This document shows positions 1-64,000 of a stretch of DNA of 64,000 nt, piece after piece. This stretch comes from Acholoe squamosa (Eukaryota > Annelida > Polychaeta > Phyllodocida > Polynoidae): contig OX439036.1 of the NCBI GenBank assembly GCA_949317995.1, forward strand, positions 5,139,207 to 5,203,206, read 5' to 3'. Both the position numbers and the translations under genes were made by a program. Position 1 is the stretch's first letter. The number at the start of each line of letters is the position of its first letter. Below the pieces are notes generated by a model, which did not search any database, had not been told where the DNA came from, and was given only the letters and a program-made list of their open reading frames with translations.

Positions 1-1259
1 GGTGGTCTTTGTGTTGAATAAATACTCAAAGGTTGATGTTACTAGTTAAACTGAAAAAATACAAGGACAACAAAAATATTCTGCAACTACTGCGTTCCAT
101 ATTCATGAAATATTGTATTATAATTCCAGACAGCCTGCTGTTTGGAGAGAATGTGGATATATTGTTGTATATTGACTAATAACTGTAGGTAAACCAGGCA
201 AAATTGATACCATTGTAACTTAGAGACTCTTAACATACACCTTTTGCAAGATAACTTTGATAGAATGTAAGTCCCATATCTAACAAATGGGGTATGTTAG
301 TATGGCAAGTTAGTAGCCCTCAGTCTACATGTCAGAGTTATCTAGTGCAGGAGGTAATTGGATACTGCGTTTATCTATAGACAACCTGATGGTGTGTTTC
401 CTTATATTGCCTGGCGTGCCCTTATGAGGTATTGTGGCAGGACAGCAGGTGGGATAACTACCATGGCACAGAAGATCCACCTAGTGAGTGTGTGTGGAAC
501 CACTTAGAAAACTGTGTTTGACTGTGTTTACTAAACACACCTAAACACAATAATAAACACACTTAATGCCTTGTGAGGTCTTGACTCAAAAACTCAGAAA
601 ATTCGTTTTATGACCTAAAATGCCCAAATAAGGGCATTTCTTTGTGAGGTTACCTCACAAGGATGAAGTACCTCACAAGGTATCCCCATTCCCGTAGAGT
701 ACCTCATAAGGTCCACCCACACACCCACACACACACACACGACCACAGCCCCTTCCACCTCCCCAGTACCTACATACAGTTCCATCTGTATCAGGTGTAG
801 GGGTATTTGGTAACAATAACATGCCGCCTATTGATCACATCAAGACGAGCCGTACCTGAATTACCGCTCTCTTGTTGTATTGACAAATGGGACAGCACCT
901 TAATTGTATTTGGGGCCCACCGGAGACGATCTACAAACAGAGACCAAGCTTTTATTTGGGTACTTTTACCTCTGCCTCAGAAGGCTGAAGTGAGTGAGTG
1001 ACTGCTGCTTATGTAACATCATTTTGAGAGCTTATGTCATATTTATGATTAGAGAACTACATTACACAGTGATTCATGGACAAGCGTACGTTGATGTATG
1101 TGCATATATATATAAGTGGACCAAATATGAGAGTAAGACCCATGGACGATGTTGAAGGTCTTGACCTTTAATATAAATTGCATTAATTCATCGTCAGAAA
1201 GACAGAGATATATATGGCGAGAAAAGTATGCATGCAACAACCCATAATGAACAAGTAAC
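1..1259. other. No gene recognised
   Basis: Contains several copies of ACCTCACAAGG and its complement between 560 and 710, and a short CA-rich tract near 717-742. No ORF or RNA gene is supported. Confidence 0.5.
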
Positions 1260-1368
1260 CAATGGATAATTCATGATGAGTGTGTGTTAGCAAAGGCTAA
1301 TAACACTCGGCCTACGGCCTCGTGTCATTATCCTTCACTAACACACCCTCGTCATGAATTATCCATTG
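1260..1368. repeat. Short palindromic element
   Basis: The arms CAATGGATAATTCATGATGA and its near complement at 1340-1368 enclose CGGCCTACGGCCTCG. The 109 bp can fold as one long hairpin, typical of a miniature inverted-repeat element. Confidence 0.65.
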
Positions 1369-1459
1369 ACTACTTATTTTATACCACGAATACCAATAAA
1401 TTCAAGTTGAAAACAAAAATTATTCCCCCTCCCCAGGACTCGAAGCCAGCCATAGTGTG

Positions 1460-1860
1460 TGTACAGGTACATACACCTCCTCGCCCGGCAGTGGACAGCG
1501 ACAGCGGCCGTCTTGGCTAGGCTTGGCAGCAGCACACGGCTAAAGATTTCAATGCGTCTCGCGGTTATGTGTAGAATACACCTCCCCGCCCGGCAGCGGA
1601 CAGCGACAGCACACACGGCGAAAAAAGAGGCGTCTTGCGGTTATGTTTGTGTAAAATACACCTCCTCGGCCAGCAGCGGACAGCGACAGCGCACACGCTG
1701 AAAAAAGAGGCGTCCGGGTCAGGGATCGAACCGCATACCTCACGTGGCTGAGCGCAACGTGCTAACCGCTAGACCACCGCGTCTCCTCCATTCGATGCGT
1801 CTCGCGGTTACTTTTGTTTAGAATACACCTCCTCGCCCAGCAGCGGGTGCCTGTTATCCA
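1460..1860. repeat. Degenerate tandem repeat with tRNA-like insert
   Basis: Four units share TACACCTCCTCGCCCGGCAG followed by GGACAGCGACAGC and, downstream, GCGTCTCGCGGTTA. They begin at 1472, 1577, 1657 and 1824. The last interval is about 85 bp longer because it holds the tRNA-derived sequence. Confidence 0.7.
1700..1788 (-). ncRNA. tRNA-derived sequence (SINE head or decayed tRNA)
   Basis: The minus strand holds box A TGGTCTAGCGG and box B GGTTCGATCCC about 45 nt apart, resembling the TGGTCTAGTGGTTAG start of tRNA-Glu-type sequences. Acceptor and T stems do not pair well, so a working tRNA is unlikely. It interrupts a short repeat array. Confidence 0.5.
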
Positions 1861-3334
1861 TGGATAACCGCACACCTTACAAAATTAATGTTACAGCCTA
1901 CAGGGTGTGCAATATCGACAGATATGTGGATGGGAATAGCCACCAAAAAGCACTGTGTAACCCAGAAATCGTGGTATAACAGTATGTAACATGATATATA
2001 TGCCTCTCCTTCTGAGGAATCTGGCTTATAGCAGAGATATGAGAGAATATAGGGTCCGGGTAGGAAGAGTGGGGAATGGGGATATGTAAGTAATAGGAGG
2101 GGAATGAACAGGGGGAGTAGTGACAAGGAGGGTGGGGGGTGTCCTCCTCCTCACCCCCCCTCCCCCACCACACAGATGGACAGATGAATGCTATTATTGT
2201 CAGATGTAAGGTGAAGTAGTAATCAATGACTGACTGACTGCCGTCCTCAGACCATCATTACACCCATGTTTTTGTTTGGATGTAGGCCATGAATAAGTAC
2301 CTTTATTGCCTTATGGTATGGGGACCTCATGAGGTATTGGGAAGTAAGGGCTGGGGGCTCTGGCTGACAAGAATGTCAATCTGGGGGGGAGGGAGGTGGG
2401 AGGACTTTGAACTTGGCAACAAATGTTATTTTCAATGTTTGAGAACTTCTTGGAAAGGTGTGGGTTAGAAAATATTTGTATGAACATGTTTTCTTACAAA
2501 ATTAAAGCATTCTTCGATCTATTTTCAAAGTATTTTTAAGGATATTTTTTAGATATTTTTTTCCACGAGGAGATTCAGTCTTGGGCTTGTAGAATGTGGA
2601 AAGTTTTTGACAGTACACTTGTTCAGTCTGTTTTATTTGTGTGTTTTTTTCTCAAATGTTTGACAAACTAAGAAATCCAAAGGCAACAATTTTAAACATT
2701 AGATTTTTATCCCTTTCTGTCAAGTAAGATCCTTCCAATACTGATTAAACTACTCTTAGACCAAAGTTTTGTGACCAAGATTTTCCCCAAATCAATATTT
2801 TTTGAGTATACATATCTACAATGCCACCTGTGTCAAAGGATCATGTTGATATACTACTTCACTGCCAGCCTGCCTATCACCACCCTTTCTCTGTACTACT
2901 TAGATGGCAGTTTCTGTACTTCAATAACAGTGACTTTCGCTTGGTCTTCGCAGGGTTAATACACTCCCGGAGGGTCGTCATAATGCTAAAATGAAGTGCA
3001 GACATATCTGCTTTTCATTTATCCATCATGCCAACTGAGGCGCATGATCTTTTCATGCATTGATAAGTTATCGACACCTGAAGAATTAACCTATCGAGGA
3101 AATATTTCCATTACGCTGCTTAGTCTAAGTCTAAGTTCCATATCATTGAGACTTTATCCATAGACTTTATCCATATGATAGCACTGTAGCAGAAGGTGCA
3201 GAAAAACACCAATCTTGTCATAGAGGGATAGATCCATATTAGCTAATCACCATCACTTAGTCCTACCATGATCTTGCTCTTTGGATATTGTTACAGCCAA
3301 TATCTGAATGGATAAGGATGATAAGCTATTCATC
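1861..3334. other. No gene recognised
   Basis: AT-rich DNA. A fragment of the piggyBac-like MITE, recognisable by ACACTCCCGGAGGGTCGTCA, lies at about 2961-3070. Confidence 0.5.
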
Positions 3335-3537
3335 TTAACCCTTTAAGGGCCAGTGATTTAAGAGTGCATCATGCCCATTGGTCATCATGATTCACGAATG
3401 AAGTGCTGGTGACTTTGACACTGCTCGGCAGTACTTCACTGGAGCATCACGCCAAACTTTGGGAATGTACCAACTATATATGGTCGGAATGATGCATGAT
3501 CATGCACCAATGGGCATGATGCATTAATGCATTAGGA
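3335..3537. mobile_element. piggyBac-like MITE, right end missing
   Basis: Begins TTAACCCTTTAAGGGCCAGTG and keeps the internal GCATCATGCCCATTGGTCAT and CAGTACTTCACTGGAGCATC blocks. The terminal repeat on the right is not recognisable. Confidence 0.7.
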
Positions 3538-4599
3538 GAGTAACATCAATCACTTCAAGAGGTGGATTAAGCATACTTATCAAGGGTAGACCAGCTCTAA
3601 CTTAGGGCTACTCCATACTGGTAACTTGGATGGAGATGACATCATTCCCTAGAGAAACTGGTTATCTCAGTTCTCACAAGTCCCATTTTTGCCCCATGAT
3701 GATAATGTGATAGCACTGATCACTCAGGAGTACACTGGTTGCTCAGGCACTGACATACTGGTCACTCAGGTGTCCCACAATCCACCTTTCTCCCCATTTT
3801 ATGCTAATCCTCCCAGATAATGCCCTTTATTGTCTGCTTAAAACACATGACTCTTCCTTTGGTAAATGGGGAATTCCTTCAGCCATGTACTACCTGGTTT
3901 CATTGTTATGTTATTAAATTTATTTTTATGTAACCTGTAAACATAACACTAGGCAATTGTGACAGTTTGAAAACATTAGGGCTCTCAGGTTAAGAATCAT
4001 GTTTTATTTATATAATTGACATGAATTAGGACATATAAGTGGCTTTATAAATACCCATATAGGTGATACTGGGAGGGCTGATCCGGCAAGGTGGACCACT
4101 CACTAAAATTCTGTGATATTACATCTTTAGGATAGGTTTTCTTCTCTGTGTCCTTTAAGGAACATAAGGCGTATGATCCCCCTGATGAACCCATACATGT
4201 TGGGTATTAGTAGCAGACACCTTTTCTATTAGTTATTTATACATATTGAGAAGCTTGACGAAATAATTATTATATGTCATTGATCCATATACAAGATTGT
4301 TTCATACTTAATATGATGATGAAACATGGTTGTGTTAGGCACAACGCTTTCCGATATAAAAACACAGCTTTTTCTCAATATGAAATAGTGTACCTCACCT
4401 GTGAATGGGTAGCATGAATTGGATGCAAGGCTGATTCCATTTTGAATATAAATCGATATTTATTGAGGGTATGTCGGCCCAATATTGCTCTGGAAAAACA
4501 TTTTATGACTGAATGCAATAAAAAACCTTTGAAGTTGCATTGAACTTAGAAGGCAATGGCTTGTATGTATCTGTTATCAAGGTTACAGCCCTTGTCTCC
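3538..4599. other. No gene recognised
   Basis: About 1 kb of unique-looking AT-rich sequence with only short spurious ORFs. Confidence 0.5.
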
Positions 4600-5080
4600 G
4601 GCCTTCCTCCGCACTATATAGGGGGTGGTCATTTGGTGCTATAGCCCTCCCCCGCACTATACATGGGGTGGTCATTTGATACTATAGCATTCCCCAGCAC
4701 TATATAGGAGGTGGTCATTTTGTACTATAGCCCTCCCCAGCACTATATACAGTTAGACCTAGATAATCCGTCCCCTGATAGTCTGTCATACATGGAATCC
4801 GGCCAGTCTGTGACTGGGACATTCCTGTACAAATCTATTATAATATGCTTCAATAATCCGTCAGATTTGAGATCAGACCATCATTTGCCTGCAACAGGGG
4901 TGGCTGGACTATCAAGGTCTCACTGCATAGGGGGTGGTCATTATGTACTTTCCCCCCCCCCCTGTACTATGGGAGGGGTGTTTATTTGGTACTCTACCCC
5001 CTGTCCACACACTATATCAGGGGTGGTCATTTGGTACCCTATAAGGGATGGTATTTGTACTATACCCCCTATACCCTTAT
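4600..5080. repeat. Degenerate minisatellite, unit about 47 bp
   Basis: Repeats of GCACTATATAGGGGGTGGTC then ATTTGGTACTATAGCCCTCC, with about four units before 4750 and three or more after 4925. A MITE interrupts the array. Confidence 0.75.
4750..4925. mobile_element. Tc1/pogo-like MITE inside the minisatellite
   Basis: The 176 bp are bounded by CAGTTAGACCTAGATAATCC and, inverted, CAGTGAGACCTTGATAGTCC. TA precedes the left end and CA follows the right end, consistent with a decayed TA duplication. TIRs beginning CAGT with TA duplication fit the Tc1/mariner superfamily (pogo/Tigger type). Confidence 0.6.
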
Positions 5081-5635
5081 GTAGTGGACTTCTTGGTCCT
5101 CTTCTACCCTCTGAATAGTTCTTTAGTCCAAGTGTGGATATCTGTGATGAGATTTGAGCGAATGTGTTTTGATGATCCATGTCGATTATTATATCTTTAG
5201 AATGTTCAATAGTAATATTGGAGTTCATTTTTTCAATAATGAACAGTCTTCCAATGTTGAATGTGACCATGTCACCACCTACAGCTTGAAATGAAGAAAT
5301 CTACAACGAATACCTTCCATAGTACTGTACTGATGGTATTGGAATATAACTATAGGATTGTGTGGCAGTATCCAGGGGGACTCAATATATCCAGCCTCTA
5401 CATTAATAGAGCAGTGTTTTCCCTCCATCCCCCACACACCTCCTCCTAACCACACTCTGCACTTAGTCTACTGGGGACCGTGCCCACAAAAGGACGTCAC
5501 TGGCACACAGTAATGTCCAATAAAGGACGCACGCTAGAGCTGGGACAGCGATACAGCGGGCTCTGCTGCTTAATGTAGGGGCTAGGACTCGCCATTGATA
5601 TGTTGTGGGTGGAATGCGACAACTATCTAACTGTG

Positions 5636-6385
5636 GCAATAGTTTAAGGTTGTACTAGGTAGCATCAGAACCCTTACGAAGTTGTGGCAGGAGTCTGGGT
5701 AGGACTAAGTAGGTAGCATCAGAATGTTACCTATATGTGGCAGCTGTCTGGGTAGGACAAGGTACCATCAGGACCCTTACCTAGTTGTGGCAGGAGTCTG
5801 GGTAGCACTAGGTAGCATCAGGGCTCTTACCTAGTTGTGGCAGGAGTCTGGGTAGGACTAGGTACCATCAGGCCCTTTACCTAGCTGTGGTAGGAGTCTG
5901 ACTAGGACTAGGTACCATCAGCACCCTTACCTAGTTGTGGCAGGAGTCTGACTAGGACTAGGCACCATCAGGTCCCTTACCTATTTGTGGAAGGGGTATG
6001 GGTAGGACTAGGTACCATCAGGACACTTACCTAGTTGTGGCAGGAATATAGGTAGAACTAGGTACTATCAGGACACTTACCGAGTTGTGGCAAGAGTATG
6101 GGTAGGAGTAGGTACCATCAGGACACGTACCTAGTTGTGACAGGAGTATGGGTAGGACTAGGTACCCTCAGGACCTCTACCTAGTTTTGGCAGTAGTCTG
6201 GGTAGGACTAGATAACATCAGGGCTCTTACCTAGTTGTGCCAGGAGTCTGATTAGGACTAGATACCATCAGGACCCTTACGTAGTAGGGGCAGGAGTCTG
6301 GGTAGTACCATCAGCGCCCTCACTTAGTTGTAGCAGGAGTCTAGATAGGGCTCGATACCAGAGGGACCTATATCTGGTTATGACA
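5636..6385. repeat. 50-bp minisatellite, about 15 units
   Basis: The period is exactly 50 bp in the best units, with core TTACCTAGTTGTGGCAGGAG then TCTGGGTAGGACTAGGTACC and ATCAGGACCC. Units differ by scattered substitutions and a few indels, so it is an old array without recent homogenisation. Confidence 0.9.
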
Positions 6386-7955
6386 AAGACCAGGCTAGAT
6401 TTCAATAGCGGCACCTCAGATCATGGTGATAAAGAAGTACATGTGACACTAGGGATACATAACCCTAGTAGTGGGCTGGTGTATTGATATTAAAACTACC
6501 TAAGCTCTGCTGTGTATAAGTTATGATTGATAAGCATTGGTGTGGGGTTTATGATGGTTCAGGGGACGACCGCTGGAAGTAAACAGCTACTACATCACCT
6601 TCCCTTACATCCCTATGTCATGGTCAAGGAGCCAGAAATATAGACACCGTCTCCCTATCCTCTTCTAGGCATATATATGCAGCTATTCAGCAGAACTAAT
6701 CGAATGATTTTCTTAATACTGCGTATATCAAAGTGTGATACCCGCTTAACCCAACTATAAGGTCAAATACAATCTCAACCAAGGAGTATTGGCTCTAATG
6801 GTAGAGAGGGAGGAGGCAGTGGTGGGCTGAAAATATCTCATCAAAGGCAAAACCTTCATTTTTAGATTAGCTCTAAATTTCTAGAAATGATAGGAATTAG
6901 CCGTCCGTCTCTTAGTTGTTGTCTCGGAAGAGAAGATGCCTAAGATCAAATGGAAATAAATAGATTGAGATTACACCATATGGCATCAACCTCCCTCCCT
7001 TTGTCTGTTGTTCATTGTTCACTGTTTACCCCTAGTAGATTATTATCTTATTGTACTGCTTCATTTGTGACTTTCTTTTGGAAAAATCAATAAAACTTGG
7101 TCTGCTCTATAGCATTATTTAAATGAACAAAGCACTTCATTAATGCAATGAGCAAGTCCAGAAAAAAAGAAATCCGGGAGTTGTTGTGCATCCTATATAT
7201 AGCCGCATCTCCACCTGCGTATTGATCTGTCACTGCCGGAACTACAACCCAAATCAACTTCCCCCCGCCCAACTCTTCCTGGGTCAATACGATTGAGTAA
7301 GTCGGGCTGTGGTGACGGCGGCCATCTAGGCAGCCGGGGGCATTGAGGCAGTCAATATGCAGTCTCTAGAAGGAAAGTAACTGTCTTGGAACTATATGTA
7401 TGCTTGAATAAAGTGTGTTTGTCTTAATGATGCATGAGTGTTGATTAGTTACCAACTGGTAAGGGAATAGTGGCAGGACTGTATTTATCCATGAATACGA
7501 CCTATTGGCGTATACAAGCTGAAAGGGGATACCTCACATGCTAAACCATATTAGGTGTTTTACAATGTATAACTACATACTCAATGGACAGAACTATGGT
7601 GTGCACCCACTAAACAGTAATCAGATAGATATCTGTTAAATCCCTGAAATATAGATTGTGGAAACTGAGCATTTAGAAGTGGAGTTAGTACCAAATTAGA
7701 TATGGCCAATATGAGCCTCCTGGTTCATTTTTAAGAACATTGATTTGTGAGACCTATTGAGGGAACTCTGCCATTCTGTGGCTACAACCCCCCTACCATT
7801 GTTCAGGCACAATGGTTTCCTGTAGATGGTTTGTTATGACAATGCAGATGGACTTTAAACACTAGTAGAACAGAAATCTACACTCTGCTTGTCTACAAGG
7901 CTATTTTGTGTCCACTGGTGTCACAAGGATTTTCGTAGGTGGCTCTTCTGAGTCT
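6386..7955. other. No gene recognised
   Basis: No supported gene. An AATAAA with downstream GT-rich sequence at about 7407-7425 could be part of an old LTR or a chance signal. Confidence 0.45.
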
Positions 7956-8131
7956 TTAACCCTTTGATGCTGCTGATACATTCATGCACAATGCCCGTTG
8001 CCCGAATGCAGCCCTGGTGATGCGCGAATGAACAGTGTGACTGGTGAGCAGTCTCGCCAGCACTTCATTGGAGCATCATGACGACCAATGGTCATGATAC
8101 ACTCCTGCATCAGCGGTCCCTAAAGGGTTAA
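7956..8131. mobile_element. piggyBac-like MITE, internally deleted
   Basis: 176 bp with TTAA at both ends, terminal CCCTTTGATG at left and inverted CCCTTTAGGGACCGCTGATG at right. It lacks part of the central palindrome present in the 250-bp copies. A further fragment of the same family follows at about 8138-8240. Confidence 0.75.
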
Positions 8132-9275
8132 AGGTCAATAATGCATCAGTACATCGTGACTGCTGGTCATCATGATGCACAAATGAAGTGCTGTAGAGGC
8201 TGATACAATGGCAATGGATTGGCATGATGTGTCAATGAAGCAATTTGATGGTATATAATGTCATTCATGGGCATGGCAAATTGAGTAGTAGGGGAGGAAG
8301 ACTTATCTATATCTCTATATTTCCGACCTGTGGTCTAAAGAGTGGGGGAGGGGGCTTTCTTTATCTTGGGGGGGGGATGTACCTTTTTCTATCACTTCCC
8401 TTGTCCACCCCAATGGTCGATGAAGTCACAACATGGCAAGGTGTTGCCTGTCATCCCAAACTGGGCAGTAGCATGCAATGGTACCTTTAAAGAGTAGCTA
8501 GCGCGGAGAAGATGTACCCACTTTAGCAAGTCACGTGACCACTCATTGACCAATAACGGCACTGCAAGTTTTCCGCTGTGTCCCGTGAATTTTTCAACAA
8601 TCTTAGGCCCGGTACCCATATTGCTTTTTGCCATGCCAGATGCCCTTTAACATAAACAGAGAGGAATATTTCATCCTGATCCTTGCAATTGATATGGAAT
8701 ACATTTAAGCAAAATATCGTGGCATGCCCTCTTTAAGGAGATAAAGCTACTATGGCAGTTTGTGCCATACAGCTGAGCCTCTCCCATTGTACGTCATGAT
8801 GAGTGACATGAGAGCGCTAAGTGCCTGGACGAGCTACAACTCCAACATGGGTCTATTTATATACACACTGCTAAAACAGTGAGTCACCACCAGTCACCAC
8901 CAATCCGCCTCCTACCATCACCGACGACATTGTCTTATAGAAATAGAATCCTGTGTTTTTTACTGCCTTTCATGTAGCCACTCACCATGCTGCCTGTACT
9001 GCTACTGGTTTCTGCTGGTGACTTCTCACTCTCCTGTCAGACTCTGGTTTTAGTTAGATACATGTATACATGTGCCTCTGCCATAACTTTCCTTTCCTCC
9101 TGGTAGGTACCCACTCTCCTTCCATACATTAGTTATATAGAGTCCCGTGTCTATTGCTTCTTGTCATGTAGACATTGACAATGGTGAGTGTACTGCTACG
9201 GCTCTTGTTGTTGATATTGGTGACTTCTGACTTTTCTACCAGACACTGGTTTCAGAACCTTAGATACATGTTCCT

Positions 9276-9640
9276 CAGGAGGGTGTTGCTCCTATGGTAA
9301 AAAGAGCTGTCAGTCGGTACCCTCATTTCAAAAGAAGCCGAGCACTGCTTCACCTGAGTACTTGCACTCACCACATTAGTCTGAAAAGTAACCTGCCTTG
9401 TTTAAAAAAGAGAGAGCTGCACTATGAGGTACCTACTCATGTCACATGCTCTATAGTTTATTATACTGACTGACTTGTTCCAACTAGGTACCTACTCAAA
9501 TCCCCCGTTTTTAGCACCATACTTGAATGACCACTTGTGAGCAACAAAAGGGACAGTTATAGCTACATGAAAAGAAAGGACTGGAAATGAGGGCATTTTT
9601 AGCCAGCTCTTCCTTTTACTATAGGAGCAATCCCCTCCTG
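9276..9640 (+). mobile_element. TIR MITE, CAGGAGGGTGTTGCTCC family, copy 1
   Basis: 365 bp bounded by CAGGAGGGTGTTGCTCCTAT and the inverted CAGGAGGGGATTGCTCCTAT, followed inward by GTAAAA and AGAGCTG on both sides. No ORF. I could not define a target duplication, so the superfamily is open. Confidence 0.8.
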
Positions 9641-9904
9641 GTTTCTCCTGGTGACTTGTCACTCTCCTGCCAGACTCCGGTTTTAGTTAAATACATACAT
9701 GTGCCTCTGCCATAACCTTCCTTTCCTCCTGGTAGGTACCCACTGTCCTTCCATACATTAGTTATATAGAGTCCCGTGTCTATTGCTTCTTGTCATGTAG
9801 ACATTGACAATGGTGAGTGTACTGCTACGGCTCTTGTTGTTAATATTGGTGACTTCTGACTTTTCTACCAGACACTGTTTTCAGAACCTTAGATACATGT
9901 TCCT

Positions 9905-10270
9905 CAGGAGGGTGTTGCTCCTATGGTAAAAAGAGCTGTCAGTCGGTACCCTCATTTCAAAAGAAGCCGAGCACTGCTTCACCTAAGTACTTGCACTCAC
10001 CACATTAGTCTGAAAAGTAACCTGCCTTGTTTAAAATAGAGAGAGCTGCACTATCAGGTACCTACTCATGTCACACACTCTATAGTTTATTATACTGACT
10101 GACTTGTCCCAACTAGGTACCTACTCAAATCTCCCGTTTTTAGCACCATACTTGAATGACCACTTGTGAGCAACAAAAGGGACAGGTTATAGCTACATGA
10201 AAAGAAAGGACTGGAAATGAGGGCATTTTTAGCCAGCTCTTCCTTTTACTATAGGAGCAACCCCCTCCTG
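9905..10270 (+). mobile_element. TIR MITE, CAGGAGGGTGTTGCTCC family, copy 2
   Basis: Duplicate of copy 1 within the 630-bp tandem repeat, differing by only a few bases. Confidence 0.8.
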
Positions 10271-10411
10271 GTTTCTCCTGGTGACTTGTCACTCTCCTGC
10301 CAGACTCCGGTTTTAGTTAAATACATATATGTGCCTCTGCCATAACCTTCCTTTCCTCCTGGTAGGTACCCACCATCCTTCCATACATTAGTTATATAGT
10401 GTCATACATGT

Positions 10412-10850
10412 AATTGGCATGATCAAGTTGTCATATGGGAAATATCATAAGACTAGTGGTATATAGTGTAATTATCTCAAGGCTCTTATAAATAGTGTTA
10501 TTTCCAGTTGTCACTGGTTTATTCAGCTTTAGGTAACATGTAAGAAATATCAATCATACAGTAGTTAGTATGTAGGTAATTTGTACATACAGTAAACATA
10601 CAGCAATTTATAAAGTACAATGTTCTGTTCCACTCCACCTGTGAGGTATTAATAATACAGTGTCCAGCATATTTCTAGGTGGGTTCCCACACCTAGCTCC
10701 TGACCTGCTGCTTAGAGGAATAATGTAATAATGAATAACTTTACCCTCTGGTGGAAGTCTTGAAGAAGATAGCCCCTGGCCACTAATGATAGAAACCAAT
10801 GCCTGTCTAGCATAGTTTCACCATAGTGCAGTGGTATAGCAGGTAGCAGG
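10412..10850. repeat. Dispersed repeat, copy A
   Basis: Shares ordered blocks with 18547-19260, including GCATGATCAAGTTGTC, CACTGGTTTATTCA, TTTCTAGGTGGGTTCCCACA and TTACCCTCT. A solo LTR or an MITE are both possible; I could not define ends. Confidence 0.5.
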
Positions 10851-12698
10851 AGATGACTGGAGATGTTACCTCTAGAGCGGTTCTTGGTGATCTGCCTGTC
10901 TAGGAGTGCAGCCAGGCTATTTGTAGCAAATCTTGGAAAAGCACCTCCAGACTAACTGGAGCCAGTAGCTTTTGCCTAACTCTACAATTGTTTGAGGGGA
11001 GTCTTTCATGTGTCACTGGGGGACAAAGGACCCCCATGGGCGCCGCTGTGTCCCCCTTTGTCTTGGTCGGTTCTGCATCTTCAGACCCTCATAACTCGGT
11101 CGTTTATGCGTTTATAACCGCCATTTTGCGCATGCGCGGAGTTGAATATGCCAAGTTTGAACTGCCCGTTGGATAGGCGCGTAACTCCCGCCAGTTTGTC
11201 TGTAGTGCACTCGGAGCTCCATTCAGTCTCCATGGCATAACTTCCTTAATAATGGGAGTTCCGCCTTGATCTTGGGCTCATTCTGACCGTCTAATTATGG
11301 GCTTTCCATAAATGCTTTGATACTTGACCTAGGAGCGACGCTAGAGTGACCGGACGGTTATGGCGTCGTGCTTATGTAACCCATTGTTCAGTTATTCGAG
11401 TGCTCAGACACTCATGACGGCGTCAGCGGTGCTCAGGCACCCGTGACGGCCGGTTGCATTCACTTACAAGTTATTAGTTTGTGCACTGAACCATGAGGTC
11501 GCACACTGAGACCCTCATTTTTATTATATTATGCAGTGAACCATTAGGTTGGAGCCTTTGATGTCAGAGAGAGTGTTTGTAACTGACCTGGCTGGTGTGC
11601 AGTGGGGCATGAACGCTCTTATACAAAGTTTGAGCGCTCTTATAGCTCTTAGAACCAACCTATGTATTAATTTCATAGATATCCTTTGATTAATACAAAA
11701 TATGTTACAATTTATGGAATAATAAAATGGTATATGATAATAGAGTCCTGTGTCTATTGCTTCTTGTCATGTAGACATTGACAATGGTTAGTGTACTGCT
11801 ACGGCTCTTGGTGTTGATATTGGTGACTTCTGACTTTTCTACCAGACACTGGTTTCAGAACCTTAGATACATGTGCCTCTGCTAACCTTTCTTTCCTACC
11901 ACTTGGTCGCCACTCTTCTTCCAGAGACTTTACTGCCACTACCTTTCATGTAACCACTCACAATGCTGGCTGCACTGCCACTGGTTTCTGCTGGTGACCT
12001 GTCACTCTCCTACCAGACTCTGGTTTTAGTTAGATACATGTACCTCTGCCCTAATACATGCACCTTCCTCTCCTACCAGAAGGTCACCACAATGATGCTC
12101 ATCACTTGACACTCTCCTTTCAGACAATGGTTTATGTTATCTGCTTCTGCTGCACTCACTTACTGTTTTGTCGTTAGTTAGGAAGGCATTTCTCAACATC
12201 GCAACAACCGAACACAGCCACTATGATTTCAAAATAAGAGTCGGTAATCAAAGTTAATGTGCAACAACTGCTCTGTATGATCAGCACTTAATGCAGTTAT
12301 TACAAATGGTCTGATAGGGAAGTTAATCCGGGCATACATGAGAACTTTATCACTAGATGCAGGGCTGTTATTGCAAGATAGTGAGGGAAAGTAAGAATAA
12401 TGAATGTTGTAAGATAGTTATGCACCATTTTCGTTTTGACATGAATTTAAGTCTTAAAGAGCATTGACTTTTCTTATCCAACCCATGTTATAACCAACTG
12501 TGTCTCTTGGAGGACAAGAAAATGGACCTAATATGGCAATTCTGGCATTAGATTTGACATGAATCGCAGGTTTTTTTTCCATTTCCAAGTCAGCTATTTA
12601 CTCAGCATCTTAGAATTAACACTTATGGGAAAACACATGGTTGAGAAAGGCTGCTTGGTCAATCACAAACATGCATTCATATATTATAACAACCCTAA
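10851..12698. other. No gene recognised
   Basis: Contains the diverged relative of the 630-bp repeat at 11740-12130. The segment 11030-11450 is less AT-rich with several CG dinucleotides. No ORF or RNA gene is supported. Confidence 0.45.
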
Positions 12699-12706
12699 GT
12701 TACAGT

Positions 12707-12872
12707 GACGGGTGTGGACTGGTTACCGGGTTTAGTCCGTGTAGGTGTTATCCATATATGCTATAGAAGGGTGTGAAACTTAAGGGAACAGTGCTGCCCT
12801 CAGGTGTTTTTATTTGCTATACACAGACCTTGATTACGGAGGTGAGGGGTTACTTTGGCGCCCACGCCCGTG
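12707..12872. mobile_element. hAT-type MITE, copy 1
   Basis: 166 bp. The left end GACGGGTGTGG corresponds to the inverted right end CACGCCCGTG. Flanking 8-bp near-duplication GTTACAGT (12699-12706) and GGTACAGT (12873-12880) supports hAT-type insertion. Confidence 0.7.
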
Positions 12873-12880
12873 GGTACAGT

Positions 12881-14186
12881 GCATTAATACAGTATAACTA
12901 TTTGCACTATTTCAGTGCTGTTCAAGACAGCTACTACTCTGAACTCGAGCAGTAGTCTATATTTAGTCTATCTACCAGCTACCAGCTGGTAAATATCTAG
13001 TGTAGTGCAGCGCTGCTAATCAATAAAATGTTTAAACCAATTACAGTCCATATATAAGGGTGAACCCTGAATGTTCTCTCATTTTAATGTGATGTGCAGT
13101 AAAAACCTAATTGCCTTGCAGCATCTGTTTCATACAGCGAATGGAAGTAATTAGCTCATGACCCCACAAGGCACTATATCAAAATACTAGTTCTATATCA
13201 CAGCCACCAGGAGGCTCGGCTTTCAACTTCTCCGTGAGTATATATTTGTCTGTCGAGGGTCTGGTCGCCTTCATATTGTAGAAGGAAGACCATTACCAGT
13301 GGAGATGACACAATAAAATGAATTTCAAATTCAAGGATGCCGTGTTGACTTAAGGTTTAAACCTTAAAAGGTTAAAGTGCATAAATATATCACGGCCATA
13401 GATTATTATGATACACAAGTGCAGCCCTAAGAAGAAACATGTCAGTAATACATACATTTTTATTTAAGGAATGGGCTAGGCATCAGAATCCGTGGTCAGA
13501 TTTGCAGCAGTACCCTCAACATTTGTAGAGACTGTCACAGGTAAAATCGAGAACCTTTCTCAACCAAATGCAGTCAATGGATTGTTTAGATTCCATACTC
13601 ACAAATATACCTAGTTGTGCGTGGAAACATTCACCAATTAATTAGTCAATAATCAGACTAGCAGCTGCAAACATTTCTTGATAACAGCAGGGCGCCATTT
13701 TGTGTATCATTTTCACATTCTTCTAACACATTTTGGAACATTGATCTATCTGAATGTTTTGGTCGCACGTGCCTCTGCTTGGAGATTAGGTGGTGTTCTG
13801 CAAAGCACAATGACGTCACGTAACCACGGCAGGGACGTCACTAAATGTCTCACAGCAACATGCCTAGTGACATCCCTGGTCTTCGTGATAAGTCATTGGA
13901 GGGGTCGGAGAGTATCGGAAAAATCAACTCCTTTGAGGTGGGTTTCCTTTGTCGCAGAAGGGGCTGTGAATAAAATGAATTGAACTGAATTGATTTGGTA
14001 AACAAACCTGCAATGTATGGGCTTGCCGACCACCACCCCATGTGTATACTTACTATTAGCTGTACACTAAAAGCTGAGGACGTACGCCTACACCAACTGC
14101 TGCCGCCAGCCTGGACGATTTTAAGTAGGGTCTGTTATAGAGCTGGGGGGGGGGGGGAGGGATATCGTCACGGGAGTAGAGATATT
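12881..14186. other. No gene recognised
   Basis: Unique-looking AT-rich sequence ending in a G tract at about 14143-14157. ORFs here are short and show no domain. Confidence 0.45.
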
Positions 14187-14902
14187 GGGCCTGTTGCTCC
14201 AATAGTTACTAGTGGTTATTATATCGATTGTGTTTCTGTGAGTATGAAAATGCTGCAAGTAGGCTATTTGCCAGTTTCCTTTTTTCATACTTGCAAATTG
14301 AGTTCCCCTACTAGCAAGTGTGTACTTGCAGAAAATATGACTTGAAAAATATGACCAAGTCCAACATTCTGATTAAAAGTTACAAAAAAATGTGTAATTG
14401 ACTAAGCCAGTCACTCCATTACCTTTGATATCAATAATATTACATTAATTGACAATTAAATAACATGCATACCCTGTTGTTATGAATATAAAAAGAATTT
14501 AGTACACCAAAATTTTGTCCTAGATTTTCCTGCAAGTATGCCCCCCATTGCTAGTACAAAACTTGCAAGTATGCTAAAAGTTACAAGTACGGTACTAATA
14601 GCCAGATTAAAATCATACTACTACTTATATGAATGATGGACTTGCGTTAAAGCAACTTTGTTCCCTACTCACAACTTTGCAAATTTTTGGTGATTACCCC
14701 TATTATCACTCACTATACTCTGTCTCTAATGTCATAGTTGCATCAACGCAAGTTTGCATACTTGCGTTAATGCAAGTATGAAAAAACATTGCAAGTATGC
14801 TCAGAGAAACAGTCTCAAAACGTAATCACCTGGTGATGGATAATTTTTAATTTATTTACGTTAACACAAATCCATACTAGTAAGTATTGGAGCAACAGGC
14901 CC
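14187..14902. mobile_element. 716-bp TIR element with AAGTATG subterminal repeats
   Basis: The ends GGGCCTGTTGCTCCAATAGT and, inverted, GGGCCTGTTGCTCCAATACT are followed by TACTAGT on both sides. Motifs CTTGCAAGTATG and GCAAGTATG recur at least eight times in both orientations inside. There is no ORF. The terminal GTTGCTCC resembles that of the 365-bp MITE family. Confidence 0.75.
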
Positions 14903-14989
14903 CTGGGCTCCAAGACTAGGGTAGGCAGAGCCCTCCACCGACTCTACCTACCGGGAGTGGTAGCGAGAGGCTGTCCACGTCTGGCCTAA

Positions 14990-15061
14990 AGGAGTGGTCG
15001 TTTTTTAACAACAGGGGGGAGGGGGATGGGTTGTGAGGGGTAACAAAATGACCACTCCCTA
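14990..15061. mobile_element. Very short inverted-repeat element
   Basis: GGAGTGGTCGTTTTTTAAC and the inverted GGAGTGGTCATTTTGTTACC enclose a G-rich centre, 72 bp in all. The same end, GTTAAAAAATGACTACTCCCT with its partner C-rich tract, recurs at about 26967-26999. Confidence 0.5.
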
Positions 15062-16431
15062 AGACTAGGGGTGGCGGGCTGTACACAGGTGACACCCTAG
15101 AAGTAAGATGTCTATTTATTGTGGATCAAAATGACACAATAGACCATTCCTTTTTTCCGGTGGTGCTAGCTGAAATTTTTATTCATTCTTCATCCAAAGT
15201 ACCCCGACGGATTGTGAGATAAGATCTGTGAACACCCAGCATGGTTTCCCTGCAGTAATGACGAGCTGGTCTGACTGATTGAGGTCATGTCTTATAACCA
15301 TGAGTGCTAGAGAGCACCAGGGCTGAGACTGTAACACGCCTCGTATGAGTGCTGGAGGTACAGGGGGGATGAAATCTATGAGTGTCTGGGCTCTTATACG
15401 AACCACTACATTATGTGGAAAGAGCAACTATTTGGAGTGTCAATTTTAAATCTACATCATATTAAATTTGCTGTGTCACACAGCTATTACGAGTATCAAA
15501 GACTCCCCCTCATGTTATGTGCCTTAACATGTTGACGCAAAACTTTCCACAGAGAGTATGAATTGACACAGATCTTAGTTGGAGAGGTACTACACATTTT
15601 ACACAGATAGCTGTTGGATGGTCAGCCTTTATACAGGTGACCTCTGGTGCGCCTTATAGGCACGAGAATCATTTTTTTCTAAACTTCTCCAAAGGTTACC
15701 CCCATCATCTAGAATAGTATAAGGGGACGTGAGGGCGTTAGGCTTGCCATAAGAAATCATTTGACAATAGAAGAAAAGTTATGTGATTTTATTATTTTCC
15801 TAACATATCCTTAAACTCTGGGTGCGTCTTATATGTGGGTGCGCCTAATAGGCAGGGTACTTTGGATAGCGTTTGTTTGCATAGATAGTGGTTATGCACT
15901 CTCTTAGGGAAACCATCAACAGCTAAAGCTAAATACAACACCAAGCGTCCCGGGTGACATACCAACCTCCGCCCACACATATGGCTATTTCTATCCTGTG
16001 CCTTACTGCTTCTATAACAAACTCAATATGGCAGTGGTCACCAGGGTATTATAGATAGAGCTCACTGCTGGACCAGGAAGGCATTTCTCAAGGTGATATG
16101 ACTAGACCCCGTTCAAGTCGTAGTGAGATCTCTCAGTTAAATGCCATTACAGCCCTGCATCTAGTGGTCACTAATAATATGACTGGTACGACTGCCCTAA
16201 CAAACCCTATGTAATTGCCTTAAGTGCTGATCGTACAGAGTAGTCGTAGTGTGTTACCTACGATTACCCACTCTGATATTGAGGGTTTTTAAGTTGTACT
16301 GGTTTAGTCTAGTCGTACCATCTTGAGAAATGCCCTCCAACTGACTTTTCTACAGGCTACACTTGTCATTGAGACTTTAAGGGCTGCTGATGGGTTAGTG
16401 CTGATCATACAGGGGTGTAACACCTCTAGAA
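15062..16431. other. No gene recognised
   Basis: GGTGCGCCTTATAGGC at 15648 and GGTGCGTCTTATATGTGGGT at 15820 are related words 170 bp apart and may belong to an old MITE. Nothing else is supported. Confidence 0.4.
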
Positions 16432-16717
16432 GAGTTGGCATGATGCTCCAGTACAGTGCTGGCAAGCAGACTTATCAGCACACGGGCGTGGAGTGGTTAC
16501 CAGGTTTAGTGTGTGTAGGTGTTATCCATATATGCTATAGAAGGGTGAGAAACTAAAGGGAACAGTGCTGCCCTCTGGTGCTTTTATTTGTTCTGCACAG
16601 ACCTTGATTATGGAGGTGAGTGGTGACTTTGCCAAAGTAACCCCCAGTTCACGCCCGTGCATCAGCACCACTTTGGAGCATGATGCATTCCTGCATTAGT
16701 GGCCCTTAAAGGGTTAA
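16432..16717. mobile_element. piggyBac-like MITE fragment, interrupted
   Basis: The left part (16432-16480) has GGCATGATGCTCCAGTACAG and the right part (16660-16717) ends GGCCCTTAAAGGGTTAA. The hAT-type MITE sits between them. The left terminal repeat is absent. Confidence 0.65.
16481..16659. mobile_element. hAT-type MITE, copy 2, nested in a piggyBac-like MITE
   Basis: Bounded by CACGGGCGTG and its inverted copy CACGCCCGTG. The 8-bp flanks are TATCAGCA and CATCAGCA. The interior is clearly homologous to 12707-12872, with GGTGTTATCCATATATGCTA in both. Confidence 0.75.
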
Positions 16718-17361
16718 AACCTTAAAGGCGGTACAATGCCTCCGGGTTGTTGCACGGTTGAGCATATTTCAAAATGGCAATGGTGCATCATGAATATCCG
16801 CAGGGTTTATTGTGATGAAAACTAGCTTCACACCTAGTCCATAGCCTAGCCTTGAGTCCATAAATTACTGGGTGTGTGAAGCAAATCTTTTTGGGTGGTC
16901 CGAGAGGTTTTTGTAGGGGGCCACTTTACTTTTATAAAGGCTTGTATTTATAAATGTGACCTTCCCCATGTTATCTTTATATACATTAGCACTGTCCTAT
17001 GGTGTAAAGGTTCATAGATTTTATAAGGTGCAGCAATGGCAATCCTCATATTGCTGGTTCCAAAAATGTACAAAGCAAGGCAAGTAGGCAGTTGTTGAAG
17101 TTCTTTAAGCAGCAAAGGGGCCAGCACAGAAGGCTTGTCATTGTTGTTTTTTGCTGGGGTGGGGACTGCTCGGTATAGGACCAAGTGGCTCGATATGGAC
17201 GAGAGTCGCTCAGTATGGGACAGAATACTGATTGATGCATGTTTCACAAAGGGAGGCCAATATCGGCTGCTGAGAGGGACCATGGTCCTAACTGGAACCA
17301 CTTTGTATGAATACATAAGGGTCCTGAAGGTATCACAGTGGCGTCTATAGTCTGCCGTCAC

Positions 17362-17577
17362 AACCGTAAAAACCGGTCATAAGCCAAGTTCATTTTGGCT
17401 TTATGACCAAAATCAGTTTCTAAAACTGGCTCAAAGTCTACCCCTGGGTGAAAGGGTTTTTATTATGACAGAATATATATAGAAAACAAAATATTGGCTC
17501 AAAAATCGGCTCATAACATTTTCTCAAATTCTACCCCTGGCTTATGAATGAGGTTGGCTTATGAGCGGGGTTTGCAG
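17362..17577. mobile_element. TIR MITE with CATAAGCC motif
   Basis: The left end CCGTAAAAACCGGTCATAAG and the inverted right end GCAAACCCCGCTCATAAGCC both lead into CATAAGCCAA. An internal ATTCATAAGCCAGGGGTAGA repeats the motif. About 215 bp, no ORF. Confidence 0.6.
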
Positions 17578-18546
17578 CATATTGATGTGATACCCAATCA
17601 ATATTTAGATGTGTTCTATTCACTTTGGTCCTACTTGGCGGACAGCATTCAGGTTGACCTTTTTAATCTATCCCAGTATTATAAGATCCACCTAGAGAAT
17701 TGGTATCACTGCAGTCAGTCTGCAAAACTTTACTAATCCGATGATTTATAATATTGCAAAAGTACAGAAAAGAATCAGTCTGATTAGCAAACGTCACCTG
17801 ACCAACGGCAGTGGAACCAGCGCTTAAGTATAGTTCTTTTCATGGTGGACTCCAAACAAAAATGCCCATTGTTCATCTTTGTCCTAACCCTCAGTTTGGG
17901 CACCTGTAATTTAGAGGATTACCTACCAGGTTGATGCCCTACCCTTAGCCTGCCCCTCATCCACCCCTACACCCATCTATCTACCTGATTGGTGCCCTGT
18001 ATCAGGGCAGTATCCCTGAGAGGGTATGGATCTAGCGGGTCAGGACCCTGCCATTCCATATCACTGCGCCACCGGGTTGTGGGTGTTTTCCCACTCGTCT
18101 CATTCCAGATACCTACTGCCAATATGAGTTCTTGTCTATGACCAATAATAGAAATGTTAGCCTACTTTATGCCCATGATACATTAAAATACAAGGTAATA
18201 ATAGAACTATTTCATTAGATGGTCAGAAGTTGATCCATCTTTATTAACCCTTATGTGTGACAGTTCATTCCCATATTAGGATAATAGAGAAATATAGGCA
18301 AGTCACTCATGAATACTGGTGCATTTGCTGAGGTGAGATCCATTCTGCCCTAGCGGGATACATTATTTACCAATGAGAAAATTCCTTTCATTCAGTGCAG
18401 ACTTTTTAGGGTGCATTACATAACACCTGGTACCCATCAGCTGGCTGTTATCAGTCCTTATCTCACAAGTAACAAGCTGAGCAGGAGCCCACTAAGGATT
18501 CTGCTAACCAGGAATATTGCTTGGAATCTATGCAACTGTCATTCAA
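17578..18546. other. No gene recognised
   Basis: No repeat or gene signal I can support. Confidence 0.4.
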
Positions 18547-19260
18547 GGATATGTGCATGATCAAGTTGTCTTATATATATGAGAGATCTCATATGACTAG
18601 TGGTTATAAAGGATCAACTCTATAGATGTTCCAGTTATCACTGGTTTATTCAAGCTTAGGCAGTAGTTATGCATTAATAGTATAATGTCAATACACAAGT
18701 GTTCCACACATAGTAGTGGTAATGATTATGTCCATAAGGAAGGTGTTCCTTATTGAAATGTCTATATATAGTTCCCATACCCCAGCTCTTAGAGTTCATA
18801 GCAAGTATTAGCAGTGTTCATACAGAAGTTTCTAGGTGGGTTCCCACACCTGGACTCCAGTGTCTAATACAGAGGTCAAATACGTAAAAAGTATGTTACC
18901 CTCTACACTGAAAACCTGGAAGATCCAAAACTAGTCAGCGGTGACCACTTTAGGTCCTCAAGTTGACGATACCTAAAACTACAACTTTAGGTAGTCAAAA
19001 TGACGACTTTAGGTCATCATCCTGACGACCTAAGTCATCAGTATGACAACTCTGTACTGTCAGTATTGTCAAACTGACGACTCAGGTCATCAGGATGACG
19101 ATCTAATGTCATCATTTTGACTACCTAAAGCTGTAGTTTTAGGTATCGTCAACTGGAGGACCTAAAGTCGTCACCGCTGACTAGTTTCGGATCTTTCAGG
19201 GTTTCAGTGTAGAGTAAAGTTGGGCAGAGCCTCTGGCCACTATGGGGCAGAACTATGCCT
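18547..19260. repeat. Dispersed repeat, copy B, split by a foldback MITE
   Basis: Counterpart of 10412-10850. The block TTACCCTCT is followed here by a 304-bp palindromic insertion and resumes with CTCTGGCCACTATG after it. Confidence 0.5.
18906..19209. mobile_element. 304-bp palindromic (foldback) MITE, TA-flanked
   Basis: Ends CACTGAAAACC and inverted CACTGAAACCC, with TA at 18904-18905 and 19210-19211. The two halves are nearly complementary over about 130 bp each, including TTAGGTCGTCA-type words in both, so it can form one long hairpin. CACTG ends with TA flanks suggest a Tc1/mariner-type origin. Confidence 0.8.
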
Positions 19261-19370
19261 GATGGCGCATAGTCTGTCCTAAAGAGGGGGTCTTGGCCTG
19301 GAGCTCTGCTGCTGGAGGGGGTGTGTGTCTCTTGCAGTGTTGCTGTGTTGCTGAGATGATTGACCTACTA

Positions 19371-19737
19371 CTGGAGGGTGTTGCCCCAATAGTAAAAGGA
19401 AGAGCTGGCTAAAAATGCCCTTGTTTCCAGTCCTTTCTTTTCATGTAGCTATAACTTGTCCCTTTTGGTGCTCACAAGTGGACATTCACGTATGGTGCTC
19501 AAAAATGGGCTTCGAGTAGGTACCTAGTTGGGAGAAGTCAGTCAGTATGATATACTATAGAGTGTGTGACATGAGTAGGTACCTGATAGTGCAACTCTCT
19601 TTCTGTTTTAAACAAGACAGGTGACTTTTCAGACTAATGTGGTAAGTGCAAGTTGAATTGTGAAGCAGAGCGTGACTTCTTTTGAAATGAGGGTACCTAC
19701 TGACAGCTCTTTTTACCATAGGAGCAACACACTCAAG
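19371..19737 (-). mobile_element. TIR MITE, CAGGAGGGTGTTGCTCC family, copy 3
   Basis: Inverted relative to copies 1 and 2: it begins CTGGAGGGTGTTGCCCCAAT and ends with the complement of AGTGTGTTGCTCCTATGG. The interior matches the reverse complement of copy 1. Confidence 0.75.
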
Positions 19738-20134
19738 GGGGCCTTATATGCAAGCTTTGGGGCAAATTGCCCCAGACCAGAACAAGATTAGCTCTGCCGA
19801 ATTACATACATGCATCACGCTGCTTCTGTAGGGTCGATACACTCCCGGAGAGTGAGTCGTTATCCTGTACAAATGTACAAGGTTGCATTATGTAGACTAA
19901 TGGGCATGACACAATACAGAATTTATGAGGACCTTGTGTCAATGGTTTCATGACCTATTAAATCAAAAGTTAATGAACTTATACCAGTACTGGACTAAAG
20001 GGTCAGCAGTATGTTTTTTCACACTTGAAAGTCAAAACTTGTATAATAATACATTTTATTTGAGTGGTAACTCATACAGGCTGTATGAGTTGCACACACA
20101 TTTTATAGCGACCAATCCCATGGATGTGCACTGC

Positions 20135-20945
20135 AAAAATGGTGTTTAGATCCTAAACACAATTCTAAACATATTCTTGCAACGTTTTTGTAATCATATT
20201 AATTTCCTAAACATGTTTAGCCAAACAATCTGCTTTGCTCAAGTGTTTAGAAATGTAGGTGTTTAGATTAAAACTTTGTGTTTAGATATCTATGAATTTT
20301 TGTGTTTAGGTGTTATGAATTTTTGTGTTTAGATGTTTAAATGATTTGATGGAGAGTTAAGGTTTGCAGACATAATTGTATGCATTAAGAAAAAGTGATA
20401 TATTTTGTTTGTTTTCTCATTTACTGGGGAGGACATCGGCAGGTATTTACTTGTCAAAGTCTCCAAAGATGTCAGCCACAGCTGTTTATGTGTATATGTA
20501 TTACAAACTGCATCAGAATGAGAGACTTGAGAAAGTACAACAGCTTGGCAGGAAGGATATTGCCTTATCTATTCCAGAATAACATCAAATAGGTGTCAGC
20601 CATGGAACTTATTGATTATTTTATGCTAATGATGGTGGCATAAGGTGAATCTAGTCAAATTTTTATTGCCCTTCCTATTCACATGACATTCTATGAAATG
20701 AAACCATGATAAATATGGGATTTGGGGACATTCTTGTCACAACAATTGATTATATCTGTGTGCAGATAGTCCATTCAAAGGTAGTGCTGCTACCTGGTGT
20801 GGATTCAACATCCAAGTATCTAAACATATTGATGTTTAAATCTAAACACCTATTATTCAACTGTTTCAACTCTAAACATCTAAATATGTTTAGCATAAAT
20901 GTTTATGTAATTAGAACAAAAGTGTTCATTTCCTAAATGTGTAGT
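20135..20945. repeat. Paired clusters of TAAACA motifs
   Basis: About ten copies of CTAAACA or its complement lie at 20138-20345 and another six at 20818-20938, enclosing about 470 bp without the motif. This looks like subterminal repeats of a non-autonomous DNA transposon. I could not fix the ends. Confidence 0.5.
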
Positions 20946-21404
20946 TGATAAGGACCAGTACAAGTCTACTGTCAGTGCAGACAGCTGTAAGAGCTGCATG
21001 AGTTGGTGGTGAAGAGGACAAATAAGGAAGAGAGCAGGTAAAAGGGCAGAGGGACATAATAAGTATTGACCACAGTGACTCGCCATATTGTCCGATAAGA
21101 GAAGGCAGGACGCAGACGGTGCGGTGATTCAATCTGCCCTTCTAGCAGTCTACCAGGAGTTTTTGACTGGTTGTTTACAGAAATGTGGCCACTGGACGGG
21201 TAGCTACCAGTCTGTCAACAAGCGCCCCTTAAGCCGCCAATAGTGAATGGCACAAATCCACCGTAATTGGCCATTTCATGGCAAGAGTTTCAATAAGCAC
21301 ATGTTATATATTAGCTCCACGATAAGATCATGCTAAAACCTAAATGGCTCTTTGAATGCACTCGATTAAGCATGATTCCTGGAACAGGACAAGGAAAGTT
21401 GGTT

Positions 21405-21471
21405 TCTATCTCTGTCTCTCTATCTGTCGCTCTCTCTGTCTATCTCTCTGTCTCTCTCTCTCTGTCTCTCC

Positions 21472-21520
<49 letters not shown>
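21405..21520. repeat. (TC)n and (TA)n microsatellites
   Basis: A TC-rich tract (21405-21472) runs into an uninterrupted TA run (about 21475-21519). Confidence 0.9.
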
Positions 21521-21526
<6 letters not shown>

Positions 21527-21973
21527 GGTATCCCTTACATTGATTATGGCGACATCATCTATAGTGCAGCCCCAAAAGGCAAACTTGATGAACTGCAACT
21601 ACATTTAAACAGGTGCTTACGCATCTGTAATAGGTCCCCTCCCTTCTTAGACAAATTATAATTACATCAAAAATAGAAGGTACTACCACTCTTGTTAAGA
21701 AGGGAACAACACTTTCTGCAATTTGCATTTAAAAGAAGTCTGGATAAATATTATGTGGACAACAGACAAATTTGTACCCGAGCACACAATAACAGGCTGT
21801 TAAAAACCTTCTTTACCCACTGAGTCAAAGTTCAAAAAGGAGTGGAATACAGGTGTGCTGCTTTGTGGAACTCCCTTGGAAATGAATACAGAGAAATTAA
21901 AGAGTATTCAAGGTTTGGTGATAAGTTAGGAGTGATGTATGACAAGACACTTAGGGAGCTGGATGATATCTAG
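21527..21973 (+). pseudogene. Decayed non-LTR retrotransposon, RT C-terminal end
   Basis: One frame runs for about 149 codons with three in-frame stops (21659, near 21674 and near 21821). It reads GIPYIDYGDIIYSAAPKGKL, then RCLRICNR, LLRREQHFLQFAFKRSLDKY and YRCAALWNSLGNEYREIK, and ends before a stop at 21971. This pattern (a YGDIIY block, a hydrophobic helix, then RR..H...FAFKRSLD and R.AALWNSLP-like) is typical of the thumb and C-terminal region of LINE reverse transcriptases. The catalytic part is absent: the fragment starts at the TA microsatellite, consistent with 5' truncation. The clade cannot be fixed from this piece. Non-functional. Confidence 0.75.
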
Positions 21974-22850
21974 CCTCCATAAACACTATAAAACTTCTCC
22001 ACATATTTTACTCAATCTAATAAATTCTAAAAGTGGTATAGATAATAAACCTACTGAATTCATGCTCCTTCAGCTACTAACCTTATTTAATTATGGTACA
22101 GGCCATCAAACACCATTTAAACTGTGCAAAGAAGTTACTTACAACTAGTGAACCATATTTAACACATATTATTGTACTTTCAATTGAAGAAATATCTGGA
22201 TTTAGAGACATTTATTGTCCACTGGATGAAAAACAGGCATGACCTAAGGGTGCATAGCCTATCCTATGTACGATAGAAACTGAATATACATATTATATTA
22301 ATTTGCCTGAGCCAAGGGGAGCACTTATAAATATGTGTGAACAATAATTCAGCTCATCAGAGCCCCCTCTCACATACATGATGATCACATTGGGGAGCAA
22401 TTAAGATCTGCATTATGGGTTCATGATGGGTTACACGTGCTGCACCTGTACACATGATCCAGTCAACATAAGTTTCACTTTCATTGGTGAGCAATTATAC
22501 GCATAGCACTTAGCCAGGGTTAAGACTACTACCGGCTGATGGAGAGCCACCTAACTGCCCCTCGGTCATATTAAAGCTCGAAGCGAATACAAATATGTAT
22601 GGAATATACCTGTCATGGACTGTCAATGAAACTCAGTCATTGGTGTTTTTGAGGCTTTTGATTTTACCATTTGAAAGATGGATAAAAGTGACTTATATAC
22701 TTCTTCTTACACATATTGCAATATGAGCTCGTTATAGATGTGGCTGATCTAAGTGGCCAATCAGGAAAGCCCTTACAATACCACAGTACCTGGCCAATGA
22801 CAACAAAGGATTATTTATTTATTTATACCCACCAATGTAGGTGGCTAGTG
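21974..22850. other. No gene recognised
   Basis: The first 200 bp might be the 3' UTR of the LINE fragment. Otherwise nothing supported. Confidence 0.4.
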
Positions 22851-23102
22851 TTAACCCTTTAAGGACAGCTGGTGCATTAATGCATCATGCCCATTTGTCA
22901 GTGAAGTGCTATCAAGCAGTCTCGTCAGTACTTCATTGGTGCATCATGCTGACCCTCCAGGAGTATATATGTATCAACAATGGAAGGTCGGCATGATGCT
23001 CCAATGAAGCGCTGGTGAGCAGTCAAGCCAGCACTTCATTGGAGCATCGTGACGACCAGCGGCCATGATGTACCTCTTCATCAGCGGCCCTAAAAGGGTT
23101 AA
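22851..23102. mobile_element. piggyBac-like MITE, complete copy
   Basis: 252 bp with TTAA at both ends. Left TIR CCCTTTAAGGACAGCTGGTG, inverted right TIR CCCTTTTAGGGCCGCTGATG. The centre is itself palindromic, with GCACTTCATTGGAGCATC on both strands. TTAA duplication plus CCCTTT ends fit the piggyBac superfamily. Confidence 0.85.
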
Positions 23103-26100
23103 AGGTCGGTGGCATGGCAGACTGATAATGGTTGATAGATGCTTCACACTTAGTGAACCCTTCTTGACTCTTACTCAGATATGCACCATGGACTACTCAA
23201 TTATGCACCGAGTCATTTATTGACAGCCGTGGTGTCAGCAGCCTTCTTGCCTTCCGTCCGCTATTTAAGAGATGGAATGCACTGTGCTATGACTGACCTG
23301 ATGTTTTGTTGCTGTTCATGCAATGAGAAATATGCTCTAGAGTAGTCATAGAGCAGTAACTATGATCACCTGCTTATTTTTGGAGTTTTAAATCATAATG
23401 GCCGTGCGTAGTTGTAGAGCCTCATCAGATTCCCAATTGCAACCCTCCCAAAAGCCAGGAGCTCAGCATGCACCTTATCTTTATAAATATATGCAACTTA
23501 GGTGCAGCCTTTGATGGTACACATTGTGTGTAAATCAAACAATAGTGTACAAAACAGGGACAAATATAACCCACTTCACTTAACACATGGTATGGCAAAA
23601 GGAAACAAATTCGTACAAATGAAGGTCACACGGTGAGTGATACCGTCCTCTCGGCAAACATCGACTCCCCTCCAAATGCCGGAATCAATAGACATGAGCC
23701 AGAAGGAGGAGACTTTAAGCCGCCCATGTCCCTCATCCTACCCTAGTAGTAGAACCAAGGAGATATGGGGCAACAGGAAATAGTTCCACAGCTTGAGGCG
23801 TAGTGATACACTGTATTGCTAGTTTAAGCACATCCACACTTACCTTAGAGCTGGTAGACAGGATGTGCCCTGATATTTTCCTAACAGGAATTTTGGTTAC
23901 AGAGGTTTCGAATGATTGATGAGCTCGGCTATTGATACTCTATGTTGTTAGCCCACTCACGTAAATAAGCAGTAGAAGGCTTCTTATTCTACTATACAGT
24001 AATACCTTGTATAGGCATGAAGGCCTATACTGGATGTATATTTAGCTGTAGCTGCAGGCGGTTTGACTGCCTACTTACAGGGGCAGTTACCGCCGACCAA
24101 CAGTTGGGGCTGAGAGTGTATGCACCACTGCAACATTGATAGACCGATGAACCTTGGGAAAGAGGGATCAAATAGCACCCATTGGTGTGTCGTAAAGACC
24201 AATGGACATGATGCATTGATTTCTTAAAGCAGCCCATCAAGGGTCCAAAACACTAAACGTGAGGGGTTGATCATGGAATATATTCTAAACCAACTTAGAC
24301 CAAAGCCCTCCCTCTCAATCTAGAAATAGACTTACAAAACAAAGGATTCCCCTGGTTGTTTCATGGAGTGCCAGCAGCTGTTTGGCAGCCGCCATCTTGT
24401 TTGTGTAGCACTCTCCTGTGAGTGGGGCAGGAAGAGGAAGGAGTCTCACACTCACGGTCTGTGAGTCCTGTGATTGGTTCACGGTTAAAAACTTTTCATC
24501 TTTCATTGAGACATTTGTTTATGTCCAGCACTTAAAGAACACACACACACAGGTAATCAAGAGGACCCGACAAGGATGGGTCTACTGCCGAACAGTTGTT
24601 TGCTGATCCTTTACCTGAATTAAACTGCATTTGAAATCATTTAGAAGCTGTTATTAAACTTAAGTTAGGAGGCAATGTTATTTTTTTCTGTTTTGCAAAT
24701 CTTTCTGATGAATTTGTATGAGCAGTTCTTACCTCAAAAGAAGTGGAAAAAGGTAACATTGTACTATCAAAACTGTGCAACCCCTATCTGATTTGCTGAA
24801 TTAAAGAGAAAAAAAACATTATCTGAATCACAAACTCTTTAGATTCCCCTCTAGAATTGCCTATACACGCCTTAACATGCTGCTTGAGAAGCTCCTAAAG
24901 CTAGTGGTTAGAAATCAATTGCGAAACGTATTCAACGTTATGATTGGCTTGACAAGGAGGCGGGGTAACAAGGTATTCTAATGAGTTCAAAGTGTGTAAA
25001 CATGCCATTGGAGTAGTTGTACTGAAGCACATACATCCTCCTACCTGCTTAACAATGTATGCATGTCCTCCAGCACTATTAATCTCCTTGCATGTGTATA
25101 ATAAAAGCCAAGGACTTCTCCAGCTGTTGATAAGCTATATCCTGGCTATGATACTAAACAGGTATATCACTGAGTCCTGGCACAACAACACTAATCACTC
25201 TTGCATGTAGATAATAAAGACCTAGGACATGTTGCTAATGAGCTATATCCTAGGCATCACATTACACATGTATACCACAGAATCATGACACACTATTAGT
25301 TTGCAGATCCAGGGCCATATTAATCCAGCCAATGGTTGATGGACACCTGTGGACTGCAATAAAGCACAACTAACATCTAAAACTAATCCTAGTATTGAGC
25401 ACCTTGAATCCTACAGACTGAGGTACTCAAAACACAGAGCAGCTCCCTCCCTGTAGGGAGCTGCTCTTCTCCTCCAGCTCCCAGCACCTACTTACATCTT
25501 GTGACCACCCCCGGGAGGGGGGGGGGGCGGCTCAGGGCCTTCCCCAGGTAAAACCCTTTAAATACTCCCCTCTGTCCAACCCCAGGGGTAAGTCTGCCTT
25601 ACATGAGTGTGAGATCTGTACTGTATATGTCCACTTGTGTGGAGTGCCTCTTACAGTTACAAAACGACCAACTGAAAAGCAATTTTACATCTTCATCATT
25701 TACAACCTAATCACACAAGCCGAAGCAGGCAGGACGCCTACATAGTTGTATAACAGATGGATTCTCACTAACTGCACGCCATCCTTTCTTTCTGATAGAC
25801 CTTAATTCATACTTAAGTTTCCGGCCCTGATCTGTGTCACTCGGGCTCTTGTGTGCTGATCCATAATGTCGATCTCTAAGCTGTCAAAGCAGATGCTGTA
25901 CAGTTTACAGATAATAATGGATCACCACAAATTAACCCTTTAAAGACAGCGGAATTCTTTGAAGTTGATCTTTTATGACATCCTGCAGGGGAGGGGGGTT
26001 GTTTCAATATCTCTGATGACAATACAGGCCTGAAACACGTTTACTTTTCAATCTTATCTTATCAGCCGCTTAGTGATGGATTTAGACAGGGGGTAGTTAA

Positions 26101-26270
26101 CGATAGTTTTTTTCCTATATAAGGCCTCAAATTTATCTAGAAATAGAGACTAAATAAAGGTTTTGTCCCCTCTTTTCTAAAATCCTGGATCTGGAACTAC
26201 TAACAATTGAGTTGCATTTAATTATCAGCACAACCAGGAAATATATGTCATTTAGGAACTAGTTGGCCCT
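23103..26270. other. No gene recognised
   Basis: Over 3 kb without a supported gene. Possible MITE scraps lie at about 24170-24235. A hairpin of CAGCTCCCTCCCTGTAGGGAGCTG sequence type occurs at 25440-25465, and a G tract at 25517-25528. Confidence 0.45.
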
Positions 26271-27313
26271 AAAAAAGGTTAATGTGCCAATACAGGGAAA
26301 ATAGGCAGAAAAAGGGGGTCATTTAGAGAGGTCACCCTAGCCAAGCCCTGTGTATCGACTACAGTGCCATCTGTGGCATAAAACTGCATTAATAAGGTCA
26401 TTAGGTATTCACAGAGCTTGTTTCTGGTATGCGGGTCACATAGAGTGTATTGACAGGTAACCAGCAGTATCCAACATGGCCGACAAGACGGGATCGGGGG
26501 TAATATAGGGGGTGTCATACAGGGAAAAATGATTCATAGTGACTAGTGTGAGGAACTTGTAGCACTATCATACATAGAATAAGTGACTTATTTCATCTGA
26601 ATAACAACTCTCCATTGACTTAGCATTGATGGACCGTATGCCACATCCCCAGTGGCCCAACGTGCCTCTATCCACACTGCTGGTCAAGTGACTCATTCTG
26701 ATCCTTAATTCAGTGAATTTAATCATTTTGATAACAATTTAACATGAACTAGTGGATTGGACATTTTTAACAAAAGGGGGGTTGGAGAAATTCCATGCGT
26801 GCATGGCAAAAACTTTTCCGTGCCCCCCCCCTTCGAAGGGTCTGAAATCCGTCCCCCTTTTTATTCTTTAGTGGCGCGAGGGCTTTTGCTCTCAAAAGGG
26901 CTGAAAAATTATTTATCCCCCCTAAGAGGGGAGATAGTTTTTTTTTTGTCCCCCCAAACCCACTGCCCCCCCCCGTTGTTAAAAAATGACTACTCCCTAG
27001 ATAGAGAACTAAAGTCCCAGGAGAACATTGTGGCAAATCCAAAAAGGGATGACTCTGCGGGTCAACAGTAAGGAACTTGTGACGGAACCAACATGAGGAT
27101 ACAGGAAGATGCAGGGTGTCCAAGGATAATCTGTATTTCCTGAAGTATCACCTTCATTTCCTGGCTATTATTCAACCTTTCTTCATATTTTACAGAATGT
27201 TATTGTACATAGAGACGTGTAGTTGTGTGATGAACCAAGAGCCTGTAGTGACACTATGCTCACATCTGGATACCTTATACACTTATTGACAGTTGAATGG
27301 GAGTGAGGTCATG
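26271..27313. other. No gene; C/G-tract segment
   Basis: 26775-27000 is rich in long C and G tracts and ends with the same TGACTACTCCCT word as the 14990 element; probably an old TIR element. The short ORFs through it are not genes. Confidence 0.45.
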
Positions 27314-27765
27314 CACTGAAAACCCTGCAGAACTTTAAACTCATCAGATTGAGGACCTATAGTCATCAGAAGAGGTACAGACAGAGGGCAGCACCTTACA
27401 GGGAGTGAAATTCCTCAGTCTACCTCTCACCGGTACGAGTTGACAATATGTAACAAACTCACAAGGTGGCAGGTATGTGCCACTCATGTTTAATTATCAG
27501 GTCTTCAGTTTTCAACTAAAGTTCTTCACCGCTGAAGACTTTAGGTGCTCAAGTTGACGATACCCAAATCTACAGCTTTGGGTAGTCAGATTGAGGACCC
27601 AAGGTAGTCAGCACCAAGGTTGTCACTCTAACAGCATTATGTAATCAGTTTGACTACCATGGCTCAGTGTGTTGACCATAACCCATCAGGTTGACTACTT
27701 GGGTGCTCAATCTGATGAGCTAAAGTTGTAGATTTGGGTATCAGCAATCTGATGACCTTGTCAGT
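27314..27765. mobile_element. Related palindromic element, decayed
   Basis: Begins CACTGAAAACCCTGCAGAAC and contains a second palindrome at about 27505-27760 with GACGATACCCAAATCTACAG on one arm and its complement on the other. The family resembles 18906-19209 but is longer, perhaps two copies or a rearranged one. Confidence 0.55.
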
Positions 27766-29164
27766 AGACCATTATAGGTATTGTACTTATCATATTTATT
27801 TTTCACCTTCGACTCTACCATGTAGCCCAGTGTCCGAGTCTACCCACAAGCCAAGCCATACCAAAGACCAAAGGCTGGCGGAGTCAACTGCACTCAGTGA
27901 CCCCGCCTCCTCCCACTGGAGGATAAGCTGTCAATCACGAGCAGCTCACTGCATGCTGGAAATTCCTAGCAGCCAATGTTTAGACTAACTCCTCCTGCTG
28001 GAGGACATGCCCATTGATCATGAGCAGCTCACAGCATACCCGGAATTCCCAGCAGCTATATTTAGAACCATACTGAACTCTGTGAACCACAGTGCTATGT
28101 TTAGGATCCTCCCTACATACCTGCACTGGAGTTCCCCAGTTACTATTTTTAGCTCACCTGATACTATTTTTAGGATGAGCTGGGTGAGCAGCTCCTACTA
28201 TAAGTACCTGTAGAGGGAGCAGCTCACTCATCTTTCCACCTTCATACTTCATACCTCACACACTCACGTGAGACCAAGGCCCTTGGCTCAAGGGCTAGGC
28301 TTGGACACTGTTGGGCACCTTTATACTGTATCACCAACTATACCTCGTGGACTTCAATGAATAAAGTGGATATCAAACTGGATTCCTGATTCGTCTGTAT
28401 TCATCCTTATTCATCATTTACGGACTCGTTGACAACCTTGTGGCTTTAAGTGTGAAAGGCTGCAGCGGTATTGTAGCATCATGCATCTAAGCCTTAGCCA
28501 TCATGATGCATTAATGAGCGGTTCGCTATCAAAATCAGACACATCTGTATAAATCCTATAGGGTAGGTATGACTCCTGGAAGTAGCCCTGGTGAGCTACT
28601 CACCAGGCTGCAAGTATGCATCATAAACAATAGATATGATGTATTAATACACTCACTGTTGTTAAACGGAAAGACCACCCTATTTTCATTTGGTAGGTTT
28701 TACATTGAGTAAGATAATGTGCCACACTTAGTGTCACATCTATTATCATAAGAGCAGGAAACAGGCCTTTCTGATGCATTGTACGAAACAATAGTTGGTC
28801 CAATGCATCAAAATTGTTGACTGTACAGTACTGCGGATCTATAAATTAGTGCTACTCATAGGGGTCTTTTTACAATACTTGCATATTCACTTAGAGAAAT
28901 ATCATGAGATCTATAGTATATGATATAATGACAATAGACATGTTAGTATTAAAATTAAGGACATGGTTTCAACAGCTCCCAGGCTTAAACAATGAACCAC
29001 TTGGTGCATTTGAACCAATTGTGACGTCATACAATGCAACTGAAAACCATGCTGTCTGCCCTTATAATAGCATTTGTGATAATGAGCAGGACAGAATCTT
29101 TTTATTTAGTTTTCTTTTGATGCCCCTGGGCCCCAGCACTTATTTGAGACAGGGATTTATTTGA
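27766..29164. other. Imperfect 80-bp direct repeat and possible solo LTR end
   Basis: GGAGGATAAGCTGTCAATCA at 27920 and GGAGGACATGCCCATTGATC at 28002 start two related ~80-bp units (GAGCAGCTCAC then GAATTCCCAGCAGC). At 28358 an AATAAA is followed by GGATTCCTGATTCGTCTGTA, which resembles the R-U5 end of an LTR. The 5' edge is not definable. Confidence 0.35.
28436..28645. mobile_element. piggyBac-like MITE fragments
   Basis: AGCATCATGCATCTAAGCC and ATCATGATGCATTAATGAGC at left, and a reduced block at 28610-28645. No terminal repeats remain. Confidence 0.45.
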
Positions 29165-29165
29165 A

Positions 29166-29167
29166 TG

Positions 29168-29232
<65 letters not shown>
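29166..29232. repeat. (AT)n microsatellite
   Basis: About 67 bp of nearly pure AT repeat. Confidence 0.95.
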
Positions 29233-29235
<3 letters not shown>

Positions 29236-29741
29236 AGATGTGTTTACGCACCTGTTGTATCTATAGTCTCTCTGTAGAATCCCCTATAGAGTCTAATGGA
29301 GCTCTCCTGTCTGTTCACTTACTATACCAATTTAGATCAGGTTTTAAGTTTGGTCTCTTTTGATGTCATTGGTAATCTTAAATAGAACAATAGAACAAAT
29401 AGACAAAAACCACAAGAATTTGGACAAATCCAGGCATATAAAATTTTATATCACGTGGCACACTCTTCTTTTATCCTAGCACCTTGGGTGGGTATCTTAG
29501 CACAGTAAAATTCATGTAGGGTATTTCTCAACACTTCCAAGGACTCCTATATGTGTCTTCCTTGTGGCTCTTTCCTAAATGAAAAATAACCTAGCTTTAT
29601 CATCATAACCACAAGATATTGTGGCAGAGGACGTGTGCCCCTGAATATTTGCTATGCAGTGCTTGGGGACATGGTCCTGCATCGGGTAGAAAGTCCATCA
29701 CGATGATGTAGTCAAGAAAGAGTCTTGGTTGTTTATAAGCA

Positions 29742-29968
29742 GTGTAGGGGTCGGCGGAAAACGTCTTTGGAGAAACCAGGATTCGAACCCGGGACCCTCC
29801 AACTTCGAAGCGGAAGGCTCTTCCTCTGAGGTACTTCCCCTGACCTGACGTTCTCTACCTTCCACCTACGCATGGATCGGTGTGTTACCAATAGGGAACA
29901 TGTGACTACCCGGTGACCCGCTCCTTCAGGTCGGCCATCGGGGCACGGGAAATCATGTTCCCCTACAC
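29742..29968 (-). repeat. Downstream LTR of the TRIM-like element
   Basis: 227-bp repeat. Its tRNA-like segment is slightly more decayed than the upstream one: an extra G after the D arm and a mismatch in the D stem. Confidence 0.8.
29768..29840 (-). tRNA. tRNA-like sequence inside the downstream TRIM LTR
   Basis: 73-nt counterpart of the upstream copy. The 3' acceptor strand and T loop are kept, but there is a wobble in the T stem, a D-stem mismatch and a 1-nt insertion before the anticodon stem. Probably a decayed copy. Confidence 0.55.
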
Positions 29969-29980
29969 AGCCCCCAACCA
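29969..29980 (-). other. G-rich tract before the downstream TRIM LTR
   Basis: The minus strand reads TGGTTGGGGGCT next to the LTR, in the position of a polypurine tract and similar in composition to that of the Gypsy element. Confidence 0.45.
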
Positions 29981-30177
29981 GCTTCGACCACCGCTGACCA
30001 GCAACCCGGCTCTCCTCCCAACCAGACAATTGGGCTTTATTAAGCAGTGCGAGGCATTCCCGATTCCCTGGTCAACTGCCGGTACAAGTACCGGGCGGTC
30101 GAAGCGCTTGCCGTATCACACCAACCCAGGGACCGAGTTCCATAGCCCCCCCCCCCGTCACGCGGGTCAGGACTACT

Positions 30178-30191
30178 CGGTTTCTCCACCA
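30178..30191 (-). other. Primer-binding site of the TRIM-like element
   Basis: Directly after the upstream LTR the minus strand reads TGGTGGAGAAACCG. This is the exact complement of CGGTTTCTCC-A-CCA, the 3' end the LTR-encoded tRNA-like sequence would have after CCA addition. The plus-strand match is 14 nt, followed by one mismatch. Confidence 0.7.
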
Positions 30192-30416
30192 GTGTAGGGT
30201 CGGCGGAAAACATCTTTGGAGAAACCGGGATTCGAACCCGGGACACTCCAACTTCAAAGTGGAAGCTCTTCCTCTGAGCTACTTCCCCTGACCGGACGTT
30301 CTCTACCTTCCACCTACGCATGGATCGGTGTGATACTGATAGGGAACATGTGACTACCCGGTGACCCGCCCCTGCGGGTCGGCCATCCGGGCACAGGAAA
30401 TCATGTTCCCCTACAC
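30192..30416 (-). repeat. Upstream LTR of the TRIM-like element
   Basis: 225-bp repeat, about 90% identical by eye to the downstream copy (differences include one G indel in the tRNA-like part). It carries a complete tRNA-like cloverleaf. Confidence 0.8.
30217..30288 (-). tRNA. tRNA-like gene inside the upstream TRIM LTR
   Basis: 72 nt that fold as a standard cloverleaf. Acceptor GGGGAAG pairs with TTTCTCC using two wobbles. The D stem is GCTC/GAGC and the anticodon stem has four of five pairs. The loop TTTGAAG puts TGA at 34-36. The variable loop is 5 nt, the T arm is CCGGG TTCGAAT CCCGG, and the discriminator is A. Box A TAGCTCAGAGG and box B GGTTCGAATCC match Pol III consensus. The short variable arm does not fit a normal tRNA-Ser, so I do not assign an isotype; the acceptor recalls tRNA-Ala. 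It may be a primer precursor rather than a decoding tRNA. Confidence 0.65.
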
Positions 30417-30421
30417 AAGCA

Positions 30422-31380
30422 AACATTTTTCGCTGAGAGTCATTTTGGGCCAACAGCTTGAGATTATAGTTAGTGTGTCTGTCTCTCCAGGCCATTTTTA
30501 AGCAGTACTTAATTTTCTGAAGAAACACTAAAACAGTGTGGCCAAGGAGTGTGAAGACGATATCTATTCTACATATGGATTCTGTGCTTTGATCATCTAG
30601 ACAAGAGAGCGGTACAATGCTGTCGAATATCAAACTCCACAGAATACAACTGCACCTTAGAGTAAGGAGAGCAGCCGTTATTATTTGCTAAATGCAAAAT
30701 GTCGATAGGAATAGCATTGCCATTAGCAGACCTCAGGATCATAGTCTTAGGAAATGTTAGGCATTGCACTAGTATGTATACATCTCTTGAAATAGCCCAG
30801 ACTTTTAATATCCCAGTGTCTCAGGTAAGAGTTGTCTATGATATTATGAGGCAATATGAAATGGCCTCTCCCTTGTGGTTTTCATGTGTCTTATAGAGAT
30901 AGGATCAGTCATCATTCCCCACTGCTGGCCACTATCAGCAGATAAGATGCTCTTTTCTCATCAGGCATCAAAAATCCCCCAAAACCATTCCCTCGGTATG
31001 CCACATGCCAATTGGTTCGGGAATAGCCACATGCCTGCTCCACTCCCGCTCTGCCTCATTTATTGGATTGAGGGAAACCCAAAGGACCAATCAAATTACA
31101 AGATGGCGGGGGTGTGAATTTTTAGCGGGCGGTAGGGAGATGATAAGGAGGACATTTGTCAGCGTGGGGTGTTGTCAGGAAGTGTTACCCAGGCGGGAAA
31201 TGAGCCATGAAATAGGACTGTAGTGTGAATGGTCCTCAATACAATTTGAAATTTAACATTTTCAGATACTATTAGAAATTATGTTTAAGAAACAGATGGT
31301 ATAATGTATTTGTATGTATATATGTAGTAAACTCTGTTACATGCAATATTTAAGACTAGAAACTTGACTGTAGACAAGCT
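30422..31380. other. No gene recognised
   Basis: No repeat or gene signal I can support. Confidence 0.4.
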
Positions 31381-31631
31381 TTAACCCTTTGAGGGCCGCT
31401 GATTGATTAATGCATCATGCCCAGTGGTCATCATGATGCACCATTAAAGTGCTCACCAGCACTTCATTGGAGCATCATGACAACCCTCCAGGAGTATATG
31501 TATCAGCCCCGTAGTGTCGGCATAATGCTCCAGTGAAGAGCTGGCAAACAGTCTCACCAGCACTTAATTGGTTTATCATGACGACCAACGGGCATGATGC
31601 ACTCCTGCATCAGCGGCCTTTAAAGGGTTAA
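31381..31631. mobile_element. piggyBac-like MITE, complete copy
   Basis: 251 bp, TTAA at 31381-31384 and 31628-31631. Left TIR CCCTTTGAGGGCCGCTGATT, inverted right TIR CCCTTTAAAGGCCGCTGATG. Same internal palindrome as at 22851. Confidence 0.85.
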
Positions 31632-32774
31632 ATACTGATCCACTTAAATACAAAATAAATAGGTCCATTTGTTTCAAAGCCTGGGTTTTCCAATATGTAC
31701 ATCTTCAAATACAGTAGATTGCTAGAGCAGCACTACAGACTAGATGTTATGTCTGGTCCTCTCTTATATGTTATGTTCATTCAGGAGATGTCTTGTATTG
31801 CCTTATCACACAATTGGCCTTTTTGATACTGTTCAATGTCTTTGTGGTCAATAACAAAAAGAATTTAGTAAATGATTATAAGACCCTTATATTTTTAGAA
31901 GCACCTCCAAGCCCGGTAGCGTATAATCTCCCTCTGATAGTATAAGAATGAGAGGATATATAGCCCTTTAGCACAGACGAATAGTTCAGCTCTGAGCACC
32001 ATATGGGCATTTCCCTATTTCGCACATTCGAGGCCACCTATGGTACCCTCTCACATAGAGAAGTAGGAAGTCGACTCGAGAGACAGCCTATTCCTAACAG
32101 TATTAATGATAGTCTACAATGTATATAGTCTCGTTTGATGATATTTTTCACTACATTTTACATGGATATTGAGGCTAACATAACAAGCTGCCTGGAGAAT
32201 ATTGTAAATGGACAATTGTAAATGGACATTGATTTAAGGTCTGCAACAATAAAGGGTTCCTACATATTACACATAAATTTTTATGTTTGATAGAGGCTTC
32301 TCCAAATAGATTCCCCTATCAATAGGGGTGTCATCTATCTCAAATTATTCTATCTGTCTACCTTCTCAGTCCCAACCCCTGGAGAACAAACAGCCTACCC
32401 CTGCCCTTCTAACCTCATTTACATTCATAGCCAATTTAAAAAATACTATATTAGACCCAGGACGACACCTTATCTTGGCGGGCTTTGATTCATGCCTCAG
32501 GCCCCTGATGGGTTTTTTAGCGCTAATGGGGTATTTTTACTACAGCCATCGAGCCCGAACAGGGAGGGGTATATCGATAGAATGAGCCAATTAATGCGCT
32601 TATGGCTATTCCAACAGGGACTGACTTATGAGAGCAGGGGTTTCTTGATCATGTTATTACTCGTGGCTTTCATCCTGCTTTTACTGTAGTATGAATGGTA
32701 TAAGTAGAGTGACAATGTTAACAAGGGTTTAGGGAAGAGGGAAGTGGGGATAGGATGGCTTCGGTTTAGAGGCT
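31632..32774. other. No gene recognised
   Basis: No repeat or gene signal I can support. ORFs up to 85 codons show no domain. Confidence 0.4.
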
Positions 32775-33132
32775 CAGGAGGGTGTTGCTCCTATGGTAAA
32801 TAAAGCTGTCAGTAGGTACCCTCTGTTCAAAACAAGTCATGCTCTGCTTCACCATTCAACTTGCACTCACCACATTATTATGAAAAGTCACCTGCCTTGT
32901 TTAAAATAGAGAGATACAGGTATGTACTCGTGTCACACACTCTATAGTTTACTATAATGACTGACTTCTCCAGACTAGGTACCTACTCAAATCACTATTT
33001 TCTAGCACTGAACTAGCATGATCACTTGTGAGCAACACAAGTGAAAAGTTGTCACTACATGGAAAGTCAGTCCTGCAGAAGAGGCAATTATTAGCCAGTA
33101 CTAGCTTTTCCCAGAGGAGCAACATGCTCCTG
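32775..33132 (+). mobile_element. TIR MITE, CAGGAGGGTGTTGCTCC family, copy 4
   Basis: 358 bp, same orientation as copy 1. It shares subfamily features with copy 5, such as the GAGGCAATTATTAGCCAGTA region near the right end. Confidence 0.75.
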
Positions 33133-36100
33133 ACTACCATGGTCTACTTGTAAAATAGAGATTGAGAGCGAGGGGCAGACAAACAGAGGTAGAGATAGAG
33201 AAAACTTCAGAGTAAAAGAGAAAAGAGAAAGCATAGGAGGGAAACAGGAGAGAGAGATCGAGAGAGCCTGATTTGGACTCTGGGGCAAACAGCGTTTGAT
33301 CGTTTGCTATTAAAAAGGAGAGAAAGGTCTATAAAGGACACACTGCAAAATACAACTGTTGAATCTACCAGGAATACTTGTAAAACTGAACAGTGAACCA
33401 CCATAATTACATAGCAGGGAGCCAGTGTAGTTCTTACAAGATGCCCCAGGTGGCAGTATGTTGGTACAAGGAATCTCTGAAAATAACGACATCTCTGTGA
33501 AAATTAGAAATGAAAATCTGGCAACTTTGGGACACGGATACCGTTGTTACTTCAACGACAATTTTGGTACAGTGTTTTGAAAAAGAAATTAGAGAAAATG
33601 CAATTAATGAGCCTTTTGAGATGTTTAAATGGCAGGGTAGGTAGTGCAGCTTGTGCCCCACTACCCTGATGTTAAACTTCTTTTTCTTTGTCATTTCTCT
33701 TGCATTTCTCTTTCTTAGCTCTCTTCTCCATCACTACGACGTTGCATGCCTCACAGTGACTCACAGCATCGGATAGGCTATTTCCCACATAGGTCTAGAT
33801 ATAAGAAAGCCATTTTTCTCTTTTCACTCTACATTTCGCTCCCCATTCCCCCAAGTCGCTCCCCATTCCCCCAAGTCCCCTGACACTCTATACAGCACTG
33901 GTATCAAAGAGACAGCGTTATTGATTCTCTGTTTGGGTGGTAAAAGCTCCTGTTTGTAACCTCATAAGAAGTGAGGAAGTCTCCCCCTCAGTCCCAGTGG
34001 GTAAAAGTGTCTATCTACGTATACAAAGGGCAAGCCGACATAAAAGATGATCATAGGTATCCACCACAGAGACAAGATAATAATCTTAAACCAGTGAAAA
34101 GATTAGGCAATCATAAATTAAACCTTCAACTCTTTAAGGCCCTGTGATGGATGCATTATGCCTATTAGTCAACACAGTGCATAAATGCAGCCCTAGCGAG
34201 TAACTCACCAGTTCCATGTTCGACACATCAGTAGACTTATAGATAGAAGTAAACGACCGTGGTGTACAAAGTGGCCGATCCACCATGAGGGGGGGAGAGG
34301 GTCTCCCCCGAGGGCTTTAGCCCGAGGGATGGATCAGCCACCAAGGACACCAAGGGGGTTTAGTTCTATATTTATTTAATGTTTTTAGAGGGTTTAAATA
34401 AGGAAAAATTATCAAAATCCGTTCCCGTAGTTCCCCATACGAGCAGCGGTCCGCCATTTTGAATGTTTACATGCGCCCGGAATGAGGCTACGGTACCGGA
34501 ACGGCCACTGTGGTGGATCAGCACACGTTACGCCACTGGGGGTGTGGCGATCAGCGGTTCAACGTTAAACCTATGGGAAGAAGTTATTGACATAAAATAA
34601 AATGACAAACCATACTTCACCCTTCTTTTGTGTTGGGATACACCCATGAGACATTTGAAAATGCATTAACTACAGGAATTCTTAACCTATGCTCTAGACT
34701 ACATGACGCCCTGTTCCCTCTGCATAAAAGCGGTTTATAGCGGCCATTTTGTTGCCGTAGATGTCGTTAGGGACCGACAGTAAAAGGTGAGTTGTGGGCG
34801 CAGAGGACACTTTATCTGTGTGTACACATGGTATGACCTGTCCCTAACAGCCCATAGATGGCACCCATAGGGCGACCAGACCTGCAGGGCATTTCTCAAG
34901 GTACTACGACTGCATAAAGCCACTGCAGTTTGAAACCCTCAAACTAGAGATGGTGATCGCAGGTAATGTGCTATGGTTGTTCTGTGCAACATCTATGAAG
35001 GGTGTTTACCCCCTTATAGAAATATTCGTCTGACATAAGATTAAAGCCCCTCAATTAAAAGGAAAATATGTCAGATGAACAATGCAGCAAACCCCATGTT
35101 AATGTAGCTTGTGGTTATTTAGCTATTAAGGGAAATGTGAGGCAAAGTCAGTTGTTTTCTGTGAATAATTCCCCATACAAACTGCAGCCTGAAAATGGTC
35201 ACCTCGCACACACAGTCCCCTTCTCCACAGTACTAGTGCAGGCTCTATAAGCGCTGTTTTCACTGCCCTGAATAGTGCAGGCAAATAGGCTATATATGGT
35301 TTTGACTTTTCTGAAATTAACCCAAGGAGAATGAAAATATCTATCGGCAAGCCTATCATGTAATACACATCCTTGTAAAGGTACATGTGTTTTGAATATC
35401 CTAATGTAAATTGCGTGCATATGTGACTGCTACAACCAGAGTTATGATGAGAATTGCACTGAGAATTACATAAACACAACCTTTCTGGAAAAAGGTTTCT
35501 TAAGTATCTTAAACTCCCATCTAGTCAAGGAACTGGGGAAAATGTCATTATACATGGCCTGTGGGTATATGCCCTTAATACCTGCAGGGCACCAGCAACA
35601 ACTCGTAATGGTTGTTTGTTGAGAAAAGATCTCCTGGTGACATTGGAGGCTAGCTGAAGATGGCCTGGGTAGAAGGTTGGGTAGGGAGAGGGACAGCATT
35701 TAGTACCGACAAATGGTACATAGGATACATAGACCTGTACTCAGTCTGAGTTACTAGATTCACTCTAGAAAAAGTGCGTCTATTTTCAGGATCCTATAAA
35801 CTTATGAAGGTAGTTGGTTGAAGTAACCTTATTGTTCAAAGGTTTAAAACCAGGAAACCCTGCATAAAACCAACAATTCCTTTTGGCCTAGCTATTTCCA
35901 GGCTGCAGACTATGGGTGGAGGCCAATCTGTAGTGGTTGTATAACATATAGTGCTTGGGTGAACACCAATGTAATATTCTGCAGTTTCCCTCCTCCCCAC
36001 TACTCAACCATTGGCCAATCAGGATAAGCATACAAACCATGGCCTAGTTACCCGGATGACGGAATCAATAGCCCCATCTAAACCCTGTTAGCCTGCTGTC

Positions 36101-36463
36101 CGGTGTTATATATGGTCAGTAGCAGTCTGCGACCGATTTACTATTGTAGACCAAAGTAGCCTGTATAGAACATCCTAGTGGGTATTGATCTTCACTATAG
36201 GCTTGCGTCAAGTACTTTTATTTCATGTGAATAACAACTCCCCATAGATATAATGTTGAAGGCTAGATGCTGCTACATCAGTGTCATAATATGTTTTGAC
36301 CCATATTGCTAGTCACATGATACATTTTGATGCTAAATCATTTGAATTTAAGCAGTTTTAGATCAAAATAGCATGAAACAAATATAGTTTGTCGATTTCT
36401 TACAAGACATGTGCAAAGTCAATTGGAATGATTCATTAAAACTGAGCCTATTAAGCTAATAGA
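33133..36463. other. No gene recognised
   Basis: Over 3 kb. GA-rich sequence at 33155-33270, a doubled CGCTCCCCATTCCCCCAAGT at 33838-33877, one MITE fragment at 34131 and a small GGGCTTTAGCCC hairpin at 34312. Nothing coding is supported. Confidence 0.45.
34131..34215. mobile_element. piggyBac-like MITE fragment
   Basis: One end only: CTCTTTAAGGCCCTGTGATG followed by GCATTATGCCTATTAGTCA. Confidence 0.45.
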
Positions 36464-36568
36464 TGATGCATATCGGGGCCCTAGGGCTGTATATGCTGTA
36501 TATACCTGAGCCGCGAAGCGGCGAGGGTATATACAGCATATACAGCCCGTGGGCCCCGATATGCATCA
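36464..36568. repeat. Near-perfect 105-bp palindrome
   Basis: TGATGCATATCGGGGCCC then GGCTGTATATGCTGTATATA on the left arm, the exact complement on the right, and a loop that is itself a hairpin, GCCGCGAAGCGGC. Total stem is about 40 bp. Confidence 0.85.
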
Positions 36569-36689
36569 ACTAATAGGTTTATACCACGATTTCCTCCATT
36601 TTGTATTAATTTCTTACCTGAAATCCAAAGAATATAGCCAGGCGAAGACATTTTGTAAGTGCAAGCGATCCGGCCCGGATCAGCCCTCT

Positions 36690-37365
36690 GCGCGAAGCCA
36701 TTGTTTTGGTTCCTTGCCGAGAGATGAACCGCCGTGTTCACACTCACTTTTCGTATGGAATCCAACCATGACATGTTATAATATTGAACTCCCAAGAAGT
36801 TTTCGATCCATAGAAGAGGAATGCGTGCTAATTTTCTCCATTTTCTTCTATATAAATAAGAATCCATTGATTTTCCCAACGTACGCGAGTCGCGGTCCGG
36901 CCATTCCCACCCGCCTCCTTGTCCGGCGAAAGTGTGTCAGGGTCCCGGATGTGGATATAGGTCATCCGCTCGCTGTACGAGGAAGACGGCGAAAATTTCG
37001 GACCGTGTTGGAAAATCAATGGATTCTTATTTATTTCGAATATATCGGACATATCAAGCATGGAGTACTCATCTAGAATGTCTAAGGATATGTATGTTTT
37101 AATTTGAAGACTTGTCATGGTTGGATTCGATACGAAAAGTGAGTGTGAACACGACGGTACCTCTCCCCGCAAGGAACAAAAACAATGGCTTCGCACAGAG
37201 CGAACCGGGCCGCGACTCGTGTACGATTGAAAAATCAATGGATTCTTATTTATATCGAAGAAAATGGAGAAAATTAGCACGCATTCCTCTTCTATGGATC
37301 GAAAACTTCTTGGGATTTCAATATTATAACATGTCATGGTTGGATTCCATACGAAAACTGACTGG
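36690..37365. repeat. Rearranged long inverted repeat
   Basis: The left segment 36696-36880 is present inverted on the right in two overlapping pieces, 37115-37198 and 37228-37358. Words such as ATCAATGGATTCTTATTTAT occur three times. Each piece is 90% or more alike by eye, so the region could form long double-stranded RNA if transcribed. Probably a foldback transposon. Confidence 0.75.
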
Positions 37366-37420
37366 AAACATAGCAGGTTAGAACTTATTTATTTTCGCAT
37401 TGGATTCCATCACCGTTCAG

Positions 37421-37490
37421 TGTGGCGCTATGGCTAAGGCCTTTGCCTAACACCACTGCGGCCGGGGTTCAATTCTCATACGAGTTGGCA
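37421..37490 (+). ncRNA. tRNA-derived SINE head (candidate)
   Basis: Box A-like TGGCGCTATGG and box B-like GGTTCAATTCT about 40 nt apart on the plus strand. No cloverleaf with good stems, no clear tail. Confidence 0.4.
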
Positions 37491-37740
37491 CGATTTTTCA
37501 ATATGGAAAATGGCTAGATTAACTTTGTATAGCTGCCATAATTTCCAAAAATATTCTAAGTCCAACTTGACCCCGAAAAAGTATATACCAAAAAATTTTA
37601 AAAACGCACAAGGGTGGTATATGCAGAATATACCACGTATATATCGCATATAAAACCACCGGAAGTGGCAGAATAGTGGTATAATTCACAATATCTGGCC
37701 TTGTTGCCCCTTCCCTTACTCCTACCATCTGTAAAACATA

Positions 37741-38102
37741 CAGGAGGGTATTGCTGCTACTGTAAAAGGTAGTGTTGGCTAAGAAGTGCCTCTTCTGCAG
37801 AACTGACTTTCCAGGTAGTGATAACTTTTCACTTGTGTTTGCTCACAAGTGGTTATGCTAGTATGGTGCTAGAAAAGGGTGATTTGAGTTGGTACCTAGT
37901 CAGGTGAAGTCAGTCAGTATATTATAGTATAGAGTGTGGGAGATGAGTAGGTATAGTGCAGCTCTCTCTATTTTGAACAAGGTTGGTTACTTTTCAGACT
38001 AATGCGGTGAGTGCAAGTTGAATGGTGAAGCAGAGCATGACTTGTTTCGAAAAGAGGGCACATACTGACATCTCTGTTTACTGTAGGAGCAACACTCTCC
38101 AG
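37741..38102 (-). mobile_element. TIR MITE, CAGGAGGGTGTTGCTCC family, copy 5
   Basis: 362 bp bounded by CAGGAGGGTATTGCTGCTAC and the complement of CTGGAGAGTGTTGCTCCTAC, in inverted orientation. Confidence 0.75.
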
Positions 38103-38703
38103 GGGCTATAACAGTTGATAGCTCTGTAGAGCTGGCAAAATTACTGTAATAATTATGTAGAGCTAGTTTGGGGCAGTTGAAGCATTGAAGCCATTTAGCG
38201 ATGGTTCCACTGCAGTCAATCAGGCGAATTTTTGTCAGTCCAATTTTTTTTTCTATTCTATTGCAGTATCATCTATTGTGATAGCGGTGAAAATTCGGCC
38301 AACGGATGGCAATGGAACCAATGCTTCAGTGAAAACTAGTTATGGTCTGTAATGGTTTGGTGGTGTTGGTTCTCGCTGCAATCTGAAGGTGAAAATTCTG
38401 TTAAGAAATTACAGTGATAGTGTATCCTTACATATCTATGTATAAAGCCTGCGTACCGCTGACATCACAGACTGCTGCTTTGGGCAGTGTTGACACTAGC
38501 ACAGAGCCTGTCACCGCTCGACAACACAGGTCTGCCTCCCCATAGAGCCACCCACAGACTGTAATAGATAGCTAGGTGCACCCCCCCCTACTTACTCACT
38601 ATGTATTTCATGGTGGATTATACAACCTTATAGGTTTAACCAAGGAGCTCCATATCACATGGGGCCAGTGAATACGACATCTCTGTATTCCATGAAATAA
38701 ATG
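38103..38703. other. No gene recognised
   Basis: No repeat or gene signal I can support. Confidence 0.4.
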
Positions 38704-38765
38704 CTAATGTCAACGATCATCAGATATTTCAGCATCGATGCTGAAATATGATCGTTGACATTTGC
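38704..38765. repeat. 62-bp palindrome
   Basis: AATGTCAACGATCAT and ATATTTCAGCAT are followed by their complements around a central CGATG, giving a stem of about 28 bp with a small bulge. Confidence 0.8.
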
Positions 38766-39605
38766 TCTTATCTTACTTATACCCTGGTCCCGCTACACTG
38801 TATTAGATAGCTGTATACCTAAATCCCAGGTTGGCCCGTAATTATATGCACCTGTGCGCTCTTTGATTTCAAGCAATCCATTGTTACCTTGGAGCTTATT
38901 TATGACTGGCGCTTATACAGGGCAACACTGTACTCACTGTCACAGCTTCGTTCCTGGTCACCGCTTGATTGTATTGTAATAACAATATTAGGTACTACCT
39001 ACACACTGTCTCTAAATAACCTATAGCAGGACCATACCCTCCCCATGCCTTTACATCCATGTATAACCTGTCCACCCCAGCTTGTATTGAGTAACCTCTA
39101 TCCAAGTGCTCTCAGCATGCATAAAATACGCCCTAACCAGCGCCGCTCAATCCCAATGTGCATTAAATGACCTACAGTTACAGCCACAGGTACTGCACCG
39201 GTCCATAATACATATACCCCTGCATCATTCTGTCTTTGAGGCACTCAGTATGAAGCCTGCTACCTCCCCATGCCACTCTCCCCCCCCCCCCTGCCACTCA
39301 CAAGCGGCTAGCCACTGCAATAGCGCCACCCGATGGAAAAGGCGATATGAAGCAGCAGGCTGAAGCAGGCAATGGGCAGGGCAATGTGGCTTTAACTGTA
39401 GTGTGGGTGCTGCGGGCATATTGTTGTATGGCGGGGTGTGAGCAGCTCATGTAGGCAGGGCGTGAGGGAGGGTGTGGGGCTCTGGGAGTGACAGATCGAG
39501 CAGCCTGGGAGCAGCCTGGAAGCAGCAGGAGGTGCGAGCAGCTCACAGGACATTCTGCTCACTGCAAGCACCTCACTATGTAGAACAAGCTGACAGGGAA
39601 TATAC
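38766..39605. other. No gene recognised
   Basis: 39280-39550 is richer in GC with a C tract and repeated GAGCAGC words. No ORF carries a domain. Confidence 0.4.
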
Positions 39606-39739
39606 ATAATACACTCCCGGAGGGTCGTCATGATGCACCAATGATGTTCTGGAGAGCAGTCTTACCAGCACTTCATTGATGCATCATGACGACCAATGGG
39701 CATAATTCATTAATGCATCAGGAGCCCTTAAAGGGTTAA
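39606..39739. mobile_element. piggyBac-like MITE, left end missing
   Basis: Starts in the internal CACTCCCGGAGGGTCGTCAT block and ends AGCCCTTAAAGGGTTAA with TTAA at 39736-39739. A further fragment follows at about 39775-39845. Confidence 0.7.
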
Positions 39740-39880
39740 GGGTTGGTAATGTTACAAGTGCATCTAGCCAACGGGTTGTCATGATGCACCAATGAAGTTC
39801 CCGTTAGTCTGCTTTTCGACACTTCTTTGGAGCATTATGATGAAGCTCTTGGATTGTATGCACCCTGTAAGGTTGGCGTG

Positions 39881-40046
39881 CTGATGGCGGATTTAGAGGG
39901 GGCGGCAGCGGGGGTGCCCCCCTTTTCCCCAGTACTTAAGAGTTTAATTAGATATTTTGGAGCCCAACATTTGTTAAAAAATTGGGGGTGCGCCCCCTCC
40001 TTTAGGACCGCGCCCTCTCCTTTTCCAAATCCTGGATCCGCCACTG
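39881..40046. mobile_element. hAT MITE with CAGTGGCGGATCC end
   Basis: The right end, inverted, reads CAGTGGCGGATCCAGGATTT, a TIR I know from many animal hAT elements. The left end is a decayed CTGATGGCGGATTTAGAGGG. G- and C-rich subterminal tracts pair with each other. Flanking duplication is no longer visible. Confidence 0.7.
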
Positions 40047-41347
40047 AAGAGTACCAGTTTCTTCAGCACAGGTCTCTTGTATAAAGGTCGGGGTAAACAT
40101 CTCTCCCCATCTCACCCATTCTGCATTTTAGGGAATATTTAGGCATGATGGTCCCCATTATCTTGGAAGATAACTGTGCAAGGTACCTGCCTACAAAGAA
40201 GCACTACAGCAACCAGCAGACAAAGCATCCCTGTAAGTCAGCAACTAATCACGCTAGTGGTGGAGGTGGGGCCAGCTTGCGACTCCCCAAATGGGGAGTT
40301 TATTTACAATGAAATGTAGTTTGCAAGAGACCTGTATTCATTGTGAGGGAGCAAAATAGTTTGTAGGGTATCGTCTGATTGTAGTTTGTGAGGCTACCTT
40401 GTTCTAAGGCAGGGGGGAAATAGGTCTGTGTAATGTTCAGCAAGAAGAAATATCTTGGAACCATGGGAAATCTAACCTGAGTCTCCAAACTAAAGGGTCA
40501 ACATGCTAACCATTACACATTCTACTTAGATGACTTTGATAACAGAGCAGACTCCCTCAGTGTCAGATTTAGGTGTGTTAGTTCGCACGCTCCCTCCCCT
40601 TTGCCAGGAATTTATTTCTTATTTTTGGCAGTCAGATTTTAGCCAGAAGGTATGGGCAAAATGACCAGCTGCCCCCTCCTTTTCAAAGATTTTTTGTTAG
40701 TCACTGGTCCCTTCCCATTCAGTATGTATTGCTGGTTAGTGATTTGATGCTACCCTCTTCGCATTCACAAGACCATGAGGGACAGAAATAGGTCTGCATC
40801 GATTGTGAGTGATAAGGTTTGACTTGTAGAGAGCAGCCTAGTTGGTAAGAGGTTAGTGCCCACACTGACTAGACTATGGGTAAACCCTCTGTGAGCTAGT
40901 CATCCAGAAGTTGAAGTGAGCAGCTCAGACTGAGAGTCATTCTACTTATTATTCATGGACCTACCGCTCGGGTTCTGCTCAGAATCCCACACATGCATCA
41001 CAGTCTTGTGTACCAGGAAGTGACGTGACGGGTTTCTGTGTACCCGACTGGGGGACAGTGTGTGAGTGCATGCCTACTATTCCTCACAGGGAACCCATAT
41101 TGGGTCTGTACACCAGAGTATTATACTGAAATATTTGAGGTTTCCATATTCTCCTAAAAAATCTGAACTTTCCATTTTTCCTGAAACATTGAAAATGTCT
41201 GATTTACCTGAAATATTGGAAATAGCAGTTTTTCCTCATAGAGGGCAACAAATTCTTTTTTTTTTCATTTTTTTTTTTTATTAATCTGTATGGTTTACAC
41301 CTGTTTCATCGCATGTTATCATACCTATAGTAATACCATGCAATAAC
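40047..41347. other. No gene apart from one SINE-like head
   Basis: Otherwise unique-looking; T tract at about 41257-41280. Confidence 0.4.
40462..40532 (-). ncRNA. Decayed tRNA-derived SINE head (candidate)
   Basis: The minus strand reads TGTAATGGTTAGCATGTTGA followed by TTTGGAGACTCAGGTTAGAT. This is the arrangement of a tRNA-derived SINE head with a mutated box B. Confidence 0.35.
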
Positions 41348-41576
41348 CTAATCCTTTAAGGGCTGCTGATGCATTAATGCATCGTGCCAATAGGTGGCTA
41401 TGGTACATGAATGCAGCCCTGGTGAGTTGCCTGCCAACATTGCATTCATACATCAAGCTATATTAAACGCTTGATATACTCCTGTAGGGTCGGCATAATG
41501 CTCTAATAAAGTAACGGTGCATAACGACAACTAATTAGCATGATGCATTCTTTTATCAGCGGCCCTTAGGGCTAAT
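41348..41576. mobile_element. piggyBac-like MITE, decayed copy
   Basis: Both TIRs are visible: CCTTTAAGGGCTGCTGATGC at left and the inverted CCCTAAGGGCCGCTGATAAA at right. The terminal TTAA has mutated to CTAA on both sides. Confidence 0.65.
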
Positions 41577-42828
41577 GAGCTTATAATTTAGAAGGCACTG
41601 GGGTGGGAACCAATTCCAACATGCTTATTGATATAAGCTATACAGATACATATATAATGTAAAATTCATCTAATTGCAAATATACCTTTCTAACCCACTC
41701 AATTATGAATGCAATAGTTCTAGAGGCCTTAAAAATAGGAGGTAAATGACATAAATAGAGGCTATGTCTAGGAAAGACTGAATTGTCCTAATTGATGAAA
41801 GATGTAAATAACAGCTAAGTCCAGTTAGATATAAATGATAACTGACCAAAGAATCCCTATTGTTGATTAACGCTAAGAAAATCACAACTTAATCTTAGTT
41901 TGTGCGGTTTAAGGGATTGACGTGCAATTTGACAAATGCTCTAGATGCGCTAGTGAGCTATATGACTATCGCCTTATAGTTAAGGTAAGTGTAAAAGTGA
42001 GTATAAATTCTACTATTGCTACCTACAAGTGTATAAAATGCAGTAAAATGCATATAATATGTAAAGAGCAGCCAAGCACCCACCTCAAGTCGCTATAAGT
42101 CAGCAAGAGTCAGGGAAGGAGAAAGACACATATGAGTACAAGGTTCTCAATAGTACGATTTTCCATTTCGATACATTTCATTTATCAAGATAAGCTGAGC
42201 ATGATACATGAATATATGTTTTGGTGTTATAAGGTTTCGGTTAATTGAATACCGAGAAGGGTGTTATCCTTGTTTCTTTATATCTTTCTTCATTTAAACA
42301 ACAGAACACATTTGAACATATCAATACAAGTCATATAAGGGTCAATTAATTGACAGGGAAAAGGGTCTGTGAGATCCACTTTCTATTGTTGATCTAGGCC
42401 TATGCTGTTTGGTGCAACATGCAAACACCTTTTGAAATGTTCAACAATTATGTCATTGGTTTGTCCCATGATGCACTCAGAAAGCTTGTAACCTAGAAAG
42501 GCTTAGCTTACTTTGCCACAGGTCAAGGCTCTCATTAAACACCTATATATTTCTGAGTGGTCCTGTGTAATAAAAAAGGTGGTGTTCATGCAGAATAAAG
42601 TCCAGTGAGAGCCACCTCTGATCTGTCAGTACAAATTGCTAGGCTGTAAGTAGTACATGAAATGATTCAGGTATGATTTGACTGCGCTGTCAAACAACGG
42701 CAAGCTTTTTACAATAGATTGTTTCTATTTTGGGAAAACATTGGCAGTTGCCACAAGTACAAATCTAATGACTGATGTGACTTGTGCTGCACCCACTACA
42801 GTGGCCTTTATAACACATTTATAATTGG
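41577..42828. other. No gene recognised
   Basis: One outlying unit related to the 41-bp minisatellite, GTAGTACATGAAATGATTCA, occurs at about 42650. Confidence 0.4.
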
Positions 42829-43145
42829 GGCTGAGAGTGTAGTACATGAAATGGTTGTTTACATGTGGGCTGACTGTGAGTAGTACATGAAATGGTTATT
42901 CACTGGTGGGTTGACTGTGAGTAGTACATGAAATGGTTATTCACTGGTGGGTTGACTGTGAGTAGCACATGAAATGGTTATTCACTGGTGGGTTGACTGT
43001 GAGTAGTACATAAAATGGTTATTCACTGGTAGGTTGACTGTGAGTAGCACATGAAATGGTTATTCACTGGTGGGTTGCCTGTGAGTAGCACATGAAATGG
43101 TTTTTCACTGGTGGGCCGACTGTGTAGAACATGAAATGGTTATTC
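42829..43145. repeat. 41-bp minisatellite, left array
   Basis: About 7.5 units of GGTTATTCACTGGTGGGTTG then ACTGTGAGTAGCACATGAAAT. Units vary at several positions (AGTACATG, AGCACATG). Confidence 0.9.
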
Positions 43146-44626
43146 GGTCTAAAATCACAGAAGGTGTGCAAATGGAAATTTTGGTGAAAGTCAGCCCCCT
43201 ACACTTAGGATTTTGATTTTTCCCCAATTTTTTTTGGGTCATATTTTTGGGTTCAATGAGTTCTTGATGTTATACATGGGTTTTAGTGGTCCAATATCAA
43301 TATTGTTCGCTCCAGGGGGTTGAACATACCTAAAATTGACCCCTTTCAGCTCAGAAAATCAATAAAATCGACAGATTTCATCATTTTTTGTAGAATGCGG
43401 ACTAGGTATGTGTCTGTCCACTTTTATTATGTAAATTATAGAGTCTTGTGGTGAAATGGGAGCAAAAATTATGTTCCTGGTCAGATTTTTTCTATTCTTC
43501 TGAAGCATTTTACTTTTTGTAAAGTGGTCTGTCTGGGCGATAATTTGGTCATTTGGCCTCCCCCCATTAAATACCTAAAAGTGAAATGGGTTCAATTATG
43601 CCTTAAAAGATTTGCTACATGTTGGGGGTAAAGTTTGTTGAAAACAAAATTTGATTTCCTCCATAAACTTCACTGTGAGGGGGCAATGAGGGATTTTCCT
43701 TGAAAATATCCAAACTATGCCTGTTATTTACCCCCTACATATACCTAAGTACTCAATGTATGGGACAATTGATTGCTACTAAACCTTTGCAGTATCAGGG
43801 ATGGGAAGTGCTTTTTTGTCCAGGTGAAATTGTGTCCGGGCGAGTGACCATTGAGTAACATGCCATGTTGAGGATTTGGTTTTCTACAGAAATAATCATT
43901 TCATCTCATTGAAAATCACAGATCTGGACCATCTTGAGCATTAAATGATGGAATTCATATTCCTATCTGTGTCAGCTGATTCCTTGCTATCATAAAATGA
44001 GCCTACTTTTAATGGAATTTGATCACAATTCTGAACATAATGTCCAGGCGAGTGATGAACTACAAGGTATTTTGAACAGAAATTACAGATCTTTTTCCCC
44101 ATCAAAACTATGTACCACCTGAAAGTATATGCCATGGGCATTGTATTCCATATAATCAATAGTTCCTACCATAGTCTGTTCAGCTTTTATATAGAACAGA
44201 AAGAAATGAATATCTTAGAATCTGAGATTTACTTGAATTTCAGGCCAGGCCCTATAGGAAAATGACCTGAGGGAAAGGCAAAAACCTATTACGTCTGACT
44301 ACAATACTCCAAACCCAACCATTAGACCCAGTAATACAAGCAAAATCATAATAACAGTGGACCAGAAGCATATCATAGGTCATTTTCAATCAATAAAGGG
44401 AAAATACCCCGAATGGTCACTCGGGAGGACATCGTTTCCAGGTAGATAGGTTCTGGGCATTGCCATAGCAACAGTTTTCATATTTAACTCATAATTTGTC
44501 ATGTGCAGTTACCCCAAGACCTATACACTATACACAAAAAATACTTTTGAGATACTACATAATTTTTTCTCAGACCTCTCAAAGCTCCACCAAAGCCTAT
44601 TTGCACACTTTCTATGATTTTTGACC
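43146..44626. mobile_element. 1.48-kb TIR transposon inserted in the minisatellite
   Basis: The ends match inverted over at least 26 bp with three differences: GGTCTAAAATCACAGAAGGT and GGTCAAAAATCATAGAAAGT, both continuing GTGCAAAT. The 4-bp duplication ATTC (43142-43145 and 44627-44630) falls inside the 41-bp unit, which continues across the insertion. No ORF over 75 codons, so it is non-autonomous. GAGTGACCATT and its inverted copy, and GTCC.GGCGAGTGA words, recur inside. I do not recognise the superfamily. Confidence 0.85.
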
Positions 44627-45060
44627 ATTCACTGGTGGGATTGCTGTGAGTAGCACATGAAAGGGTTATTCACTGGTAGGTTGACTGTGAGTAGAACATG
44701 AAATGGTTATTCACTGGTGGGTTGACTGTGAGTAGAACATGAAAGGGTTATTCACTGGTAGGTTGACTGTGAGTAGAACATGAAATGGTTATTCACTGGT
44801 AGGTTGACTGTGAGTAGAACATGAAATGGTTATTCACTGGTAGGTTGACTGTGAGTAGAACATGAAATGGTTATTCACTGGTAGGTTGACTGTGAGTAGA
44901 ACATGAAATGGTTATTCACTGGTAGGTTGACTGTGAGTAGAACATGAAATGGTTATTCACTGGTAGGTTGACTGTGAGTAGAACATGAAATGGTTATTCA
45001 CTGGTGGGTTGACTGTGAGTAGAACATGAAATGGTTATTCACTGGTGGGTTGACTGTGAG
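44627..45060. repeat. 41-bp minisatellite, right array
   Basis: About 10.5 units, several in a row identical, nearly all with the AGAACATG variant and GGTAGG. More homogeneous than the left array. Confidence 0.92.
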
Positions 45061-46437
45061 TATTTCCATAACTTATTGTGAAGCTGATGCCTACCCATCA
45101 AAAACATAATATCATCGCCTTTCAGTGCTTCTTGCCACAAGATGCATCTGATGGAGAGTTTAAAATTTAAAGGGTTATGGGTTATATGAAGTCCTGTGAC
45201 CTTACAAAATGACTGGTTGAGACACAATCAGTCTACAACAGACAAGGAGATCCAGGGCAGATCATGGAAGGTGATACCGAGAAGCTACAGGCAGAGGGTG
45301 CAGAGGAGGTGATAACAAATTGGTTCAATACCGAACTAAATCTAACAGTGGCTGTCAATATGGCTCTAAACCTAACAAGTTCTGTCTGTATGGGCACAGC
45401 GTGTCCTCCCGTCATGCCCCGCTACACTTACACCGTTGGGCACTGGAGGAGAAAGTCAAACACGACCCAGAAGTAGATCACACCATGCACCAGTCACCAC
45501 CAGGGGGCCCATTGATCCTCACCTCTAGTTCTACTTGCTGACACCAAGGGTGTCAAGGTCAGGGTAGTCTGTTACAGTCTACATACTGTAATTAAGGACA
45601 TGCCAGCCCAAGATGGCCCCAGCTGGCTAACATAAAAGATGTTGTAAGAGGTTGATTCAGTGGTACAGATTGACTAGATAATGGAGATAAAAGGTGTCCT
45701 TTCACCAAGTGAGTACGGAATCCAGACACACAGTACTTAAGCCATCTTATTAAACTATAGGGAATTCGGTTAACCAGTCATGCCTTTGTTGGTCCATAGG
45801 CACCGAAGATACATGGGTCCTCACCCATGGGCATTCACCATATTATCCTGTATATATAAGCGTCAGGTCTTGAATTAGAACCAGTCTTGAATGAGCACAT
45901 GGGAGCACATGGGTATTGACATTTCAATATAGAATACGCTATTCTAGCATCATGGTATGAGATGGTAATCATTAGCTCAGCCCTATGAATCTGCACAATG
46001 CTCAACCTGTCAAATCCCCACTATAAAGGAGGGAATGAATTAGATGTCGGATGGCTATTTCGCATTAATCTAATCTATTTGCTTCATTTTAATTAGCGGA
46101 GGTATCCTCTGCATTGAAGTAGGTAAAGTGGCTCATGACCAGCTCTAGTACCTTCCTCCAAATCTCATCACACACCCTCTTAATATTCCTACACAAAATG
46201 TAGTCCCTGAGGCCAGTTTTAATTCCAAGCCCATCCATATCCCTGCAGCGTATCTAAATATTCAAATAATTCAATGAATGATAGGCTAGCTATTTCATTC
46301 AAACCATCAAATGAACAAATTAGCCTGTTCACATTATGCATGGAATGTTCGATGTTGAGTTGTGAGTGGGGAAGAGGGATATTCTAAGCACCATGGTGAG
46401 TGCACCTGTTGAGATGACGCAAAGGTCTTTGACTTTA
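45061..46437. other. No gene recognised
   Basis: No repeat or gene signal I can support. Confidence 0.4.
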
Positions 46438-46592
46438 CACTAGCTCTTAAGGACCGATGCACGAGTGCATCATAGACCAGCATTTTGAACCAAACGAGAG
46501 CTGAAAAAACTGCTCGCCATCATTTCATTGGAGCATCATGCTGACCAGCGGGCATGATGAACTTCTTTATGTGCAGCCCTTTATGGAATAAT
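46438..46592. mobile_element. piggyBac-like MITE, decayed copy
   Basis: CTCTTAAGGACCGATGCACG at left, TTTCATTGGAGCATCATGCT in the middle and GCAGCCCTTTATGG at right. Confidence 0.55.
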
Positions 46593-46969
46593 AGATCTCT
46601 CCAGCCTACAAATTACAATGACATTAATCGAAAACAAGTCCATTTCGAAGGTCTCTTTTTAAGAACCTATAGCATAATAATATCTATGTGAATTGTTCTG
46701 AATTGAATGTATAGATAAATGCTATTGGCATTGATATGCCTAGCTGGGATTTTCAGTATAATATGAGACATGTACACTCCCTAAATACAATATAATATGA
46801 TACTGCCGCTACTGCCCTATCCACATATCCACCCATAGGCAACACCAATACCCAACAACGCCATCCACACCAAAAGCATTAATCCCCCAGTCTTCTCTCT
46901 GACCTCCCCCCACACTCTACGCTAAATGGTCAATCCTTCAACCACGTAGATTTCCCTCAAAATCCCCAT
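46593..46969. other. No gene recognised
   Basis: AT-rich flank of the split MITE. Confidence 0.4.
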
Positions 46970-47033
46970 TGCTCTTAAATTTTAAATGGCTGATGCACTT
47001 TTTGGATGAATTGCTGATGAGTCTCAATTGGTG
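46970..47033. mobile_element. Left half of a piggyBac-like MITE split by the Gypsy element
   Basis: Contains TTTTAAATGGCTGATGCACT and ends AGTCTCAATTGGTG. Joined to 59885-59930 (CATCATGATGACCATAGGGT and GATGCACTGCAGCATC) it reproduces the family order. Confidence 0.55.
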
Positions 47034-47397
47034 TGTAATGGTTCGTATTGACTTATATGTTGGGTGGCTCTTTGGCTCGCTTACCACTAGATGTACCAAC
47101 ACAACACGAGTAGTTCGGGTTGGGCAAAGCCCCAGAAACCCCTACCTCTCGGGTAGGACTTTATTCAATCTCTCTGATGACAAAGTATTAGCGTCTGGAC
47201 TGGACCATGTCCAGTCCCCTTCTGCCGCTCGTCCGGCTCCTTAGTAGGAGCTGGACGCGAGGCATGGTGCTGCCCCCTCTTGTACCAACGAGGTATCGCA
47301 AAGCGACACCTAGCTAGCATAGAAGGAACAAGCACCACACGAACACGTCTCTCGGATGAACGGCACTAATATATATACAATGATGCCGGCCCCTACA
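47034..47397 (-). repeat. 3' LTR of the Gypsy element
   Basis: Second copy of the 364-bp LTR, identical to the 5' copy as far as I can read. It should supply the polyadenylation signal for the genomic RNA. Confidence 0.95.
47160..47165 (-). terminator. Polyadenylation signal AATAAA in the 3' LTR
   Basis: AATAAA on the minus strand in the context TTGAATAAAGTCC, about 230 bp into the LTR. The copy at 59643-59648 in the 5' LTR would have to be bypassed for full-length RNA to be made. Confidence 0.6.
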
Positions 47398-47410
47398 CCA
47401 CCCCCACTAG
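47398..47410 (-). other. Polypurine-like tract next to the 3' LTR
   Basis: The minus strand reads CTAGTGGGGGTGG directly before the 3' LTR, where plus-strand DNA synthesis would be primed. It is G-rich rather than a pure purine run. A near copy lies at the gag-pol junction. Confidence 0.6.
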
Positions 47411-48151
47411 ACTTTACCTAGGGTTGTGTGTAATTAACAAGTAACTATTGTTGACTTTATACAGTGGTGTTATAAATAAATAGGTAAGTCTATATATACA
47501 CAGTTCGTATTAAATATAGAACATTTAAGGGGCATTATAAGTTATATGTACACAATAAGGCATCATCGTATATAACCCGAAGTGTTTATAAATAATAACA
47601 AAAATAGGAAGTGGCCCCTTATGGACCATCGACCTATGGTGATAATATTACACGTGTGTTATTATTAAACATGAGACGCGACGAAGAATATTCGATGTGT
47701 AGTAAGGTGATATTGAAAAATTTTTACAATGTTTTTACCGACCCGAGGTGGGGTAAATAACCCGAAAAAATTTTGACTTTTACTTACAAGAATATAATAT
47801 ACGATATAAAAAAAAATTTATACAAAATATGAAATATAGGTGTCCTACCAGGGTAGCAGGATCACCCTTACAATATACCGGACTTCCGGCGAACCTGGAA
47901 CGACTGGTTTCTGCAGCTCCATCCGGCGACATATGTGTGGTGGCAAACCACGTTGCTGTTATGATGTGCCCTGATGAAGATGGGAAGATGGAGACCCGGT
48001 TAGATGTTGTAGTCCATTGGGTGTTCGGGTTAGCGTCCATCCTCGCTGCAGGTTACGATCCAGGTATCAGGAGTCCAGCGTAAGGAACAGTGCCTCTGGC
48101 ATATTAAATGCATTTACCCTCGGGTACCAGGAGACACCAACAGATGGACAC
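47411..48151 (-). other. Non-coding tail of the Gypsy element
   Basis: 740 bp between the ORF3 stop and the G-rich tract, AT-rich toward the LTR. It holds one short minus-strand ORF (48040-47780, 86 codons) whose last ~22 residues are strongly hydrophobic. Nothing else supports it as a gene. Confidence 0.6.
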
Positions 48152-51100
48152 TCAAAGATCTTCAGGATCTGTGTCCATCTTCTCAGCCGGCTCAACTGAG
48201 GCAGATGGAGCCGAGCTGCTACAGCTGCTCGTAGAGAGCGCCGCTGAAGCCTCGCTGGGAGTCTCGCTCCCCAAGCTCAAGGCCCTCATCACTGCGGACG
48301 GGCTGTCCATTGCCTCGGATGCTGGTGCAGCAACCGTGGCAGTTGGGACAGCCCGGTTCCAAGTGGGGGGCGGGAGCAAGAGAGCTGCCGGAATCGGCGG
48401 AGCAGCCGGGACCGGTGAAGTGGCCAGGACCGGTGGAGTAGCCGGGGCTGGCGGGGCATCCGGGGGTATCTCTGGAACGAAGATGAGAGACGACGGTAAG
48501 CCGTCCCACTCCTCCAGATGTTTCCCGAATGCCAAGAAAAACTTGAGGTCCGCCTCCTTAAATCGATGGATATATCTGGAGTTTTCAGCTTCGTGAAACT
48601 CTTTAAGCTTTTCGGCTTCCTTCTGTTTTCGCCGGCAGGACTCGAGGGCCTCCTCGACCTTCTTCCTTTCCAGCTCCCTGATTTTATCTTCCTCCCGCCT
48701 CTGGATCTCGTAGACCAGATTGACGGTGGCTTCAGTCATCACACGCCAGTAGTCAACAGACTTCTGGCGGTGCAATGCCTGCCATTCTTCCATCAGCTCA
48801 TTCTGGATCTGAACCGTTCGGACATCGCGGTGGTCGACGAACGTGTTCGGATCCTGAAGACCTGACAGGGTACCGGAGATTAGTTCCATTAGGGGTACCC
48901 GAGGACCTGTTGGTGGAACTATCACTGGTGGTGGCGCTGGGGCCTCCACTGAGACAGGCGGGGTGCCTGTTGGAGGAGCAGACGGGCCCTCTACCGTGAT
49001 GCCTCCTCGGCCTCGGCCACCACCCGGAGAGCCTCGGGTGGACTCCAGCCCACCGCGGCCCCTACCACGAGCTTTGGCCCGGCCCAAGGGGGTAAGGACC
49101 TGCGACTCGGGTCCAGCCGGTCCCATTGAAGGGAACTTCGCCGCGTACTCACTGTACGTGGGGCGTTTGCCGGAGGATCCCTCTCCAGCCCACCAAGTAG
49201 AATACCCGGATGGGGGAGCGAGCAGTTCGCCCCCATCATCCTGGCCGCCAGAGGCTTCGCCCGGGCGTTGTTCCGCGGGTGCAGGTGTGGAGGTGGCTGG
49301 AGTCGCCGATGCGGTCGCCTGGCTACCCGACCTGCGGGCCTGGTTGCCAGGCATCTCCAGAGCCGAGACCTGTTGTCCCGACTCGCGACGATCAGCTGGA
49401 TTGGCTGGTCTGGGCTGGTCCTTGCCACCCGAAGGGCTCACGGACCGGTCTGCTCGGGTCCTCTTGGAAGCAGTAGTCGTGACTGTGCCTCCGTTTGGAC
49501 CTTTAGAGCGGGCTTTGGCCTTCTCTCGCTTGTCGTCTCCTCGCCACTTTTTCACCTTCAGGTGCACCTCGCTGGGCATCCCGAATTTTGTGGACGAGGA
49601 GTTCGTCTGGAAGTAAGTCAGCAAGTTGCCGCTCTTCCACGAGCAGAATCCGGTCTCGAATGCCTGCTCTTTCACTTCCTTGATGCTCAGCGCGGACCAA
49701 TTTGCAAGGAGCTCGCTGAAGCACTTGATGGCTCGTTTCCTGGTCTTCTCCAGGCCGATGCCATGGGCCTTCTGCAAATGCAGAGCCATGTCTCGGCGCC
49801 GGTGAGTGCTGAACGAGCCATCACAATGTTTACTCGGGCGGTCCCCGAGCACACACATCATCACAGGCTTGTGATGCATATGAAATTCAACGATGTGTCG
49901 AGCGAAGCGGGGCTTCGTCTCGAACATCTTCTCACCCGTGAGAGACAGCTGGCAAGACTCAAACGGGCACCTTCGGCGGTTGCCGGTTGGTCCCCATTGG
50001 GTCATTGCCCACTGGACTTTCGTCCGGGCCTCGTAGCTGTAGATCGAGCCTAATTTGGACTTGAGCTGGTCAATCCAAATCAGGTAGAACTTGCCTACTG
50101 GCGTATCCGAGGGGCCGGACTTCATCCACTCCTCGTCATCGCTGTCACCGTCCTTATTGACGGCGCTCGGACACATATAATGGACTGTGTCGTAAGCACA
50201 GTCCGCGAAGCAGCGGGGAGTCCGTTCCTTGAACCCCTCGGCTGCATTCTTCCACATCCACTTCTGATTGTCGTCCTTGGGAACATCCGTGGTCATTTCT
50301 TCCCACGTTGTCACGGACTCCAAATCAGATTTGGCAGACTCGGGCAGCTCTGGATCGCTTTCGCTTTCCTCGCTGTCCGTGTATATGTCAGCTCCCCTAC
50401 GGCCGGCTCGGCTGGAGGTGGTAGTACCAGTCGGAGCCTTGGTAGGGGACTTCGTCTTTGCACCCGACGTGCTGGCTGCAGAAGATGCAGTAACCGAGGT
50501 GGCTACCGTGGTGGTTGTAGTGGTGGGAGCGGGCGTCTTCGGTTTGCCCTTACCCCTCGGCTTGGTGGGGGGCGTGGGCTCTACCGGAGACGCTTTCGCT
50601 CCATTCTTCTTCTTCCGGCGCACAACCTTAGTCGGTTGGGCCGGAACTTCGGGACTGGAATCCGACTCGCGTCGGCTCCTGTCCCCTGTCCGAGGGCTCC
50701 TCCTTCCGCTGACTGGGGAGTCAGAGTCGGAAGAGATCTCTGTTTTTCGTTGGGCCTGCTGCTTGCGATGGGCCCGGCGAGCTGCGGTGAGCTCCTTCTG
50801 CTGCTTGGCAAGCTCGATTCGCTTTGCCTCTACAGCAGCCTGCTGGCGTGAGATGTCCTCTTCAGAGATCTCGCCAGGTGCCTCTGGGATGTCGGCAGCT
50901 GGGTCGGTCTCGGTCGTGGACCTCTCGACGGCGATGCGGACATCTTCAGCCTCCAGGTCGCTCTCAGTGAGAGGACCCTTGGGTGCAGGTTTACGGGTCA
51001 ATCGCTTGACCCGGTCGGTTTCCACCGACGACAAGGTTACCGTGGAGTCTGTATCCATGTCGGATTCGGACTCCCTTAACTCCGTGGCCTTCTGGATGAT

Positions 51101-51658
51101 GCCCGCAGAGATCAAGACGGCTCGAGCTAAATTCTCGTTAGTCGCCATATTCTCCGCCAACTTTAGGTAGTTGCGGAGCCAAGAAACTGGCATGTTGTCA
51201 GCCAGCTCGTCACTACACGAGTCCATTACCATAGTTTTGAGTTCATCTGGTATGGGCTCGGGCACGCCCTGCTCCACCGCCATGGGCCCGCATCCGAACA
51301 TGGAGGCGTGCATAGGGATGTACGTACCCCAGGAGGTATACACGATACCTTCCTGGCGATCGACGTGTGCTAGACGTCTGATCTGCGTCCTGAATCCCGG
51401 AGGATACATTGGAATGTCCAGGACATCCACTTTGCTACCCGAAGCGTCTGTTGTTGACGGGCGCTCCGGGCGTGGCGGGGGTGGAGGTGGCATCCTCTCC
51501 CGGTCGGTTGCCTCGGCCATAGCCGTGAGCGTCCGGGCGGCCTCCTCTGTCGAAGAATCCATAGATTCCTCGACCCGAGACGGGACCTTCGGGTCCTCGT
51601 CTTGTTCCAACGGAATGTTGGCTGTTTGACGCGCAGCGTCAATCGTTCCCTGTGCCAT
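48152..51658 (-). CDS. ORF3: zinc-finger/coiled-coil protein in env position
   Basis: 1168 residues from the AUG at 51658, chosen over the upstream TTG because it sits in GCCATGG, a strong Kozak context. It starts about 520 nt after the pol stop, where env lies in retroviruses, but I see no signal peptide, transmembrane segment or furin site. Numbered from this AUG: a Pro run near 57-62; a moderately ordered block at 75-190; a long acidic and basic Ser/Thr/Pro-rich region at 190-455; an ordered block at 460-680 with two C2H2-like fingers (C564, C569, H588, H593; C602, C612, H627, H632); an RG/RGG-rich stretch at 861-886; a coiled coil at about 980-1030; and a Pro/Ala/Ser-rich tail. This suggests a nucleic-acid-binding, intracellular protein. 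I do not recognise the family. Expression probably requires a spliced subgenomic RNA. Confidence 0.85.
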   Translation of the reverse strand: MAQGTIDAARQTANIPLEQDEDPKVPSRVEESMDSSTEEAARTLTAMAEATDRERMPPPPPPRPERPSTTDASGSKVDVLDIPMYPPGFRTQIRRLAHVDRQEGIVYTSWGTYIPMHASMFGCGPMAVEQGVPEPIPDELKTMVMDSCSDELADNMPVSWLRNYLKLAENMATNENLARAVLISAGIIQKATELRESESDMDTDSTVTLSSVETDRVKRLTRKPAPKGPLTESDLEAEDVRIAVERSTTETDPAADIPEAPGEISEEDISRQQAAVEAKRIELAKQQKELTAARRAHRKQQAQRKTEISSDSDSPVSGRRSPRTGDRSRRESDSSPEVPAQPTKVVRRKKKNGAKASPVEPTPPTKPRGKGKPKTPAPTTTTTTVATSVTASSAASTSGAKTKSPTKAPTGTTTSSRAGRRGADIYTDSEESESDPELPESAKSDLESVTTWEEMTTDVPKDDNQKWMWKNAAEGFKERTPRCFADCAYDTVHYMCPSAVNKDGDSDDEEWMKSGPSDTPVGKFYLIWIDQLKSKLGSIYSYEARTKVQWAMTQWGPTGNRRRCPFESCQLSLTGEKMFETKPRFARHIVEFHMHHKPVMMCVLGDRPSKHCDGSFSTHRRRDMALHLQKAHGIGLEKTRKRAIKCFSELLANWSALSIKEVKEQAFETGFCSWKSGNLLTYFQTNSSSTKFGMPSEVHLKVKKWRGDDKREKAKARSKGPNGGTVTTTASKRTRADRSVSPSGGKDQPRPANPADRRESGQQVSALEMPGNQARRSGSQATASATPATSTPAPAEQRPGEASGGQDDGGELLAPPSGYSTWWAGEGSSGKRPTYSEYAAKFPSMGPAGPESQVLTPLGRAKARGRGRGGLESTRGSPGGGRGRGGITVEGPSAPPTGTPPVSVEAPAPPPVIVPPTGPRVPLMELISGTLSGLQDPNTFVDHRDVRTVQIQNELMEEWQALHRQKSVDYWRVMTEATVNLVYEIQRREEDKIRELERKKVEEALESCRRKQKEAEKLKEFHEAENSRYIHRFKEADLKFFLAFGKHLEEWDGLPSSLIFVPEIPPDAPPAPATPPVLATSPVPAAPPIPAALLLPPPTWNRAVPTATVAAPASEAMDSPSAVMRALSLGSETPSEASAALSTSSCSSSAPSASVEPAEKMDTDPEDL

Positions 51659-52178
51659 GGCACCGGGTTCGACTTCCAAAATTAATTGGCAAGTTTTGTT
51701 GGACTCCTCCCGAAGGATTCGTCCAACAGAAAGGCTTTTGGGGGGTTAGCTAGGCTAACACGACAGCTACAGGCTGTATAACCGCCGACAAATAACTAGA
51801 GCAAAAACGGGTGGCGTCTAACCACCACGAGTCCGCTCTAGTTATGACCAGTATGACGTCAGACCTCTCGTCTCGCGAGATCCCGCCATGGCTATCCGGT
51901 GACCTAGTTCCGCGCTTTCCCGCCACACCAGCAGCGCCACCTAGGGAACTAGATCCGAACCAACATTCGACTCGACATGTGAGACGCGGCCTACTACCCG
52001 AGTGCTATCGTCTGGAGCTTAGCGGTGTATACAACGCTTCAAAGCGAATGTACCGGTTAATCCGACCGCCACTCACGGGATACAGCCACCCGGGGAGGGC
52101 GCGTTCGACATCTCAGGCCGTGGAACGTATGTTGCCTGCCTATGGCGGACAACACGCAGCAGCTCGTTGTGTACTGAG
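51659..52178 (-). other. Spacer between pol and ORF3
   Basis: About 520 bp without a credible minus-strand ORF. Just upstream of ORF3 the minus strand reads GCTAACCCCCCAAAAG, which could serve as branch point, pyrimidine tract and 3' splice acceptor for a subgenomic ORF3 message. This is inferred from motif only. Confidence 0.4.
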
Positions 52179-55100
52179 TTAGGTTACAGCAGACCTCAAC
52201 CGGGGGCTGCGTCTAACGCCTTCGGTTAGCATTTTATTTTTCCCGGCTTTACGTACGGCCTTTTCTGGATCTCGCTTAGTCAGAGCGGGACCCTTCCCAT
52301 ACGTAATGCCTTCACTCAGCGAGACTTTCTTCCATTTCTTACGATTAGGTCGTTTCCTGGCCTTCGTCTTCTTTTTTACTATAACCTCGTCTCCCGGCGT
52401 CTTTCTCGGCCGGCCTCTAGGGCGTTTCGTCGGTACTACCACGCTCGGTCCGCTAGGGACAGATTCAGGTGGTTTGTAACCGAACTCCCTCTCCGCCTCT
52501 TCGCGCCCCTTCCAGGGCCGAAGTTTTCCGACATTTGTCTTCCATTTCCTACCCGTCAGGCAGTCCTCTATCATCACCGTGGACTCGGAGATGACGCGAA
52601 CGATTTTAAATGGACCTTCCCAAGGCGTTACGAGCTTCAGCTTATCCAGCGGCTCGTAGTACCTTAGTACTTTGTCCCCAACATTAAAACGAATTCGTTT
52701 AGCATTGGTGTCATAGCCCACCTTCTGCCACTTCGCACTCTTCAGCAGTTCTTTCCGAACGGCCTCGTATGCCTGTTTGAACCGGTCCCTTAATGACTCT
52801 ACAAACAGCACCGTGCAGGGCGCCTCCGGGTCTATTCCAACCACTCCATACACTAAGTCGGCGGGCATTATGATGTCCTCGCCGAACACTAGCATGTTTG
52901 GGGTGCAGTTAGTTGATGAATGGACAGTGTTGTTGTAGGCATGTACTACAAACTCGCACTGTTCATCCCAGTCATCCTGGTGGGTATTAACCAGGGGCTT
53001 TAGTACTTGTATGAGGGTTCTATTGAAGCGTTCTACCTGCCCATCCGACTGTGGTCGGTACGGGTTTGTTCGGGTCTTACAAATGGCTAGGTAATGGCAC
53101 ATTTCCTGCCAAAGTTCTGACTCGAACTCCCTTCCCTGGTCGCTGTGCATCATAAGGGGAACACCCAAATGCAGCACCCAGCCTTTCACAAATGCCTCCG
53201 CGCATGTGGCGGCTTTGTGGTTGGGAAGGGGGAACACCCGAGTGTACTTAGTATAATAGTCAGTTACGACCATCATACAAGTATTGTCTCGCGGCGTCGT
53301 CTTAATCCCACTGATGATGTCTATCGCTATTCGAGCAAATCTGACACCAAACAATTCCTGTGATAAGGGTTGCTTACCCAGGCCGGGTCCCGGTTTGTTT
53401 TTACAACAATCCGGGCAAGTGGCGATCCACCGGAGCAGGTCGCCTCTCATACCGGGCCAGTAGTAACGCCTTTGTAGACGCTCTATCGACCTTCTCTTAC
53501 CGAAATGGCCACTCGTTTGGTGGCCATGGCAATAATACATGATATCCCTCCTCATCGGGGCGGGTATCACTATTTGCAACAGCCTACCGTTGGTGGGAGT
53601 TGTCTTCCACCTACATAGTATGCCGTCTCGGATCTCTAGCTCGGCCCATTGAGCCAGCAACCGCCTCGCTTCCCTATCCTCCAGGGAAACTAGAGGCCTT
53701 GCCGGTTTAATGCCTGACCGTAGGTATTCCATTATGCGCGCAGTGGTGGGGTCTGACTGTTGAAACTTCTTGATGGTCTCCGGGGACCAATCGAGATAGC
53801 TGCATACAGCCTCCTCCCAGGGGATACGGGGGGTGGTATAATTAAATACCAACCCGGCTACCACAGCATTGTGGGCCCCGCAGTCTTCACATGTGGCATT
53901 TTGGCACCTTCGGATAGGCCGTCTTGACAAGGCATCCGCATTGATGTGTTTAGCACCGGGTCGGTGCTCTATTTGTTTATGCTCTAATCCGAATTCGGAT
54001 AGGTGAGCTAACCAACGTCCAATCATCCCCTCGGCGTCCTTGAAGTTAAGGAGCCACCTAAGAGACGAATGGTCTGTTCTTAAAGTAAAGTCACTTCCCC
54101 AAAGGAAATGCTTAAACTTCTTCGTATACACCACCACAGCGAGGAGTTCTCGCTTGGTGGTACAATAATTTCGCTGTGTCTTGCTTAACGTGTTGCTAGC
54201 AAATGCTATTGGCACTTCGACTCCCTCTTGGACCTGAGAGAGAGCTGCCCCAATCGCATCATTGCTCGCATCGGTGTCTAAGATGAAATGTCCCTCGGGA
54301 GTGGGATATTTCAACACGGGTGTATTCCTAAATAAATCTTTTATTTTATTAAAAGACTCTTCTTGCTCGCTGGTCCATGGGAATGGGTCCCGTGCCCTAC
54401 CCGGGGTCCAGTGAGCTAAGCACTGCATGGGGAAGCTGACACGAGAGTAATTCGGTATGAAATCACGATAATAGGAACAAAATCCTAAAAATGATCTCAC
54501 CTCCTTAGCACTCGTGGGTCTTTCCCAATTTTCTACAGCTTCTAATTTTTCCGGATCCGCTCTTACCCCGTTAGGAGTAATGATCCTTCCCAAGTATGTA
54601 ATGGTTTTCTTAAACAAATTACATTTCTTGGGTTTAAGTTTAAGACCGTTTGATAGTATCCGGTCGAGGACTAATTGCAGATTTGCCAGGCATTCCTTGA
54701 ATGACTTGCCGAACACGACCACATCATCCAAGTAAACCAGGCATTTCTTCCACAAAAGGTCACTCAGTAAGGATTCCATCATGGCCTCGAATGTAGCGGG
54801 GGCGTTACACAATCCGAAGGGTAGGACATTATACTCAAACAGCCCCATATGACTGGAGAATGCTGTCTTCTCCTTGTCTTTGGGGTGCATTGGTATTTGC
54901 CAATATCCGGACTGTAAATCCAAGGTACAGAACCATTGGTTTCCGCCCAAGCTATCTAAAGTCTCGTCTATCCTTGGTAAAGGATACGAGTTCTTCTTTG
55001 TTATACCGTTCAATTTCCGGTAGTCGACACAAAAGCGGATTGTACCGTCTTTCTTAGTAGTCATACAAACAGGGCTGGACCAGGGACTCGAGCTAGGCAC

Positions 55101-56414
55101 GATTACCCCTAGGTCCAACTGTTTCTGTATTTGCTCTTCACAGATTAACTTCTTTTTAAGGGGAAGTCTACGATACGGGATTTTAAAAGGTTTCTCGCTG
55201 CCCACATCTATGGTGTGCAACACCTTATCGGATCTACCCACCGGGCCTCCTTCCCTACCAAAAGCACCTTCGTACTTTTGTAGAAGTCTCGCTAGGCAAT
55301 CCTTATCGTCCGTATTCTTTAAATCTGACTGATCAATCAGCTTTTGGAATTCTTCATCCATAGGATGCTGACTAACTGGGTTTAGTGGTTTGTTAAATTT
55401 AGCCTCGGCGACATGTTCTACCGAACTCATCCTTCCAACACTGTCGCCTCGCCTCAAATAAACCACTGAACCACTTCGGTTAGTTATGGGTAATACGGAC
55501 CAAGCTGCATTAGCCACTAATGTATCCACTGAGTCTAACCCGATGCTTGACAAATACACCGTGTCGGGTTCGTAGACTCCAGCTTCATTCCTCTGAGCCA
55601 TGGATCCGCCACAAAGGACATCGCAAGTGGTACCCGGTGGGATCTTCACCGTATGTACCACTGCTGCGACCGAAGACACCTGTCTCAATACGCATTGGAC
55701 ATGCAAGCCATACGGGCTCCGTATATCCATACTACCGTCCCTCGGGTCCAAGACGGCCCCGTATAAGCTTGCAAAATCCAATCCGAGGATTCCGTCATCA
55801 CTAACCTCTGCTATAGTTGGCGAAAGAACAAACTCTTTGCCTCCTATATGGATAGGCATAAACGTCCTACCAAATGTACGCATACTGCTTCCGTCGGCCG
55901 TGCAAGCATTTACCCCCGTTTTGAGGTTCTCATGGCTGCCGGCCACCGAATCGAAGAATCTTTTGGACACACATGAATGACTAGCTCCAGTATCCACCAA
56001 GAATTCCCCTACCCGGCCTTCCACAGATATGGGTACATACCACCGTCTCCCCCCTAAAGGCGAGGGGTTACTGGTAAACTGGTGAAAGTCTCCCGAATCA
56101 CCAAGATTCAATCCGAGTCCTCTCAGGAATTCCAGACACGGATGACTTGGGGGAAGGCGTGTCCCACACACTCGAATCAACTCTTTGATCCATCCTTCCT
56201 CTCCCCTAGTGCGGCCACTCGCCTCCATATGATCACTCCTGCACATATCAACACTAGGGTCCCTGGCCCCGGCCGAGGTGCAGGGGTGCGCACCCTCAGC
56301 CACCCGGCCTCCAGGTGTAATTGACTCGAAATCTTCCACCGGGATACCCCCGGTAGCATTTTGGCATTCGTTCCCACTCGGGGCCATGTCAGATGCCGTT
56401 GACACAACCCCCAC
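52179..56414 (-). CDS. pol: Pol polyprotein: protease, RT, RNase H, integrase
   Basis: 1411 residues, uninterrupted. Aspartic protease motif DTGAS at 141-145. RT has LDLQSGYWQI at 498-507, LPFGLCNAPATF at 531-542 and the catalytic YLDD at 561-564. RNase H has DTDAS at 713-717, E756, D781 and a later Asp in the NADALS motif. Integrase has an HHCC zinc domain (H963 or H965, H970, C1000, C1003) and a DD35E core of D1032, D1092 and E1128, followed by a GPF motif (WEGPFKI near 1275). No chromodomain is visible. The tail is very basic and holds an AT-hook-like RPRGRPRK near 1331, which might guide targeting or nuclear entry. Residues 1-120 match nothing I know. Expression probably needs a -1 frameshift from gag. 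All catalytic residues are present, so the protein should be functional. Confidence 0.97.
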   Translation of the reverse strand: MGVVSTASDMAPSGNECQNATGGIPVEDFESITPGGRVAEGAHPCTSAGARDPSVDMCRSDHMEASGRTRGEEGWIKELIRVCGTRLPPSHPCLEFLRGLGLNLGDSGDFHQFTSNPSPLGGRRWYVPISVEGRVGEFLVDTGASHSCVSKRFFDSVAGSHENLKTGVNACTADGSSMRTFGRTFMPIHIGGKEFVLSPTIAEVSDDGILGLDFASLYGAVLDPRDGSMDIRSPYGLHVQCVLRQVSSVAAVVHTVKIPPGTTCDVLCGGSMAQRNEAGVYEPDTVYLSSIGLDSVDTLVANAAWSVLPITNRSGSVVYLRRGDSVGRMSSVEHVAEAKFNKPLNPVSQHPMDEEFQKLIDQSDLKNTDDKDCLARLLQKYEGAFGREGGPVGRSDKVLHTIDVGSEKPFKIPYRRLPLKKKLICEEQIQKQLDLGVIVPSSSPWSSPVCMTTKKDGTIRFCVDYRKLNGITKKNSYPLPRIDETLDSLGGNQWFCTLDLQSGYWQIPMHPKDKEKTAFSSHMGLFEYNVLPFGLCNAPATFEAMMESLLSDLLWKKCLVYLDDVVVFGKSFKECLANLQLVLDRILSNGLKLKPKKCNLFKKTITYLGRIITPNGVRADPEKLEAVENWERPTSAKEVRSFLGFCSYYRDFIPNYSRVSFPMQCLAHWTPGRARDPFPWTSEQEESFNKIKDLFRNTPVLKYPTPEGHFILDTDASNDAIGAALSQVQEGVEVPIAFASNTLSKTQRNYCTTKRELLAVVVYTKKFKHFLWGSDFTLRTDHSSLRWLLNFKDAEGMIGRWLAHLSEFGLEHKQIEHRPGAKHINADALSRRPIRRCQNATCEDCGAHNAVVAGLVFNYTTPRIPWEEAVCSYLDWSPETIKKFQQSDPTTARIMEYLRSGIKPARPLVSLEDREARRLLAQWAELEIRDGILCRWKTTPTNGRLLQIVIPAPMRRDIMYYCHGHQTSGHFGKRRSIERLQRRYYWPGMRGDLLRWIATCPDCCKNKPGPGLGKQPLSQELFGVRFARIAIDIISGIKTTPRDNTCMMVVTDYYTKYTRVFPLPNHKAATCAEAFVKGWVLHLGVPLMMHSDQGREFESELWQEMCHYLAICKTRTNPYRPQSDGQVERFNRTLIQVLKPLVNTHQDDWDEQCEFVVHAYNNTVHSSTNCTPNMLVFGEDIIMPADLVYGVVGIDPEAPCTVLFVESLRDRFKQAYEAVRKELLKSAKWQKVGYDTNAKRIRFNVGDKVLRYYEPLDKLKLVTPWEGPFKIVRVISESTVMIEDCLTGRKWKTNVGKLRPWKGREEAEREFGYKPPESVPSGPSVVVPTKRPRGRPRKTPGDEVIVKKKTKARKRPNRKKWKKVSLSEGITYGKGPALTKRDPEKAVRKAGKNKMLTEGVRRSPRLRSAVT

Positions 56415-59400
56415 TAGTTTTCCACATCTGTGGAATCCCTAGCATTCTCCCTTTCTACGCCGTCGTCTTCGGCTTCATAGAAGGCAGCCATTACCGGCTT
56501 AGTAGCGGTACATTCAGATGAGTAGTGTCCCATGCGCTGGCACCTGAAACACTTAACCGTTCGGCGATCCACCCGGGGTCTTTGCCGATTGGCTTGGATG
56601 GCATCTGTAATTTTCTTACACATGTCTTCCAGAAGTTTGGTCATGTCCGGGGACTGAATCTTCACTTTGTCAGTGCTTACAATGGACTTGACCGCCTTAT
56701 CGACAGCCTTCGGGTCACTCTTGACCTCGGATGAAGGTCTAGAGTCCCTTTGTTTATTGAAAGATTTCCTGGGAATATACTTCCTACCTGAAGTATTCTT
56801 CCTTAATTGCATCGAACAGAAGGTGCCGTCTTCCTGTTCGATATCAATCAATTCGAAGTCGTCTGATGGAGTATCGACCTCCGACTGCTGGGTCACCGAT
56901 GCTAGGGGTACCAAGCCGCTGGCATTAGGTATGTCCCCAGCTAACATAGCTCGCTTCTTCACGGCCATATCTATACCATTAAAAATGCCGTGTAGTGTTA
57001 TGCCCTCCTTCCAGGCGTCCCTCGCTGCTATTTGTTCATCTCGGTCTCTTAGACCCTTGACGAATTGAGTGATCAAATCGTCCATATACCAGTCCTGGTT
57101 TTCAGTACCGGGTCTGGCCTTACTTAGCAGGGCATGGAGTTCCATACCGTATGCTCTGAAAGCTTCATTCGGCTTCTGTGTGCGTTTCTTAAAACGGACC
57201 ATCGGGTCTTCCTTGACCATATTACATAACAGTCCACTAGCAGTTTCTACTAACTGCTCAAAACTCCCAACGAGGCCGTACCAGGTTCGCCATTGCTCTA
57301 CAGCCATGCGACCCGGCCCGCCTTTCAGACATCTCACCAGATGTGGCTTGGCCTCGTATGGGGTCCATCCATTACAGTTCATCACATCGATGAAATCTTC
57401 AAACCACTCTTTCCATGGTCGAGTACCGTCATATTCTTTAGGAATAACGGCTACCCTTCGGGCAGAATTGGGAGCATACATCAATCTAGTGCATTGCTGT
57501 TTGCTCCATTCAATCGCCTTGGTTTCATTCAAGGTCCGATTGCCCCCTATACCACCGAAGCTAGAATTGCCAGGTGGAGGCGGTGGTGGAGGTTGAGTAT
57601 ACGTCCACTGTGTACCACCGTGGTTCGTATAACTCGCACTACCTTGGTTGGGGCCGGTACCCGAGGTACCACTATGGCTTGTGGCACCCGAAGCAGCGCC
57701 CCCCCCTTGCGCGCCTTGGTACCCGCCATCGGATGGCTGGTTTCCCGTTGACTGGCCGCCATCGTTTGATGGATTCGGTTGGGTGTTGTCATTACCAGCA
57801 CCCAGCCCCGGGTCGTTACTAGGATCCACATGAATGTGGAACCCACTGGTCTCCGCACTACTGTCGGAAGCCTCTCTAGGGGTATAGTCCGGGTCCAGGT
57901 TGTGGACTATGGGCACCTCACTTATCCGGACTCTACTAGTTCGGCCATGCTTATCCTGGGTTCTGATGTAAACACCCCCTTGATCTACGTTCCGCGAAGC
58001 ATTATCATTTACAAAAGGATTATACTGCGGATTCTTCGGTGTAGAACAGGAGACCGGGTCGCCCTGTTTCACGAACGTCGAGTTCGGGTTTATCACCCTA
58101 CTCGCCGGAGGGGCATGTGTTTCCTCTTGCTCCTGTAAATAACTCTCCATAGTGGACTTATTTATTGTGAGGGTAGCTACGTCTGTAGTCAGGTTTCGCT
58201 GTTCCTCCCTAAGCTGTGCGTTTTCTGCCAAGATTTCGGATCGAATCTTTTCATTTTCAGCCACAGCTCGGTTTCTTTCTTCTTGGGCGATCATTGCCTC
58301 TCGCTTAAAAGTATCCTTAAGTAGGCGGTACTTTTCACCCTTCTCTTTCTGAGACCTGTTATATTCAGTAGTCTCCTTCCTAATCTCGGCTTGTTCCGAG
58401 ACCATCTTGGCTTCTGTCTCAGCTTTCCGGAGTTGAAGTTTCTTAAGCTTCTCCTCCATTGCGTGCAACTCAGTTTGTAATTTATTTACATCCCGAGCCT
58501 TAGCAACCTCCTCGGCTCTAGCCTTGTCGATTGCTCTAAGTTTATTGGCTTCCTCGATTTCCAACTCAGCCAGCCTCTTTTCTTTTTCCTGTGCGTCTCT
58601 TTCCTTCCGCTCCAACCGATGGGATACGGAGGATAGACGATATTTGAGGTCGGATTCTTTTAGAATCGCCTCCTGCTCCACGGATCGTAATTTTCCGATC
58701 CGGGACTTAGCTTCCTCCTCTATTTTGGATTGGGCTAACATGAATTGTTCATGTTGCCTCTTTGCCTGTAACTCTACCTGTTCCTTGGCTTTCAAATAGG
58801 CCTGAGTATTTTTATACCCGGGACCCATCCGACGTCCGTAGATAGACTTGCGATTGCCTCCAGGGTAAAACATGGAGTCAGACAAGCCTTCGTCTAGAGA
58901 TCGGCCTAGGTGATGCCTTTCCGAGCTTTTCGGTCCGGTACCACTAGGCTTATCTTTTGATTTCGCGTCTGGGACTATTGCGTCCCTTTTGGTTTTACCA
59001 TCGTCGCTGTCATGATCCGACGATGTCATTAGTGGGGCTACTTCGGTTCCACCACCGGGTGCTGAACCCTGGGGGGTTGCAGTACGCTGCATAGGGCTTT
59101 GTGCAATTGGTGTACCCAAGCCGCTAGCCGAGCCTGTTGGTACCATAGGACCTAGCTGGCGTCTGCTAGTTATAACTTGGGACCAATCGCTCAAGTCTAA
59201 AGTTGGGGGTCTTAACACTCCCCTGAACAATCCGGTATCCGGTACTCCTGTCTGGGGTGTAGCCGGATACAATTTTACGATGCCATCTCTGGTGGCATTG
59301 TCCCTAAGGTCGGGTGTAGAAAAAATATTTCGTACACCCTCCTGATTAAACATTTGTTGTTGACCGGGTTTCCAGTCTAACAACAGATGCTGGGATGTGT

Positions 59401-59473
59401 AATCATCCTCTTCGAATCCCTCTAGCCCAGGGCTGGGGGGATCCGTTTCGGGTTTCCCGAGGCTTTCGGCCAA
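56414..59473 (-). CDS. gag: Gag polyprotein with long coiled coil
   Basis: 1019 residues as listed. Gag forms the particle and binds genomic RNA. Residues 1-200 are low complexity. Residues about 221-450 are highly charged with heptad-like Glu, Lys and Leu spacing, a clear long coiled coil. Residues 455-670 are Gly/Asn/Ser/Pro-rich with a proline run near 628. Residues about 672-845 look like a Ty3/Gypsy capsid (retrotrans_gag type), with Trp-rich stretches around 687-731. A CX2CX4HX4C zinc knuckle sits at C975, C978, H983 and C988. Most Gypsy Gags are 300-500 residues, so this one is roughly doubled by the N-terminal coiled coil. The listed first codon is TTG; the frame has no AUG before residue 41 and stays open upstream through the primer site into the LTR (to 59563). 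The real start is therefore uncertain: non-AUG, AUG41 or a spliced leader. Confidence 0.93.
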   Translation of the reverse strand: MAESLGKPETDPPSPGLEGFEEDDYTSQHLLLDWKPGQQQMFNQEGVRNIFSTPDLRDNATRDGIVKLYPATPQTGVPDTGLFRGVLRPPTLDLSDWSQVITSRRQLGPMVPTGSASGLGTPIAQSPMQRTATPQGSAPGGGTEVAPLMTSSDHDSDDGKTKRDAIVPDAKSKDKPSGTGPKSSERHHLGRSLDEGLSDSMFYPGGNRKSIYGRRMGPGYKNTQAYLKAKEQVELQAKRQHEQFMLAQSKIEEEAKSRIGKLRSVEQEAILKESDLKYRLSSVSHRLERKERDAQEKEKRLAELEIEEANKLRAIDKARAEEVAKARDVNKLQTELHAMEEKLKKLQLRKAETEAKMVSEQAEIRKETTEYNRSQKEKGEKYRLLKDTFKREAMIAQEERNRAVAENEKIRSEILAENAQLREEQRNLTTDVATLTINKSTMESYLQEQEETHAPPASRVINPNSTFVKQGDPVSCSTPKNPQYNPFVNDNASRNVDQGGVYIRTQDKHGRTSRVRISEVPIVHNLDPDYTPREASDSSAETSGFHIHVDPSNDPGLGAGNDNTQPNPSNDGGQSTGNQPSDGGYQGAQGGGAASGATSHSGTSGTGPNQGSASYTNHGGTQWTYTQPPPPPPPGNSSFGGIGGNRTLNETKAIEWSKQQCTRLMYAPNSARRVAVIPKEYDGTRPWKEWFEDFIDVMNCNGWTPYEAKPHLVRCLKGGPGRMAVEQWRTWYGLVGSFEQLVETASGLLCNMVKEDPMVRFKKRTQKPNEAFRAYGMELHALLSKARPGTENQDWYMDDLITQFVKGLRDRDEQIAARDAWKEGITLHGIFNGIDMAVKKRAMLAGDIPNASGLVPLASVTQQSEVDTPSDDFELIDIEQEDGTFCSMQLRKNTSGRKYIPRKSFNKQRDSRPSSEVKSDPKAVDKAVKSIVSTDKVKIQSPDMTKLLEDMCKKITDAIQANRQRPRVDRRTVKCFRCQRMGHYSSECTATKPVMAAFYEAEDDGVERENARDSTDVEN
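56417..56423 (-). promoter_or_regulatory. Candidate -1 frameshift site at the gag stop
   Basis: The minus strand reads GGAAAAC immediately before the gag stop TAG (56416-56414). Pol lies in the -1 frame and is open back to 56438, giving about 25 nt of overlap with no pol AUG in it. The heptamer has a good A-site (AAC to AAA) but does not fit X XXY YYZ perfectly at the P-site. Termination-reinitiation is possible but less likely, because the overlapping codon is GTG. Confidence 0.5.
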
Positions 59474-59503
59474 TGTGGCCGCGCACCACCCCCGAACCGA
59501 CTG

Positions 59504-59515
59504 GTCACGGCACCA
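59504..59515 (-). other. Primer-binding site, tRNA-His
   Basis: One base inside the 5' LTR the minus strand reads TGGTGCCGTGAC. This is complementary to the 3' end, including CCA, of a typical animal tRNA-His, whose acceptor strand ends GTCACGGCA. I matched it from memory of the tRNA sequence; the match stops after 12 nt. Confidence 0.8.
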
Positions 59516-59516
59516 G

Positions 59517-59880
59517 TGTAATGGTTCGTATTGACTTATATGTTGGGTGGCTCTTTGGCTCGCTTACCACTAGATGTACCAACACAACACGAGTAGTTCG
59601 GGTTGGGCAAAGCCCCAGAAACCCCTACCTCTCGGGTAGGACTTTATTCAATCTCTCTGATGACAAAGTATTAGCGTCTGGACTGGACCATGTCCAGTCC
59701 CCTTCTGCCGCTCGTCCGGCTCCTTAGTAGGAGCTGGACGCGAGGCATGGTGCTGCCCCCTCTTGTACCAACGAGGTATCGCAAAGCGACACCTAGCTAG
59801 CATAGAAGGAACAAGCACCACACGAACACGTCTCTCGGATGAACGGCACTAATATATATACAATGATGCCGGCCCCTACA
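59517..59880 (-). repeat. 5' LTR of the Gypsy element
   Basis: This 364-bp repeat starts TGTAGGGG and ends TTACA on the minus strand. It holds a TATATATA stretch only about 20 bp from its upstream end, a hairpin of GGACTGGAC and GTCCAGTCC around 59690, and an AATAAA at 59643-59648. Transcription probably starts a few tens of bases after the TATA stretch, which would leave a very short U3. Confidence 0.95.
59853..59860 (-). promoter_or_regulatory. Candidate TATA box in the 5' LTR
   Basis: TATATATA lies 20-28 bp inside the upstream edge of the LTR and is the only TATA-like stretch in it. The same site occurs in the 3' LTR near 47370-47377. Assignment is by motif and position only. Confidence 0.5.
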
Positions 59881-59933
59881 GGTGCATCATGATGACCATA
59901 GGGTATGATGCACTGCAGCATCAACGCCCAATA

Positions 59934-60780
59934 CAGTCAAGTCTCGATATAGCAGTCTAGTCAAGTCTCGATATATCAGTCTTAAATAAGTCGGTTGATT
60001 CACTTACAAGCAAGTTATACCACCAAACAGATGTAATTATAGCCATTAGATTTTATTATAATTATGATTCAGAGAACCAGCCGATTCAGGAACCAGCCAA
60101 AGTTTATCTCAAACGAAGGTGGCCGGTGTATAGAGAGATGGCATGTAAATAGTTAACCAGCCTCCCCTATCTCCCTAACCCCTGTCCTGTACAGTAGCCC
60201 TGTGGCCGCCTTATCTCCAATACAGACTAGAGAGCAGTGTATTGACTGACTGTACGAGGGGGTTAGAACCCGTTTAGCTTAGTTTGATGTGGTTCTGCCA
60301 TCACTAAAGTTGTACAGCAACCTTTAGATACGGGCATCGGGACACATCAATAAAGATAGAGATAACAAATGGAAGTTGAATTATGTTTATATTAATACTG
60401 ATCAGGGAAATGTGCCATCTATTCCTAGACATAGATAAAATCAAATGTTGTGCATTATCATATGGGCAGATTCACTGAGTGATGTTTGGGCCTATTTTAT
60501 GGACTTTTTTTATTTGAGGAGTTACAGTGAGAAATGTAGAGCACCATCCTTCCTTATTCTAGTCACGGAAGCTCGAAGTCGGGCGATACACCAAAAAAGC
60601 CCTTTTTTGTCAAATTAAACATCATTCTCACCTATATATTATTAAGCTAGACAGTGCTAGACTGTCATAAACCTATTTTTCATTTGGTGTTGGGTCATAG
60701 CTATCTATCAAAAATCACTTGGCTTTGTCACTACCTCAACTTTCTTTCACACATGCATTCTAATATTGAACTGTGAGCAT
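59934..60780. other. No gene; short doubled motif
   Basis: CAGTCAAGTCTCGATATA followed by CAGT occurs twice in a row (59935-59982) and resembles a Tc1/pogo-type TIR. No matching right end found. Confidence 0.4.
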
Positions 60781-60802
60781 CCTCACATATGTAACACTTT
60801 TT

Positions 60803-61126
60803 CAGGGGCGTAGTAAAAGGGGGGGCCAGGCGGGCCCCACCTCCATGAAGGAGGTGGGGCCTGAGTATGTCTGGGCCCCCCCAAAATTTGCCAAGAATTC
60901 ATAATGAATTGAACAAGAGCCAAAACTTTGCATCGCAAATAAGATTGATATAGTAATGATATAGGGAAAATGAGGGTCTGGGCCTCAAATAAGATCTAAA
61001 ATTCATCAAAAAATTCTTTTCTATACAAATTTTATATAGCTATGTGTAGGCCCTATTGCGCTTGAGCCGAAAATTTAAGTTGGTCGAGGTGGGCCCCCCA
61101 ATGAAGATTTGCTTCCTACACCTCTG
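60803..61126. mobile_element. hAT-type MITE with GC-rich hairpin
   Basis: Ends CAGGGGCGTAGTAAAAGGGG and, inverted, CAGAGGTGTAGGAAGCAAAT. Inside, GGGGGGGCCAGGCGGGCCCC and GTGGGGCCTGAGTATGTCTG with GGGCCCCCCC form a strong hairpin around 60818-60880. The T-rich flanks (TTTTT on both sides) fit a target duplication. It sits directly after one copy of the CCTCACATATGTAAC motif. Confidence 0.65.
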
Positions 61127-61465
61127 TTTTTTAGGTCTAAAACTACCATAATAACAAAGTACCCTCACTGTTCTTATTAACTGTGATAAGCAGGGTTCCT
61201 AGGGGGGTTTTGATGGAAATTCGATAAAAGTACTGGCTTGCCGCAGATATGAGCTAGATCTCATAAACCAAAATTCAACTCCAGACAGTGTTACATATGT
61301 GAGGTTCACTTTTGCATGATTATAGGCTAATTGAATGAGAAAATCTTCATCTATTGTCTATTCTAGTTAAGGATGTATAGAAACTGAATGCATGAAACAA
61401 AAATCAGGGCCAAAGTCTGCATAGTAAGGCCACAGTCGGGACGGCTTGGAAAATTCTGTCGAAAT

Positions 61466-62197
61466 CCTCACATACGTAACGTTTTTCAATTTTTGACAAA
61501 AAATCATAATAAAATGAACTTGATGGTTCTAAATGATAGTATGTCTTGAGTATCTGTTTTGCAATTATCAAAACACTTAGGTGCCTTGTTGAAAAAGAGT
61601 ATTTAGGTACCTTGGTCTGCATTCAGGTAGGATTTGAAATGCGCTCAGAGAGAGAAGTGTCGTGAAAATGTGGGATTTTGTTTTTAAAGCAAGGGAAATG
61701 ACCAATAATGGGCCTAAAGTGTGTAGATATGCCTTTAAAGTAGTAAGTTAACATGTTCTGTATGAGTAATTATGATACAGAAGATCTGAGATGTTTTAAA
61801 GTATTGTTCAGGTGGACTTAAAAAGAATCCATTCCTCACGTATGTAACGTTTTCGAGTGTTTGCGACAAGTCATAGTAGAATGAACTTGATGGTCCACAG
61901 CAACGGTATATGTTGTTTATCTGTTTTGCAATGATTAATAGACTTAAGGGCCTTGTTAAGGAAGGGTATTTGGGGTACCCTGGTCTGTATTTACATAGGA
62001 CATAACATGCCCTTGGAGTGAGAAGTGCTGTGAAAATGTGAGATTTTTTTCAAAGCAATGGAAATGACCAAATGAGTGGCCTAAAATGTGTAGATATGCC
62101 TTTGAAATGGTAATCTAACATATTCTGTATAGGAAATAGGGACGCAGATGATCGTTAATGTTTAAAAGTATTGCTCAGGTGAAAAATCATTTGGATT
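61466..62197. repeat. Tandem repeat, two units of about 365 bp
   Basis: Units start at 61466 and 61834 and share ordered blocks: TGAACTTGATGGT, TATCTGTTTTGCAAT, GTGTAGATATGCCTTT and AAAGTATTG.TCAGGTG. Identity is roughly 75-80% by eye. Confidence 0.75.
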
Positions 62198-62592
62198 CCT
62201 CACATATGTAACGTTTTTTTTTGTATTCAGAAACACCCATGCAGATCTGGACCAGAATGTCTGCACGCTATATTGTTGCAAAAGGGTAACATTAATTGTA
62301 AGTAGGGTCATTCTAGATAATAGAGATTGATTTTTATGAAGATCTACTCATTTTTAAATGTATGAGGTTAAAGTCAGGAATGCTAAGCTACATTTTCACA
62401 ACTTTCGCTAATCTTCATATTTGGAATTAGGTGTAATAAAAAAAGGTCTTGATACAGGGATTTGATTTTTACTACACTTAAAGACATGTAATATAACATG
62501 ATGGACATGAAATATGATGTAGATAGGATGATATCTAAAAGGTTTTATGACTATCTGTTGGGAAACGTTACGTACGTGAGGGTAAAAACTAT

Positions 62593-64000
62593 AATTTTAT
62601 GCCGTGGGCAATAAAATCTGACATGTTAGGAGTTGGTGACTTGAATGAACCTTTCTAGTTAGCCAAGATACAGGGCTTTCAATAAAATAAAGTGTTATTG
62701 AGTAATATTGAGTTTGTGATTCCAATGGTCCTCAGGCTGGTGAACATCCTTCACTGAATCACACCATATATATCAGAATCTTAGGAATTTTAGAATGACA
62801 TTGTAGCTTGTATTTGCGGGGGAATCCCTTTGTTAAGCCGATTAAATGAGTCCTTATTGCTTTAAGGAAGTCATGGTAGGCTGTCTAATAGTGCATGTAT
62901 GGAACATTACAAATACTGTCCAATGGATATAATGAAATTGGACAGTTCCTAGGGCCTACTGCTCCAATCACCCTCTCACAGTTTGAACACCTTCCTAAAA
63001 CATATACAATACGTCTACACCCAACCTCCACCCCTATGAAGTCAGGCAATAAAAGTCTGTATAAGGGTCTATTGTATCAGCCTGTACAAATGATGGACCA
63101 CTCATAGGCCTGTTTGGCCTACAAGTACACTGTATCGTAGGCCTGGTTTCCCTTACAGCTACAAGTCACAATGCCTATGTTTTCAACTTCACACTCTTCA
63201 AACTCAGGGATGGTAAAACCAATTCCTGTAACGTTTACTCACATGTACATCCTGAAACAATCCTCTAAATCCGTCCATTGTTCTGCAATACATATTTACC
63301 ATGAATAATGCAATTTCAGGTTAGTTCCTTGAGCAAATTTTCAGAAATGTTTCCAAAGTTCCCACAACCAGGAACTGGAAGTAGAAATTATATCACAACA
63401 AACCCCTCTAACTTGGGTACCCAGACTGTAAGCAATGGGCCTTGACAGTAACCAGCTAAGAGACTTCCCCTTGCATATGTTCAGTGAGGCACTGCCAGGC
63501 AAACCGAAAATGGTAGTGAATTTAAAAGAGTCAGGAATGATATAGATTCAACTTGGTTTTTGACCAGCCAGTAAATTCAAGGTAGTACCAGTCATTTATC
63601 TGAAAATACCAAGACCTAGTTTAGAATATGGAGAATATAAACAGAAAAAACTGAAAAGGGGGCCAGCCACACTTTACAGACTCCTCAACTGTCAGCCCCT
63701 TACTGAAACCAGAACCCAGAAAAGCTATTGCCTGAGTTCATAACAGAACTAGGCCATTCATCGATTCCAATGTGGCAGTATGTCTGCCCCTTTTTCAAGA
63801 CCAGCACTTGTTTAAGACATGAATTACAGTGAATTCCTTAATTTCATTATCCAGACACTTTATTTGAGTGTGGTGCTTACGGAAGACAAGGGCCAATACA
63901 GCATATAGAAGACAACTTCACTAAACCACCACTAAAACACCACAGTCTAAATTGCCACCATCCACCCGCACCCACAGCCAATTACATTCCTCGTTACAAA
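62593..64000. other. No gene recognised
   Basis: 1.4 kb without repeat or coding signal I can support. Confidence 0.4.

Follow-up and report, generated by a model that had tools for sequence, protein, structure and literature searches.

A TRIM family of the annelid Acholoe squamosa with an LTR-borne tRNA that probably serves as its own primer

For LTR retroelements with a tRNA-type primer site, the known source of the primer is a host tRNA, and in Tf1 the genomic RNA primes itself with its 5' end. Self-priming LTR elements of the Tf1 type are named in PMC6934838, the available part of which also describes bivalve TRIMs whose canonical primer site was not identifiable. Cassandra and Ajax are TRIMs with a 5S rRNA-derived sequence in the LTR, the primer site of Ajax being that of tRNA-Leu, and Helenus is a TRIM with a tRNA-like sequence in its LTRs, a tRNA-derived sequence in a TRIM LTR being the rule by which Helenus is named (Kojima 2024, PMC10886601). 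In the available portion of that paper, complementarity between the Helenus LTR tRNA and the primer site was sought and not found, the LTR tRNA is said not to contribute to initiation, and animal Helenus is moved by a Gypsy element. Among the open-licence PubMed Central papers listed by literature searches, none describes a tRNA primer encoded by the LTR element that uses it. Since a tRNA in a TRIM LTR has already been published for Helenus, only a self-encoded primer would be new in the element analysed here.

The closest relative of this element is Helenus: the family is Helenus by its anatomy and differs by its primer. The likeness takes in a short non-autonomous LTR element, an LTR tRNA with A and B boxes, a primer site, a putative polypurine tract (PPT) and, as in animal Helenus, 4-bp target duplications, which are present in 20 of 28 elements of this family but not in the copy studied. 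Unlike in Helenus as described in the available text, complementarity between LTR tRNA and primer site is exact here (14/14) and covaries over four types, and a conserved T-run follows the LTR tRNA at a distance of a few bases. A reading of the DNA made from sequence alone (the sequence-only reading) had put forward the 5S RNA of Cassandra as a precedent and passed over this closer one (PMC10886601). With Cassandra and Ajax the element shares the presence of Pol III gene-derived sequence in a TRIM LTR, but theirs is 5S rRNA and not tRNA, and the available part of that source describes no primer gene of their own for either. As in Tf1-type elements, reverse transcription would begin without a host tRNA; unlike in these, the putative primer is an LTR-encoded tRNA-like RNA, the site fitting a tRNA 3' end plus CCA. 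The bivalve elements are likewise animal TRIMs but differ in having, in the available description, no canonical primer site.

The element lies in a window of 64,000 nucleotides, the whole stretch of DNA that was analysed (assembly GCA_949317995.1, contig OX439036.1, positions 5,139,207 to 5,203,206). Its features, in window coordinates, are the following.

29742..30416, minus strand: whole TRIM-type non-autonomous LTR element, 675 bp
30192..30416, minus strand: 5' LTR, 225 bp, direct repeat
29742..29968, minus strand: 3' LTR, 227 bp, direct repeat, about 92.6% identical to the 5' LTR
30217..30288, minus strand: tRNA-Ala-like gene of the 5' LTR (ARAGORN; Rfam RF00005, 52.7 bits)
29768..29840, minus strand: tRNA-like gene of the 3' LTR, more decayed (ARAGORN; Rfam RF00005, 32.9 bits)
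30271..30281, minus strand: Pol III A box TAGCTCAGAGG of the 5' LTR tRNA, from sequence
30228..30238, minus strand: Pol III B box GGTTCGAATCC of the 5' LTR tRNA, from sequence
30207..30210, minus strand: TTTT Pol III terminator, 6 nt past tRNA position 73, from sequence
30178..30191, minus strand: primer-binding site TGGTGGAGAAACCG, complementary without mismatch to the LTR tRNA 3' end plus CCA
29969..29979, minus strand: putative PPT, purine-rich tract GGTTGGGGGCT adjoining the 3' LTR, by eye
30417..30421, no strand: flanking repeat AAGCA, right
29737..29741, no strand: flanking repeat AAGCA, left

The element is on the minus strand, so its 5' LTR is the right-hand repeat. The two direct repeats, separated by about 220 bp of internal sequence, bear out the TRIM-like element with LTRs of the sequence-only reading, as do ARAGORN and Rfam RF00005 its tRNA-like sequence, which both predict on the minus strand in each LTR. 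ARAGORN calls the anticodon of the 5' LTR tRNA as Ser-TGA, and the acceptor has G3:U70. The PPT string GGTTGGGGGCT also stands ahead of most 3' LTRs displayed for genomic copies. The exact 14-nt primer site that had been claimed holds for the 5' LTR and needs refinement elsewhere. The 5' LTR tRNA ends in the 11 bases CGGTTTCTCCA, and the primer site, lying directly behind the 5' LTR, complements CGGTTTCTCCA plus CCA; this CCA is not encoded in the LTR, the 5' LTR DNA reading TCTCCA-AAGATGTTTT, and its complement is found in the primer site only. The site matches the 5' LTR tRNA at 14/14 and the 3' LTR tRNA at 13/14, the single difference being C-to-T at a CpG. At up to two mismatches the 14-nt match recurs at one further site in the window, with two mismatches; the chance expectation for such matches in the window is 0.26, and two were reached in 2 of 100 shuffles.

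No second copy of the element was found within the window. The Rfam scan of the window returned two tRNA matches only at gathering score, and no 5S rRNA at that score, below which a shorter fragment is possible. Three further window reading frames lack a Pfam match. Long direct or tandem repeats occupy 9002-10403 and 42839-45062.

In the genome of 1.48 Gb in 63 contigs, a search with the LTR turned up 2,995 candidates at first look, and the 40 that were scored all stand at 94-100% identity. A general LTR/primer-site pattern finds 1,734 places (910 + 824), against 3 + 2 for the reversed control. The element thus belongs to a large multicopy family with the LTR-internal-LTR order, as the sequence-only reading supposed. 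Both ends could be parsed in 28 elements, 20 of which have an exact 4-bp target duplication together with TGTAG...CTACA ends (shuffle mean 0.97, maximum 5); such duplications and ends identify an LTR retrotransposon family with a 4-bp target duplication. The window copy is one of the eight without the exact duplication, and has a 5-bp AAGCA repeat offset by one base. The target duplication first read from the window is present on both sides as AAGCA, but this copy is an exception to the family's 4 bp. The element has no match in a phage collection. Among viral contigs, the tRNA-body pattern met two with tRNA arrays (26 and 17 tRNAs), which are unrelated, and an 18-nt LTR/primer-site pattern met three whose 60 bases on either side hold no LTR or tRNA and which were set down to chance.

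Does the LTR tRNA have the features of a Pol III gene? Among 110 LTR tRNAs (host gene L078 left out), 106 have the A box and 109 have TTTT at most 14 nt from position 73. A strict B box is present in 104 of them, which had been selected in part by a looser B-box pattern. When tRNA ends were picked by the U5 end alone, 152 of the 158 had TTTT, 137 an A box and 124 a strict B box. Given the internal boxes and the TTTT just past the tRNA, a transcript would end shortly after the tRNA. The LTR tRNAs carry G3:U70, the alanine identity pair, and alignment groups them with host tRNA-Ala; their anticodon region has drifted. The acceptor pair 6:67 co-varies, with GGGGAAG/TTTCTCC in 49 and GGGGATG/TGTCTCC in 47 of the 110. 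Folding predictions for five individual LTR tRNAs score barely better than shuffles (z -0.06 to -1.5). A genome-wide Rfam tRNA search gave 97,417 loose candidates, and all 63 that were scored are LTR tRNAs (30 in L037-L066, 32 in L142-L159 and L162-L175, and one in L118); high genomic tRNA counts can thus be element copies.

According to the sequence-only reading, primer and template would, if the case is real, be produced from one locus and co-evolve, and the copies in the genome speak to both. Of the 1,734 pattern places 100 were listed, all on contig C1, 27 with a site unlike the window's and 73 with an equal one; all 27 were fetched, as were the first 13 of the 73 and then 21 more. These C1 places, L006-L066 and the places from a separate 15-match primer-site pattern make up 100 distinct junctions, each kept only when its site lay at most three mismatches from the window's, with the tRNA end located by the T-run, independently of the primer site. 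Four main primer-site types account for 90 of the 100, the other 10 being rarer variants. The type of the site agrees with LTR tRNA positions 66-70 in 84 of the 90 main-type junctions and disagrees in six (5,000 shuffles: mean 33.9, maximum 49), a count over copies that share descent and are not independent, so that the covariation rests on four types and corresponds to about three independent co-changes. By type (site/tRNA), agreement is 47/49 for AAA/TTTCT, 21/23 for ACA/TGTCT, 5/7 for AACA/TGTTT and 11/11 for ATA/TATCT, and the LTR-tRNA 3' ends of the four types are CGGTTTCTCCA, CGGTGTCTCCA, CGGTGTTTCCA and CGGTATCTCCA. Over the 100 junctions the site matches its own tRNA at 14 nt in 53, at 13 in 36 and at 12 in 11; variation within a type at CpG sites was counted as ordinary decay and not as covariation. 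In normal copies the bases just past primer-site position 14 (AG) do not extend the tRNA match.

For one of these types the pairing was predicted before further copies were fetched. Prompted by an earlier copy (L105), the prediction was that sites TGGTGGAGATACCG go with the tRNA end CGGTATCTCCA, and all 10 newly fetched copies have TATCT at diagnostic positions 66-70. Over all 11 nt of the end, three of them agree exactly and seven differ at one or two positions, four of these seven lying in one local cluster. Four clustered ATA-type junctions at 15.685-15.713 Mb of contig C4 (L202-L205) have a common C-to-G at tRNA position 71 and are probably a local duplication. A second prediction made along with it, for sites TGGTGGAAATACCG, failed: the predicted tRNA was present in none of three, and they resemble single decayed sites. 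Junctions L054, L117, L120 and L123 bear the site of another type. The co-change of site and tRNA upholds the joint evolution of primer and template, but the few copies that point to another family's tRNA mean that the "own" primer is the family's pool of LTR tRNAs and not strictly one locus.

Some copies record longer contacts between site and tRNA. Lengthened primer sites that match the LTR tRNA further number 26 genome-wide (reversed pattern, 0), and all were fetched as stretches of at least 301 bases and their joints read. In five (L082, L083, L098, L183, L184) the match ends at 18-19 nt and internal sequence resumes, on two internal backgrounds; L049, outside the 26, has an exact 18-nt site of ACA type. 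Plus-strand copying of the HIV-1 tRNA primer mainly halts before m1A58, after 18 nt, according to the available part of PMC13191261. In 12 others the complement covers the tRNA in full and goes on into the LTR leader; three stretches read farther (L099, L100, L101) show it reaching the U3 start or internal sequence and forming inverted repeats; in the remaining nine the match ends elsewhere and other sequence follows. L100 (C3:60118300-60119700) is one insertion with the 4-bp duplication ATAG, its left half one family's LTR and its right half an inverted ACA-family LTR, joined at the primer site, and L241 is a similar inter-family joint. L086, L088, L090, L099, L101 and L187 each carry an LTR and, from the primer site on, a copy of that LTR in inverted orientation; several near-identical insertions of this kind at different places suggest that the inverted form either arises repeatedly or is mobile. 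L081, L185 and L188 are hybrids with inverted primer-site or tRNA sequence attached to U5, which template switches between primer site and LTR tRNA seem to have produced. The genome holds joints resembling strong-stop DNA linked to tRNA. Such fossil joints can arise either by the copying of a long primer RNA or by foldback of plus-strand DNA onto the LTR tRNA, and suggest contact between primer site and LTR tRNA as the element replicates.

The best explanation, and one we consider likely, is that the LTR-encoded tRNA primes the element, in cis or in trans. Each LTR holds a complete tRNA gene near the end of U5. From this gene Pol III would transcribe a short tRNA by way of the A and B boxes, with the TTTT as terminator. 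After normal processing and CCA addition, its 3' end would base-pair along 14 nt with the primer site that follows the 5' LTR, and the packaged and annealed LTR tRNA, supplied by the same copy or by another copy of the family pool, would be extended in trans by the reverse transcriptase of an autonomous, presumably Gypsy-like, LTR element. Since a new copy can take the sequence of its primer site from the primer tRNA, site and LTR tRNA would stay matched and change together.

Enzymes of this sort are present in the window itself, which makes their bearer a possible example of the kind of source the TRIM would use:

47033..59880, minus strand: autonomous Gypsy LTR retrotransposon with long open gag and pol frames

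Its 365-bp repeats are 100% identical and flanked by the 4-bp duplication GGTG, and it is probably a very young insertion. The gag frame has a zinc knuckle, the pol frame encodes protease, RT, RNase H and integrase, and no Pfam match is seen for a third frame, 1175 aa long. The LTR starts with TGTAGGGG. With the TRIM family it shares the one-base spacer before the primer site and a 4-bp duplication, but the primer site, which we take to be tRNA-His-like, is unlike that of the TRIM.

Could a few active copies do the priming for all? In this variant, which overlaps the best explanation, most primers are supplied in trans, by one active LTR copy or a few that serve all families, and most LTR tRNAs are passengers. 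The junctions with another type's site and the inter-family joints L100 and L241 speak for it, but disagreeing junctions are a minority (6/90) and four separate types have been kept; the variant is possible, and we lean against it. A stricter version of self-priming would make primer and template one molecule, the transcript being cut at the 3' end of its LTR tRNA and gaining CCA, so that its own 3' end pairs with the primer site. The element could then do without host tRNA and without any separate tRNA, and complements running from CCA through the tRNA into leader, U3 or internal sequence would be expected by-products; DNA foldback also explains these, and we consider single-molecule priming unlikely.

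Quite improbable, in our estimate, is a host tRNA-Ala as the primer, with the LTR tRNA an old tRNA-Ala copy (for instance a SINE that landed in the LTR) serving only as Pol III promoter and resembling the primer by ancestry. The Ala-like character of the LTR tRNAs, with their G3:U70, would be expected from it, and published animal Helenus families use host tRNAs, as the available part of PMC10886601 has it. A host tRNA-Ala pattern has 212 genomic matches (105 + 107), many within one array on contig C12. That contig holds, from about 51.451 Mb (L179), a dense tandem tRNA-Ala-AGC array of dozens of copies, mostly at a spacing of about 290-800 bp. Twenty host tRNA-Ala genes were read: 13 AGC, which end in CGGGTTCTCCA, four TGC and two CGC, which end in CGGCATCTCCA, and one CGC, which ends in CGGCGTCTCCA. 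None of the 20 fits any of the four site types exactly. The best fits, 13/14, are those of Ala-AGC to the AAA-type site and of the Ala-CGC gene L160 to the ACA-type site, and both favour a host primer; AACA-type sites reach at most 12/14 against the three host ends. Position 66 is G or C in 20/20 and T in none, whereas the sites require T, a mismatch that sites recopied from a host tRNA should lose. In a copy-by-copy comparison over 69 junctions, the LTR tRNA fits better than the best host Ala in 51, equally well in 14 and worse in four. A complement of the host end CATCTCC occurs in none of the 15 primer-site matches of a pattern able to catch that end. Against a host primer, too, stand the four site types that follow four LTR tRNA types in 84 of 90 junctions.

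The sequence-only reading had itself named a host tRNA gene with the same end as the rival source of the primer site. A genome-wide pattern for tRNAs with three of the LTR-type ends and without the usual T-run, which passes over T at trailer positions 8 or 9, other T loops and the TATCTCC end, found 62 places, and no clear non-LTR host tRNA gene is among them: in 29, tRNA-CCA runs into the U5 complement, and of the other 33, the 18 that were read all have short LTR leader motifs and 15 were judged by trailer only. No such rival was met, then, either there or among the 20 host tRNA-Ala genes.

Very improbable is the last reading, in which DNA events alone keep the match, the plus-strand primer-site end pairing with the LTR tRNA during second-strand transfer and copying it, with homogenisation as the result: the 12 of 26 lengthened sites that run through the tRNA into the leader, the inverted repeats of L099, L100 and L101, the single insertion L100 with its ATAG duplication and two joined families, and the hybrids of inverted primer site and tRNA end (L081, L188) would all fit, but such copying lengthens a site past base 14 and does not readily alter the covarying acceptor-stem bases, the complement of CCA has persisted even though no CCA follows the LTR tRNAs, and five sites end at 18-19 nt, where a modified tRNA, and not DNA, would halt copying.

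Priming by the LTR-encoded tRNA, as we prefer to read these matches, would set this family against the statement, in the available part of PMC10886601, that Helenus LTR tRNAs play no part in initiation. An LTR element with its own primer gene would be free of the control that the host exerts over tRNA primers. A primer gene borne in the LTR would also explain drift in primer choice, and would leave a readable record of the tRNA used.
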